Of a DNA stretch of 64,000 bases, positions 1 to 64,000 are shown one piece after another; within the stretch, counting starts at the first letter, position 1; every line of letters starts with the position of its first letter. This stretch comes from Geosiphon pyriformis. Lineage: Eukaryota; Glomeromycota; Glomeromycetes; Archaeosporales; Geosiphonaceae. The notes below the pieces were generated by a model that saw only the letters and a program-made list of their open reading frames with translations, searched no databases and was not told the origin of the DNA. The stretch lies in assembly GCA_016748015.1 (NCBI GenBank), contig JAAOMT010000703.1:302550-366549 (forward strand), in the 5' to 3' direction. Position numbers and translations under genes: made by a program.

Positions 1-630
1 ACCATCCGGCTCTGGGATATACGCGCTTTGAGTATAGAAGATCCTCAATATCTTCAAGAGTGTCATGAAGATAAGGCAATCAGCAGTGTTTATTGGAGTC
101 CTAAAGGAACTCAAATCCTTGCTACTATTTGGGAAGATAATATAAATGTACTGAATTACAAGTCGGACACTAAAAAATTAACACAGCATCTTAGAATTGA
201 GCACAATAACAATACTGGAAGGTAATGATTCAATTTAGTTCTTTCCTTATAATTTTCGCTTATAATCGATTATTCATTATTAATTATTAATTATTAATTA
301 TTAATTAATAGGTGGGTTACTCCTTTTCGAGCGAGATGGAACCATAATCCACTCTTACATCCCCACTTTTTGGTGGGCAATATGAGACGATCAGTTGACG
401 TGATATCAGCTATAGATGGCGAATTAATTTGGAATTTAAGAGATGAGAGTATAACTGCGATTCCAGGTAAATGATTTCCATTTTCTATTTTAGATATCCC
501 AATCCTTATATTATTGATCTAATGTCTTTGAATTTTTGATTTAGCGGTGAATTGTTTCCACCCCAATCTCAACATGATTCTGGGTGGGAATGCTTCTGGT
601 CGAATGATCGTTTGGAGTGATCATTGGTAA
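1..630 (+). CDS. WD40-repeat protein, CMR1/WDR76/DDB2-like (3' end, three exons)
   Basis: Partial gene entering from the left edge, read in frame from base 1 as join(1..221, 312..466, 545..630), ending in TAA at 628-630. The two introns (222-311 and 467-544) start GT and end AG, and removing them keeps the frame. Exon 1 opens with a WD-repeat end (IRLWDIR). The segment HNNNTGRW followed by FRARWNHNP is characteristic of the CMR1/WDR76/DDB2 group, chromatin-associated beta-propellers linked to DNA-damage sites and CUL4-type ligases. Further blade remnants are IDGELIWNLRDE and GNASGRMIVW near the C-terminus. Family membership is from recognition; the function is inferred. An AATAAA at about 847-852 could serve as its poly(A) signal. 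The N-terminus lies outside the window. Confidence 0.8.
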
Positions 631-1005
631 TTTAACAGATAGATGTGAATTAGTTTCTAGGAGGCATATTTGAAATGCTTGTATCAAATTCTGTACATTG
701 TGCCCAATTTAGATAATCAATTGGTTCGTTTTTTTATAAATTTTGCTATCAAGGGTAACTTGATATTTTAGGATATTCGACCATATTAAATTTTATTTTT
801 CGAAATTTCCTCGCTGATAGAGGTTTTGTTTTAAATGATGATTACCAAAATAAATAGATTTTTAACAACCCTAAGAAATCTAGGAAAAGCCTATCATCCT
901 ATCCCTGATTTCAATACTAGGTATAACATAAATCCAATAAATTTAAGATGTGGATCTTAACGCTTCACAAACGGTTTGCCTTTCACGCCAATCTATTTTG
1001 AGTTA
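631..1005. other. Convergent intergenic region
   Basis: About 375 bases between the stop codons of two genes that run toward each other. It is AT-rich with no reading frame of note. It presumably carries both 3' UTRs; AATAAA on the plus strand near 847-852 is a possible poly(A) signal for the left gene. Confidence 0.6.
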
Positions 1006-3069
1006 CTATCCTCTCCTTTGAAAACCACGACCCCTATATGGCCGACGACCCCGATATATGCCATGAGCAGAAAATTGATCAGGGTTATGCCCATTAAATC
1101 CCCTTCTTTTTTCATCATTCTCCCTTTTGTTACGTTCCCCTAGGTTAAAGCTTAAACCTCGGGCACAACCATAAATGTCCAGTTTCTTTACCTCAGGAGA
1201 ATTGGGATCCCAACCGCTTGGGGGTGGGATAGCTGGTTCGACCAATTTGCGGAGATAGTATAGTTCATTTATAGTATATGGTTGTTGATGATAACCATTG
1301 TTGTAACTTTCTTGAACAGCTTTAATTAACATCTCTGTTATTGCAGTTTTCCAACTGTTTTGAGGCAGCGGTAGATCCAGTATCTTGAAAAACACATCAA
1401 AACTTTTGACTGCATAAATTTGTTTTATTAGTTGTAACAGTGATTGACTCATTTCTCCAGAAGGAAAACCGTATCGTCGACTCATGTCACCGCTTGCTTG
1501 GGTCATTCGAAGGAATAAAATTTGAAACATTACTAATCGCAATGATGTGCCACTGGCATCAAATGATTCCTGAATTCGTTTTTCAGATTTGTAAGTCGAA
1601 GGCTCCAAGTAACCTAGGTGAGGCGATGAACCAAGATACCAAACAACATTACGAGCGAATAACTCTTGAAGAAAGCATTCAAAAAACTTGGGCCAGTCGA
1701 TGTCTTTTGCCAAAAGGAGGTAAATGATGAACTCGCCCAAGTTTGGTGTTGCTTGCTTCAAACGATTTTCACGTTTCTTTATAAACAATATGATTTTTTG
1801 TTGTGCCTCTTTTTGAATTTGAGGATAATGCTCAGAAAGTTTCAAAAAAAGATGAAGTAAAAGACAGTATCCTTGCAAAGCTTTTTCAGATGCTTGCAAG
1901 ATCTTTCCCCCACCATGCCTATCTTGATCACAGGCTTGCATCAGATTTACAACCATCATGTTCATCATGCCTGGTATTGTACGAAGAATGACTAAGGGGG
2001 TCCATTTGGATTTCGGAGGTTCACGTAATTCCATTAATGTTGTTTTGATAATTGGTAGTGCACGCTCAAAATGTGAATTGTTAAGAACAACAGGAAGGAA
2101 ATGAGTGAAAGACTGTCCCCATACACCTTCTCTTAAGGAGTGATTTTTGAAAGCCTCGTATGAAAAGAAATCGAACTCATTGATCGTGAGTGCTCGTTTG
2201 GAAATGTTATTACCGCTGGCATGAACGCCAACTCCAAGTATACATTGCTGGAACGGTTTTCGGAGATAAAAGCATATCAATTGTCTTCGAATGAGAATGT
2301 TGTAAGCACGCACAATTCGGTTTACACGGGGATATGCCTCAGATAGGATCACAATATCACGTTCTGAAAGCAATTCAATTATATGGAGCCAACAATCGTC
2401 AGACAAAATATCTTTGGAGATTGATGGAGGCATTTGCTTTGATTGATTTTCGGCTTTTTCAACGGTTATCGAAGGTAGATCCACTTCAATTATTGAAGCT
2501 CCAAAATCGGCATTAATTAATTCGTTTTCACTTAAAACAACTTTAATTTTGTCGTTGAAACCACATTTACTACATTTGTAAAATTGAACGGCATCTTTAT
2601 TACGAGTGCGAAAAGTAGCCAAATCAGAATAGAGATCACCTATACTATATTTATAGCCACCCGATTGTTCAACGTCATCCTCTGAGAAAAAACTGAGCAA
2701 CTGAAGAAAAATATATTTCAGTAGGTACCCAGGAGTATAACCACCATTATAAGACATTGATCTTATATCTGGTCCCATTCCTAACTTTTCATGCGCCTGC
2801 AAAATGTCGCAACAGATTAAGCCATCGCCTAACACATTGGGATGGCTGACAAGAGTCTGGATAGTGACATCAGGTGCTGCACGAGGATAATTTTCAGGTA
2901 CTTTGACATCAAGATGTAAACGTAAACCATGAAAAGGCCCTTGTTGTGGAGTTAAAATAAGACACATGCAAGTAACGTCTTCTTGTATAAACACTTGGAT
3001 TCCTTTCATTGGTTCATCGTAAAGTTCTTTAATTTCACGGTAAATTCGTGACAAACACGCTGAAGACAT
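1006..3069 (-). CDS. UBC-fold (E2-like) plus F-box protein with RG-rich tail
   Basis: Uninterrupted 687-codon frame, ATG at 3069, TAG at 1006-1008. Residues ~1-150 form a ubiquitin-conjugating fold: the PENYPRAAPDV segment, then HPNV and GLICCDIL, where the first Cys of the pair (C86) sits at the E2 catalytic position. Residues ~225-275 (DDCWLHIIELLSERDIVILS and on) look like an F-box, the Skp1-binding module of SCF ligases. A long helical region follows, and the last ~20 residues are Arg/Gly-rich, typical of RNA-binding or methylated tails. Carrying both an E2 fold and an F-box suggests a ubiquitin-ligation role (inference). It is intact, with much higher GC than the flanking DNA and standard codon use. 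Confidence 0.88.
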   Translation of the reverse strand: MSSACLSRIYREIKELYDEPMKGIQVFIQEDVTCMCLILTPQQGPFHGLRLHLDVKVPENYPRAAPDVTIQTLVSHPNVLGDGLICCDILQAHEKLGMGPDIRSMSYNGGYTPGYLLKYIFLQLLSFFSEDDVEQSGGYKYSIGDLYSDLATFRTRNKDAVQFYKCSKCGFNDKIKVVLSENELINADFGASIIEVDLPSITVEKAENQSKQMPPSISKDILSDDCWLHIIELLSERDIVILSEAYPRVNRIVRAYNILIRRQLICFYLRKPFQQCILGVGVHASGNNISKRALTINEFDFFSYEAFKNHSLREGVWGQSFTHFLPVVLNNSHFERALPIIKTTLMELREPPKSKWTPLVILRTIPGMMNMMVVNLMQACDQDRHGGGKILQASEKALQGYCLLLHLFLKLSEHYPQIQKEAQQKIILFIKKRENRLKQATPNLGEFIIYLLLAKDIDWPKFFECFLQELFARNVVWYLGSSPHLGYLEPSTYKSEKRIQESFDASGTSLRLVMFQILFLRMTQASGDMSRRYGFPSGEMSQSLLQLIKQIYAVKSFDVFFKILDLPLPQNSWKTAITEMLIKAVQESYNNGYHQQPYTINELYYLRKLVEPAIPPPSGWDPNSPEVKKLDIYGCARGLSFNLGERNKRENDEKRRGFNGHNPDQFSAHGIYRGRRPYRGRGFQRRG

Positions 3070-3769
3070 GCTATTAGAAGTGGGTTGATGTGGTAGTTAA
3101 TAGATTTTTACAAGTATGGAAATTGAGACTTCATAAGATATTTTTCTGCGAGACAAATTAATTCATGAATTAAAGAATGAATTTTGACTTTTAAAAAGTG
3201 TTAAAGAGTAGAGAAATTTCCAACTCATTATATATAAATCCAAAGGAAGACTGCGGATGTGAAAGTACCTCTGCGGCCCAAAAGGCAAATATTTAATAAT
3301 TTTACGCAGCAGTACTAATATAATAGATTTTTTACAGTTATTACTGGTCCCATAAATAGAGTCGAGTCAACTCTCTTTGACTCAGTACCTGACTCGACTC
3401 GCCGAGTCTTATATATAACTAGGTCAAATCTCAATTTAGGCATTATTTTTTCTATTGGTTGAGAAAAAAGTTTTACCAATTAAGTTTCTACACGTGACAA
3501 ATAACGAGTCGAGTCGGGCTACTAAACTCGACCCGATTTCTTAATAATTTTATTATATGAATAATCAAAATAATTATTTAGTTATTATAAATAATTAATT
3601 ACAATTTATAATAAAATATATTGCAAATTAAGTTAATAACATTTATTTAAAAATTCTATAATTATGCCAAAAAGAGATAATATATAATAATAATAATTAT
3701 TATTATTGTTATTTTTTATATGTTAAAAATTAATTACATATTTTAATTTTTTTTTTTATATTATTTAAT
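3070..3769. other. AT-rich intergenic DNA with GAGTCGAGTC motifs
   Basis: Upstream region of the UBC/F-box gene. A TATATATAA-like stretch near 3230-3238 is about 160 bases upstream of its ATG and could be a TATA box, but this is weak. Between about 3358 and 3536 the motif GAGTCGAGTC occurs twice on the plus strand and its complement GACTCGACTC once, giving potential hairpins. No coding frame was seen. The rest is homopolymer-rich A/T. Confidence 0.5.
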
Positions 3770-4045
3770 GAGTGAGGTCCAAACACTACCTAGCACTATA
3801 TATCAAAGAAACGATCTAAACTAAACATGAATCATGCACTTTTTACACATAACCAGTCACTCGGACTGATCAGAACAACACTACACAGCTATATAAATAA
3901 AGACCAAGTCACTTATACTTGAGAAAAATGAACAAAATTTGCAGAACCCAAAACAAATACCAAAAGCTTCAGTAATATCAAGCAATTTAATCACATCAGT
4001 AGAAAACCCCGATGTCAAACCAGAAATTGACACAAAAGCCAATAT
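3770..4045. repeat. Dispersed ~280-bp repeat, copy 1
   Basis: Aligns by eye along its whole length with 8600-8885, sharing blocks such as CTAAACACTACCTAG-like and CATGAATCATGCA and the spacing between them. The two copies are clearly diverged. There is no coding frame. Its identity is unknown; it could be a SINE, or the untranslated end of a larger element. Both copies lie close to remnants of other retroelements. Confidence 0.65.
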
Positions 4046-4881
4046 TATGAGATGGTTTTCTTGTTATATTTAATTGCCGATATCCTATTTTAATTGCAAT
4101 TAGTCTTTTATAAGTTCCTCAATTCTATTTGTGTGATAATGTTACTGTTATACTGAAGGCTTTTTTTTTAATGTTGCGATATAAGTTATTCTTCAATTCC
4201 TGATTGTTGTGTGTGTTTATGTATTCTTTCTCAGAGGCTGAACTGAAATTTACTTGCTGTCTGGGGTCTTTTCTGAGGCTATTCTTGCAATTGCCTGATG
4301 TGTTTCTCTAATCTAGAAACACAGAAGGTTAATGGTCTTTAGCACTTTTTCTAATTCTTACAATAAAGCTTTTATCAATTAATAACAACGTGAATAATCT
4401 TGATCAAGGATTATTCTTCCAAGAAATTCAGTTGATGAATAATAGTTTCATTCAATAAATAATACAAGTAAGTTTCTTAATACTTTGGGTTGTGATAATT
4501 CAGTTTTAAATATTCTTTTTCATTTCTTTTTGATTTAAAGGTTTCTTGGGATATTTAATTTGAAAGTATGATTTAAAGTGGAGTTTGTTGGATAAAATTG
4601 GATCTATTGCTTGATAAATTATGATTTTTATTACTTGATTCTTTTTTCTCAATATTAAAACTACTGTATATATACATGTTTGTAGTTCTATGAGAAAACA
4701 CATTGTAATACTTTCTTTTTGATATTTCAATCTGGTGTTTGTTGTTATCACCAGTTGGTGTTGGCTGCTATTGTGAACTGATGCTTGCCACTATTGCAAG
4801 ATGGTATTTGCTACTATGTTAATCATTACCTTTCTAAGATTATTACTGCACTATATTATGATTGAATAGTTTATATTATTT
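4046..4881. other. AT-rich non-coding stretch downstream of LINE remnant
   Basis: No credible gene. In LINE orientation (minus strand) this lies beyond the ORF2 end, so part may be LINE 3' UTR, but I cannot recognise a terminus. It contains the tandem repeat at 4733-4824. Confidence 0.5.
4733..4824. repeat. Four imperfect 23-bp tandem repeats
   Basis: Four consecutive 23-base units start at 4733, 4756, 4779 and 4802, each beginning TGGT or TGAT and containing a TTGCTGCTATTG-like core. The unit length is exactly 23 in all four. The function is unknown; it is a small minisatellite. Confidence 0.75.
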
Positions 4882-6018
4882 TTATGATTCTTTTGCTAAA
4901 TTCTTAAACCATAATACCGAATCATTTAATGAAATTAATCCAACATTTTCCATATAGGCACAATATTTAGCATGAATCATCCAAACATCATCCCTAAAGA
5001 TGAGACCAAAAGAGTGCACAAATTTGACAACCTCCAAGCTGGCAACCTTGAGATTGCAGAAGACAGAAATGGCCTCACAAAACCAACTATCAAAAACAAA
5101 ACTCTTATAAAGAACCATAGATACAGAGAAATCAGAAACACAAAATAATAACAGTTGTAGCACACTTGAAGAGAAGTAAAAGAGACCAGAAAGAGTCTTC
5201 CATGAAGCCATGTGGGAGTCTAATATTCAATGCCTAGCAGAATCATTGATCTTACAAAAAAACACATAATTCAACATTTCCATATTACCACAATACAAAC
5301 ATAATACATTAGGATAACGTTTATCATAAAGTCACTTCTGAATGGCAACAGACAGTTGATGATACAAGGCTTTTATAAAGTAAGTACATGCACTAGCCAA
5401 GAGCTTACTGGTAAAATCAGCAGTCATGTGCAAATTAGAATACCATACCAGTGATAAGCGGAGCCAATTAACCTTAAAAAGCAAATTATTTGTCAAAAAC
5501 TTGGACTTAGAACCAACCTCCCAGCATGTATGACAAATGGAATAATAAACATCACACACAAAATATCTAAAATTGCCAGAAACAACATTCATCCAAGCAA
5601 AGAAAAAGATGTCAACTAGAAAAAGAGATGGCATCAGCAATTATGTCAGTATGTTCATTCTCTGAAATATCAGAGTGACTCTTTACCTTGTGCTAACTAA
5701 CCCTCAAATTCTTATTATGAATGACATTAACAATATGCTGATGCTTAACTCAATACTAATTGCGAAAGTCAGAATACACCAGACCCAATTCTAACTTACA
5801 AGCATCCAAAGCAGACTGACTATCTAAAAACAAGCAAACAGAGCTAGATAAGAGAACACACTTTAAGGCCAATGCAATAGCCTGTAATTCTGCCATAGTT
5901 GACAATATCAAACCTGATACACTAATGTTCAAACCCAAATTAATGTTCTTAAAAAAAACAGCAACACCAGCTTTACAGTCAACCATGCCCAAATCCTTCA
6001 GAGACCTATCTGTATATA
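4882..6018 (-). pseudogene. LINE ORF2 C-terminal remnant (RNase H and Cys-rich tail)
   Basis: Read on the minus strand from about 6018 down. It begins at an RNase H start (TDRS, with the catalytic Asp), continues through STMAELQAIALAL (the conserved Glu region) and LDSQSALDAC (second Asp), then a degraded HSxxxxNE motif. It ends with a region carrying a CLYCG motif of the kind that follows RNase H in LINE ORF2. At least one frameshift (between 5756 and 5640) and several stops (TAG, TGA) break it. RT and endonuclease are absent: the copy stops abruptly at the RNase H start, as expected of 5'-truncated LINE insertions. It belongs to the kind of LINE whose ORF1 appears at 48070-50350 (inference from recognised family style). 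Confidence 0.8.
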
Positions 6019-7359
6019 CAAATATTTTAATTCTAATTAAATTATTTTTTAGATAATATTATCTTATAAAATTACAAATTTTTTGCATATTTTACAAAAT
6101 TAATTAAAGTTTATAATTTTTTTAAAGTATTTTCAATTATAAAACCCATTAAAATTAAGTTAAAATATTTTTTAAAACAGAAAAATTGTTATAAAATTTG
6201 CTGTAAACAAAATTTTTTTTTCTAGCTATTTTAATTAAAAAAATTGGTTTAATATTTAAAAAAATTTTACTTATAAAGTTTAAAAATTATAAATATTTAA
6301 GTTTTTTTTAAAACGTAAAAATTAATTTATACAATAAATACAGATTTAATAAGTTTAAAAATAATTATAAAACAAATTTAACATAATTTTTTCAAAACTT
6401 ATTAATATTAATATAAATAAATTTTTAATTATACTAAATAATTTATTAAAATCAATTATATTTATTATAATAAAAAATATATTTTTATTTATATAAATTA
6501 TTAAAACATATTAATAATATTACAAATTAGAAATAAAATTTATTATAATTCTTTTTTTTGTATAATTTATTATTATTTTATTTATTTTAAATTTAATATT
6601 GTTAAATTTTAAAATTTTTTTTTATTTAGTTTAATAAATATAGTCTAATTACTATCTAAATATATATAATATATATATATTATAAATTAAATACAATTCA
6701 TATATTTACTATATATAACCAGCCAATTTAGGCCAATTAAGACTATATTACAAACTAATTACTACTGTTATATTACCATCTAAATTCAAAAAAAAACAAA
6801 TATTTAAAATACATATCAAAAAACACACTTCTATTTTTTTCTATATTAAACAATATGATTGTTTTGTTACTTAATTTATTTATATTAGTAATATTATAAG
6901 ACATTATATTATTATTAGCAAATAATAAATTTTTTTTTTATATAAGTTTTGTATTTAAATTTGTAATATTATATTTCAGATCTGTAAATTAATGCCAAGT
7001 TTTTTATAAATGCAGCAACTTATTTATTAATCAGTCTAAAATTGCCAAAAACGGCTAAAGCTTTATAGTATTAGTTTTTGAACACAAAATTTTTTGTCAA
7101 AGTAGAATACAAACTGATATTTTGCACACAAAAAGATAAATTCTGGTGTTATTTATAAAAAAAAAATACAAAAAATAAGAAAAACAAATCAAAAAAAATA
7201 GGCCAATAAAAAAATAGAACTTAATATGTAAGCATATTTTTAAGAAATTATAATATATTATTTAAAAATATGCACATTTACAAAAAATAAACACATTTTC
7301 AAAAAATCATGGTTTATTGTTCAGAAATAAACACAATTTTAGAAAGTAACATAGAAAAA
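6019..7359. other. Very AT-rich DNA, nothing recognised
   Basis: Long A/T runs with short TAATAAT-type simple sequence. No frame, no recognisable repeat and no RNA gene were seen. Confidence 0.6.
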
Positions 7360-7948
7360 AGTAGGAATATATAAGATCTTGTATAATAGAAATAATATAT
7401 ATAACAATAATATTAAAAGTAAGAAAAAAAAAATAAGAAACTATTTATCCAATTTATATTTAGACAAGTTTTGAGTTAGTTAATAATAAATATTTATAAC
7501 ATATTTCTCTTTTCAATAGATAATTTGCTATATCTTGAAGTGAAATCATCCAAATATTAAATAAAATTATTGTCTTATTATCTAATTTATGTTATTTTTT
7601 TTCTTATTTTCTTTTTTTTGTTTTGTGTTGAGTACTAATTAATAAAAAAATTAAACAATAAGATATTAATATTAAAAATAACCTGGTAAAAGACTTGGAA
7701 ACAAGAATAAAAAACTTAAAAATAGCTTACCAAAAAAACATAACTGCTAGATTAAATCAATCTTTATGCTAAAGAAAAAAAATTGAAAAAACAACTATCA
7801 AGTAAATCTCTGTTTATTATACAAAAAACTTAATTTAAAATCTTTAAACCCAAAAATCTTTAGAAACCATTTATAGTATTATTAATTATTAAGTACTAAG
7901 TTATGGATTTGTTATTTATTTTAATATTTTAAATAATTACTTATAACA
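7360..7948 (+). repeat. Decayed A-family 5' LTR (partial)
   Basis: Aligns with the downstream two thirds of the plus-oriented LTR at 42709-43653: a TATATATA-AGCAGTAGTATT-like block, the CTATTTACTATC-like block, the CCTGGTAAAAGAC block near 7682 and the terminal AAATAATTACTTATAACA. It ends at 7948, directly followed by TTTGGTGTTTC, a decayed form of the family primer-binding site. The left end is not resolved. Confidence 0.6.
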
Positions 7949-8590
7949 TTTGGTGTTTCTTGTAAAATATAATCCAACAGAAAACAAATATTATTAACAA
8001 CTATTCAGAAAAATAGCAGACCAAGAAATTATAGAAAAAAATTACTTAAAATTTGCAAAATTTTTATCCTAATATTATTAAATTTATCTTGAACTAATAA
8101 ATAATTATTGGTCAATAGAATCAGTTTTTAATTTTTACATTAACAAAAAAATTAGATATTACTTAAGAAAACAAAAAAATTTTAATACAGTCATCAGATT
8201 TTTCTACAATAAACTGCTATAATACATTAGTTTTTTACAAAATTATAGCTTTGTCTCAATAATTACAGATAAATTATAAAATTAAAAAATACATTAAACA
8301 GAGATTTTTTATTATTTTTGTTGACAAAAAAAAGAAAAGTTACAAATTTCAGGAGAAACTTCAAAAAAAATACAACTGTCTATTTAAAAGAAACCAAAAA
8401 TTGTTTTACTTATTAACCTATTAACTTATTATATACTCAAAAGTACTATCAACATATTTTTAGAAGTTATATTATTATTAATTATAAAGATATCTATAAC
8501 TCAAGACTTATTTTAAAACAATTAGAAAAAATTATAATTATTGAGAACATATAGTTATTATTTTGAGAAACTTAAATTTTTTTTTTATTA
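7949..8590 (+). pseudogene. Decayed gag 5' region, A family
   Basis: Immediately downstream of the old LTR. Frame fragments match the gag N-terminus of elements A, B, D and E: GCAGACCAAGAAATTATAG at the gag start, then ESVFNFYINKKI and NYSFVSIIT. Many stops and indels are present, and A/T enrichment is extreme. Nothing downstream of the gag N-terminal domain remains; the sequence gives way to the ~280-bp repeat near 8600. Confidence 0.65.
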
Positions 8591-8599
8591 CATTTCACA

Positions 8600-8885
8600 A
8601 GTGAGATCTAAACACTACCTAGTATAATACATCAATTGACTAATCTAAACTAAGCATGAATCATGCATTTTCTACACACAACTAGCCATTTGGACCAATT
8701 AAAATCACACTAAACACCTATATGTATCAAGACTAAGTCTCCAACTTCTGAGAAAAACAAACAAAACTTATAAAAACCAAAACCAACACCAATTGTCTTA
8801 GCAATACTCAGCAACTTACAACACCCACAGAAAGCAATATAGACAGCTCTAAAACTGAAACTAAAGCCAAACTGTCACTAGGTAT
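8600..8885. repeat. Dispersed ~280-bp repeat, copy 2
   Basis: Same orientation and length as 3770-4045, with shared ordered blocks (AACACTACCTAG, TCTAAACTAA, ATGAATCATGCA, AGACTAAGTC). No coding frame. It lies between a decayed gag and an O-type LTR. Confidence 0.65.
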
Positions 8886-8927
8886 CATCTCACTCTTCTC
8901 TAAAACTTAAATTATAACAAATAATAT

Positions 8928-9872
8928 TGTTAGGACTTTAATCACTGCTTTTATCAATAGAATTTTAATTATTAATTAACATAAAATTACTCTTATAATT
9001 TTTATTAATAATTAGAATATAATATTATCATTTTAATTATTATTTATTATTTAATTAAATTATTAAATATTACTATTTAATTAATAAACTGATTAGTATA
9101 ATACACAAATTTAATAATCAAATTATGTAGTATACTAAACTCTATGACATTTAAGAATTTGCAAAAATTTGCAAAATATTTTAATAATTTACCAAAATTA
9201 TTTATAGTTCATAAAAATAACTTATAATTTATCAAAATATATTCTTAGTTTGTCAAAATTATAACAAAGAAAAAGTTCAAGTTTATAGAATAGTATTATA
9301 ACAAGTTGTATAAAAAAAGAACTTTTTTTTGAAAAAATATATTTTATCTCAATTAAAATTATTTTATCTATCTTAAAATATTTTTACTTTTATCAATAAA
9401 ATAAATACTTTGAAAACAAAATTATTGATTATTTGTATTTAAAATTTTCCAAAACTCAACTAATATTTTGAAATTAATTAATTACTAATTTTAGTAATCT
9501 GTTAGTGACTTCAAATTTGAACAGAAAATAATTTTTTTAATGAAATTTCTTTTTTTTTATATTTTTTATATTTTTTTTTACTTTTTTTATTATATATATT
9601 AGGATAACATACAAATAAAATTTCTGTAAAAGAGTTGACTTTTACAGCAAAGTAACTACACATTTTTAATGAGCTTCTAAATGAACAATTCTTGAAAAAA
9701 ATTTGACTTTTACTGTAAAGTAACTATATAAATAACTAGCATAAAATTGGTTATTTTACTTATAAATATAGCAGTTCAAATTATAAGAATTAATTTGAAG
9801 ATAAATTTAATTATTAGAAGTTTAACAACTTTCAATAATAACAAATTTACAGCAAAATAATATTAACAATAA
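8928..9872 (+). repeat. O-type LTR, plus orientation
   Basis: Reverse-complement match to the O LTR at 10380-11336: it begins TGTTAGG, and contains the block of repeated TTTGCAAAATTT-like words and the paired AGTAACTACACA and TTTTACAGCAAAGTAACTA words. The last ~25 bases expected of the O LTR are not seen, so the right end is truncated or eroded. The left flank ATAT (8924-8927) fits the A-Y-R-N target pattern. No internal region follows, so it is a solo or broken LTR. Confidence 0.65.
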
Positions 9873-10379
9873 AATTTTGATGTTTGGTCTAGTTTGGTTT
9901 AAGTTCAATTTGAAATTCATAAACATGTTCAGATTTAACTATTAAAAACATTATATTATACTATATTATTATTTAATTTTTCTTTTAATGGTTTCTGCAT
10001 TCATAATCAAAGACTCTGTATTGCTTTTATAGTTTTAGACACTAAGTAAAACCTTATATTTGTAATCATATTTTTACCTACAAAAAAAATATGTTTAGAA
10101 ACAACAGATGATTTTTAAATTGCCAAATAATTATAAGCCATATATACAAGACAAAAAATTAGTGTTTAATGTGTTTAAATATCAAATTATTAATAAAATG
10201 TTTATTTAGATAAATATTTTTTTAATATACTTTTTATCATATTATTATATTCATTTCCTTATTTGTTATTTTTTAAAAATATAACAATCAATTTTGTTAA
10301 GTTTTTTTTTCCTTATTATTATCAAAGTCTGTTTTTAATATAAATTATGTAATTAATACTATAGTATCATTAAAATTTC
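9873..10379. other. AT-rich spacer
   Basis: No gene. It contains an AGTTTGGTTTAAGTTCAA-like word near 9895 that resembles words at about 46900-47060, possibly another eroded dispersed repeat. Confidence 0.4.
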
Positions 10380-11336
10380 CATAATTACTAAAGATTTTTG
10401 GTCTCTTTTCTAGAATGTTGTTAATACTTATTTGCTGTAAGTTATTAAATCTCTAATAACTGAATTTATTTTCAAATTATCTCTTATAATTTGAATTATT
10501 GGGCTTATAAGTGAAATAAACAATTCCATGCCAGTTATTGTATGTAATTACTTTGTAGTAAAAATCAATTTTTTTTTAAAAATTGCTTGTCTGAAAGTTC
10601 ACTAAAGATGTGTAGTTATTTTGCTTCGAAAGTCAACTTTTTTACAAAAATCTTGTCTGTAAACTACTCTAATATTTATAATAAAAAAAATAAAAAAAAA
10701 TAAAAAAAATACAAATAAAATAAAATTTCATTTAGAATTGTTTTCTGGTCCAGGCCTGAAGTCATTAATAAATTACTGAAATTAGTAGCTAATTAATTTC
10801 AAAAATTAATTGGGTTTTAAAAGTTTTCAAGTATAAATAGTTAAGAAATTTGGTTTTTAAGTATTTAATGTTTTTATTATTTTTTTGTAAAGTTAATTAA
10901 TTCAAATTAAGATGATTTTAAGTAAGATAAGATATATTTTCTCAAAAAAAAAAATTTTTTTTTATACAACTTATTATAGTACTAGTCTATAAACTTGAAC
11001 TTTTTTTTTTGCTATAATTTTAACAAATTAAAGATATATTTGAACAACTATATATTATTTTGATGAACTATTAACTATTTTAGTAACTTATTCATTATTT
11101 CAACAAATTTCTACAAATTTCAGCGACTTCTTAAATGTTATATAGTTTGGAATATTATGTAACTTAATTATCCTAATTTCTGTTATATAAATTGGATTAT
11201 TAATTAAATAGTAATATTTGATAATTTGATTAATTAATAAGTGATAATTTGAAATAATATTAATATGTGCTAATTAATAATAGAAATTATAAAAGTAATT
11301 TCATGCTAGTTAATAGCTAAAATTCTACTAATAACA
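10380..11336 (-). repeat. Element O 3' LTR
   Basis: Aligns with 29411-30393 across its length (shared words such as GATGTGTAGTTA, TTAATAAATTACT, AGTAATATTTGATAATTTGATTAA). In plus coordinates it ends AATAACA at 11336. The internal region lies to its right. Confidence 0.8.
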
Positions 11337-14300
11337 TAATTTCTTCTTTAAAACTAAGCTCTATTAAAGTTTAAGTATTATCTGTAACATTAAGATAATA
11401 GTCCAAAATAATTATAGTAGTTTGGTCTGAAAATTATTGAATTTCAATTCTGTAAGTTTACCAATATATTGAATTTTTATTGGTTGGAATATTGGATTTT
11501 ATAAAACATTTTCACAAATATTAAATAAGTTATAAAGTCTAAATGCTGTTCTGAGTTTATAATAAGTATTTGTAAGTTTAGCTATTGTTTTGAATTCATT
11601 GTAAATTTGTTTTTGTATAGCTTTAAAAGTAATATTTATTACTACAAGTTCTAATTTTCATTTATAAAGTGTTCTTTCAATATGAAAATATCTGTATATA
11701 AGAGTATATTTATTTTTCTGTTTATTAAAATATTACAGAAGTTTTTGTTAAATTGTGATATTTGGTAAAATGTTAATAGAGATGAATAAAAGGTTTTCTT
11801 TTAAAGCTTGTTTTAAAAGTTCTGGTAATTAATTTTCAGAATAATTTCTTGTGTTTCTTCTATAAGAATAATAATTTTGAGTATTATTTATTATTGGTAT
11901 TATAGTTTTTTTTTGGGTGTAATTAATTTGATTTTCATTAATTATTATGGATAAGTCAAAAAATGTTTTTAAAGCTAACATTAATTTCTGGAATATTTGT
12001 TAAATATTTTATGGAATAATTATAGTGAAGTAAAATAAAGTTGTAAATGAAATTTGAAAAAATTTAAAAAAGAAAATAAATTTCAAAAAAATTTGAAAAG
12101 AGAAAAATATGCAAATATTTTTGATATTGGGTTTTTATATTGGGTTTTTTGTAATTATTTACTATTTTTGTTTTATGTTTATGTATTTTAATGTTAAATT
12201 AAATGTTTAAGTTTGGTTGTTGTTTTATTATAACTATTAGTTCTAAGTTTTAGAAAATATTTTTGGAACTAATTAAAGAGGAATGTGTATTAATTTATGC
12301 AATTAATGGTTCAGAATTGTTTCTGGAATAATAATACTTTAATTGATCTCTATATACAACTTTTGTTAAGACTTTGTTATTAAGTTTTAACTTATATAAT
12401 CTATTGTCTAGAATTTTGTAAATATAAAATGGTTTATCTTATTTATGTTCAAATTTTCTATTCTATTGTTTTTTAGTCTTAGTTTTGTGTAAAAAAACTT
12501 TGTTTCTAAATTTAAATTTGTTGGTAATTAGTAGTAATTTATTATTATGTTATTCTTTTTGTTGAGCTTGAAAGTATTTAATGTAGATGGCTGTTATTTG
12601 TTGTTTCCCTTCTAAAATACTAAAAAGAGTATAGGCTCTTTGTTAAAATGTTTTTTAAAAGTTTTCTTCATTAATTAATTATATGAAATATGTTTCTACA
12701 ATAAAATTAATTAGTAATATTGCTGTTTTTCCATAAATTAAATCAAAAAATGTGTATTTTATGGTATCTTGTTTTAGTGTTCTGTATGCTAATAATACTG
12801 ATGAAATAAAAATATCTTATTTCTGCTCAAAATCAGTTGAGACTTTAGCTAATGATTCACACAATGTTTGGTTGAAATGTTTCATTAATCTATTTGTTTA
12901 TAGATAATATGATGATAATAAGAGTCATTTAATATTGAATTGTTTACAAATTTTTGTATTAAGTTGTTTATAAAATGTATTTTTTGATTGAATAAAAATT
13001 CAATTGAACATTTATGTCTACAAATAATGTCTTCATAAATGAAATTTGTTATTGATTTTGCACTTGTTCTTTAAATAGCTCTGACTTTAGACCATTTGGT
13101 AAAGTAGTTTACAGCAATTATAATATAATAATTTCTTTGAGTGGTAATAAGTAGTGGTTTAACTAAATTGATTTCTATTCTGTCAAATAGTTGTTCAACT
13201 TTGATTGAATTTAAAAGTTCAATGGATCAAATTTTTTTTTAACAATTATTATATGATTTTATATACTGTTGAATGTTTTGGTATATATAAGACCAAAAAT
13301 AATGTTTTAATGTCTTTTATACTGTTTTTTTCTAAGTGTTCTAATAAAGAATCTGTATACATATTATATAAGATTGTTTTTATTTTATTTTATTAGACTA
13401 ATCTGAATAAATTTGTTAAATTTTGGTGGTTTTTATAATAAATTTTGTTATAATACAGAAAGTATTATTTGAATTAGTATTATAATTAGTGTTTTTTAGC
13501 TGAAAACCAATTTTCTGGTATTTTGAAAGTTTTTAAATAGTTTTTAATATTGTTGTAGTTTTTGGAATTTATTGTTTTATTTATTAATTGTTGTTGGATT
13601 GGTAATTTGTTTAATTCTAATCTTGTCTTATCTTAAAAAAACTATCTATATTTATATATAATTTGTCTAGTTTGTGATAAACAATATATTTGTAGTTTGC
13701 TAAAAAATTAAACCATCAAGATTGTTTGGTACTAAGTTCAGAGTTTTTTTTGTTAAGCTATTTATAACTAATATTATTTATGATGATATCAAATTTTGGT
13801 CTATTTTGGAAGTATTGTTGAAAATGTTTCAAAGCCCAAATAATAGTTGCTGTTTTTAATTCAGTAAACCTATATTTGAGTTTAATTGGTTTAAGAGTTT
13901 TACTGGCATAAGTAATTACTTATTTATTGCCATTGTTATTCAATTATGATAGAATGGCACTAAAAGTTATATGTGAAGCATTGGTGGTTAACTGAAACCT
14001 TTTACTAAAATCTGGATAAGCAAAAATTGGAACTGTAATAAGTTTTTTTTTAAAGATGTTAAATATTTATTGTTAAATTTGTGTCTATTAATATTTCACA
14101 TCTTTGTTAGTCAAATAGTTGAGTGGTTTAGTAATTTCAAAAAATTTTTTAATAAACTTTTAATAATAAGAAATTAATCTTATGAATTCTTTTAATTCTG
14201 TAGTATTTTGGGAAACTTAAAAATTTTTAACAATACTAATTGTTCTTGGATTAAATTGGACTCCATTTTTGCTGACAATATGTTCAAGAAAGATTAAACT

Positions 14301-14448
14301 TGTTTTTCCAAAATAACACTTTTCAATGTTTAATTTTAATCCTGCTTTTTGTAATTGTCAAAAAAATTTTTGTAGATAGATTAAATAGACTTTAAAACTT
14401 GAGAAGTATATATTAGTGTTATTTAAGTAAACAACTATTAATTGCCAT
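11337..14448 (-). pseudogene. Element O pol, 3' half: RT end, RNase H, integrase, extension
   Basis: Minus-strand fragments align with element A: RT around YLDD (here YLNN) just below 14448, RNase H at ~13.4-13.9 kb, the integrase core at ~12.7-13.2 kb, and the integrase end near 12345, where O reads RDQLKYY and A has a stop at the Q position. 11337-12340 corresponds to the extension seen after the integrase in A, B and E, but is too decayed to read. Every domain contains stops; not functional. Confidence 0.75.
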
Positions 14449-15318
14449 TGTTACAGGTGATTATTTCTGCAGTTGAATTAAATAACAAACCTGTAACTTG
14501 GTGCTCAAAAGCTATTTCCATTGATGATGTTCTGTAAGTGTTGTATCTGAAGGTTTTGATGGATCTGAAGGTTTTGGTTGAGTTCTTTGTATAATGGACA
14601 GAGATTCAATAGTATCAATAATAGATGTATCTTTCCAAGAGTTTTCCCAATTTCTTTCTCAGCATGGTGGCCGGATTTAGTCTGGCAGTTGTGCCCTTCT
14701 GGTAAGCTATCTGATAATATATAAAATTCTATTCTTATTTCTGGGTTTTTTACCAGGCTATCCTTGACATCAATAACTCAGCACTTAATCCTTTTAATCA
14801 GTTAGTATACAACAACAAATCAAAATAAAATAAAGAAAAAGAAATAAAAGAAAAATAAAAAAAGCAAGAAATAAGCCAAGGCGATTTTGCAGATTAGTAT
14901 CTTGTCAATAGCCGTGATCAAGAGCTATTGTTCCAGTGTGGTTAAGTATCAATTACTATTAACATAAAGTGTTAATAGTGGAGAGTGGGTTGAGATATGG
15001 AATAATTATTTATTTGATGATTGTGTTTTCTAGGCTAAGGATTCTGTGGTATTGATTCTGTCTTTTCTGTTTCTAATACTACTGCTATATATACATAATT
15101 GAGATTCTTCAATTCCTCGATTCTTCACAACAGAAATTCTGGAATTCCTGGAATCCTGCAATTCCTTTGAGAGGAATTCTGGAATCCTGGAATCCTGTAA
15201 TTCCTCATCGAGAATCCTGAAATTCCTGAGAGGAATCCTGGAATTCCACATTTACTATGCTTACTTCTGATTGGCTAATAATTATGCTAATATATTTTCT
15301 ATATTTCTATAAGTAACA
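14449..15318 (-). repeat. Element A 3' LTR
   Basis: 870 bases, TGTTAC...GTAACA at its ends (short inverted repeat). Nearly identical to 23743-24629 but 17 bases shorter, at least partly because its GGAATTCC-type array (about 15122-15246) has fewer units. It contains TATATATA at 15085-15094 and CCAAT at 15270-15274 on the minus strand. Confidence 0.93.
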
Positions 15319-15334
15319 TTATTCTCTCCTTTTT
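15319..15334 (-). other. Element A polypurine tract
   Basis: Minus-strand AAAAAGGAGAGAATAA directly adjoins the 3' LTR, the normal site for plus-strand DNA priming. Equivalent tracts abut the 3' LTRs of B (32614-32629), E (53896-53911) and C (44831-44844). Confidence 0.85.
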
Positions 15335-16157
15335 AATATTGAGCTCCGTCAAAATCTAACTCATGTAATTCCTCTTCTTAAAGTATTTTCTGGATTTCGT
15401 TTTCGAGAATTACTTGTGTTATTTGGGTTTGTAATTTTTCAAATTGAGCATTGGTGATTTTCCTCAGTTGATTACTGGTAACCATATCCATTGCTCTGTT
15501 GTGTAATATTTCTGGTTTATCTTGAAATGCTGTATGTATTTGGTATATGGCTCAGGCTTGTGTAAATAAGTTGTTCTTTCCCACAAAATGTTTTAATTGT
15601 TGTAGTATTCTTTTGTCAAATAATTGCTTTGTTTTATTTGTATATAGATTCTGAATATTTACGTGTTGTCCTAAGTAGATATAACAATAGTTTCGTGAGA
15701 ATTGTTGTATCCACCAATTCCAAGTTTCTTTAGTCAACTCTTGATATAGTGACTCTTTTGTCAATTTTTTTATTACTAATTTTACTTTCACCATAATTTT
15801 GTCCACGGTATTTTCAGTTTTCTTCTGTGTTCTGAGTTGAAATGTTTTTCTAGTATCTTGATATCGAATGGTTTGTTGATTAATTGTAATCTCTATTTCC
15901 TGGTGTTGGATTAATTGAAAGAGTTGTTGTGCTAGTGAGTAAATGTTGTCTGTAATTTCCATTTTTCTGATATTTTCTGTTGCGTCTATCATGTCTTTAT
16001 ATATTCTTTTGATGGATCAATTTAACATGTTGTTGTCGATAATAATGATTGGTTCTAGATCTCATGGAATCTCATCTGGTTAGACTAGTATTTTCTGTAC
16101 TCCTAATTGTGGAATATTACTGGTAGATGGTAGTGTGATGTTGTGATATGGTTTCAG
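15335..16157 (-). pseudogene. Element A post-integrase extension of Pol
   Basis: About 270 codons in the same frame as the integrase, separated from it by the TGA at 16158-16160. The longest open stretch (15552-15992, 146 residues) begins near IDATENIRKMEI and is helical, Gln/Lys/Thr-rich and basic, with the motif ETWNWW. It has no signal peptide, transmembrane segment or Cys pairs, so nothing supports an envelope protein, and no chromodomain was seen. The same segment is present at 32630-33410 and 53912-54733, so it is a conserved part of the family rather than chance coding. The function is unknown; a capsid, chromatin or integrase-targeting role would be guesswork. It ends shortly before the PPT. 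Confidence 0.65.
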
Positions 16158-17462
16158 TCAATCTTTATGTACTGCTTTGATTAAAATTTTGTTATCCAAT
16201 CTTAATTTGTAAGCTCCATTTCCTAGAATTTTTTCTATGTGAAATGGTCCGTCCCATTTGGGGTCAAATTTTCCACTCCATTGTTTTTCTGCTTTGGTAT
16301 AATGTAGTAATACTTTGTCTCTGATCTTGAATTCAACTGGTTTGTCTAATAGTTGACTATTGTGTCTTTCTTTTTGTGTTTCTTGTAACTTTTGGATATT
16401 ATCAGCTGCTCTTCTTCGTTTGTTTTCCACTGTTTCCATTAAGTCATATGTTCTTTTTAGCAATGTTTCTTGAAAATTTTCCTCTGTTATTGGTTCAGCT
16501 AGATATGTATTAATTTCTCTCTCTACTGGTAATGTTGCTATTCTCCCGTATACTAATTCAAATGGTGTTGCTTGTATAGTATCTTGTTTCATTGTCCAAT
16601 AAGCAAATAGTACTGATGGTATGAACAAATCCCAATTGTTCTGGTTTTCTTGGCTGAGCTTGGCTATTGCTTCACATAATGTTCTGTTAAATTTTTCTAC
16701 TAATCCGTTGGTTTGTGGATGGTATGGTGATGATAATGGTCTCTTGATTCCAAATCTTTGGCTCAATTCTGTTAATGTTCTGTTCACAAAATGAGTTCCT
16801 TGATCTGATAATAATTCTTTTGGACATCCATGTCGACAAATCAAATTCTGATGAATGAATTCGGCAATAGATTCTGCATCCGCTCTTTGAATTGCTTTTG
16901 CCTCTGGCCATTTAGTGAAATAGTTCATAGCTACTGCTATATATCTGTTTCCTCTGTTGGTGATTATTAATGGTCCGACTAAATCAATTCCCATATAGTC
17001 AAATGATTGTCCCATTTTGATTGGTCTTAATGGTTCACTGGGTCTTGTTCCTCCTCTTTGCTGACAAGCATCACAATTTTGAACATATTGAATGATGTCT
17101 GGGTACATTGATGGCCAATAGTATCTTTTTCTAGTTCTTTCCATGGTTGCTTCTTTGTGAAAATGTCCTGCTGTTAGATTTGAGTGCATGTTGAATAATA
17201 TTGTCTTTTTTTCTGGCTCTGTGATTACTCTGGTTGGTTGATCTGGATCTTTTCTATTTTTCCGATAAAGTATATTTTGGTAAGTAATAAAATATTTTGC
17301 TTGTTGTTTGATACTCCTTCGTTTTGTATGAAATAAATTCTCCTTGAACTGTTGAGTATTTAGATAATGTTGTAATTGTTGATATTTTTGTATGTTCATC
17401 TTTTGTTGTATTTTTCCGTTGGTATTGTTCTGGTTTTATTATATTTTTGGGTTGAAATGTTC
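16158..17462 (-). pseudogene. Element A integrase
   Basis: A 413-residue open stretch (17399-16158). The zinc-binding HHCC domain is at residues ~72-112 (H72, H79, C109, C112). The DDE core has D139 (GIDLVGP), D199 (LLSDQGTHF) and E235 (GLVEKFNRT), giving the classic D,D-35-E spacing. The C-terminal part has the KDKVLLH-like DKVLLHYTKAEK and GPFHIEKILGNGAYKL segments of Ty3-type integrases. The catalytic residues are intact. It ends at TGA 16158-16160, a stop shared by B and E at the same codon; element O has CAA there, implying an ancestral CGA. The frame continues into the extension. Confidence 0.9.
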
Positions 17463-17870
17463 TTAGATTTGTCTTATTCGCGATAAACTATCAGCATTTC
17501 CGTTGTCTTTTCCTTTCTTGTAATGTATAGTATAATTGTATGGTGTGAGTGCCATTTTCCATCTTAACTGTCTTCCATCTCCAAATTCTTGTTTTTGGAG
17601 TGATGTCAATCCCTTGTGATCTGTGTATACTTCAAACTTCTGGCTCAAGTATTCTTTCCATTTTATGACAGCCCAGTATATTGCTAAGTGTTCTTGTTCC
17701 GGTGTTCCATAGTTCTTTTTGGCTGGTGTTAAACCTCTGCTGGCATATGCTACTGGATGTTCTCTCCTGTCCAGTCCTCTCTGAGATAATACTGCTCCCA
17801 ATACTTGGCCGGATGCATCAGTGGTGATAATGAATGGTTTGCTGTAATTTGGATAGATCAGCACTAAAGC
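17463..17870 (-). pseudogene. Element A RNase H
   Basis: About 133 residues in the RT frame. It carries FIITTDASGQ (first Asp), YGTPEQEHLAI (Glu), FEVYTDHKGL (second Asp) and GKDNGNADSLSR (last Asp), the standard Ty3-type RNase H set. It is preceded by a TAA in the AAGCTCATCTAAGC segment, where relatives B and E have CAA (Gln), a C-to-T change. The catalytic residues are retained. Confidence 0.88.
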
Positions 17871-18902
17871 TTAGATGAGCTTTTTCCTCAGAATATCAAA
17901 AGCTTCTTGTTGACTTTCTATCCATTCATATTTTGCATTTTTGTTTTGTAGTTGATTGAGTGGCTGTACTATCTTGGAAAAGTTCTTGATAAAACGACGA
18001 TAGTAGCTGGCAAATCCCAAGAATGATTTCAGTTCTGTTATATTGGTCGGTACTGAAAAGTTCTTTACTATCTCTATTTTCACTGGATCCGTTTTGATGC
18101 TGTCTTTGCTGACTATGTGTCTCAAGAATTTGAGTTCCATCTTGCCAAAAAAGTACTTTGTCACATTTAGCTTTAGTTCTGCTCTTCTTAGTCTTTTGAA
18201 CACTTATTGAAGATGATGAAGATGATCATCAAATGTCTTTGAGAATACATTGGTGTCATCTAAGTATACAACTACTGATTTCTACAATAAGCCCATATAA
18301 ACAATTTCTATTAGCTGTTGGAAAGTCACTGGGGCATTGGTTAAGCCGAATGGCATTACTTCAAATTCGAAATTCCCTTCTCTAGTAGTAAATGCTGTTT
18401 TCTCTTTGTCAGCTAGATTCATGGCTACTTGCCAGTAACCACTGTCCAAATCTAATGTAGAGAACCATTTGTTTCTACCGAAAGCATCGAATAATTCTTG
18501 TATTTGTGGAGTTGGATAACTGTCTCCACAAGTTATACTATTGAGTTTCCTGTAGTCTACACAAAACTAGATTTTTCCATTTTTCTTATGAACAAGTACC
18601 ACTGGTAACGACCATGGACTCATTGATGGTTGAATTAGCCCATTGTCAAGCATTCTGTTTATCTCTTGATGAATAATCTTGTGGCTGGCTGGTGGCACTC
18701 TGTATGCTCTTTGTTTGATTGGCATTGCATCTCCAGTTTTAATCTGATGCTGGATGATATCAGTTCGGCCAAACTCATTTTTGCTGGCAAAGATGTTATT
18801 GAAATTGTTGAGTAACATCTTGAGCTGCATACATTGGAGTGGATCTAAGTTTCCCATGTTCATTTGTTTCAATTGTTCTGGTTGGAGCAAATAATATTCG
18901 TC
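17871..18902 (-). pseudogene. Element A reverse transcriptase
   Basis: Ty3-type RT in the same frame as dUTPase and integrase. Visible blocks: LLQPEQLKQMNMGNLDP linker, MLDNGLIQPSMSPW, VDYRKLN, LDLDSGYWQVAM, the MPFGLTNAP block and the catalytic YLDD near 18258-18269, then LKFLRHIVSK and FLGFASYYRRFI. Three in-frame stops interrupt it: TAG before FCVDY (E has CAA there), TAG at 18282-18284 just before the YLDD strand (E TAG, B TGA, O TGG at the same codon), and TAA before VFKRLR. There is no frameshift. Confidence 0.88.
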
Positions 18903-20930
18903 TCATCCATAGATTGTTTGTGATGTGATATCAACATATCCACAAAGTTGTGGAAAGTCTGGAATGGAATTTGATGGTTGGTCCTCTACTTCTGTGGTTA
19001 AATATCTGATGGTGGTTCCTTCTGGTATGCTGATGACATTGCCAGTATTGTTGTAGATGGAAATTTTTATGCTGCTATAGCTTTTGGCTGGTATGTGGAG
19101 ATTGATCAACCCAATCTCTCTCAATTCACAAAGAGTTGCTTCCATTTCAAACATCTGTTTTTGCTCCTTTTCTTTTCTTTCTATTGCTAACATGTACTGG
19201 CTATATGATGGAATAAAAATAGCTTGACCAGTTGAGATAATTTCTCCTTGGCCAACAATTTCTTCCTCTGCCATGTTAACTGGTACATCTATTCTACCTG
19301 TGGATCCGAATCCTTGTATTCCTCTCGCTGTTATTTCTAATTCCTCCCTCTTTCCCACTAATACTAACTGAGTTATTCTAACCAGAGGCAGGAATATTGC
19401 CTGTGCTATTTTTTTATTGGGCTCTATTACATAGGCTTTTTCTGAGTCATTTTGTAGCATAACGATAATATTTCCTACATATTCCGTGTCAATTATTCCT
19501 CCTCTTATATTAATCCCTCTTTTCGCTAAACTACTCTTAGATGCTAGTTGAACCATGGTTGTTGCTGGAATTTCTAGTGCTATTTTCAGATCAATGCAGA
19601 TGCATGAATGTGATTCCAATTTGATGGCATTTTTTCCTGGATATCTCAGATTAAACCCTGCATCAGTATCATGTGCATGTTCTGGCATAATACCTTCCCT
19701 ATTATTACTATACCATTTCAACTTTTGTTCCTTAGAGAGATCTGGTAGTGCAATGTATTGTTCATAGTTTACATCGGAGTTTGTATCTGAGTTGGAATCA
19801 TTGTCATTGTCATTGCCTTTTTGAATAGAGCTTGAACCATTGTTGTCATCATCATTGTCGGAGTTTGAATCACGATTGATCGGTAATTGTAATTCTGATG
19901 TGCAGCTGCTAATTGGTTCTTCCTTTTCTGGGATCGTGTAGATCATGCGTGGTGGTAGATTGTAAATGAGGTCACACTCATTGCAATACTGGAAGTCATA
20001 GGAAATTAGGCAGTATTGACATAGTCGAGCATTCAACTGCTCTAACCATTGTTCTTGTTCTTTCTTTGTGGGTGCTAATTCTTGATAGTGTTCGTGGAAT
20101 TGTTCTGGGTCCAGGAGGTTTATGATGGGTTCGGCATCCCAGTCAAGCTCTAAAGGTTCCGAGGGGTTGTCTTTGATTGTTTTTATCTCTTTTGGCATCG
20201 CTTTTTCGATTTTTGCAAGTGCCATTTGCCAAATTTTGTCGTCGTCATGTGAGCAATTGTCCAGTTGCTGTACTGCTCTTCTCCAGGCTGTTTTTATTGG
20301 GGTTCTTTTCCTTACCCAGTCACTTATTAGAATTGTGTATTGACACAATACATCGCACGTTCCTCCATGTCCAGGAATGTCATGCCACATTCCTTCATCC
20401 AAGAGAGTCTCTCCACAAGCTAAGCATGGCTGATTGTCCCATTTCTTTACTCGTTTTAGTCTTCCAAAGCATTCAAGGATGCATGGGTGGCAATAAAACC
20501 TAGTTGCCATTGAATATTCCTCATCGTTCCCACAGCATGCACCCATTGATGACAATTTCTTGCCACAATCAATGCATATAAGCTTGGGTTGACAGTAGGT
20601 AGATTGTTGGAGTGTAGTGTAGGTGTTATAAGCGGTATTGGTTTGAGTGGTCTCTTTTTTTTTTCCCTTTCCTTTATTTTTGTTGTCTTCTTCTCATTCC
20701 CAACTTGAAGTCAGTTTGCTCTCGTCATTGTCGGTCCATGTCAGATCATCGGTTTCCCAGGTAAGTTCTTCCTTTTGTTTCCCTTTTTCCTTGTTGTTGT
20801 CATCTCAGAAGAGTATTGGCGGCAGCTCGTTGTGCTCTTCATCAGCCCATAATACTTGGTAGGCTTCCCAGGTAGGTTTTTTTTTCTCCTCCTCCAGCTT
20901 GATCAATAGTTTCTCTCTTGGAGGAGTTTT
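18903..20930 (-). pseudogene. Element A zinc module plus dUTPase
   Basis: An open stretch of 550 residues (20555-18903), preceded by an acidic/lysine linker with two TGAs. Zinc module I (including upstream CIDCG): C7, C8, C22, C25, C44, C47, C67, C71. A helical WRR segment follows, then module II: C179/C182 and C191/C194. A Ser/Asp/Asn-rich spacer (~220-262) leads to a complete trimeric-type dUTPase: motif 1 DTDAGFNL (298-303), motif 2 ASKSSLAKRG (338-347), motif 3 GGIIDTEYVG with D356 and Y359, motif 4 NKKIAQAIFLP (380-390), motif 5 RGIQGFGSTG (411-420). dUTPase hydrolyses dUTP and limits uracil in reverse transcripts. The residues look functional. The stretch ends at TGA 18903-18905, shared by B and E. 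Confidence 0.9.
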
Positions 20931-21450
20931 GAATGGCCACATGTGGCTGGGACATGTATGTGTTGGCCCTGATACATTAGCTGGAGTTCCTGGGTGTTCC
21001 AGTCTAACGTTGCATTGGCTTTGAATAGCCAGTCATTATCAACAAGAGCTTGGTATTGAGTGGCTTCTATTACTAGAACTTTAATGGGAGTCATGATGCC
21101 ATTGACTTCAAACAGGAAATCATCGATTTTACTGATTGGAGTTTTGGTTGCTCCATCGGCTGTGATGATTCTGGCACTGGCAGCTCGATCAACTCGGTGA
21201 CCTAATTGATTCATGAGTTGTCTAATGATTATACTGCCAGCTGATCCACTATCTAGGATGAGTTTGATGGGGTGACCATCAACTCTGGCATCCGTGTACA
21301 TGGCTGTTATGGGTTTCTCTTCGAGGGCGGCTCCACTGAATAATGGTATTGTTGTGTTTTCTTCAAGTTCGAAAGGAAAGATGACTGCTAGGGATTCATT
21401 GCTAAAGATGGTTGCCAGTGGAATGGTGTTGGTAGGTACGTGCTAATTGG
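20931..21450 (-). pseudogene. Element A aspartic protease
   Basis: Retropepsin-like domain in the gag frame. The catalytic DSG is in LILDSGSAGSIIIRQL, followed by a TAD-containing segment, hydrophobic strands and LVDNDWL. Compared with element E, a T is missing in the CATTCAAAAC segment near 20930, which throws the downstream zinc/dUTPase region out of frame in this copy only; in E the same junction reads straight through. This indicates that gag-protease and the rest were one ORF. Confidence 0.85.
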
Positions 21451-23680
21451 ATTCTGTGTTGTTGGAGGTGGTGTTTTCTGAGATAACTAGGAGACTTAAA
21501 TAATGTTGAGAATTTGGGTTTTGGATGCGACTGGTATCCAAATTCCGGGTGCGTGATCCTGATGGTGAGTTTAGTGAACTGGGGATTGGTTGGTGAACAA
21601 CCATCGCTGATCTCTAGTTTTGAGTGACTCTGGATTGAGGGTTGTCTGATGTCATTTGAGCTGGGTTCTGGGTTGGTGTTTGAATTGGTTGGGGTTGATA
21701 GATAATTTGTGGCTGTGGTTGATATATTACTTGTGGCTGTGGCTGATGAATTGGAGGTTGATATACTGGCAGGTGATAGATTGGTTGCTGGGTCATGGGC
21801 AGGTAATTATTTCGATATTGGTCTTGATTCTGATTTGGATAATGATTTGGAGTTTGGAACTGGCAATCGGGGTTTCGATATTGATTTTCTGATCATTGGT
21901 TATTTAGACGCTGGTGACAGTCAATTTGGATATGTTCTTGTTTCCCACAATAGTGGCAGATACGCATTTCCTGTTGCCACTGTTAATTGGTTGATGAAGA
22001 TAGACATGGTTGATTTTGGCCATGATTAGAGTTTCCTTGATTATTGTGTCATTGTGGAGGCTGATAAATGGTGTGATTGTCAGCTAAGTATTCTTCCAAT
22101 CTCTTATTAATTGATTCACTGAACTTCTCCAATTTGGAATCCAATTCAGATGATCCGTTCATAACTAGATTAACGGCTTGGGCATAGTTAGCCTCTGACT
22201 CGGTGGACTCAAAATCTCTGGCGCATGTGACTGCGTCTTGAAGCGTGCCAGAATGCAATAGACATACATGTTACAAGATGCTGCTGCGCAGGCCACAGAT
22301 AAACTGATTGAGTATCTGTGGTGCTGTGAAATAATTGGCGTCAATTGCTTGAATTTGGCATAGGTTTCGATGGAAGTGTCCCAGGTAAGTGGTGACTGCT
22401 TCAGTTTCTTCTTGTTTTATGGTGGTAAATGCATTAACTAGGCGATTGATGCTATTATTGTTGCTGAAGTATCTCAGAAATTCTGCTTTGAAGGCATTAA
22501 AATCTTGTGGTTTATTAATCAAGCTCTGGTACCATGAATTGGCAGTATCTTTGAGAAAGTAAGGAATGGTTTGCATTGCTCGTGCGTCATTCTATCTATT
22601 GGCTGCGATGGCTTTTTCTACATCATTCAGCCATATTTGAGCGTCATCCTCTTCGCCAGTAAAGTTGTTGAGTTTTGCGATTGGTGTGTAGGCCATTAGA
22701 TCTAAGTTAGGTAGTTGTGGTGGCTGTTGAAGCAGTTGTTGTTGTCCTGGCTGTTGGGATGGTAGCTGAAGTGGCTGTTGTATGAATTCGGCTATAGGAT
22801 TAATCAGTGGTTGATTGATGATGATTACTGAAAATAAGTTTTGCTAATTGATTAATTCGGGTTCTTGATTTCTTTGATTTGGTGGCGTTTGAATATTTGG
22901 AGTTTCAATTTCCGGATTTTCTAACTGTTGCTGAGTTTGAAAGTTCGGGGTTTCAACTTCCGGGTTTTCAGTGATCGGGTGCTGGTAAGTGAATTCTTGA
23001 TCCTCTGATTCTTCTTCCTCCTTTTCTGATTCTGCTGTTTCCCACAGATCAGAGATTCAGAAATCTGGTAAAGGCGGTAGTGATCAAAGTCCTAATGGGG
23101 TTGATGATCGCGAATTAAATCCCTCAAAGTACTTGCCGTATGGTTCTAACAATTCTGTTTTCCTTTGTCTATTTTGGAATGGAAATCGTCCAAATGCTGA
23201 TGTCGTAGTTGATGTAAACGCGTCTGTTGATGATATGTTGATGGCACTTCCAGGTGTATAGTGGTAGGATGGGTTGCTTGGAGATTCAACTCTGTTTTTT
23301 TTCCAAGCAGATGGCTGTATCTTTCTGGGTGTTACTGCTGGTGTTTGTAATTTTCTCTTGCTTTTACTAGTGTATGTAGTTGGATATCTTTGTTGAGTGT
23401 GATGTTCAATTTCTTTGTTGATCTCAGTGATAATGGATGCAAAATTATGATTTGTTGGCAGGTTGGTATTTTGAATTAATTCCCTATAGAAAGTTTCTCT
23501 TGCTGATTCAGTATTCACTGGTGTTCCTAATAAAGAAGAAATCTTTTCATTAACATAGAAATTGAAGGCTGATTCGGCAGATATATGATTGTGGTTTAAT
23601 CTCAAGTATTGACAATAGTGTTGAAATAAGGATTTTGTGAATCCTAAATGGTTTGCTCCTATAGTTTCTGATTCTGCCAC
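21451..23680 (-). pseudogene. Element A gag
   Basis: The frame opens after the leader TGA and reads from GTG at 23680 (VAESET), with no ATG through the first ~198 codons. The N-terminal domain (23680-23087) is followed by a repeated ENPEVETPN/ENPEIETPN stretch near 22.9 kb, then a retrotransposon-gag domain (22576-22271: DTANSWYQSL, FLRYFSNNNSINRL, YLGHFHRNLCQIQA). A CCHC knuckle CHYCGKQEHIQIDC lies near 21.95 kb, then a Gln/Tyr/Pro repeat region (21796-21614). Stops include TGA at 23084-23086 (CGA in E, CAA in B) and TAA at about 22271 (CAA in B and E). All pieces stay in one frame. Confidence 0.85.
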
Positions 23681-23723
23681 TTTTGGTTTGGTGTTGTCAG
23701 TGCTGGTTCTCTGTAGGATTATA

Positions 23724-23740
23724 CCTCACAGGGAGCACCA
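23724..23740 (-). other. Element A primer-binding site
   Basis: Minus-strand TGGTGCTCCCTGTGAGG begins two bases inside the LTR end. It starts TGG, as expected for pairing with a tRNA CCA end. The tRNA was not identified. Equivalent sites: B 40951-40967, E 62245-62261, C 43656-43672, D 51681-51697. Confidence 0.75.
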
Positions 23741-23800
23741 AATGTTACAGGTGATTATTTCTGCGGTTAAATTAAATAACAAACCTGTAACTTGGTGCTC
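23733..23800 (-). promoter_or_regulatory. U5-PBS inverted repeat (predicted hairpin)
   Basis: GAGCACCA(AA)TGTTACAGGT at 23733-23752 (plus strand, PBS and LTR end) and ACCTGTAACTTGGTGCTC at 23783-23800 are complementary over 18 bases apart from a two-base bulge, with a 30-base loop. The PBS is thus complementary to the element's own LTR. It recurs in the other copies. Confidence 0.7.
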
Positions 23801-24378
23801 AAAAACTATTTCTGTTGATGATATTCTGTAAGTGTTGTATCTGAAGGTTTTGATGGGTCTGAAGGTTTTGGTTGAGTTCTTTGTATAATGGACAGAAATT
23901 TAATAGTATCAATAATAGATGTATCTTTCCAAGAGTTTTCTCAATTTTTTTCTCAGTGTAGTGGCCGGATTTAGTCTGGCAGTTGTGCCCTTCTGGTAAG
24001 CTATCCGATAATATATAAAATTCTACTCTTATTTCTGGGTCTTTTACCAGGCTATCCTTGATGTTAATAACTCAGTGCTTAATCCTTTTAATCAGTTAGT
24101 ATACAACAACAAATCAACATAAAATAAAATAAAAAAAATAAAAGAAAAATAAAAAAAGCAAGAAATAAGCCAAGACGATTTTGCAGATTAGTATTCTGTC
24201 AATAGCCATGATCAAGAGCTATTGTTCTAGCATGGTTAAGTATCAATTACTATCAACATGAAGTATTGATAGTGGAGAGTGGATTGAGATATGGAATAAT
24301 TATTTATTTGATGATTGTGTTTTCTAGGCTAAGGATTCTGTGGTATCAATTCTGTCTTTTCTGTTTCTAACACTACTG

Positions 24379-24585
24379 CTATATATACATAATTGAGATT
24401 CCTCAATTCCTCGATTCTTCACAACAGGAATCCTGGAATTTCTGGAATCCTACGATTCTTTTGAGAGGAATCCTGGAATCCTGAAATCCTGCAATTCCTT
24501 GTCAGGAATCCTGAAATTCCTGGAATCCTGCAATTCCTGAGAGGAATCCTGGAATTCCATATTTACTATGCTTACTTCTGATTGG
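24379..24585 (-). promoter_or_regulatory. Candidate LTR promoter of element A
   Basis: On the minus strand a CCAAT box (24581-24585, in TAGCCAATCAGAAG) precedes the GGAATTCC array, which precedes a TATA box (24379-24388, GTATATATAG). The same order is kept in all the LTRs of the family in this window. Transcription start is not determined. Confidence 0.6.
24425..24558. repeat. GGAATTCC / GGAATCCTG array in LTR
   Basis: Imperfect tandem array of words such as GGAATCCTGGAATTCC and CTGCAATTCCT, rich in short palindromes. The number of units differs between LTRs of one element (15122-15246 versus this copy) and between elements. Confidence 0.75.
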
Positions 24586-24633
24586 CTAATAATTATGCTA
24601 ATATATTTTCTATATTTCTATGAGTAACACCAT

Positions 24634-27600
24634 AAAAGTCTTTTATAAACAACATTCATAAGTTTTTGAAATATTGCTGGTGCATTACAAAGTTCAAAAA
24701 GCATTATTTTAAACTTATAATTTTCTTTTTGAATAATAAATGCTGTTTTGGAATGGTCTTTGAGATCTATTTTAATTTGTCAGTATTTGCTTTCTAAGTC
24801 TAAAGTTGAAAAAAACTTGGCTTTTTTCAGAGCATTTAGCATGTTGTAGTGGGTAGGTATTTCTAATTGTGATATTATTCAGTTGTTAGTAGTTTACACA
24901 AAATTGGATTTTGCCATTTTTTTTTCATAAAGACCACTGATAAGGCCCAAAAACTTTTTGATAATTGGATAAAATGATTATTAAGCATTTATTTAACTTT
25001 TTTTCTAATAAATTGGTGGCTAGCAAGTAGAACTTGGTAGACTTATTAACATTTTGGTGAAAAATTCTCTGTATAGATCTAATGCTGTATAATATTAGTT
25101 TTTTCAAAATTTTTATTATTTTTGGTAAATATATTGGCATATTTAATAATTAACTGTTTTAATTGTCTTTGTTGTTGGGATTTTAAGAGACCTATGTTGA
25201 TTTAAGAGAGTTTTTTTTTTAAAACATGGTAGTTTTTAGTAGTGAAAGTAATGTTTAAGTTTGAAAATAGGATATGTCTTGCAATTCCAATAAAATTAAT
25301 AACAATCTGAAGAATTTCATTTTGAAAGATATTGCTATATATGATTTTAATTTCTAATTTATTTAATAAAATAATGAAATAGTTGTTGGAGTTGTAGAAT
25401 GTAACTTAAAATTTTTTTATTCTTTTTGGAACATAAACATTTAAAATTAAAATTTTATGTTTTAAACAGATTTGTTTATTTAACTCAAAGATTTTTTGGG
25501 TGGTAATAGGCTTTGAACAAGTGTAGATTTCATGATGTTTTCCAAAAAGTGAAATGATAATTGGTTGAGGAAGTTAAAGAATCTGGTAAAATTTATTCTG
25601 TATATTGAAAGCTATATTTATTGAAACTGTAAATTGTTTTGTCAAACCAAAATTTTGGGTTTTTCTTTTATTTTTTCTTAATTGTTCTCTGTTGTTGACT
25701 GATTGTAAATCTGAAATGTTGATTAAAAACAGGTAAATTGTTTGAGCAATTTTTTCAGCATGTTTAATTTTGAATGTTTTGTTAATTTTGTTTTGTAACA
25801 GAATTATAATGTCTTTAGTATATTTTGTATTTATGATTTTTTCTCTAACATTAATTTTTTTGTTTGCCAATAATAATTGAAAAACAATTTGAACTATTGC
25901 TCCTAACAGAATTTCAAGAACAATTTTTAAGTTGATTTTTGTTAAAAATTTTGGTTGAAAAGCCAAAGTGTTTTTCTTTAAGTATTATAAATTATATCTG
26001 ATATTTATTTTATAAGCTTTCTTTGGTTTTATTCTTTGTTCATTGTTGTTAAAATATTGGAGTTATATAACTGGCTGATTTTTAGTAAAATAGATTGGGA
26101 TTATTGCAATTTTTTTTTTGGTTCAGATTTTCCAAATTTGATTTTATTTTCATTAAACAAGAAAATGTTAATTACATAACATTTTGGACACCATTGGTCA
26201 TCACAAAACATAGTACATTTTTTATATAGTTGAATGTCTATTTGCTTTAATTATTAAATTTAAGCTTTTTTAATTGAGTAAACATAACTTGTAATTTGAT
26301 AATAGGCTTCTACTTTATCTTTATAATCAAATTCAGCTAATTTTATTGTATATTTAATGTATTCTGCTTCTTTCATTTAATATACATCTTCTTGGATTTC
26401 TCTATTAATTAAAATTATGACCAATTTATAGATTATTTTAATATCATGTAAGTAATAATAGAGTTTATTGAGAACATTGTTATATGCTGCATCAAAAAAG
26501 ATTTTTCTTTTCATTTTCTCTCTAATTGAAAGTACATATTAACAGATTTGATTACAAACTTCTTCTCTTATTACAATATCAATCTAGTTATATTCTTTTG
26601 GTAGCATTTTTTTATATGTAAGACAAGAAATATTGTTTTATTTTTTACTTTATTTAAGGTATTTGAATTATTCTTAATGACATGCTTTGCAAAAATAGCA
26701 GATATGTGTTTTATATTTTTCTTTTGGGAATATGTATACTTCTATTAACAAAAGCTTCTTGTTGTAGTTTCTATATTTAAGTGGAATATAAGATAGTTGT
26801 TTTTGTGATTTTGATATAGAATATTAAACAACATTTTATTCTTTGGTTCTTCAAAGATTTTTTGTTCTGTTTTTTTAACCTAAAAGCCATATATGTTTTA
26901 GTAATTGGCATTTTTTTTTCCTCTTTAAATTTAAACACCAGAGCTTTTTTGAATTGTTTGTTAAATATATTACATATAGCAAATACTTAGATATATTGTT
27001 CTTGATATAAAATTTTTAATTCTTGTGTTTTTTAGTTTAAGTTTGTATTGAATTTAAAGAGCCAATTATTTTCGACAAGAGCTAGTATTGGGATGTATTC
27101 ATAACAAAAACTTTAATTGAAATAGTGATTCTGTCAATTGTAAAAAAAAAATTGTCAATTTTTTTTACTGAAATTTTTTTCATATTATTTACAATGACAA
27201 TAATTGTTTAAACAGATCTGTCAACAGTTCATTGAAGCTGTTGTATTAATTAATAAATAATGATGTTTTTGGTAAATCTATTGTTTAAGATTAATTGAAT
27301 TGGTTTTTTTTAATTTCAGCTTCTATATATATTGCTGTAATTGCTTTTTGCTTATTAACTGCTGTATTATTAAGTAGAGAGAGTAATTTATTGGCTTCAA
27401 ATTTAAATGAAAATATATTTGAAAGGTTGGCATTTTGGGCAATTCTGGCTGGTGAAATTGTATTACTAGAAGGGTTTTGTCTTGATACTACAGCTTTACT
27501 TTTAAAAAATGCAATTTGTTGAAAATCCGATTTTTCTGACATTGTGAAGTAACTGGGTTGAGTATAATAATAAATAGATTTTTGTTGAGCTAGATTTTGG

Positions 27601-29410
27601 GGAATTAATTAGTTGTTAGAATTAAATCAATTATTGTTTAAAAACCGATTTTGTGGTGTAAATTGGTTTTATTGAATCAATCCTTGAGTTGATATTTGGT
27701 ATTGTTGTGTAGATAGTAATTGATATTGTTAAACCTGTGGAGATTGCTAATATTACTGTGTTATTGGTTGTAGAGCAGATTAATAATAGTTGTTTTAGTG
27801 TTGAAGTCTTGGTAAATAATAAGCTGGTAGTGGTAATTGGTAATGCAATTGCTGAGATTAAAAATAATGTTGATTATTTTTTTGTTGTTGGTATTATTGC
27901 ATTTTTCAGCAATCTTATTTCCAATGTTTAGAAATTTCACAATAGTGATAGCTTTAAGATTGGTTGTTTGGTAATAATGTGTAATTATTTTGATTATATT
28001 ATTAAGATGGTTAATATCTTTGTTGTTGCTATTGTTGTTGGTTGGTAAAGTAATTCTCAACTTTTTTGGTCAATTGATCAATCTTTTTTTCAGCTGTTAA
28101 GCTGGTTTCTTTAATTGCAAAATTTATGAGTTTGGTACAGTTAGCTTTTTTTATTGCTATTTTATAGGTTTTAGCATGTTGAATAACAGCAGCTAAATTT
28201 TTTGGAGCATATGGTTAAACTTTTTTAATGCATTTGTTTTTTAATTCTGCTATAAACTAATCCAATATTTAAATATTGGAGTAGTAATTATTGGTTTTTA
28301 ATTGTCAAATTTGTTGGAAAAGTTTGTTGAATCTCCCAATATAAGTTATAGTAGTTTCAGATGATTTTTGTTGATATTGTAAAAGTAATTTCAGAGAGTA
28401 ATAAAAATGTTATTGTTAGTAAATTGTTCCAGAAAAGCATTTTTGAATGCTTACTAGTTTTTAAAAGATTTGGCCAAGTTTTCAAACCATTTTTTTGCTG
28501 TTTTTTGAAGAAAATATAAAATTGTTTTAATATTTTTGTTGTATTCTATCCATTCATATTTTCTGTTTTCTGGACTTTGTTGAATCACTCTTGTAAACTA
28601 GTGTCAATATTTTTTCTTATGGATTCAGTAATTTTTGCAATATAAGTGGTTGTCATGTTTTCTGTATCTTTGTTTTTAGTGGGTTTTTTTTCTGTAAATT
28701 CAGAAATGTCTTCATTGTTATCAGAGTAATTACTTTGGTTTTCTGCTAGGAAATCAAAAAGATTGGTACTAATAAAAATTTGTTTAGGCTGTTGTGTTGG
28801 GCTTTTTGGTAATATAAAATCTTTTGGTTTTTAGAAACAATTGAGTAGTAAATTTGGTGTTTGAACTTGAGCAAGTAAAGCTAAAAAAAGTGTGATTGAA
28901 AATGATAATTTAGAACTAGTTTTTTGTTTTGGTGTCTGCAGATATTAAAAGATTGTTTTTGATGTATTAAGTATTGTGTGAATTGGTTGTATATTCTTCT
29001 GTTTGTTTTTACTGCTTGTTTTGGGTTCAAACTCAAGTTCAAGAATAAATTATGAATTAGTAGAATACTTTTTTTTACAAAACATGATAATATTATAATC
29101 AAATTCTTTAAAATAAGTAGTATAACTCTTAACACTAATGTTTTTGGATCTCTATTTGAGTAGTAAATAATATTTTCAAAAAGATTTTGCTTGACTTCTG
29201 TAATATTGTAGCCTCTAAAAAAGTATTTATTGATTTGATTTTTGATATATTGGAAAAGTGTTTTCTTAAAAACTGTAATTTCATCTCAAATTTTAAATTA
29301 TTGTTTGTAATAAGTATAAATTAACTAATAGTACTCTAGAGTTGTTATATTTAATATGATCATCACTTTGAAGTTATTATTGCTGTTTATTTTTGTGGAA
29401 AAACACCAAA
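24634..29410 (-). pseudogene. Element O 5' half: gag, protease, zinc module, dUTPase, RT start
   Basis: Minus-strand decayed coding sequence aligned with element A. Gag N-terminal domain about 28.9-29.3 kb, gag core about 28.3-28.5 kb, protease about 27.1-27.5 kb (its DSG is not legible), cysteine-poor remnants of the zinc module at 26.1-26.9 kb, dUTPase at 25574-25966 (NTKYTKDIIILLQN for motif 3 and HAEKIAQTIYLF for motif 4), and RT start at 24640-25140. It is cut at 24634 by the insertion of A and resumes at 14448. Numerous stops; not functional. Confidence 0.75.
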
Positions 29411-30393
29411 TATTATCAGAAATTTTTGATCTTTTTTCTAAAATATTGTTAATGTCTGTTTACTGTGAGTTTATATATATTAAAAGTTATTAAATCTCCA
29501 ATAACTGAATTTATCTTCAAATTATTTCTTATAATTTAAACTGCTGAGCTTATAAATGAAATAATCAATTCTGTACCAGTTATTATATGTAGTTACTTTG
29601 TAGTAAAAGTTAGCTCTTTTTCAGAAATTGCTTGTCTAAAAACTTACTAAAGATGTGTAGTTACTTTGCTTCAAAAGTTAACTCTTTTACAGGAATCTTG
29701 TCTGTAAACTATTTAATAAAAAAAGTAAAAAAAATAAAAAAAATACAAAAAAAATAAAAGAAATACAAAAAAAATAAAATTTTGTTAAGAAAATTGTTTT
29801 CTGGTCTAGATCTAAAATCATTAATAAATTACTAAAATTAGTAGCTAATCAATTTCAAAAATTAGTTGGATTTTAGAAGTTTTCAAGTATAAATAATTAA
29901 AGAATTTGGTTTTTAAGTATTTGATGTTTTTATTACTTTTTTGTAAAGCTAATTAATTCGAATTAAAATAATTCTAAGTAAAATAAGATATATTTTCTTA
30001 AAGAAAGAAGCTTTTTTTTATACAACTTATTGTAATTTTAATTTATGAATTTAAACTTTCTTCTTTGCTATAATTTTAACAAACTAAAAATACATTTTGA
30101 CAAACTATATATTATTTTAATAAACTATTAACTATTTCAGTAACTTATTCATTATTTTTACAAATTTTTACAAATTTTAGTAACTTCTTAAATATTATAT
30201 AGTTCGAAATATTATGTAATTTAATCATTTTAATTTCTGTTGTATAAATTGGATTGTTAATTAAATAGTAATATTTGATAATTTGATTAACTAATAAGTG
30301 ATAATTTGAAATGATATTAATATGTACTAATTAATAATAGAAATTATAAAGATAATTCTATGCTAAATAATAACTAAAATTTTATTGGTAATA
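29411..30393 (-). repeat. Element O 5' LTR
   Basis: Begins TATTATCAG right after an ACACCAAA word (decayed PBS), ends GGTAATA at 30393. Diverged partner of 10380-11336. Confidence 0.8.
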
Positions 30394-30784
30394 CTATTTA
30401 ACAAAAAACTGTTATTTAATATTAGTATAAAGTTTAGTGTATATTTTATTTTAAAAAAAATACACATTCTAAAGATTTATTTATTATGTGAAAGTTGGAA
30501 AATAAAACTGTTTAAATAAATTAATAACTTATAATTCTTTTATTTTATTAGTATTGTTATCTAAAAATTTTTTCTTTGTGAAATAATAAAATTTTTTTCT
30601 TAAATCCAATACAATATAAAGCATTACAGTTGTATTTGTTTTAAAATAATATTCAACCAACTTTTCTCTTACTGCTCTAATCATTACAACAAGTAATAAA
30701 TCTAATATTAAAGATGTTAAATAAATAACTAAATAAATACAATTGAGATTATAATGCTTTATCAGATTTATTATTATTAACTGT
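30394..30784. other. AT-rich spacer
   Basis: No gene or repeat recognised. It ends with the CTGT (30781-30784) that is duplicated after the solo LTR. Confidence 0.6.
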
Positions 30785-31623
30785 TGTTACAAGTGATTAT
30801 TTGGAGTGTTAATACAAATAACAAACTTATAACTTGGTGCTTAATAGCTGATTGCTATTGGTAATCTGAAAATTTTTGTATCTAAAAGTTTTGGTTAAGT
30901 CTTTTATATAATGAACAGAAATTCAATAATTGTTTTAGTAGTCTTTCAGAATGAGTATTCTATCAAATTTTTTTTTTAGCATAGTGGCTGGTTTATTCTG
31001 GCAGTTGTGCTTTTCTAGTAAGCTATCCATTAATTTATAAATTCTATACTCTTATTTTTGAGTTTTTTATCAAGTTATTCTTGATGCTAATTAATCAGCA
31101 CTTAATTCCTTAAATTAGTTAGTAAATAACAAACAATAAAAAAATAAATAAATAAGAATTAATATTTCATTAATAGTCATAATCAAGAGCTATTAGTCTA
31201 AAGTAGTTAAGTATTAGATTTTATTAACATGAAGTATTAATAATGATAAAAGTAATTAATATTCTTAATCAAGTGATAATAACATGAATTCGATGATGAT
31301 AGATAATTTTATTAATAGAAGAATAATTTCACTTTAAATTATAAAAAACTATCTTTTGAAAAAAGAGTATTGTTCTAAATTAATATAAACTCTATTGAAT
31401 TTTTCAGGAATTGCTTTTTCTGCTTTTAATACTCTTACTATATATATAATTTATATTATATGAAATTTCTGGAATTTTGTAATTCTTTTAGAGGAATTCT
31501 GAAATTCTGGAATTCTAGAATCCTGTAATTTTTTTAAAGAAATCCTGGAATTTTTCTATTACTATGCCTACTTCTAATTGGCTATTTTTCTAACTATAAT
31601 ACTTCTAATTTCTATAATTAATA
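30785..31623 (-). repeat. Solo LTR
   Basis: Starts TGTTACAAGTGATTATTTGG and carries the AACTTGGTGCTTAATAG block, the array of GGAATTCT-like words near 31.47-31.55 kb and a TATATATA word. It ends at 31623. Flanked by a perfect 4-bp duplication CTGT (30781-30784 and 31624-31627) with no internal region, so it is the product of LTR-LTR recombination. Heavily decayed. Confidence 0.88.
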
Positions 31624-31763
31624 CTGTATATTTGATGTAATTAAGAATAAAATTAAAGAAAGAAATAATAAAAAAGACAGTATTATTTAAACTGATTGAC
31701 ATTTTGATCATAATATTTTTAAATAATTCAAAGAATTTAGCAATTTTATTAAAGACAGCCCAT

Positions 31764-32613
31764 TGTTACAGATGATTATTTGGGGTTTTAAAGCAAATAA
31801 CAAATCCGTAACTTGGTGCTCAATTGATAGATAGATGTTAATATCTGAAAGTTTGATTGTTCTGAAGGTTTTGGTGTTGAGTTCTTTGTATAATGGACAG
31901 AGATTTAATAGTTGTTTTTAGTAGTCTCTCAGAATCGCAATTCTGTCAAATTTTTTTCTCAGCATGGTGACTGGTAATCCTCCTGGTAAGCTATCCTCAA
32001 ATTTATGAGTGTTTTACCTTTGTTTTATAGGTCTTTTACCAGTCTTTATGATGTCTGTAACTCAGTGGTTTAATTCTTAATCAATTAGTTAACCAAAAAA
32101 GAAATACAAAAGAAATAAAAAAATTTAAACAAAAGCAATTACAAGTTAGTATTCCGTTAATAGCCATAATCAAGAGCTATTGTTTTAGTATAGTTAAGTA
32201 TCAATTACTATCAACATGAAGTGTTAATAGTGGAGAGTGGATTGAAATAGTGAATAATTATTTATTAATATTTGTGAAATAGAAGATTGCTTAGATCAGA
32301 TCTAAACTGGAAGGTTTTTAACTAAAGAATTCTGTCTTTTTTACTTCTAGCACTACTACTATATATACATAATTAAGATTTCTTAATTCCTTAATTCTTC
32401 ACACCAGGAACCCTGGAATTCCTGGAATCCTGCAATTTTTTTTGAGAGAAATTCTGGAATTCTGAAATCTTGCAATTCCTTGTATAAGAATCCTAAAATT
32501 TCTGGAATCCTGCAATTCCTCTTGAGAAGAATCTTGGAATTCCATATTTACTACAACTATTTCTAATTGGCTAATTTATATGCTAATATACTTTTTATAT
32601 TTTATGAGTAATA
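31764..32613 (-). repeat. Element B 3' LTR
   Basis: 850 bases, begins TGTTACAGATGATTATTTGG, ends GAGTAATA. The PPT adjoins at 32614-32629. Confidence 0.9.
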
Positions 32614-32629
32614 TTATTCTCTCCTTTTT

Positions 32630-33410
32630 AATATTAAGCTCTGTCAAGATCTCCCAAATCTTCTAACTCTAATTTTCTGTCTTTGAGTATTTCTTGAACT
32701 TTTTTTTCAAGAATTATTTGAGTTATTCTGTTCTGTAATTTTTCAAATTGAATGTTGGTTATTTTTCCCATTTGGTTAACTGTAATAGAGTCCATTTTCG
32801 GATTTAGTAAGATTTCCAGTTTGTCTTAAAATCCCATATGTAGCTTATAGATGGCTCTTGCTTGTGTAGTCAAATTGTTCTTTCCCATAAATTGTTCTAG
32901 TTGTTGCAGTATTGTTGTGTCGAATAATCATTTTGTTTTATTCATGTATAAGTTTTGAATGTTCAAGTGTCATCCCAAGTAGAAGTAACAAAAGTTTCTT
33001 GGAAATTTGTGTATCCATCATTTCCAAGTTTCTTTGATCAACTCTTGATATATAATGCCACTTGTTGGTTCTTCTATTGCTAATTTTATTTTCAGAATTA
33101 TTTTGTTAATAGTGTTTTCTGTTTTTCTTTGACTTTTGTATTTGGGTATCTTTTTGGTATTCCAGTATCAAATGATTTGTTGATTGATAGTAATTTCTAT
33201 ATTTTGTTGTTGAATTAGTTGGAAGAATTGTTGTGCTAGTGAGTGGATATTGTCAGTGATTTTTATTTTTCTGAAGTCTTTTGTTATGTCTACCATGTCT
33301 TTATATACTCTTTTTATTGTTCAATTTTATGTGTTTGGTTCAATAATTATAATTGGTTCTAGATCTTGTGAAATCTCATCTGGTTGGACTATATGGTGAT
33401 ATGATTTCAG
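32630..33410 (-). pseudogene. Element B post-integrase extension
   Basis: Aligns with 15335-16157 and 53912-54733 in position and content, but with several stops. It follows the conserved TGA at 33411-33413. No membrane or zinc motif. Confidence 0.55.
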
Positions 33411-34670
33411 TCAATTACCATATGCTGTTTTGGCTAAGATTTTGTTGTCCTATCTTAATTTATAAGCTCTATTTCCAAGAATTTCTTCTATGTAAAATGG
33501 TCCATCCCATTTGGAGTCAAATTTTCCACTCCATTGTTTTTTCGCTTTAGTACAATGTAAAAATACTTTGTCTCTAATTTTGAATTCAACTGGTTTATCT
33601 AATAATTGGTTATTATGTCTTTTTTTTTGTTTCTCTTGTGACTTTTGGATGTTATCAGCTGCTTTTTGCTGTTTGTTTTTTAATGTCTCCATTAAGTTAT
33701 ATGTTTTTCTTAACAATGTTTTTTGGAAATTCTTTTCTGTTATTGGTTCTGTTAGATATGTTTTGACTTCTATCTCAACTAGTAATGTTGTTGTTCTATC
33801 ATATACTAATTTAAATGGTATTGCTTGTGTAGTGGCTTGTTTCATTATTCAATATGCAAATAATACTAATAGTATGATTAAATCTCATTTGTTTTGGTTT
33901 TTTTGGCTGATTTTGGCTATTGCTTTATACAGTGTTCTGTTGAACCTTTTGACTAACTCATTTGTTTGTGGATGGTATAGTGATAATAATGGTCTTTTTA
34001 TTCCAAATCTTTGGCTTAATTCTGCTAATGTTCTATTCACAAAGTGAGTTTCTTGATCAGATAATAATTTTTTTGGACATCTGTGTTAACAGATTAGATC
34101 TTGATAAATGAATTTGACAACGGATTCTGTATCTGCTCTTTGAATGGCTTTTGCTTCTGGCCATTTAATAAGATAGTCCATGGCTACTGCAATATATCTG
34201 TTGTCTCTACTGGTAATTGTTAATGGTCTGACTAAGTTAATTCCAATGTGATCAAATGGTTGTTCCACTTTGATTGGTCTTAATGGTTCACTGGATTTTG
34301 TTTCTCTTCTTCTTTGACAAGCATCACAATTTTGAACATATTGGATGATGTCTGAATATATTAATAGCCAATAGTATCTTTTTTTAGTTCTTTCTATGGT
34401 TGCTTTTTTATGGAATGTCCTGCTATTAGATCTGAGTGCATATTGAACAATATTGTCTCTTTCTTTGGTTTGTAATTACTTTTGTTGACTGGTCTGGATT
34501 TCTTTTGTATTTCTGGTACAGTATATTTTGATGACTAATAAAATATTTTGATTGTTGTTTTATGTTGTTTTGTTCTTTTTGAGATAATTTTTCCTTGAAC
34601 AATTGGTTATTTATATAATATTGGAGTTGTTGATATTTTTGTATATTCATTTTTTGTTATATTTTTGGGT
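33411..34670 (-). pseudogene. Element B integrase
   Basis: Fragments match the A integrase: N-terminal NIQKYQQLQYYI (34650), then a frameshift after ITNQRK that removes the HHCC frame, then the core with HIGINLVRPL (first Asp changed to Asn), and the C-terminal KIRDKVFLHCTKAKKQW segment. It ends at TGA 33411-33413. Inactive. Confidence 0.8.
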
Positions 34671-36123
34671 TGAAATGTTTTTAGATTTGTCTTATTCATG
34701 ACAAACTATTGGCATTTCCATTTTTCTTTCCCTTTTTGTAATGTACTGTATAATTAAATGGTGAAAGTTCTATTTTTTATCTGATATGGCAGTTGTCTCC
34801 AAATTTCTGCTTTTGGATTGAAGTCAATCTTTTGTAATCAGTGTACACATCAAACTTTTAACTCAAGTATTTTTTCCACTTGATGACAGCCCAATAGATA
34901 GCTAAGTGTTCTAGTGCTGAAGTTTCATAGTTCTTTTTAGCTGGACTTAAGCTTCTACTGGTATAAGCTACTGAATGCTCTTTTTTATTCAGTCTTCTCT
35001 GTGATAGTACTACTCCCAATGCATAACCAAATGCATTGGTTGTTATTATAAATGGCTTGTTATAATCTGGATAGATCAGTACTGGAACTTGAATAAGCTT
35101 TCTTCTCAATGTATCAAAAGCTTTTTGTTGAGTTTTAGTCCATTTGTATTTAGTGTTCTTTGTTTAAAGTTGGTGTAATAGTTAAGCTATTTTGAAAAAG
35201 TTCTTGATAAAGCAGCAGTAGTATCCAGCAAATTCCAAGAATACTCTCAATTCTGTGAGATTATTTGGTACTGAAAAGTTCTTGACAATTTCAATTTTGT
35301 CTGGATCTATTTTGATTCCATTTTTGTTTACAACATGTCCCAAAAACTTGAGTTCAGTTTTTTTAAAGAAACATTTGGTTGTATTTAGCTTTAATCTGGC
35401 TCTTCTTAGTCTTTTGAACACTTGTTGAAGATAATGCAGATGATCATCAAATGTTTTTAAGAACACATTAGTGTTATTTAAGTATATAACTACTGATTTT
35501 CATAGTAGTTCAGTATAAACAATTTTCATAAGTCACTGAAAAGTGGCTGAAGCATTCATCAAGCCAAATGGCATTACTTCGAATTCAAAGTTTTTTTTTT
35601 GAGTTGTGAAAGCTGTTTTCTCTTTGTTTTCTGGTTTCATGGCTATTTGCCAGTAACCACTGTCTAAGTCTAATGTTAAAAACCATTTCTTTCTTTCAAA
35701 AGCATCGAAAAGTTCTTGAATCTTTGGAGTTGGGTAGCTGTCTTCTTTTGTTACTTTATTCAGTTTCCAGTAATCCACACAAAAGCAAAATTTTCCATTT
35801 TTCTTATGAATTAGCACTACTGGTGACAACCATGGACTCATTGATGGTTGAATTAACCTATTGTCAAGCATCCAATTGATTTCTTGATGAATAATCTCAT
35901 AGCTAGCTGGTAGTACTCTGTATGTTTTCTGTTTAATTGGCATTGTATCTCCAGTTTTGATTTAATGTTAGATGATATTAGTTCTGCCAAATTTGTTTTT
36001 GCTAACAAAAATGTCATTGAAATTGTTAAGTAATATTTTGAGCTGCATATGTTATAATGGATCTAAGTTTCTTATGTTCATTTGTTCCAATTGTTTTAAT
36101 TGGAGCAAATAACATTCTTTTCA
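34671..36123 (-). pseudogene. Element B RT and RNase H
   Basis: RT blocks: IQPSMSPWLSPVV, FCVDYWKLN, LDLDSGYWQIAM, EVMPFGLMNASATFQ; the YLDD strand reads YLNN and is preceded by TGA at 35500-35502. LKFLGHVVNK and RNase H FIITTNAFG (catalytic Asp changed to Asn) follow. One frame from 35943 to 34650, with stops. The upstream boundary is the conserved TGA at 36121-36123. Confidence 0.8.
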
Positions 36124-37860
36124 TCTGTATATAATTTGAGATATAATATCTACATATTTACACAGTTGTGGAAAGTCTGGAATGATATCTGGGAATTGGT
36201 TTTCAATTTCTGTGGTCAAGTATCCAATAGTGGTTCTTTCTGGTATTTCAATAATGTTTTCTGTATTGTTGTAAATGGGGATTTTGATGTGGCTGTGGTT
36301 TTTGGCTGGTATGTATAAATTGACTAATCCAATCTTTTCTGATTTATAAAGTGTTGCTTCTGCTTCAAAAATCTGTGCCTAATCTTTTACTTTTCTCTTT
36401 ATAACTACCATGTACTGATCATATGGTGGAATGAAGATTGGTTGATGAGTGGAGATAATTTCTTCCTTGTCAATAATTTCTTCCTTTGCCATATTGACTG
36501 GTACATCTATTCTATCTGTTGATCCAAATCTCTATATCCTTCTTGCTGTAATTCCTAATTCTTTTCTGTTTTCCAATGATACTAACTGAGCTATTTTTAC
36601 CAAAGATAGGAATATTGCTTGTGTTATCTTTTCGTTTGGATCTATAATATATGTCTTTTCCAAGTCATTTTGTAGCATAACAATGATATTTCCTACATAT
36701 CCTGCATCAATTATTCCTCCTCTGATGTTGATTCCCTTTTTGGCTAAGCTACTCCTAGATGCTAACTGAACCATTGTTGTTGTTGAGATTTCTAATGCTA
36801 TTTTGAAATCAATGCATGTATACAAATATGGTTTCAATTTGATGACAACTTTTTCCAAATATTTCAGATCAAACTCTACATCAGTGTTATGTGCACATTC
36901 TGGCATAATACCTTCATTGTTATCACTGAACCATTTCAATTCCTGCTCCTTGGTGAGGTCAGAGAGTGTGATATATGTTTCTGAGTTTGAATTGGAGTTC
37001 AAATCATTATTATTTTCATTGCTATATTGAGCAGAGCTGGAACTGTTGTTTTCATCATCATCATTGTTGAAGTTTGAATTGGGATTGAAAATTGATTCCA
37101 ATTCTAATGCACAGCTGTTGATTGGTCCTTTTTCCTCTGAGAATATGTAAATCATGCATGATAGTAGATTGTAGATAAGATTACACTTATTACAATACTG
37201 AAAGTCACATAAGATTAAACAGTAGTTATATAGTCTTGTATTTATTTCTTCCAATCATTGTTTTTGTTCCTCTCTAGTGGGTGCTAATTTCTGGTAATGT
37301 TCATGGAATTGTTCTAGATCCAGAAGGTTTATGATTGGTTCTGGGTCCCAGTCCAGTTCTATGGGCTCTAAAGATTTATTGTTAATCGTCTTTATTTTTT
37401 CTGATGATGCTCCTTCAATTTTGGCAAGAGTCATTCACCAAATTTTGTCATCATCATGTGGACATCCATCCAAGCATTTGACTGCTTGTCTCCAGGCAAT
37501 GTTTATGGGCATTTCTTTTCTTACCCAGTTACTTATGAGAATTGTATATTAACATAATTCATTGTATGTTCTTTCTCTCCCAGGAATGTTATTCTATATT
37601 CCTTTGTCAAAGAGAGTTTTTTCACAAGTCAAGCATGGCTCATTATCCCATTTTCTAACTTGTTTTGGTCTTTTAAAGCATTTAATGATGCATAGACAAC
37701 AATAAAATTTAGTTGCCATTAGGTATTCCTTATTGTTACCACAGCATGCACCCATTAATGACAATTTTTTGTCACAATTAATGCATGTAAGTTTTGGTTG
37801 GCAATAGGCAGATTGTTGTGGTGTGGTGTGGATATAGCAATTATAAGTGATGATAGTGGT
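36124..37860 (-). pseudogene. Element B zinc module and dUTPase
   Basis: Open 240-residue stretch (37254-36532). Zinc module II appears as YNYC and YCNKC. An acidic Asn/Ser-rich spacer is followed by dUTPase motifs 1-4 (HNTDVEFDLKY, ASRSSLAKKG, GGIIDAGYVG, NEKITQAIFLS). Motif 5 is damaged by a stop just before it. In motif 1 the usual AG pair is VE. Zinc module I (37.55-37.8 kb) has several cysteines but is broken by stops. Confidence 0.8.
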
Positions 37861-38021
37861 TGATATTGGTTCTTCCGTCTCTTTTTTTTTTTCTTTTGTA
37901 TTTTCCTCCTACTCTTAATTTATTAACTCTTCCTGGTTGGTGTTGGTTCTCCAGACTTGGTCTGAATTCCAGGTAGGTTCTTCTTTTCTCTTTTCTTTTC
38001 CCTTGTTGTCTTATGAAAGTA

Positions 38022-38560
38022 TTAGTGGTAACTCATTGTGGTTTTCATCAGCTCAAGAGACTTGGTATGCTTCCCAGGTAAGTTTCTATTTTTTTCCTCT
38101 AATTTGAGGAGTAGTGTTGATATATTGGCGGTTTTGAAATGACCACATGTGACTGGTATACATGTGTGTTGACCATTCTGGCTAAGTTGAAGCTCTTGCA
38201 TATTCCAGTTTAGTGTTGCATTGGTCTTGGACAGCCAGTTGTTATCAACAAACACTTGGTATTGTATTGTTTCTATTACTAGAATTTTGATGGGTACTAT
38301 GATGCCATTAATTTCAATAGATAAGTCATCTATCTCACCAATTGGAGTTTTGGTCACTCCATTAGCTGTGATAATTCATGTGCTGGCAGCTCAATCAACT
38401 CAGTAATCTAATTGGTCTATAAGTTGTCTTGTGATAATACTGTCAGCTAATCCACTGTCTAGGATCAGTTTGATGGGGTAGCCATCAACTTTGACATCTG
38501 TGTACATGGCAGTGATAGGTTTTTCTTTAAGAGTGGCTTCACTGAATAATGGTGTGACTA
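38022..38560 (-). pseudogene. Element B aspartic protease
   Basis: LILDSGLADSIITRQL retains DSG; a TAA just after DQLDY splits the domain. It continues to TCGHFKT, the protease-linker junction, where the frame is the uninterrupted one also seen in E. Confidence 0.78.
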
Positions 38561-40907
38561 ACAGTTCCTCGAGTTCAAATGGGAAGATGGCATTCAGTGA
38601 TTCATTTTCAGTGATAGTAGCTGGTAGAATGTTGCTGATAAGAGTTGGTTGTTGGTTGGTTTTTGGATTATTGGGTTGGACATCTTCTGAGGTAATCAAA
38701 AGACTTAAATAGTGTTGGGAATTCAGGTTTTGGGCATGCCCAGTTCCTGAATTCTGAGAATGTGATCCTGTTGATTGGTGGGAGGAGCTGGGAATCAGTT
38801 GGTAAACAATCATTACTGATCTCCAATTTTGGGTAACTCTTGATCTAGGGTTTCCTTATGTCATTTGAGCTGGGTTTGATGGTGGTGTTTGAACTGCAGG
38901 TGTCTGATAAATTATTTGTGGCTGTGGTGGTTAATATATTACTGGTGGCTGTAATTAATAAACTGGAGGTTGATATACAGGTGGTTAATATATTGGCTGT
39001 TGTATCATTGACAAGTAAGTCAGTTGATATAGTGCTAGGTTAGGTTGGTAACTTAGAGTTGGAAACTGGTGATCAGAATTTCAATATTGATTTTCCAATT
39101 GTTGGTTATTTATCCTTAACCTATAGTCAATTCTTAAATGATCTTGTTTACCACAGTAATAGCAAATACAAATCTCCTGCTGCCACTATTGATTGGTTGA
39201 GAATAATAGACGTGACTGATTCTAGAAATGATTTGCATTTCCTTGATTGTTGTGTTGTTGTAGAGATTGATAGATTGCTTGATTGTTAGCTAAGTATCTT
39301 TCTAATTTTTGGTTAATGGAATTACTGAATTGTTTCAACTTAGAATCTAATTCAGATAATCTGTTTATCACTAGATTGACAGCTTGGGTGTGGTTAGCTT
39401 CAAGTTTAGCTGTTTCAAAATCTCTGGCATTTGTAATGGTGGCTTGAAGATCTACAGGATGCATTGAACGTACATGTTGAAGAATGCTACTGTATAATCC
39501 ACAAATAAACTGGTTTAAAATCTGAGATGCTGTAAAATAGTCAGCTTGAATTGCTTGGATTTGGCACAAGTTTTTGTGGAAGCATTCCAAGTAAGTGATA
39601 ACTGTTTCAGTTTCTCCTTGTTTGATTGTGGTAAAGGTGTTGGCTAGGCAATTAATACTGTTATTATTACTGAAATATCCCAAAAATGCAATTTTAAATT
39701 CCTGGAATGTTTGAGATTTGGTGACTAAATTTTGATATCATAAGTCAGTAGTATCTTGTAAAAAATAGGAGATGACTTAGAGTGTTCTTGCATTATTCCA
39801 TCTATTGGCCATGATGGCCTTTTTGATGTTATTAAGCCATACCTGGGCATTGCCTTCCTTGTCAGTGAATTTTTCAAGTTTTGCTATTGGAGTGTAGATC
39901 ATTAGATCCAAGTTTGGTTGCTGAAGTTGTTGTTGTGACTGTTGAAGTGGCTGTTGTGGTTGTTGGGGTGGTTGAAGTAACTGCTACTGAATTGGTTCAA
40001 TAATCAGTTCAATTGATGGTTGATCAATAATGATTACTGGAGATAAGTTTTGCTGATTAATTGTTTTGGGGTTTGTATTGTTCAGATTTTGAGGAGTTTG
40101 AAAGTTCAGAGTTTCAATTTCCAGATTTTTTAAGTTTAGATGTTGCTAAATTTAAAGGTTCAGAGTTTCAACTTCTGGGTTTTTGGGGATTGGGTTCTGG
40201 TAAGTAAATTCTTAATTTTCAGATTCTTCTTTCTCTTCTTTCTGTTCTCCTTCCAATTTCATTATTTCTCAAAAACTCATGGTTCCGAAATCTGGTTGGG
40301 GTGACAAGGATTGAAGTCCTGATGGCATTGGTAATTGTGACTTAAATTCTTCAAAATACACGCCATATGGTTCTAGAAGGTCTTTTTTTCTTTGTTTACT
40401 CTAAAATGGGAATTGTTCAAATGTTGATGTTGTGGTTAATATAGATGCACCTGTTGATGTGATGTTAATGGTACTTCCAGGTGTATAGTAGTATAATAAG
40501 TTTGTTGGTAATTCTATTTTTGTTTTCTTCCACATTAGTAGTTGTATTTCTTTAGATGTTACTGCTAGTGTTTGTAATCTTCTTTTGCTTTTGTTTGTGT
40601 AGATAATAGGGAATTGTTGTTGGGTGTATCTCTCAATGATTTGGTTGATTTTTTTAATGATGGGTGCAAAACTGTAGTTTTTTGGTAGACTAGTGTGTTG
40701 AAATAATTCTGTATAGAAGTTTTTTCTTGTTGATTCAATATTAACTGTTCCTCCTAAGCAGTTTGTGATTTTATTATTGATGTAGAAGTTGAAGACTGAT
40801 TCTGCTGAGAAGTGGTTATTGTTTAATCTTAATTGTTGACTATACTGTTGAAACAAAGATTTAGCAAATCCTTAATGGTTTGTTCCTATGTTTTCTGGTT
40901 TTGCCAC
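38561..40907 (-). pseudogene. Element B gag
   Basis: Starts at GTG 40907 (VAKPEN), no early ATG. N-terminal domain 40856-40401, gag core 39683-39222 (YFSNNNSINCL, FHKNLCQIQA, QILNQFICGLYSSIL). The zinc knuckle near 39.15 kb keeps two Cys and His but the last Cys reads Tyr. All pieces are in one frame, with stops between. Codon 40311-40313 is CAA where A has TGA and E has CGA. Confidence 0.8.
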
Positions 40908-40969
40908 TTTTGGATGATTGCTGTTGGTGCTGGTTCTCTGTAAGATTATACCTCACAGAGAGCACCAAA

Positions 40970-41828
40970 TGTTACAAATGATTATTTGGGGTCTCAAAGC
41001 AAATAACAAATCTATAACTTGGTGCTCAATTGATGAATGGATGTTGATATCTGAAGATTTGATTGTTCTAAAGGTTTTGGTGTTGAGTTTTTTGTATAAT
41101 AAACAGAAATTTGATAGTTGTTTTCAATAGTCTCCTGGAATCACAATTCCATCAAATTTTTTTCTTAGCGTGGTGGCCAGTAATCCTCTTGGTAAGTTAT
41201 CTTTAAATCTATGAGTGTTCTACTCTTGTTTCATGGGTCTTTTACCAGTTCCTATGATGTCTGTAATTCAGCACTTTAATTTTTAATTAATTAGTCAACT
41301 AAAAAAGAAATACAAAAGAAATAAAAGAAAATAAAGAATTTAAACAAAAGCAATTGCAAGTTAGTATCCCATCAATGGCTGTGATCAAGAGCTATTGTTC
41401 CAGTGTGGTTAAGTATTAACTACTATCAACATGAAGTGTTAATAATGGAGAGTGAATTGAGATAGTGAATAATTATTTATTGATATTTTGTGAATGGAAG
41501 ATTGTTTTGATTAGATCTAAACTGAGAGATCTCTAACTAAAAGATTTTGTCTTTTCTACTTCTAGCATTACTGCTATATATACATAATTGAGATTCCTCA
41601 ATTCCTCAATTTTTTATACCAGGAATCCTAGAATTCTTGAAATTCTGCAATTCTTTTTGAGAGAAATTTTGAAATTCTGGAATCCTGTAATTTCTTGTAT
41701 GAGAATTCTGAAATTTCTGAAATCCTGCAATTTTTCTTGAGAGGAATCCTGAAATTCCATATTTACTATGGCTACTTCTGATTGGCTAATTTATATGTTA
41801 ATATACTTCTTATATTTTATGAATAATA
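40970..41828 (-). repeat. Element B 5' LTR
   Basis: 859 bases, TGTTACAAATGATTATTTGG to GAATAATA. The PBS is 40951-40967. Confidence 0.9.
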
Positions 41829-42477
41829 CTATTAATCATATAAAATAGCATATTGATGAAAGTCAATATAAGTGTTAGTAAAAATGTTAATGCCTATAAA
41901 TTTACAGTTAGAATTTTTGTATTTAAAATATACAAAATCAAAAATAAACAACTTGTCAATTTAAGAAATAACTTATTTTTAACTATATTATAAATAAAAT
42001 TTTACCAGGTAAAACAATCCAAAATGAGTTTATAGTATTTAATTTAATATACATTACAAACACATTCAAAAAATTCAAAATATTGAAACAAGATACAGAT
42101 TGCAAAGTTAAGTTTCCTAATTTTAATTTATACAAAGTTTACATTAAGAAAATTTTAGATAAATATATTTAGTTTGAGTTTTTAATAAATATTTTAAAAA
42201 TATTATTCTTTATTTCATCTAGAATTATCTGTATTGTTAAGTTTAAAATATAATTAAAGTATCAAAATCAAAGATCTTCTAAGTTCTATTGAATGTTTTC
42301 CTTTTCTAATTTTTTCATTAACTCTTTTATAAAAATACTATTATTTGTAGTATTATCAAAGATAATAACAAAAAGCTGTTAAAAAAAAATAGGTTATAAC
42401 TAATAAAATTAATAATAAGCTCATATAAAAAAAAAAGTAAATGTAACTCTTTCTTAAACATCTTTCTTAATCATTTT
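41829..42477. other. AT-rich spacer
   Basis: No gene seen; begins with the CTAT target duplicate of element B. Confidence 0.55.
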
Positions 42478-42708
42478 GGCTAAAAATTTGGCTTAAAACA
42501 ATAATAAAAACCACTTAAGCTAATATTAAGAAAATAAAGTTTTTAATGATATGAGCACTGTGATAATTCTGAGTCTCAAATAATGCTAATGCCAAAAATT
42601 CAGCTTTAAAACAATGATAAAACCAACTTAAGCCAACATTGAAAAAATACTGATTTTTAATAATATGGGCATTATAATAACTTTAAGCTTTAAATGATAC
42701 TAATATGT
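42478..42708. repeat. Two-unit tandem repeat (~115 bp)
   Basis: Unit 1 about 42478-42590 and unit 2 about 42591-42708 share ordered blocks (GGCTTAAAACAATAATAAAA / AGCTTTAAAACAATGATAAAA, CCACTTAAGC / CAACTTAAGC, TTTTTAATGATATGAGCA / TTTTTAATAATATGGGCA). Element C is inserted exactly at the end of unit 2. Confidence 0.7.
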
Positions 42709-43653
42709 TGTTACTCATAGAATATAAGAATTAAATATTAGTACATAAATTAGGCAATCAGAATAAACATAATAAAAAGTGAAATTCCAGAATTCCTCTC
42801 AAAAGAATTGCAGAATTCCAGAAATTTCAGGATTCTTATATAAAGAATTGCAGGATTCCAGAATTCCAGAATTTTTTTCAAAGGAATTGTAGGATTTCAG
42901 GAATTCCAAAATTTCTGGCTAAAAAATTAAGGAATTCAAAGAATCTTGTACAATAAAATTTATATATATATAGCAGTAGTATTAGAAGCTAGAAAAAGAG
43001 ACAGAAAGACTGAGAGTCAGTAGGACTCTCAGAGTCAATTAGACTTGTAAGTCATAATTATTAGAATCCTTTAGTTAGAGATCTTTCAGTTTGAATTTGA
43101 TTTAAACAATCTTCTATATCACAAATATTAAATAAATAATTATTTCACTATTTTAATTCACTCTCATTACTAACACTTCATGTTGATAGTAATTGATACT
43201 TAATACCACTAAAACAATAGCTCTTGATCACAGCTATTAACAGAATACTAACACACAAATTGTCTTGGCTTATTTTTTTTATTTTTATTTTTATTTTCTT
43301 TTATTTTTTTTGTTATTTCTTTGAGTTTACTAATTGATTAAGAATTAAGCACTGAATTATTGACATCAAAAATTGCCTAGTAAAAGACCTCTGTAAGTGA
43401 GTAGAGCATGTAAAGGAATTATGGATTACTTACCAGAAGAGTACTGGTCATTAAGCTAAAGAAAAAAATTGACAAAATTGCAATTCTGAAAAGTTATGGA
43501 TAAACAACTATTAATTCTCTGTCTATTATACAAAGAACTCAACAAAAAACTTTCAGATACAAAACCTTCAAATTTTACCAACTGTGTTATCAATTAAACA
43601 CCAAGTTACGGATTTGTTATTTGATTTGAGACCCCAAATAATCACTTGTAATA
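42709..43653 (+). repeat. Element C 5' LTR
   Basis: 945 bases from TGTTACTCATAG to TTGTAATA. Order: CAATCAGAAT near 42755 (decayed CCAAT region), GGAATTCC-type array at 42783-42950, TATATATA near 42961, U5 ending with the PBS-complementary word AACACCAAG. Confidence 0.9.
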
Positions 43654-44844
43654 TTTGGTGCTTTCTGTGAGATATAATTCTACAGAGAACCAGCACCAAC
43701 AACAATTATCTAAAAGTGGCAGACCAAGAAAAAACAAGAAAAAATTACTTAAGATTTGCAAAATCTTTATTTTACTATTACCTTTAAAAAACTCATTAAA
43801 TTGAAACTCCAATCATTCAAAACCCGATCATTAAAACCCCAAACATTTGAAAATTACTGTTAATAAACTTGTTAAAAAAAAAACTTGTTAAATTAAAACT
43901 TTATTTATTTGAAACCAAATAATTCTAACTCCACTATCATATAAAAAAACTTATCTTTGATAAAACTTGTTAAAACTCTGACCCAATAGTTTAAAATCTG
44001 AACATTCGAAATCTGATAAATTCCAACTCTGCTAGTGTAGAAAGAAAATTATCTTTGGTAAAACTCATTAAAAGTTAAAACTTCAATTATTTAAGACTCA
44101 ATCATTCAAAACCTGAATATTTAAAACTCGATAAGTCTAACTCCACTATTGGACAAGGAAACTTACTTCAAATAAAATTCATTAAACCTCTAGAAATTCA
44201 AAAACTCTGATTATTTAAAGACCCAGTGGAAAAATTCCAGAAAAAAACTACCCAGATTCATACTTACCTGTACAAAGACTGCCTTCTTTCATGCCAAAAG
44301 TCAGCATTAGGAAAATGTCAATACAAAAAAGACTTAGAGAAGAAAAAGAAATTTGAGAATCAGTAGTACCAAAATTAATCAACAAATCATTAAAACTTAC
44401 CTGATGGCTCTAAGTCACAATTCACTTTTATGTATTATACATTTGAACTCCGAGAAAGATAAGCCAATCAGCAAGAATTGGGATTAGAACTTAATCCTGA
44501 TTCAAACTCCATTGATGATGACAATGATTCAAACTTTGTTAAATGACAAACAACAATTCAAACTCTGCTTCAAACACCAAACAATATATCATGCTTTTAG
44601 ATCTTACAATAGAGCAGGAATTAACTAAATTTAGTGATAATAATGAGGGCATTATGTCTGAACATACACATAATACAGATGCAAGATTTGAACATGGATA
44701 TTTTGAACAGACCACTATAGTTAAAAACTCCAGTTACATATAAAATTAGATTTACAAATAGCAATAGAAATTACCACAACAATATTGATACAAAAGAAAG
44801 ATTTAGAAAATTTCACAGAAGCTCAATATTAAAGGAGGAAATAA
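43654..44844 (+). pseudogene. Element C internal remnant (gag start, repeats, dUTPase piece)
   Basis: After the PBS comes the gag start (GTGGCAGACCAAG) and about 20 codons of gag, then from about 43785 to 44200 imperfect repeats of 98-114 bases containing words like CATTCAAAACCTGA and CTAACTCCACTAT. They look like amplified copies of the gag region that in A encodes ENPEIETPN repeats. From about 44260 the sequence matches the zinc module, its acidic spacer and dUTPase motif 1 (44543-44740: ITHNTDARF-like HNTDARFEHGY), then drops straight to the PPT. No functional domain remains. Confidence 0.75.
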
Positions 44845-45797
44845 TGTTACTCAAAGAATATAGGAATTAAATATTAGTACATAAATTAGCCAATCAGAAT
44901 AAACATAGTAAAAAGTGAAATTCCAGAATTTCTCTCAGAAGAATTGCAAGATTCCAGAAATTTCAGGATTCTCATATAAAGAATTGCAGGATTCCAGAAT
45001 TCCAGAATTCCTCTCAAAAGAATTATAGAATTCCAGGAATTTCAGAATTTTTGGTTAGAAAATTAAGGAATTCAAGGAATTTTGTACAATAAAATTTATA
45101 TCTATATAGCAGTAGTATCAAAAGCTAGAAAAAAAGGCAGGAAGACTGAGAGTCAGTAGGACTCTCAAAGTCAATTAGACTCACAAGTTATAATTATTAG
45201 AATCTTTTAGTTAAAGATCTCTCAGTTTGGATTTGATCTAAACAACCTTCCACATTACAAATATCAAATAAATAATTATTTCACTATCTTAATCCACTCT
45301 TACTATCAACACTTTATGTTAATAATAATTGATACTTAACACCACTGGAACAATAGCTCTTGATCATGGCTATTAACAGAATACTAACATGCAAATTGCC
45401 TTGGCTTATTTCTTTTATTTTTTCATTTTCATTTTCATTTTCATTTATTTTCTTCATTATTTCTTTGGGTTTACTAATTGATTAAAAATTAAGCACTGAA
45501 TTATTAACATTAAGAATTGCCTAAAGATTTTGTATCTGAAGGTTTTTTGTTGAGTCCTTTGTATAATAAACAAAGAATTAATAGTTGTTTATTCGTAGCT
45601 TCTCAGAATCACAATTTTGTCAATTTTTTTTTTTAGCTTGATGGCTGGTACTTTTTTGGTAAGTAATCTGTAATTCCTTTACATGCTTTATCCATTTGCA
45701 GGGGTCTTTTACCAGATTTTACCAACTGTATTATTAATTGAGCACCAAGTTATGGGTTTGTTATTTAATTTGAGACTCTAAATAATCACTTGTAACA
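44845..45797 (+). repeat. Element C 3' LTR with internal inversion
   Basis: 953 bases, TGTTACTCAAAG to TTGTAACA. It is collinear with the 5' LTR except 45523-45715, which matches the corresponding 5' LTR segment (about 43379-43571) in reverse complement. Short TGGTAAAA/TTTTACCA inverted words lie near the two breakpoints. Confidence 0.88.
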
Positions 45798-47136
45798 ATG
45801 TTACATAATATGCCAATTTTATCATTGACTATTAACTAATCTAAATTTATATAAGAATATATATATGTACATTTAATGTAATTCTATAATTTTTTAATAC
45901 TTTAAAAAATTTATTCACAATATTTATTTTACTATGTTGTCTACTTATTAATTTAAAATTAATTATTGTTTATTAAAAGTTTCAATTATTATTAATATAA
46001 TAAGTAATAATGAAAGCAAAAGCTTTGTTATTGGAAAATGTTCAAAGATCTAATATAAAAAAATTGTAAACTTAATAGTTTTTAAGTATGCCTATTATAT
46101 TATAAATATAAATAAAAGAAAAAAAACATTTCATAATAAAAATAATACTTATTTTTAATTTTTGTCTATTTAAGATATAGAGTTTTATGACTTTATTCTT
46201 AATTATATCAGCACAAACAAGTTGAGAAATAGGATTCAAATATTAGAATATTTTAATTAATTCAGAGTTTTATATTATAAAAGTAATTGCTAGTAGTTGA
46301 TAAGCCAAATAATAATCATATCATAAAGTTTTTTATTATTAATATCAATAGCAGTTACTATAGAAGACTAAAGTAGTTTTTTAGTTAGATTGGCCAAAAA
46401 TTATAAAAAAAATTAACAATTTTTTTCATTAAAACATTTTTTCAATTGACTTGTAATTTTTCTGAATATTTTGTCTTTTCTTATAATATTCTTCTATTGT
46501 AACATATACTGTCTAGTAGAAAGCCTTTAAATAATACCATAAAAGTTTGGTAATATCCATAATTTTATAAAAAAATGATTTATATACATATTTTGAAACT
46601 ATATATTTAGCTGTTTTTTTTTGTTTACTTAAACTTATCAAAATAGTTCTATACTTTATTCTAAAAACTATGTTTACTAAATATATTAATATTTGAACTA
46701 TTTGGGTTATTAAATTTTATTATTTAGAATTTTAAATTTTTAATAACATTGGATAATGTCAACAATGAATTTATTTTGGTAAATTGAAACATAAAGTTAT
46801 TATATATATATAGTTTTATATATATTTTTAATTAATTATAATAATTAAACTAAATAATAATTAATAAACAAATAGTACAAGTTATATCTTTTTTTAATTT
46901 TATTAAACTTGAACAAGTTTGTAAACTTTAAACCAGACTTAAACCAAACTCAAACTTGTCAAAAAAGTTTAATACAAAACTTGAACTGAATCTATTTTGA
47001 AAAATTAGTTTGGTTTAAATTTGGTTCATAATTTGAACCGAACTTAAATAACATCCAAAGTTTATTTCAGTTTAGTTCAATCAGAACTCTAATTAACAAT
47101 ATTTAAAAAAAAAAACCAAAAACCTCCAATAATATT
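45798..47136. other. AT-rich DNA with AACTTAAACCAAAC-like words
   Basis: No gene recognised. Between about 46900 and 47060 words such as TTAAACCAAACT and AGTTTGGTTTAA recur in both orientations; a similar word occurs near 9895. Possibly an eroded dispersed repeat. Confidence 0.45.
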
Positions 47137-50100
47137 TGGTGCTCTTTTACAGATTAACACAGCAAAAATTAAATCAAAGTGGTAATCACATTAGACATAA
47201 TAACTTTAAAATACTATTAGTTAATTTATACATACTACAAACAATGATTTGAAATCTAAAACAAAATTACAGCTTTTAAGAAAACACTTTTTTAATACAT
47301 TGAAAACTAAATTAACAATTATCTCTTTAGAAATTACAATATTACAGAAGTTAAGCAAAATCTTCTTAAAAATTTCATATACTACTTAAATAAAAACCCA
47401 AAAAACATTAGTGCTAATAATTGTACTACTTACTTTAAAAAACTTAATTACAATATTATCAAGTTTTGTAAAAAAAAATACTTTACTAATTCACAATTTA
47501 TTTTTAAACTTAGGTCTGAATTCAAAACAAACAAAAAAAGCAATCAAAATAATATGCAACCAATTTATATAATACTTAACATACCAAAAACAACTTTTCA
47601 ATATTTGCAAACACCAAAACAAAGAATTAGTTCCAAACTACCATTTTCAATTATACTCTTTCCAGTTTTTTTTACATAAGCTTAAATATTAAATTCACTA
47701 CTTAACTGTTTTTAAGACCAAAAGACTTTATATTACCAAAAAGCTCAATACAACAGTCTAAACAAATTTTTATTGGCACAAATTTTCTCAATTTTTTAGC
47801 AAAAAACCAGAATAATTATTTTGATAATAATAACATTTCTGAATTTACAGAAAAAAAACTACTAAAAATGAAAATACAGAAGAAATAACAACCATTTATA
47901 TTATAAAAATTACTAAATTTACCAAAAAAAATACTAATACTAGCTCTTAAAAATGGCTTAATAAAATTTCAAAAGCAGAAGATGCAAATATTTGAAACAT
48001 AATAAAAATATTAAAAGCAATTTCTTATTTTTTTTAAAGAACTGTAAAAGAATAGTTTAAAAACTTAAATAAAATAAAAGTTTTACTTTTTGTCTCCTTA
48101 ATTTTATAATCACAACCAGAACAAAGAGTAAAAAAGCTGCACCTGATATCTGTCCTGAGATATCTAATAAAATTTCAACCAAAGAAGCTCTCTCTGTTGT
48201 AGAAGCAACTAGACAAAACGTTTTAGAAGTCTTTCTTTTACTCAGTAATTGTAATAAGCTGTTTTTGGTAGCCACTGAAGCAACTTCCTTATCTTTGACT
48301 GGTTTTTTACCAGTCAAAGTTCCCTCAAAGAGACATACTTAGATTAGTCCCAGTGTTGCCTTTATCTCAACTAAGGGCCCAAAAGTGTTTAATAATAGAC
48401 CAGTTAACAAGCTGGTCTTCTTTTTCATAACTTCTATATCTGGTGCTGCTAACATCTTTTCTTCAAAAAAAATAGTCAAAAAGACCAAAAGTTCAGAAAA
48501 GTGAGAGCAGTTGCTTGTCTCTGCTATTGTTACACCAAACCCTTTTGTGGTTCCCAATGAGATCTTAAATGAGATCTCCATAGCATCATCCAGCATGTTG
48601 TCCAAAATGGGCTTAGATCAACCTCTGGCTATGTTGCCAAATGTGGTGTCTTCCAGTAGATTATCGCTGGTTTTAGAAGCAAAACAATTTCTTTTTGTTG
48701 GGTCACCTGTTCTTGAAAACTGGGCTGATCAAATGGAAACTGAATTATCTCCTTTTCTAGTTTTTGGTACTACTTCTGATGGTGCTTGGAAAACTATTAC
48801 TGGTCATTAAAAGTTTGCTGAGTAGGTGGCCTCCACTTTGGTGTTTGATGCTTCTTTTGGCTTATGTTAAGACTGTTTTTCAATTAATACATGATTTCTT
48901 AGATGCGAAGTCAGTATTAAAAGACAATGTGAAGCTGTTTTGTATAAAGTTTGCTTCTCAAATGTCTTTGGAAGCTGTATTTTTGGTTGAGCTTACAAGC
49001 TCTGTATATTTGGCCACTCTCAAAATTGCCAAGTCTTTGGTGGTTTCTGAGTCTGGTTCCCCTTCTGCTGCTGTTGTGTTGTATAATGTGCTCTTGGGTG
49101 TGTTTGCTGCTGACATTAAGATGACTTTTGATGTGTTTGGTAGTGTTATTTAAGTTGTGTTGAAGCTTGTTGGCATTTGGCAGTATGTGGTGGTTTATTT
49201 TGAGAAGTTGGACTCTGTTGTATCTACTTTGAATCATTGGTCAGTCTTAGTGGACAAAGATAGTGTTAGGATCTTTCCCCTTGTGAATCAACAGGAAACA
49301 ATTGTGTCTTATAATAAATTTAAGGCCAAATTGGTTAATCTTCTTCCTGGTTGCACTGTTTTTATGATAAGTAATATGATTTCTCAGGTTGGTGGTCAGA
49401 CATGTTTTATTCCCTGTTTTTCTAAGTCTGGTTGTTGTTCTCAGTTTGCTCTGATTACATTTGGCTTTTAAGCTGATTTGGATCTTGCTGTTATTAAAAC
49501 TGGTACACTAAGAAAGTGCTGTATCTGGTAGAAAACTTCTGGTTGTCAGCATTGTTTTTGGTGTCAAAAAATAGGCCACTTGGCCATGGACTGTAATGTT
49601 GTTCCACCTTTCTCTTCTAAGGCTCCCAAGATGTTTAAATTACATTTTATTGGTTCTTTGTTTTATGTAAAAGCATTTGTTCTCCCGTTCTTTCTGAGTT
49701 TTCTCTTTTGGTGGCTGCTGCTGTTCCTGTTGCTATTGTAAATTCTTTGGTGTTTTCTCAACTGGCATTTCTGAAATCTGATTTGGCTAAGCTTTCTGTT
49801 TTGGTTGAATCTATTGTTAAGCTTGTTGGCTCTATGGTCAAAGTTTTTGAACAATTTGTTAATAGTGATCTGGTTTCAAGTTCTGTTCTTGGCCTCAAAG
49901 TCAACAAGGTTTTGGTTCACATGAGTATCTTTAGCAGAGCTGTTGGTAAGTTGGAGCAAGAAGTAGTCACTCTGAAAACTGAGTGTGGTTTTGAAGACGT
50001 TGATATGTCTGGCCTTCATGTAAGTTTATCATCTTTTAATGATAATATGTTTTTTAATTTGATGTCTTTTTGGGAACATAAATCTGCTATTATAAAGACT

Positions 50101-50690
50101 GATGTCTTTAAAACAGCTGAATAGTTGGTTGGATTGGTTAATAATAGTGCTACATTATTTGAAATTGTTCAAAGAATGTTTTCTTTGGGTAAGTTTTCTT
50201 TTGGTGTATCAATGTAGTATAGCCTGAACTAACTTAAATAGTTGGTTACATGTAGTAAGTGTGTGAATTATATTTAGTCCTGGGTCACTTAGTTTGGTCC
50301 TAATTTCTAGATAATGGTTGGGTTACACTCGTTAAACTCTTAATAAAAAAAAAACTTAAACGCATCTTTTAAAAACTGGCAAGTATTTAAAGATACTTTT
50401 TTGAAACAGTTTATTAACAACAATACTTCTATTATTTTCCAAAACCAGTTTTGTAATATTAAGCAAAAGCTTTCTGAATTTATTATAATTTATTTTAAGA
50501 AGTTTAATAAACTTTTTAAAAGAATTTGACAATTAAAAACCAACAACTACTATTTTAATACTCAAATTTTAAATTAATTTATTGTTAGATTCAAAGATAA
50601 ATTAATTAAAAAAGTTTGCTTACATGTCCCAAAAGATTTAGTTATAGCCATTTAATATGTTAAAGCCAATAAAATAGTCATTGTTACTCA
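47137..50690 (+). mobile_element. O2: old O-type gag remnant split by a LINE
   Basis: TTTGGTGCTCTTTTAC near 47130-47145 is a decayed PBS, and 47150-48069 matches the leader and gag N-terminus of element O (28.5-29.4 kb) in reverse complement, including a stretch matching NPKQAVKTNRRI and the following helix. The match resumes at 50351-50690 with the gag core. Between them lies the LINE copy 48070-50350. No 5' LTR is recognisable and nothing downstream of gag remains. Confidence 0.7.
48070..50350 (+). pseudogene. LINE copy carrying ORF1 (RRM-like region and CCHC knuckle)
   Basis: Plus-strand decayed ORF1 of a non-LTR retrotransposon, with frames such as 48511-48810, 48764-49153, 49157-49471 and 49708-50124. 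An RRM-like segment (WQYVVVYFEKLDSVVSTLNH) is followed by QETIV...LVNLLPGCTVF and a CCHC knuckle CFWCQKIGHLAMDC at 49553-49594, then a coiled-coil-like tail (LVESIVKLVGSMVKVFEQF). About 100 bases after ORF1 ends, an A-rich tail appears (50341-50354). The copy is flanked by duplicated AAAAACTTAAA (48059-48069 and 50350-50360), as expected of target-primed insertion. The endonuclease/RT ORF2 is missing. ORF1 proteins coat LINE RNA; this one is broken by several stops and frameshifts. Confidence 0.8.
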
Positions 50691-50798
50691 ATAGAAATTA
50701 ACAAAAATCAAAAATAATAATATTATAATATATTAATTAATTATTAAATAATAGTATAAATAGAACAGATTAACAAATAAAATTAGAAAATATAACAT

Positions 50799-51678
50799 TG
50801 TTACTCATAGAATATAGAAAAAATACTAGCATATAAATTAGCCAATCAGAAGTAGGTACAATAAATATGGAATTCTAAAATTCCTCTCAGAGGAATTGCA
50901 AGATTCCAGGAATTTCAGGATTCTTGTACAAGGAATTGCAGGATTCCAGAATTCCAGGATTCCTCTCAAAAAAATTGCAGGATTTCAGGAATTCCAGGAT
51001 TCCTGGTGTGAAGAATTGAGAAATTCAGGAATCTCAATTATGTATATATAGCAGTAGTATTAGAAGTAGAAAAGACAGAATCCTTTAGTTAGAAATTTCT
51101 CAGTTTAGATCTAATCAAAACAACCTTTCATTCACAAAATATCAATAAATAATTATTTACTATCTCAATCCACTCTCTATTATCAACACTTCATGTTGAT
51201 AGTAGTTAATACTTAACTACACTGGAACAATAGCTCTTGATCATGACTATTGATGGGATACTAACTTGTAATTGCTTTTGTTTATTTCTTTTCTTTTATC
51301 TTCTTTTATTTTCTTTGGCATTTTTTTTGGTTGACTAATTGATTAAGAATTAAAAGTGCTGAGTTATTGATCTTAAGAATAGCCTGGTAAAAGAACCCAA
51401 AAGAAGAGTATAAGATTTATATATATTAACAGATAATTTACCAGAAGAGCATCTCTGCCAGATTACCAGCCATCATGCTGAGAAAAAAATTCAACAGAAT
51501 TGCAATTCTGGGAGGCTATGGGAAAGACAACCACTAAATTTCTGTTTATTATACAAAAAACTCCACAACAAAGCCTTCAGATTCACAAACCCTTCAGATA
51601 CCAATGCCAACAAATCAATTAAGCACCAAGTTATGGATTTGTTATTTGATTTGAGACCCCAAATAATTACCTGTAACA
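50799..51678 (+). repeat. Element D 5' LTR
   Basis: 880 bases, TGTTACTCATAG to CCTGTAACA. CCAAT in TAGCCAATCAGAAG near 50840, GGAATTCC-type array at about 50869-51005, TATATATA near 51042, and GAGCACC-like AAGCACCAAG near 51622 as the PBS-complementary arm. Confidence 0.9.
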
Positions 51679-51740
51679 TTTGGTGCTCGCTGTGAGATAT
51701 AATCTTATAGAGAACCAGCACCAACAACAATCATCCAAAA

Positions 51741-53046
51741 GTGGCAGAATCAGAAATTATAGAAGCAAACCATTTAAAATTTGCCAAAGTCTTGTTTTAG
51801 CAGTACAGCCAACAATTAGGATTAAACAACAACCATTATTCAGCAGAATCCACTTTCAATTTCTACATCAATAATAAAATCATAGACTGCTTAGGAGAAA
51901 CAGTTAACATTGAATCTCCAAGAAAAAATTTCTATACAGAATTATTTCAACATACCAGCTTATCAAGAAATTACAGTTTTACACCAATCATTAGGGAAAT
52001 CAATCAAACCATTGAAAGATACACACAACAACAATTTCTAATTACCTATGCAGACAAAAAAAAAAAAAGACTACAAACCCCAACAGTGACACCAAAGGGG
52101 ATTTAACCACCTACTTGAAAGAAAACTAGAATTAAATCACCAACAAACTTATCATACCATTATATACCTGAAAGTGCCATCAACATCCCATCAACAAGCA
52201 TGTTCACATTACATACGACATCAACCTTTGAACAACTCTCATTTCAAAGTAAACAAAAGAAAGCAGAATTACTAGGAACCTATGGCAATTATTTTGAAGG
52301 ATTTAAATCGTGATTGCCAATGTTATCAGAATTCCAATTACTGCCATCTTAACCAGATTTTGGAAACACAAGTCTCTGGAAGATAATGGAATCAGAAAAA
52401 GAGGAAGAAAAACAAGCCAAAGATCAAGAATTTACTTACTAAAACACAATTTTGGAAAATCCAGAAATCAAAACTTCAAATTTTCAAACTCAACAAAATA
52501 ATCCAAACTCTGAGTTAATTAATTAGGAAAACTTACCTTTTGAAATCATCATTAATCAGCAACCAATCAATCCAATTGCCAAACAACCCCAAGAACTGCT
52601 AATACCATCTCAATTACTACCCTTTCTATTACTACAGCAACCAAATATGGATCCAATGGCTTATGCCCCAATAGCAAAACTTGAGAAGTTTACAGGAGAA
52701 GATGACACACAAATATGGCTGAATAATATGGATTACAGCCAATGGATGGAATGACACCAGAGTACTCCAAGCTATCCCTTATTTTTTACAAGATACTGCT
52801 GACTCATGATATCAAAGTTTGGTCACCAAACCTCAAACATTTCAAGAATTTAAAGTTGTATTCTTGGGATATTTTAGTAATAATAACAGTATTAATTGTC
52901 TGGCCAACACTTTCATTACAATTAAACAAGGAAAAACAGAAGCAGTTACCACTTATTTAGAATGCTTTTACAGGAACTTGTGCCAGATCCAAGCAATTGA
53001 CACCAATTATTTTACAGTGGTCCAGATCCTAAACCAATTTATTTGT
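51741..53046 (+). pseudogene. Element D gag, first part
   Basis: GTG at 51741 opens the same gag frame as in A, B and E (VAESEI), again without an upstream or early ATG. A TAG occurs about 18 codons in. The N-terminal domain (ESTFNFYINNKI, NIESPRKNFYTELFQHTS) is followed by the ENPEI-like region and the gag core to QILNQFIC at 53046, where element E is inserted. Frame slips between 52080 and 52900. Confidence 0.8.
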
Positions 53047-53895
53047 TGTTACAGGTGATTATTTCTGCTGTTGAATTAAATAACAAACCTGTAACTTGGT
53101 GCTCAAAAACTACTTTCGTTGATGAAGTTCTGCAAGTGTTGTATCTGAAGGTTTTGGTTGAGTTCTTTATATAATGAACAGAGATTCAGTGGTGATGGTA
53201 GTAGTTTTCCTGGAGTCGTAATTATGCCCAATTTCTTTCTCAGCTTGGCGGCCAGATTTATTCTGGTAGTCATGCCCTTCTGGTAAGCTATCTGTTAATA
53301 TATATAATTCTACCCTTATTTCTGGGTCTTTTACCAGACTATCCTTGACGTCAATAACTCAGCGCTTAATCTTTTAATCAATTAGTATACAACAATAAAA
53401 CAACATGAAGAAAGAAAAGAAAAGAAAGAAAATAAGCCAAGGCAATTTGCAGATTAGTATTCCGTCAATAGCCGTGATCAAGAGCTATTGTTCCAGTGTA
53501 GTTAAATATCAATTATTATCAACATGAAGTATTGATAGTGAGGAGTAGATTGAGATATAAAATAATTATTTATTTGATGATTGTGTTTCTGGGCTAAAGA
53601 TTCTGTTATATTGATTCTGTCTTTTCTGTTTCTAATACTACTGCTATATATACATAATTGAGATTTCTCAATTTCTCAATTCTTTACAACAGGAATCCTG
53701 AAATTCTTGGAATTCTGCAATTCCTATGAGAGGAATCCTGGAATTCTGGAATTCTGCAATTCCTTGTTGGGAAATCCTGAAATTCTTGGAATCCTGCAAT
53801 TCCTGAGAGAAATCCTGGAATTCCATATTTACTATGCCTACTTCTGATTGGCTAATAATCATGCTAATATATTTTCTATATTTCTATGAGTAACA
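53047..53895 (-). repeat. Element E 3' LTR
   Basis: 849 bases, TGTTACAGGTGATTATTTCT to GAGTAACA; PPT adjoining at 53896-53911. GGAATTCC-type array about 53690-53822; TATATATA near 53645. Confidence 0.92.
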
Positions 53896-53911
53896 TTATT
53901 CCTTCCTTTTA

Positions 53912-54733
53912 ATATTGAGCTCTTTTGAAATTCAACTTATTTAATTCCCCCTCTTGAAGTATTTCTTGGATTTCATTTTCAAGAATTACTTGTGTTATTT
54001 GGGTCTGTAATTCTTCAAATTGAGCATTGATGATCTTTTCCAATTGATTACTGGTAACCATATCCATTGCTTTGCTAAGCAATATTTCTGGTCTATTCTG
54101 AAATGCTGTGTGTATTTGGTATATGGCTCGAGCCTGTGTGGATAAGTTGTTTTTCCCCACAAAATGTTCTAATTGTTGTAGTATTCTTTTGTCGAATAAT
54201 TGCTTTGTTTTATTTGTATATAGATTCTGGATATTTACATGTTGTCCCAAGTAAAAATAACAATAGTTTCGTGGAAATTGTTGTATTCACCAATTCCAAG
54301 TTTCTTTAGTCAACTCTTGATATAGTGACTCTTTTGTCAACTCTTTTATTGCTAATTTTACTTTTGCAATGATTTTGTCCACAGTATTTTCAGTTTTCTT
54401 CTGTGTTCTGAGTTGCAATGTCTTTTTAGTATCTTGATATCGAATAGTTTGTTGATTGATTGTAATCTCCATTTCCTGGTATTGGATTAATTGAAAAAGT
54501 TGTTGTGCTAGTGAGTGAATGTTGTCTGTAATTTACATTTTTCTGATATTTCCTATTGCGTCTACCATGTCTTTATATATTTTTTTAATAGATCAATTTT
54601 ACGTGTTGTTGTCAATAATAACAATTGGTTCCAAATCTTGTGAAATCTTATCTGGTTGGACTAGTATTCTTTGTACTTCTAATTGTGGAATATTACTGGT
54701 AGATGGTAGTGTGATGTTGTGATATAGTTTCAG
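53912..54733 (-). pseudogene. Element E post-integrase extension
   Basis: Same frame as its integrase. Open stretches 54472-54287 and 54250-53909 cover nearly the whole extension: NQQTIRYQDTKKT, LTKESLYQELTKETWNW, then GQHVNIQNLYTNKTKQLF, and a Gln/Glu-rich helical C-terminus ending LNKLNFKRAQY just before the PPT. Between them, a TGA stands where A has TGG in the WNWW motif. No membrane segment or cysteine motif; role unknown. Confidence 0.68.
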
Positions 54734-55975
54734 TCAATCTCCATGTACTGCTTTGATTAAAATTTTGTTATCCAATCTTAATTTGTAAGCTCCATTTCCT
54801 AGAATTTCTTCTATGTAAAATGGTCTGTCCCATTTGGAGTCAAATTTTCCACTCCATTGTTTTTCTGCTTTGGTACAATGTAGTAATACTTTGTCTCCAA
54901 TCTTGAATTCAACTGGTTTGTCTGGTAGTCGACTATTGTGTCTTTCTTTCTGTTTTTCTTGTGACTTTTGAATATTATTCACTGCTCTTTTTCGTTTGTT
55001 TTTCAATGTTTCCATTAAGTCATATGTTTTTCTCAGCAATGTTTCTTGAAAATTTTTTTCTGTTATTGGTTCAGCTGAATATGTATTAATTTCTCTCTTT
55101 ACTGGTAATGTTGCTGTTCTTCCATACACTAATTCAAATGGTGTTGCTTGTGTAATATTTTGTTTCATTGTCTGATAAGCAAATAGTACTGATGGTATGA
55201 ACAAATCTCAATCATTCTGGTTTTCTTGGCTGAACTTAGCTATTGCTTCACATAATGTTCTGTTGAATCTTTCTACTAATCCATTGGTTTGTGGATGGTA
55301 TGATGATGATAATAGTCTTTTGATTCTGAATCTTTGGCTCAATTCTGTTAATGTTCTGTTCACAAAATGAGTTCCTTGGTCTGATAATAGTTCTTTTGGA
55401 CATCCATGTCGACAAATCAAATCCTGATGAATGAATTCAGCAATGGATTCTGCATCCGCTCTTTGAATTGCTTTCGCCTCTGGCCATTTAGTGAGATAGT
55501 TCATAGCTACTGCTATGTATCTGTTTCCTCTGCTGGTAATTGTTAATGGTCTGACTAAATCAATTCCAATATGGTCAAATAGTTGTTCCACTTTGATTGG
55601 TCTTAATGGTTTACTGGGTTTCGTACCTTCTCTTTGCTGACAAGCATCACAATTTTGAACATATTAGATAATGTCTGGATACATTGATGGTCAATAATAT
55701 TTTTTTCTGGTTCTTTCCATGGTTGCTTCTTTATGAAAATGTTCTGCTGTTGGATTTGAGTGTATGTTGAATAATATTGTCTCTTTTTCTGGCTCTGTAA
55801 TTACTCTGGTTGGTTGATCTGGATCTTTTTTATTTTTCCGATAAAGTATATTTTGGTGAGTAATAAAATATTTTGATTGTTGTTTGATACTCTTTCATTC
55901 CATTTGAGATAAATTCTCCTTGAACTGTTGAGTGTTTATATAATGTTGAAGTTGTTAATATTTTTGTATGTTCAT
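54734..55975 (-). pseudogene. Element E integrase
   Basis: Starts near NIQKY (55975). The core is in open stretches 55591-55208 (GIDLVRPL first Asp, LLSDQGTHF second Asp, GLVERFNRTL with Glu) and 55204-54734 (KIGDKVLLHCTKAEKQW, GNGAYKLRLDNK). The HHCC region (55.6-55.8 kb) contains stops. The frame differs from RNase H by one base, so an indel lies between. Ends at the shared TGA 54734-54736. Confidence 0.87.
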
Positions 55976-56039
55976 CTTTTGTTATATTTTTCGTTGATAT
56001 TGTTCTGGTTTTGTTATATTTTTGTGTTAAAATGTTCTT

Positions 56040-57477
56040 AGATTTGTCTTATTCATAACAAACCGTCAGCATTTCCATTGTCTTTTCTTTTTTTGTAATG
56101 TATAGTATAATTGTATGGTGCAAGTGCCATTTTCTATCTTGACTGTCTTCTATCTCCAAATTCTTGTTTTTGGAGTGATGTTAATCCCTTGTGATCTGTG
56201 TATACTTCAAACTTCTGGCTCAAGTATTCTTTCCATTTCATGACTGACCAGTATATTGTTAAGTGTTCTTGTTCTGGTGTTCCATAGTTCTTTTTGGCTG
56301 GTATTAAACCTTTGCTGGCATATGCTACTGGATGTTTTCTGCTGTTTGGTCTCTTTTGAGATAATACTGCTCCCAATGCTTGGCCGGATGTATTGGTAGT
56401 GATGATGAATAGTTTGTTGTGATCTGGATAGATCAATACCAGAACTTGAATGAGCTTTCTTTTCAGAATATCAAAAGCTTCTTGTTGACTTTCTGTCCAT
56501 TCATATTTTGTATTCTTAGTTTGCAGATTATTGAGCAGTTGAGCTATCTTTGAAAAATTCTTTATAAAGTATCGATAATAGCTTGCAAATCCCAAGAATG
56601 ATTTTAATTCAGTCACATTGGTTGGTACTGAAAAGTTCTTTACTATCTCTATTTTTTCTGAATCCATTTTGATTCTGTCTTTGCTGATTATGTGTCCCAA
56701 GAATTTTAGTTCTGTCTTGCCAAAGAAGCATTTTGTTGCATTTAACTTTAGTCCTGCTTTTCTTAGTCTTTTGAACACTTGTTGAAGATGATGAAGATGA
56801 TTATCAAATGTTTTTGAGAATACATTGGTGTCATCCAAGTATACAACTACTGATTTCTACAATAAGCCAGTATAGAAAATTTCCATTAGCTGTTGAAAAG
56901 TGGCTGGTGCATTGGTTAAACTGAATGGTATTACTTCAAATTCGAAATTTTCTTCTCTTGTGGTGAATGCCATTTTCTTTTTGTCGGCTGGATCCATGGC
57001 CACTTGCCAGTAACCACTGTCCAAGTCTAATGTTGAGAACCATTTGTTTCTGCCAAAAGCATCGAATTGTTCTTGTATCTGTGGAGTTGGATAGCTGTCT
57101 CCACGAATTACACTATTTAGTTTTCTGTAGTCCACACAAAATTGGATCTTTCCATTCTTCTTTTGAACAAGTACTACTGGTGATAACCATGGGCTCATTG
57201 ATGGCTGAATTAACTCATTGTCAAGCATTTGGTTGATCTCTTGATGGATGATTTTATGGCTGGCTGGTGGTACTCTGTATGCTCACTGTTTGATGGGCAT
57301 TGCATCTATAGTATTGATTTGATGTTGGATAATGTCAGTTCTGCCAAATTTGTTTTTGCTGGCAAAGATGTCATTGAACTGGTTGAGCAATATCTTGAGT
57401 TGCATATGTTGGAGTGGATCTAAGTTTCCCATGTTCATTTGTTCCAATTGTTCTGGTTGGAGCAAATAACATTCACT
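56040..57477 (-). pseudogene. Element E RT and RNase H
   Basis: RT: MLDNELIQPSMSPWLSPVVL, IQFCVDYRKLN, LDLDSGYWQVAMDP, FEVIPFSLTNAPATFQ, then TAG at 56857-56859 and the YLDD strand at the head of a 234-residue stretch (56838-56134) that continues through LKFLGHIISK, FLGFASYYRYFIK and RNase H (FIITTNTSGQ, first Asp changed to Asn; YGTPEQEHLTI; FEVYTDHKGL). A TAG near 56134 stands at the Trp that A keeps as TGG. Confidence 0.87.
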
Positions 57478-59200
57478 TCATTTGTATATTGTTTGTAATG
57501 TAATATTGACATATCTACAAAGTTGTGGAAAGTCTGGAATGGGGTTTGGTGGTTGATCTTCTATTTCAGTGTTTAAGTATCCAATGATGATTCTGGCTGG
57601 TATTACTATGACATTTCCTGTGTTGTTGTAGATGGGAATTTTAATGTGGCTGTAATCTTTAGCTGGTATGTGGAGATTGATGAGTTCAACTTCTCCTGAT
57701 TCACAAAGACTGGCTTCTGCTTCAAAAATTTGTGCTTGGTCTTTTTTCTTCCTTTCTATTGCTAACATATACTGGTTATATGGTAGAATGGAAATAGCTT
57801 GACTGGTTGAGATAATTTCTCCTTGGCCAACAATTTTTTCCTTTGCCATATTAACTGGTACATCTATTCTACCTGTTGATCCGAATCCCTGTATTCCTCT
57901 CGCTGTTATTTCTAATTCCTCTCTTTTTCCCACTGATACTAACTGAGCTACTCTAACCAGAAACAGGAATATTGCCTGTGCTATCTTTTTGTTGAGCTCT
58001 ATTATATAGGCCTTTTCTGAGTCATTTTGTAGCATAGCAATGATATTTCCTACATATCCTGTGTCAATTATTCCTCCTCTTATATTAATCCCTCTTTTTG
58101 CTAAACTACTCCTAGAAGCTAATTGAATCATTGTTGTTGCCGGAATTTCTAGTGTTACTTTCAAATCAATGCAGGTGCATGGATGTGGTTCCAATTTGAT
58201 GGCCTCTTTTCTTGAATACCTCAGATCAAACTCTGTATCAGTATCATGTGCATGTTCTGGCATAATCCCTTCTCCATTGTTACTATACCATTTCAACTCT
58301 TGTTCCTTGGAGAGATCTGGTAGTACAATGTATTGTTCATAGTTTAAATTGGAGTTTGAATTTGAGTTTGAATCATCTTTGTTGTCATTGCCATTTTGAA
58401 TGGAGCTGGAACCAGTGTTTTTGTTGTTGTCGTCAAAGTCTGAATTGCGATTGATCAGTGATTCTGATTCTGATGCACAGCTGCTGATTGGTTCTTCTTC
58501 TTCAGGTATCATGTAGATTATGCATGGTGGTGGATTGTAAATGAGGTCACAATTGTCACAATATTCAAAGTCATTGGGAATTAAACAATAGCAACACAGT
58601 CTTGTATTTAACTGTGCTAGCCATTGTTCTTGCTCTTTTCTAGTGGGTGCCAAGTTTTGGTAGTGTTCATAGAACTCTTCTGGTTTCAGAAAATTTATGA
58701 CTGGCTCTGTGTTCCAGTCAAGCTCGATGGGTTCTGGTGGGTTGTTTTTAATTGTCCTGATTTCTTTTGGTGATGCGCCTTCAATTTTGGCGATTGCCAT
58801 CTGCCATAATTCATTATCATTGTGTGGACAACTGTCCAATCACTGTACAGCTCTTCTCCAGGCGGCTTCTATGGGTGTTCTTTTCTTGACCCAGTCGCTG
58901 ATAAGAATTGTGTATTGGCAGGACATGTCACATGTTTCTCCTCTCCCTGGAATGTCATTCCACATTCCTTCATTGAGGAGAGTTTCTCCACAGGCTATAT
59001 ATGGTGTATTATCCCATTTTCTCACTTGTTTTGGTCTTCCAAAATGTTCAACATGGCATGCGCAGCAATAAAACTTGGTTGCCATCTGATATTCTTCATT
59101 ATTGCCACAGCATGCGCTCATTGATGACAATTTCTTGCCACAATTAACGCATATCAGTTTGGGTCAGTAATAGGTCAATGATTGTTGTTGACCATAGGTG
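57478..59200 (-). pseudogene. Element E zinc module plus dUTPase
   Basis: Zinc module I at 59130-58840 (ACCGN, FYCCACHVEHFG, YIACGETL, CDMSCQYTI), ending at a TGA where A has Gln after RRAVQ. A 453-residue stretch (58839-57478) follows with zinc module II (RLCCYCLIP, YCDNCDLIYNPPP), the Ser/Asn/Asp spacer and dUTPase: motif 2 ASRSSLAKRG, motif 3 GGIIDTGYVG, motif 4 NKKIAQAIFLF, motif 5 RGIQGFGSTG. In motif 1, TEFDL replaces the usual AGFDL-type sequence. Ends at TGA 57478-57480. Confidence 0.9.
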
Positions 59201-59457
59201 TATGGGATATAAGTGTTGTTGGCTTGAGTGTTTTTTTCCTCTCTCTCTTTCCCTTTTCTTCTTTCCACTTCCAACTTGATGGTTTTTCCTGTTCATTGTC
59301 AGTCCAGGTCAAATTGTCTGTTTCCCAGATCAGTTCCTCTTTTTGCTTTTTCTTAGGGTTGTTGTTTCATAAGAGTATCAGTGGTAGTTTGTTGTGGTCG
59401 GCATCACCCCAGGAGACTTGGTAAGCTTCTCAGGTAGGTTTTTTTTTCTCCTCCTCC

Positions 59458-60040
59458 AGTTCGATCAATAGTTTCTCTTTTGGAGGAGTCTTGAAATGGC
59501 CACACGTGGCCAGTACACGTATGTGTTGGCCCTAATATGTTAGCTGGAGTTTCTGAGTGTTCCAGTTTAACGTCGCATTGATTTTAGATAGCCAGTCATT
59601 ATCAACTAAAGCTTGGTATTGAGTGGTTTCCATCACTAGAACTTTAATGGGAGTCATGATGCCATTAACTTCAAAAGAGAAGTCATTAATTTTGCCGATT
59701 AGAGTTTTGGTTGCTTCATCGGCTGTGATGATTCTGGCACTGACAGCTCAATCAACTCAGTAACCTAATTGATCCATGAGTTGTCGTGTGATGATGCTGC
59801 CTGCTGAACCGCTGTCAAAGATCAATTTGATGGATTGTCCCTCGACTTTGGCATCAGTATACATTGCGGTAATTGGTTTGGCTTCAAGAGCAGCTTCACT
59901 AAATAATGGCATTGCAGTTGTTTTCTCAAATTCAAATGGGAATATAGCAGCCAAAGACTCATCTTCAGTAATGGTAGCAGGTGAGATATTACTGGTAAGT
60001 GGTTGTTTTTGGGCAAATGCTGGGTTATTGGTTGAGACAT
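59458..60040 (-). pseudogene. Element E aspartic protease
   Basis: LIFDSGSAGSIITRQLMDQL has the catalytic DSG; two TGAs follow directly (59757-59759 and nine bases on), then the second half of the domain to LVDNDWLSKINATLNW. The junction CGHFKTPPKEKLLIEL reads straight into the linker, which is how the single-ORF arrangement is inferred. Confidence 0.85.
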
Positions 60041-62201
60041 CTTCTGGGGTGACCAGGAGACTTAAATAGTTCTGAGAATTCGGGTTCTGGAGTTGACCGG
60101 CACCTAAATTCCACTGGCATAATCCAGATAGTTGCTGTAAAAAACTGGGGATTGGTTGATAGACTACCATTGTCAATCTTCAGCTCTGTTGAGTCATTCT
60201 CGGTCTTTGGGTTCTGTTGGGTGGTAAGCTTTGAGATGGTGTTTAGATTTGTTGGGGTTGATAGATTATTTGTGACTGTGGTTGTTGATAAATTACTTGT
60301 GGCTGCGGTTGATAGATTGGAGCTTGATACACCAGAGACTGATAGACTAATGACTGCATCACTGGTAAATAAGTGGGTTGGTTTTGATTTGGGTACTGAT
60401 TTGGAGTTTGGAACTGGTAATCAGGGTTTTGATATTGATTTCCCAATTGTTGGTTATTTAAATGCTAGTGATAGTCAATTTGAATATGTGTTTCCTGTTG
60501 CCACTGTTGATTGGTCGATGAAAATGGACGTGGTTGATTTTGTGCATGATTAGAGTTTCTTTGTTTATTGCGTCATTGTGGAGGCTGATAAATGGTGTGA
60601 TTGTCAGCTAAATATCCTTCCAATCTCTTATTAATTGATTCACTGAACTTCTCCAATTTGGAATTCAATTCAGATGATCCATTCATTACTAGATTAACAG
60701 CTTGGACATGATTAGCCTCTGACTCAATGGATTCAAAATCTCTAGTGTGTGTGACTACATCTTGAAGAGTGCCTGGATGCAACGGATGTACATGTTGCAA
60801 GATACTGCTGCGCAGGCCACAGATAAACTGGTTGAGTATCTGTGGTGCTGTGAAATAGTTGGTGTCAATTGCTTGAATTTGGTGCAGGTTTCAATGGAAG
60901 CATCCCAGATACGTGGTGACTGCTTCAGTTTCTTCTTGTTTCATAGTGGTGAATGTATTGACTAGGCGATTGATGCTGTTATTGTTGCTAAAGTATCTTA
61001 GGAATTCTACTTTGAAGATATTGAAATCTTGTGGTTTATTAACCAAGCTCTGATACCATGAATCAGCGGTATCCTTGAGAAAGTAGGGAATGGCTTGCAT
61101 TGCTTGGGCGTCATTCCATCCATTGACTGTAATGGTCTTTTCTATATCATTCAGCTATACTTGAGTGTCATTCTCTTTGCCAGTAAAGTTGTCCAGTTTT
61201 GCGATTGGTGCATAGGCCATTGGATCTAAGTTAGGTAGTTGTGGTGGCTATTGAAGCAGTTGTTGTTGTACTGGTTGTTGGAGTGGTAGTTGAAGTGGCT
61301 GCTGTATGGGTTCGGCTATGGGATTAATTGGCAGTTGATTGATGACAATTACTGGAGATAAGTTTTGCTGATTAATTAATTCGGGGTTTGGATTGTTCTG
61401 CCTTTGATGATTCAGAGTTTCGATTTCTGAATTTTCTAGATTTAGATTTTGCTAAGTTTGAAAATTCGGGGTTTCAACTTCTGGGTTTTCAATGATCGGG
61501 TGCTGGTAAGTAAATTCTTGATTCTCTGATTCTTCTTCCTCTTTTTTTGATTCTGCTGCTTCCCATGGATCAGAGATTCCAAAATCTGGTGGAGACGGTG
61601 GTGATCGAAGTCCTAATAGAGTTGATGATCATGAATTAAATCCCTCAAAGTATTCACCATATAGTCTTAATAATTCTGTTTTTCTTTGTCTACTTTGGAA
61701 TGGGAATTGTCCAAATGCTGATGTCACAGTTGATGGGAATGCGTCTGTTGATGATATGTTGATGGCACTTCCAGATGTATAGTGGTAGGATGGGTTACTT
61801 GAAGATTCAATTCTGTTTTTCTTCTAAGTAGGCGGCTGTATTTTTCTGGGTGTTATTGCTGGTGTTTGTAATTTTTCCTTGCCTTTACTAGTGTATGTAA
61901 TTGGATATCTTTGTTGAATGTGATGTTCAATTTCTTTGTTGATTTCAGTGATAATGGATGTGAAATTATAATTTGTTGGTAGGTTGGTGTTTTGAATTAA
62001 TTCTCTATAGAAAGTTTCTCTTGCTGATTCAGTATTCACTGGTGTTCCTAATAAAGAGGAAATCTTTTTGTTGACATAAAAATTGAAGGCTGATTTGGCA
62101 AATATATGATTGTGGTTTAATTCCAAGTATTGATAATAGTGTTAAAATAAGAATTTTGTGAATCCTAAATGGTTTGCTCCTATATTTTCTGATTCTGCCA
62201 C
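60041..62201 (-). pseudogene. Element E gag
   Basis: GTG at 62201 (VAESEN), no ATG in the N-terminal domain. Gag core 61100-60891 (FLKDTADSWYQSL, FLRYFSNNNSINRL) and 60800-60573. The zinc knuckle near 60.49 kb has lost 30 bases relative to A, removing the first two Cys, and the last Cys reads Tyr. A Gln/Tyr/Pro repeat region follows (60446-60243). Codon 61605-61607 is CGA where A has TGA and B has CAA. Confidence 0.85.
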
Positions 62202-62263
62202 TTTTGATTTGGTGTTGTCGGTGCTGGTTCTCTGTAGGATTATACCTCACAAGGAGCACCAAA

Positions 62264-63133
62264 TGTTACAGATGATTATTTCTGCTATTGAATTAAATAA
62301 CAAACCTATAACTTGGTGCTCAAAAGCTACTTCTGTTAATGAGGTTCTACAAGTGTTGTATTTAAAGGTTTTGGTTGAGTCCTTTATATAATGGACAGAG
62401 ATTCAGCAGTAATGATAGTAGTTTTCCTGAAGTCGCAATTATGTCCAATTTCTTTCTCAGCTTGGTGGCCGGATTTATTCTAGCAGTTGTGCCCTTCTGG
62501 TAAGCTATCTGTTAATATATATAATTCTACCCTTATTTCTGGGTCTTTTACCAGGCTATCCTTGATGTCAATAACTTAGCACTTAATCTTTTAATCAATT
62601 AGTATACAACAACAAAACAACATGAAGAAAGAAAAGAAAAGAAAGAAAGAAAATAAGCCAAGGCAATTTGTAAATTAGTATCCCATCAATAGCTGTGATC
62701 AAGAGCTATTGTTCCAGTGTGGTTAAGTATCAATTACTATCAACATGAAGTGTTGATAGTAAGGAGTAGATTGAGATATGAAATAATTATTTATTTGATG
62801 ATTGTGTTTCTGGGCTAAGAATTCTGTCGTATTGATTCTGTTTTTTCTGTTTCTAATACTACTGCTATATATACATAATTAAGATTCCTCAATTCCTCGA
62901 TTCTTCACAACAGGAATCCTGGAATTCCTGGAATCTTGGAATTCCTGGAATTTCGTGATTCCTATGAGAGGAATCCTGGAATTTTGGAATCCTACAATTT
63001 CTTGTTGGGGAATCCTAAAATTCCTGGAATCCTGCAATTCCTAAGAGGAATCTTGGAATTTCACATTTACTATGCCTACTTCTGATTGGCTAATAATCAT
63101 GCTAATATATTTCCTATATTTTTATGAGTAACA
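62264..63133 (-). repeat. Element E 5' LTR
   Basis: 870 bases, 21 longer than its partner, partly through extra GGAATTCC-array units at about 62915-63062. PBS at 62245-62261. Confidence 0.92.
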
Positions 63134-63137
63134 TTGT

Positions 63138-64000
63138 AAATTACACAGTAGTATTCTGCAATGCATATATCCAATGCATCCAGCTGACCTGCAAGCAGCC
63201 ATCACAAATGCCAGAGATTTCGAGACAGCCAAATTAGAAGCTAACCATACCCAAGCTGTAAATCTAGTAATGAATGAATCATCTGAATTGAATTCCAAAT
63301 TAAAACAATTCAGTGATTCCATTAACCAGAAGCTTGAAGGGTACTTAGCTGACAATTGTGCAATTTATTAGCCATTCCAATGACACAATAACTTTGGAAC
63401 TACAAATTACCTACAAAATCAGTTATGTCTCTTACCATTATTCAATTAACTGTGGCAACAAGAAACACATGTTTGCCACTATTGTGGTAAACAAAGCCAC
63501 TTACAGTTTGAATGCCATAAACAGCTAAATAAACAAAAATCAGGCCATTAGTATCAAAACTCTAATTACTGACTATAAACTTAGAATTACATCAGTAATC
63601 AATTACCAGAACTGTATCAACTGATTTACCTACTTATGACACAACAGCCAATCTATTAAGCACCAGTCTATCAACCAACAACACCAGTAATTTATCAACT
63701 GCAGTCACAACTTATCTATCAGTCACAGTCTCAAGTAATCTATCAACCCCAAATTCAAACACTGCCTCAAAACTTACCTCAAAACAGAACCCAAAGGCCA
63801 AGACTGACACAACAGAGCTGGAGTTTGTTAATGGTAATACATCAACTGATCCCCAGTTCTTCAAACCAGTCATTAGGATCTTGACAATGGAATTTGAGCA
63901 CTGGGTACACTCAAAACCCGAATGCCCAACAGTATTTAAGTCTTCTGGTTACCCCAGAAGATGCCTTATCCAACAACCAAGAACCCAAACAGAAGCAGCC
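63138..64000 (+). pseudogene. Element D gag, second part
   Basis: Resumes after element E. LHSSILQC, then MHPADLQAAITNARDFETAK and a helical segment to about 63371; a CCHC knuckle CHYCGKQSHLQFEC at about 63475-63517 is intact; a Tyr/Gln/Pro repeat region (YQP-, IYQ-rich) follows; then LSLLVTPEDA, the region just before the protease in relatives. Several stops. Continues past the window edge. Confidence 0.8.

What the first reader, a model, noticed from the sequence alone, without database searches (positions are those of the whole stretch)
14449..24629. Ty3-like family with a zinc module and dUTPase between protease and RT, apparently in one giant ORF
In element A everything from the linker (~20930) to the extension (~15340) lies in one frame, and gag-protease is out of step only by one lost base, which element E does not share. 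Five dUTPase motifs are readable. dUTPase is known in non-primate lentiviruses (after RT), betaretroviruses (before protease) and, as I recall, some basidiomycete Metaviridae. The order protease - two-part Cys module - dUTPase - RT, plus an extension after integrase, looks unusual. Four independent copies (O, A, B, E) share it.
Basis: partly seen in the sequence, partly recalled or inferred. Interest (0 to 1): 0.75.

Follow-up and report, generated by a model that had tools for sequence, protein, structure and literature searches.

The report
Fungal retrotransposon with separately coded integrase
A very abundant jumping element in the fungus Geosiphon carries a zinc-type module and a DNA-building-block-cleaning enzyme inside its copying machinery, and, unlike its textbook relatives, its reading frame ends before the integrase, which seems to be made as a separate protein.

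Summary
The element is real: 14449-24629, LTRs, 4-bp target duplication, nested in an older relative. Protein hits name the genome Geosiphon pyriformis. Order confirmed: gag-PR-[Cys module]-dUTPase-[unassigned domain]-RT-RNase H, then integrase and an extension. Gag to RNase H share one frame in most chains; A's gag/PR shift is private. dUTPase between PR and RT is already in print (basidiomycete PosPlaTy3-5; rotifer Juno/Vesta/TelKA); the two-part Cys module before it is not in the passages I read. "One giant ORF" fails at integrase: the RNase H frame ends at TAA in 13 of 13 copies examined (two subfamilies; TAG in a third), followed after 29-63 nt by integrase's ATG (12 of 13), in either frame. 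Of 120 listed RT-RNase H relatives, 72 show no integrase by BLAST and 52 of these end at RNase H; a quick tree puts Geosiphon and a Rhizophagus clarus protein in a 65-row group (support 99), 64 rows without integrase in the frame. Best reading: a Ty3-like group with pol cut after RNase H and integrase started separately; reinitiation is inferred. The dUTPase is 32-40% identical to cellular enzymes and 43-68% to those of other elements.

The parts
23743..24629 (-). 5' LTR of element A (887 bp, TG..CA)
14449..15318 (-). 3' LTR of element A (870 bp)
24630..24633 (-). target-site duplication ATGG, 5' side
14445..14448 (-). target-site duplication ATGG, 3' side
23724..23740 (-). presumed primer-binding site, two bases after the 5' LTR; 14 bases of its complement occur 413 times in the genome; tRNA not identified
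23087..23725 (-). gag N-terminal region, no Pfam family over cut-off
22274..22591 (-). gag capsid (PF03732)
21917..21958 (-). CCHC zinc knuckle at the end of gag
20906..21442 (-). aspartic protease (PF13650)
19839..20606 (-). two-part Cys module: CxxC..CxxC..CxxC..CxxxC plus helices, then LCxxC..CxxC
   Evidence: no significant Pfam or fold match; PDB profile search showed only dUTPases
19296..19700 (-). dUTPase (PF00692), five motifs
18906..19295 (-). conserved domain between dUTPase and RT, unassigned
17874..18902 (-). reverse transcriptase, cut by stops in A
17466..17870 (-). RNase H (PF17917)
17463..17465 (-). conserved TAA ending the RNase H frame
17400..17462 (-). 63-nt A-rich spacer without ATG or GT
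16017..17399 (-). integrase from its ATG (17399) to the stop at 16017-16019; H2C2, rve, weak SH3; broken in A by earlier stops (open frame ends 16158)
15552..16016 (-). extension, possible third ORF (ATG at 15992), no Pfam family; in B and L041 the frame runs on towards the polypurine tract
15319..15334 (-). polypurine tract
53047..63133 (-). element B, same layout, flanks ACAA; dUTPase 57871-58272
31764..41828 (-). element E, same layout, more diverged LTRs; dUTPase 36517-36915
24633..28537 (-). element O, 5' half (gag, PR, dUTPase, RT1-2), interrupted by A
12346..14363 (-). element O, 3' half (RT3, RNase H, integrase)

Best explanation
A is a decayed copy of a Ty3/gypsy-type LTR retrotransposon of Geosiphon pyriformis. 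Its first protein is a long polyprotein gag-CCHC-PR-Cys module-dUTPase-unassigned domain-RT-RNase H in one frame (shown). That frame ends at a conserved stop just after RNase H, and integrase is a second coding unit whose own ATG lies 29-63 nt downstream (stop, spacer and ATG shown). The spacer carries no ATG in 11 of 13 copies and integrase's frame relative to RNase H varies, so integrase is most likely started afresh by ribosomes that resume scanning after the stop (inferred). Proteins from other sources that end at the same place indicate that the cut after RNase H belongs to a wider group, not to this copy. The dUTPase keeps its motifs and shows constraint, so it most likely hydrolysed dUTP during cDNA synthesis and kept uracil out of the cDNA (inferred). 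The Cys module, additional to the usual gag knuckle, probably binds zinc and serves nucleic-acid binding or Pol assembly (guess).
For: Domains and order. One frame gag to RNase H: gagN-gagCA 8 of 8, gagCA-PR 8 of 9, PR-Cys 46 of 52, Cys1-Cys2 51 of 52, Cys2-dUTPase 50 of 53, dUTPase-next 43 of 44, next-RT 39 of 40, RT1-RT2 45 of 46, RT2-RT3 16 of 17, RT3-RNase H 13 of 13; N-free native open frames of 1433 aa (gag N-terminus to the domain after dUTPase, L041) and 1307 aa (PR to RNase H, L042). Cut after RNase H: TAA 13 of 13, TAG in O; integrase ATG 12 of 13 (ATA in L041); spacers 63 (8), 62 (2), 30 (1), 29 (2); no ATG in the spacer of 11 of 13; A at -3 of the start site in 13 of 13. Wider group: 72 of 120 listed relatives show no integrase by BLAST and 52 of these end -4 to +18 residues from the RNase H end, among them a Rhizophagus clarus protein; quick tree, 65 rows on one side of a branch with support 99: 53 cut, 11 with a tail, 1 fused on a very long branch. 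dUTPase: loose motif patterns; median dN/dS between subfamilies 0.18, against 0.20 for RT1, 0.13 for PR, 0.25 for Cys1.
Against: No RNA or protein data. Frame and junction evidence comes from decayed copies. I saw integrase behind the stop only in Geosiphon, not on the contigs of the relatives. Between subfamilies dS is about 2, so those dN/dS values are rough; within subfamily 1 the dUTPase value is 0.45, above RT1 (0.30), PR (0.26) and Cys1 (0.23). In B, L083, subfamily 2 and O integrase is in the -1 frame with an open overlap, which a frameshift could use. Two of 13 spacers carry an ATG, apparently by a C-to-T change. Two of the 72 relatives without a BLAST integrase hit (P0197, P0279) carry an integrase zinc-binding domain by precomputed Pfam; neither is among the 52.
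Confidence: 0.66

Rival explanations
1. Integrase is reached by a programmed -1 frameshift in the overlap at the end of RNase H.
For: In B, L083, L041, L042 and O integrase lies in the -1 frame, and in all 14 copies looked at that frame is open for 15-33 nt before the RNase H stop.
Against: In A, E and seven further copies (63 or 30 nt) a -1 shift does not lead into integrase. No XXXYYYZ heptamer lies in the overlap in 13 of 13 copies; those at -48/-51 in some copies, and TTTTTTT at -21 in O, lie upstream of the overlap.
Confidence: 0.12
2. An intron or a spliced subgenomic RNA joins upstream sequence to integrase.
For: It would explain why the frame across the spacer is free to vary. The host dUTPase gene is itself spread over several frames as if by introns.
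Against: No GT between the end of the LSR codons and the integrase start in 13 of 13 copies; the only AGs in that stretch in E, L041 and L042 lie before the RNase H stop. A donor further upstream (gag or leader) was not tested.
Confidence: 0.2
3. Decay only: master copies have one gag-pol-integrase frame and the stops are C-to-T damage.
For: C-to-T damage is extreme here (247 transitions, 7 transversions between LTR pairs) and explains other recurrent stops (CGA to TGA after dUTPase in subfamily 3). TAA is one step from CAA.
Against: At LTR CpA sites the fraction changed is 0.17, so 13 of 13 by chance is very unlikely; no CAA is seen at this place in the 13; 52 relatives from other sources end at the same place.
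Confidence: 0.04
4. The dUTPase is a structural, inactive part of Pol rather than an enzyme.
For: Only sequence supports activity; no usable model (pLDDT 52.1); dN/dS within subfamily 1 is 0.45.
Against: The five motifs and the motif-3 Asp are kept in most sequences, and dN/dS between subfamilies is 0.18.
Confidence: 0.15

Closest known systems
PosPlaTy3-5 and other dUTPase-bearing Ty3/gypsy elements of fungi (PMC2864245, passages read; Phanerochaete and Tuber elements cited there)
   Same: dUTPase between PR and RT in a fungal Ty3-type element
   Different: the passages read mention CCHC and HHCC motifs and an additional ORF but no two-part Cys module and no integrase in a separate coding unit; no chromodomain is found here
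Bdelloid rotifer Juno, Vesta and TelKA (PMC5408684, passages read)
   Same: PR-dUTPase-RT; Juno has an extra zinc knuckle
   Different: Juno's knuckle follows dUTPase, the module here precedes it and is larger; the passages read name gag and pol as ORF1 and ORF2 and list integrase among the pol domains
Unnamed metagenome and Rhizophagus clarus RT-RNase H proteins (P0247, P0232, P0248, P0278 and others)
   Same: listed RT-RNase H relatives; the frame ends at RNase H; five carry dUTPase before RT; P0278 also keeps the second Cys part
   Different: most listed ones lack dUTPase; the domain after dUTPase was not found in any of the 120 by BLAST
P0130, ENA contig
   Same: gag tail-PR-Cys-dUTPase-next domain-RT in one undamaged frame, 44% identical
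   Different: ends inside RT, so the integrase junction is unknown

Membership tests
Ty3/gypsy (Metaviridae) | gag, PR, RT, RNase H, integrase in this order | tested here: met
Ty3/gypsy (Metaviridae) | LTRs TG..CA, short target duplication, polypurine tract | tested here: met
   A: ATGG on both sides; B: ACAA; E: ATAG/ATGG, its LTR start decayed; PPT
Ty3/gypsy (Metaviridae) | tRNA primer site next to the 5' LTR | tested here: inconclusive
   conserved site in 413 places; no tRNA found in the 20 loci scanned
Ty3/gypsy (Metaviridae) | integrase in the same pol frame as RT-RNase H (usual, recalled) | tested here: not met
   conserved stop after RNase H, own ATG; relatives
chromovirus branch | chromodomain after integrase | tested here: not met
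   no chromodomain in integrase or extension of A, nor in the extension piece of L041
trimeric dUTPase | five motifs with the catalytic Asp | tested here: met
trimeric dUTPase | homotrimer and activity | not testable with these tools
   no usable model
known zinc-finger family for the Cys module | match to a Pfam or PDB family | tested here: not met
   best zf-Vps39_C E 0.13; the 60 of 74 PDB sequences shown were all dUTPases, matched by the dUTPase part; fold search best E 4.8 (model pLDDT 50.6)

The most novel reading that the evidence does not exclude
A group of Ty3-type retrotransposons, including elements of arbuscular-mycorrhizal relatives (Geosiphon, Rhizophagus clarus), has cut pol after RNase H and makes integrase as an independently initiated protein, so integrase dose is set by reinitiation rather than by polyprotein cleavage; within the same group Pol also carries nucleotide-pool cleaners (dUTPase in three tree positions, a NUDIX domain in another) and an extra zinc-type module.
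Probability: 0.5. Interest if true: 0.78.

Novelty: new variant of a known kind. Interest (0 to 1): 0.62.

Why it matters
In Ty3-type elements integrase is, as usually described (recalled), released from the same polyprotein as RT. A lineage that separates it would be a natural test of how RT and integrase must be matched in a particle, and would add a translation mechanism to this group. Repeated presence of dUTPase and NUDIX domains would make uracil and oxidised nucleotides in cDNA a testable selective pressure. The family is abundant: 3181 first-look dUTPase candidates in 125 Mb, of which the 150 scored all passed the Pfam cut-off.

Tried and rejected
Programmed readthrough after dUTPase: recurrent open frames of 188, 208 and 284 aa pointed to a stop after GSTG in subfamily 3; the DNA shows CGA, CAA or TGA there, i.e. 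CpG decay. Open frames of 1847 and 1719 aa lie in loci with N runs (L039, L040), and the 2242 aa was not checked, so none is used. The domain after dUTPase as a second dUTPase: hhalign gives no relation. The Cys module by structure: pLDDT 50.6 and 52.1; fold search finds nothing significant for it, and only dUTPases lead the list (E 0.02) for the longer model. Two viral-contig scans found no relative. A third ORF for the extension: integrase ends at TGA in 7 of 7 subfamily-1 copies and TAA in the same column of L041, but a neighbouring site (CGG in L041; TGA in five subfamily-1 copies, CAA in one) shows equally saturated decay, so this is left open. Papers: searches are search listings only; passages were read in PMC2864245, PMC11105155, PMC5408684, PMC2774666 and PMC8647823. 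No paper on a separately coded Ty3 integrase or on this family appeared in these listings; most subscription journals are not held. No RT tree with named reference clades was made for lack of reference sequences.
Full report
What it is. The window lies in a 124.7 Mb genome whose annotated proteins are named Geosiphon pyriformis. Element A runs from 14449 to 24629 on the minus strand, with LTRs of 870 and 887 bp that begin TG and end CA, a 4-bp duplication (ATGG), a presumed primer site two bases after the 5' LTR and a polypurine tract before the 3' LTR. It sits inside an older relative, O: O's RT is split, with RT3 at 14363-14037 and RT2 at 24857-24633. B (flanks ACAA) and E (ATAG/ATGG, one change) have the same layout.

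Domains. Pfam gives gag, protease, dUTPase, RT, RNase H and integrase in that order; gag has a CCHC knuckle. Between protease and dUTPase lies a Cys module: CxxC, CxxC, CxxC and CxxxC, a helical stretch, then LCxxC..CxxC. It is shared by the subfamilies and by an undamaged 1064-residue protein from an ENA contig, P0130, at 44% identity. In a search of proteins of 719-2287 residues with this module and its neighbours, 62 of 64 hits were Geosiphon; the others were P0130 and a lentivirus Pol matched by its dUTPase. No significant Pfam match, no PDB match outside dUTPase among the 60 of 74 shown, and no usable fold was found for the module. Between dUTPase and RT lies another conserved stretch, unrelated to dUTPase by profile comparison.

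Frames. I read frames as observed, domain by domain, in 62 chains from the window and fetched loci, with five duplicate loci dropped before the count. From gag to RNase H neighbouring domains are in one frame in most chains (8 of 8, 8 of 9, 46 of 52, 51 of 52, 50 of 53, 43 of 44, 39 of 40, 45 of 46, 16 of 17, 13 of 13); over the whole protease-dUTPase stretch it is 40 of 51. The six PR-Cys misses are A, B, E, O, L011 and L013; A, B and E carry different indels there.

The cut after RNase H. RNase H to integrase was in frame in only 2 of 5 chains. The junction shows why: the RNase H frame ends at TAA in 13 of 13 copies (A, B, E, L078-L085, L041, L042) and TAG in O; 63, 62, 30 or 29 bases later comes integrase's ATG (12 of 13; ATA in L041). 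L078-L085 were picked from 65 copies by length class. By coordinates alone the Cys-to-integrase offset in those 65 copies is 0 in 33, 1 in 13 and 2 in 19; this mixes indels from the whole stretch. With 63 or 30 bases a -1 shift does not reach integrase and readthrough would meet further stops; with 62 or 29 readthrough is out of frame. No slippery heptamer lies in the overlap in 13 of 13, and no GT lies between the LSR codons and the integrase start in 13 of 13. A separate start fits every copy; reinitiation after a short A-rich spacer is the simplest route and is inferred.

Beyond this genome. A search with L042's RT-RNase H returned 7099 proteins among the 7960 candidates scored, 120 listed. 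By BLAST 72 of the 120 show no integrase, and 52 of these end between 4 residues before and 18 after the RNase H end; two of the other 20 carry an integrase zinc-binding domain by precomputed Pfam (P0197, P0279). A cruder motif count sees the RNase H motif in 84 of 120, 46 of them ending within 25 residues, 4 at 26-100 and 34 beyond 100. In a quick tree of 97 rows (L042 and the 96 listed proteins that covered RT and RNase H; 24 dropped; midpoint root), a branch with SH-aLRT 99 sets off 65 rows: L042, Rhizophagus clarus P0247 and others, 53 in all that end within 33 residues of RNase H, 11 with a longer tail but no integrase by BLAST, and one fused row on a branch of 3.81 whose place is unsure; one further cut row (P0260) lies outside among fused ones. 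I did not see the DNA behind these proteins, so integrase behind the stop is shown only in Geosiphon.

dUTPase. Loose patterns for the five motifs match 48-51 of 51 sequences (50 copies and P0130), the motif-3 Asp is kept in 46, and 9 hold a stop. Median dN/dS between subfamilies is 0.18, close to RT1 (0.20), PR (0.13) and Cys1 (0.25), with dS near 2; within subfamily 1 it is 0.45 against 0.30, 0.26 and 0.23, which speaks for weaker constraint or more decay. The host has its own gene, 63% identical to yeast Dut1; element domains are 32-40% identical to both, 32-43% to a lentivirus one, and 43-68% to those of other subfamilies and elements (84-94% within a subfamily); element rows fall on one side of a branch with weak support (57/50). 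This argues against recent capture from this host and leaves one old capture versus several open. Five listed relatives carry dUTPase before RT, four of them with PR upstream (P0278 is a fragment without PR); two carry a NUDIX domain before PR.

Against what is known. PR-dUTPase-RT is described for PosPlaTy3-5 and for rotifer Juno, Vesta and TelKA, Juno with an extra knuckle after dUTPase. The searches named under Tried and rejected listed nothing on a Ty3-type element with separately coded integrase or on this Geosiphon family. I therefore rate it a new variant of a known kind, with the cut pol as its most surprising part.

Noticed in passing
LTR pairs of A, B, E; L001-L003, L005, L006, L008, L039, L041, L042, L067, L068: LTR pairs differ by 247 transitions and 7 transversions, C-to-T in all contexts (CpG 0.39, CpA 0.17, CpC 0.15, CpT 0.12), both strands alike in A; pairs of subfamily-2 copies sum to 9166:182. 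This looks like a RIP-like or methylation-driven process; PMC8647823 states that RIP signatures have not been detected in Gigaspora margarita or in species of the Mucoromycotina.
   Followed up: partly
L013, L015, L017, L018, L021, L030, L034, L037, L038: Nine of 29 subfamily-1 loci have 300-600 bp blocks at 68-75% identity to A between stretches mostly at 77-93%: mosaic copies, probably template switching.
   Followed up: partly
P0249, P0265 (metagenome proteins): A NUDIX domain (E 6e-14 and 7e-13) lies before the protease of Ty3-type Pol proteins in the same group.
   Followed up: no
P0234, P0240, P0251, P0254, P0257, P0263, P0277, P0286, P0287: A supported subgroup of nine rows has a tail of 73-393 residues after RNase H without an integrase hit; no Pfam family in the tails of the four scanned; Cys-containing in P0286.
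   Followed up: partly
L074 (G000:C262:402677): Cellular dUTPase gene of the host, spread over several frames as if by introns.
   Followed up: yes
window 11000-14440, 24633-30000, 46000-48000: 19-23% GC with CpG observed/expected 0.03-0.06; the first two hold the strongly decayed element O.
   Followed up: no
L075, L077: A further subfamily with the second Cys part and dUTPase, apparently distinct from subfamilies 1-3.
   Followed up: no
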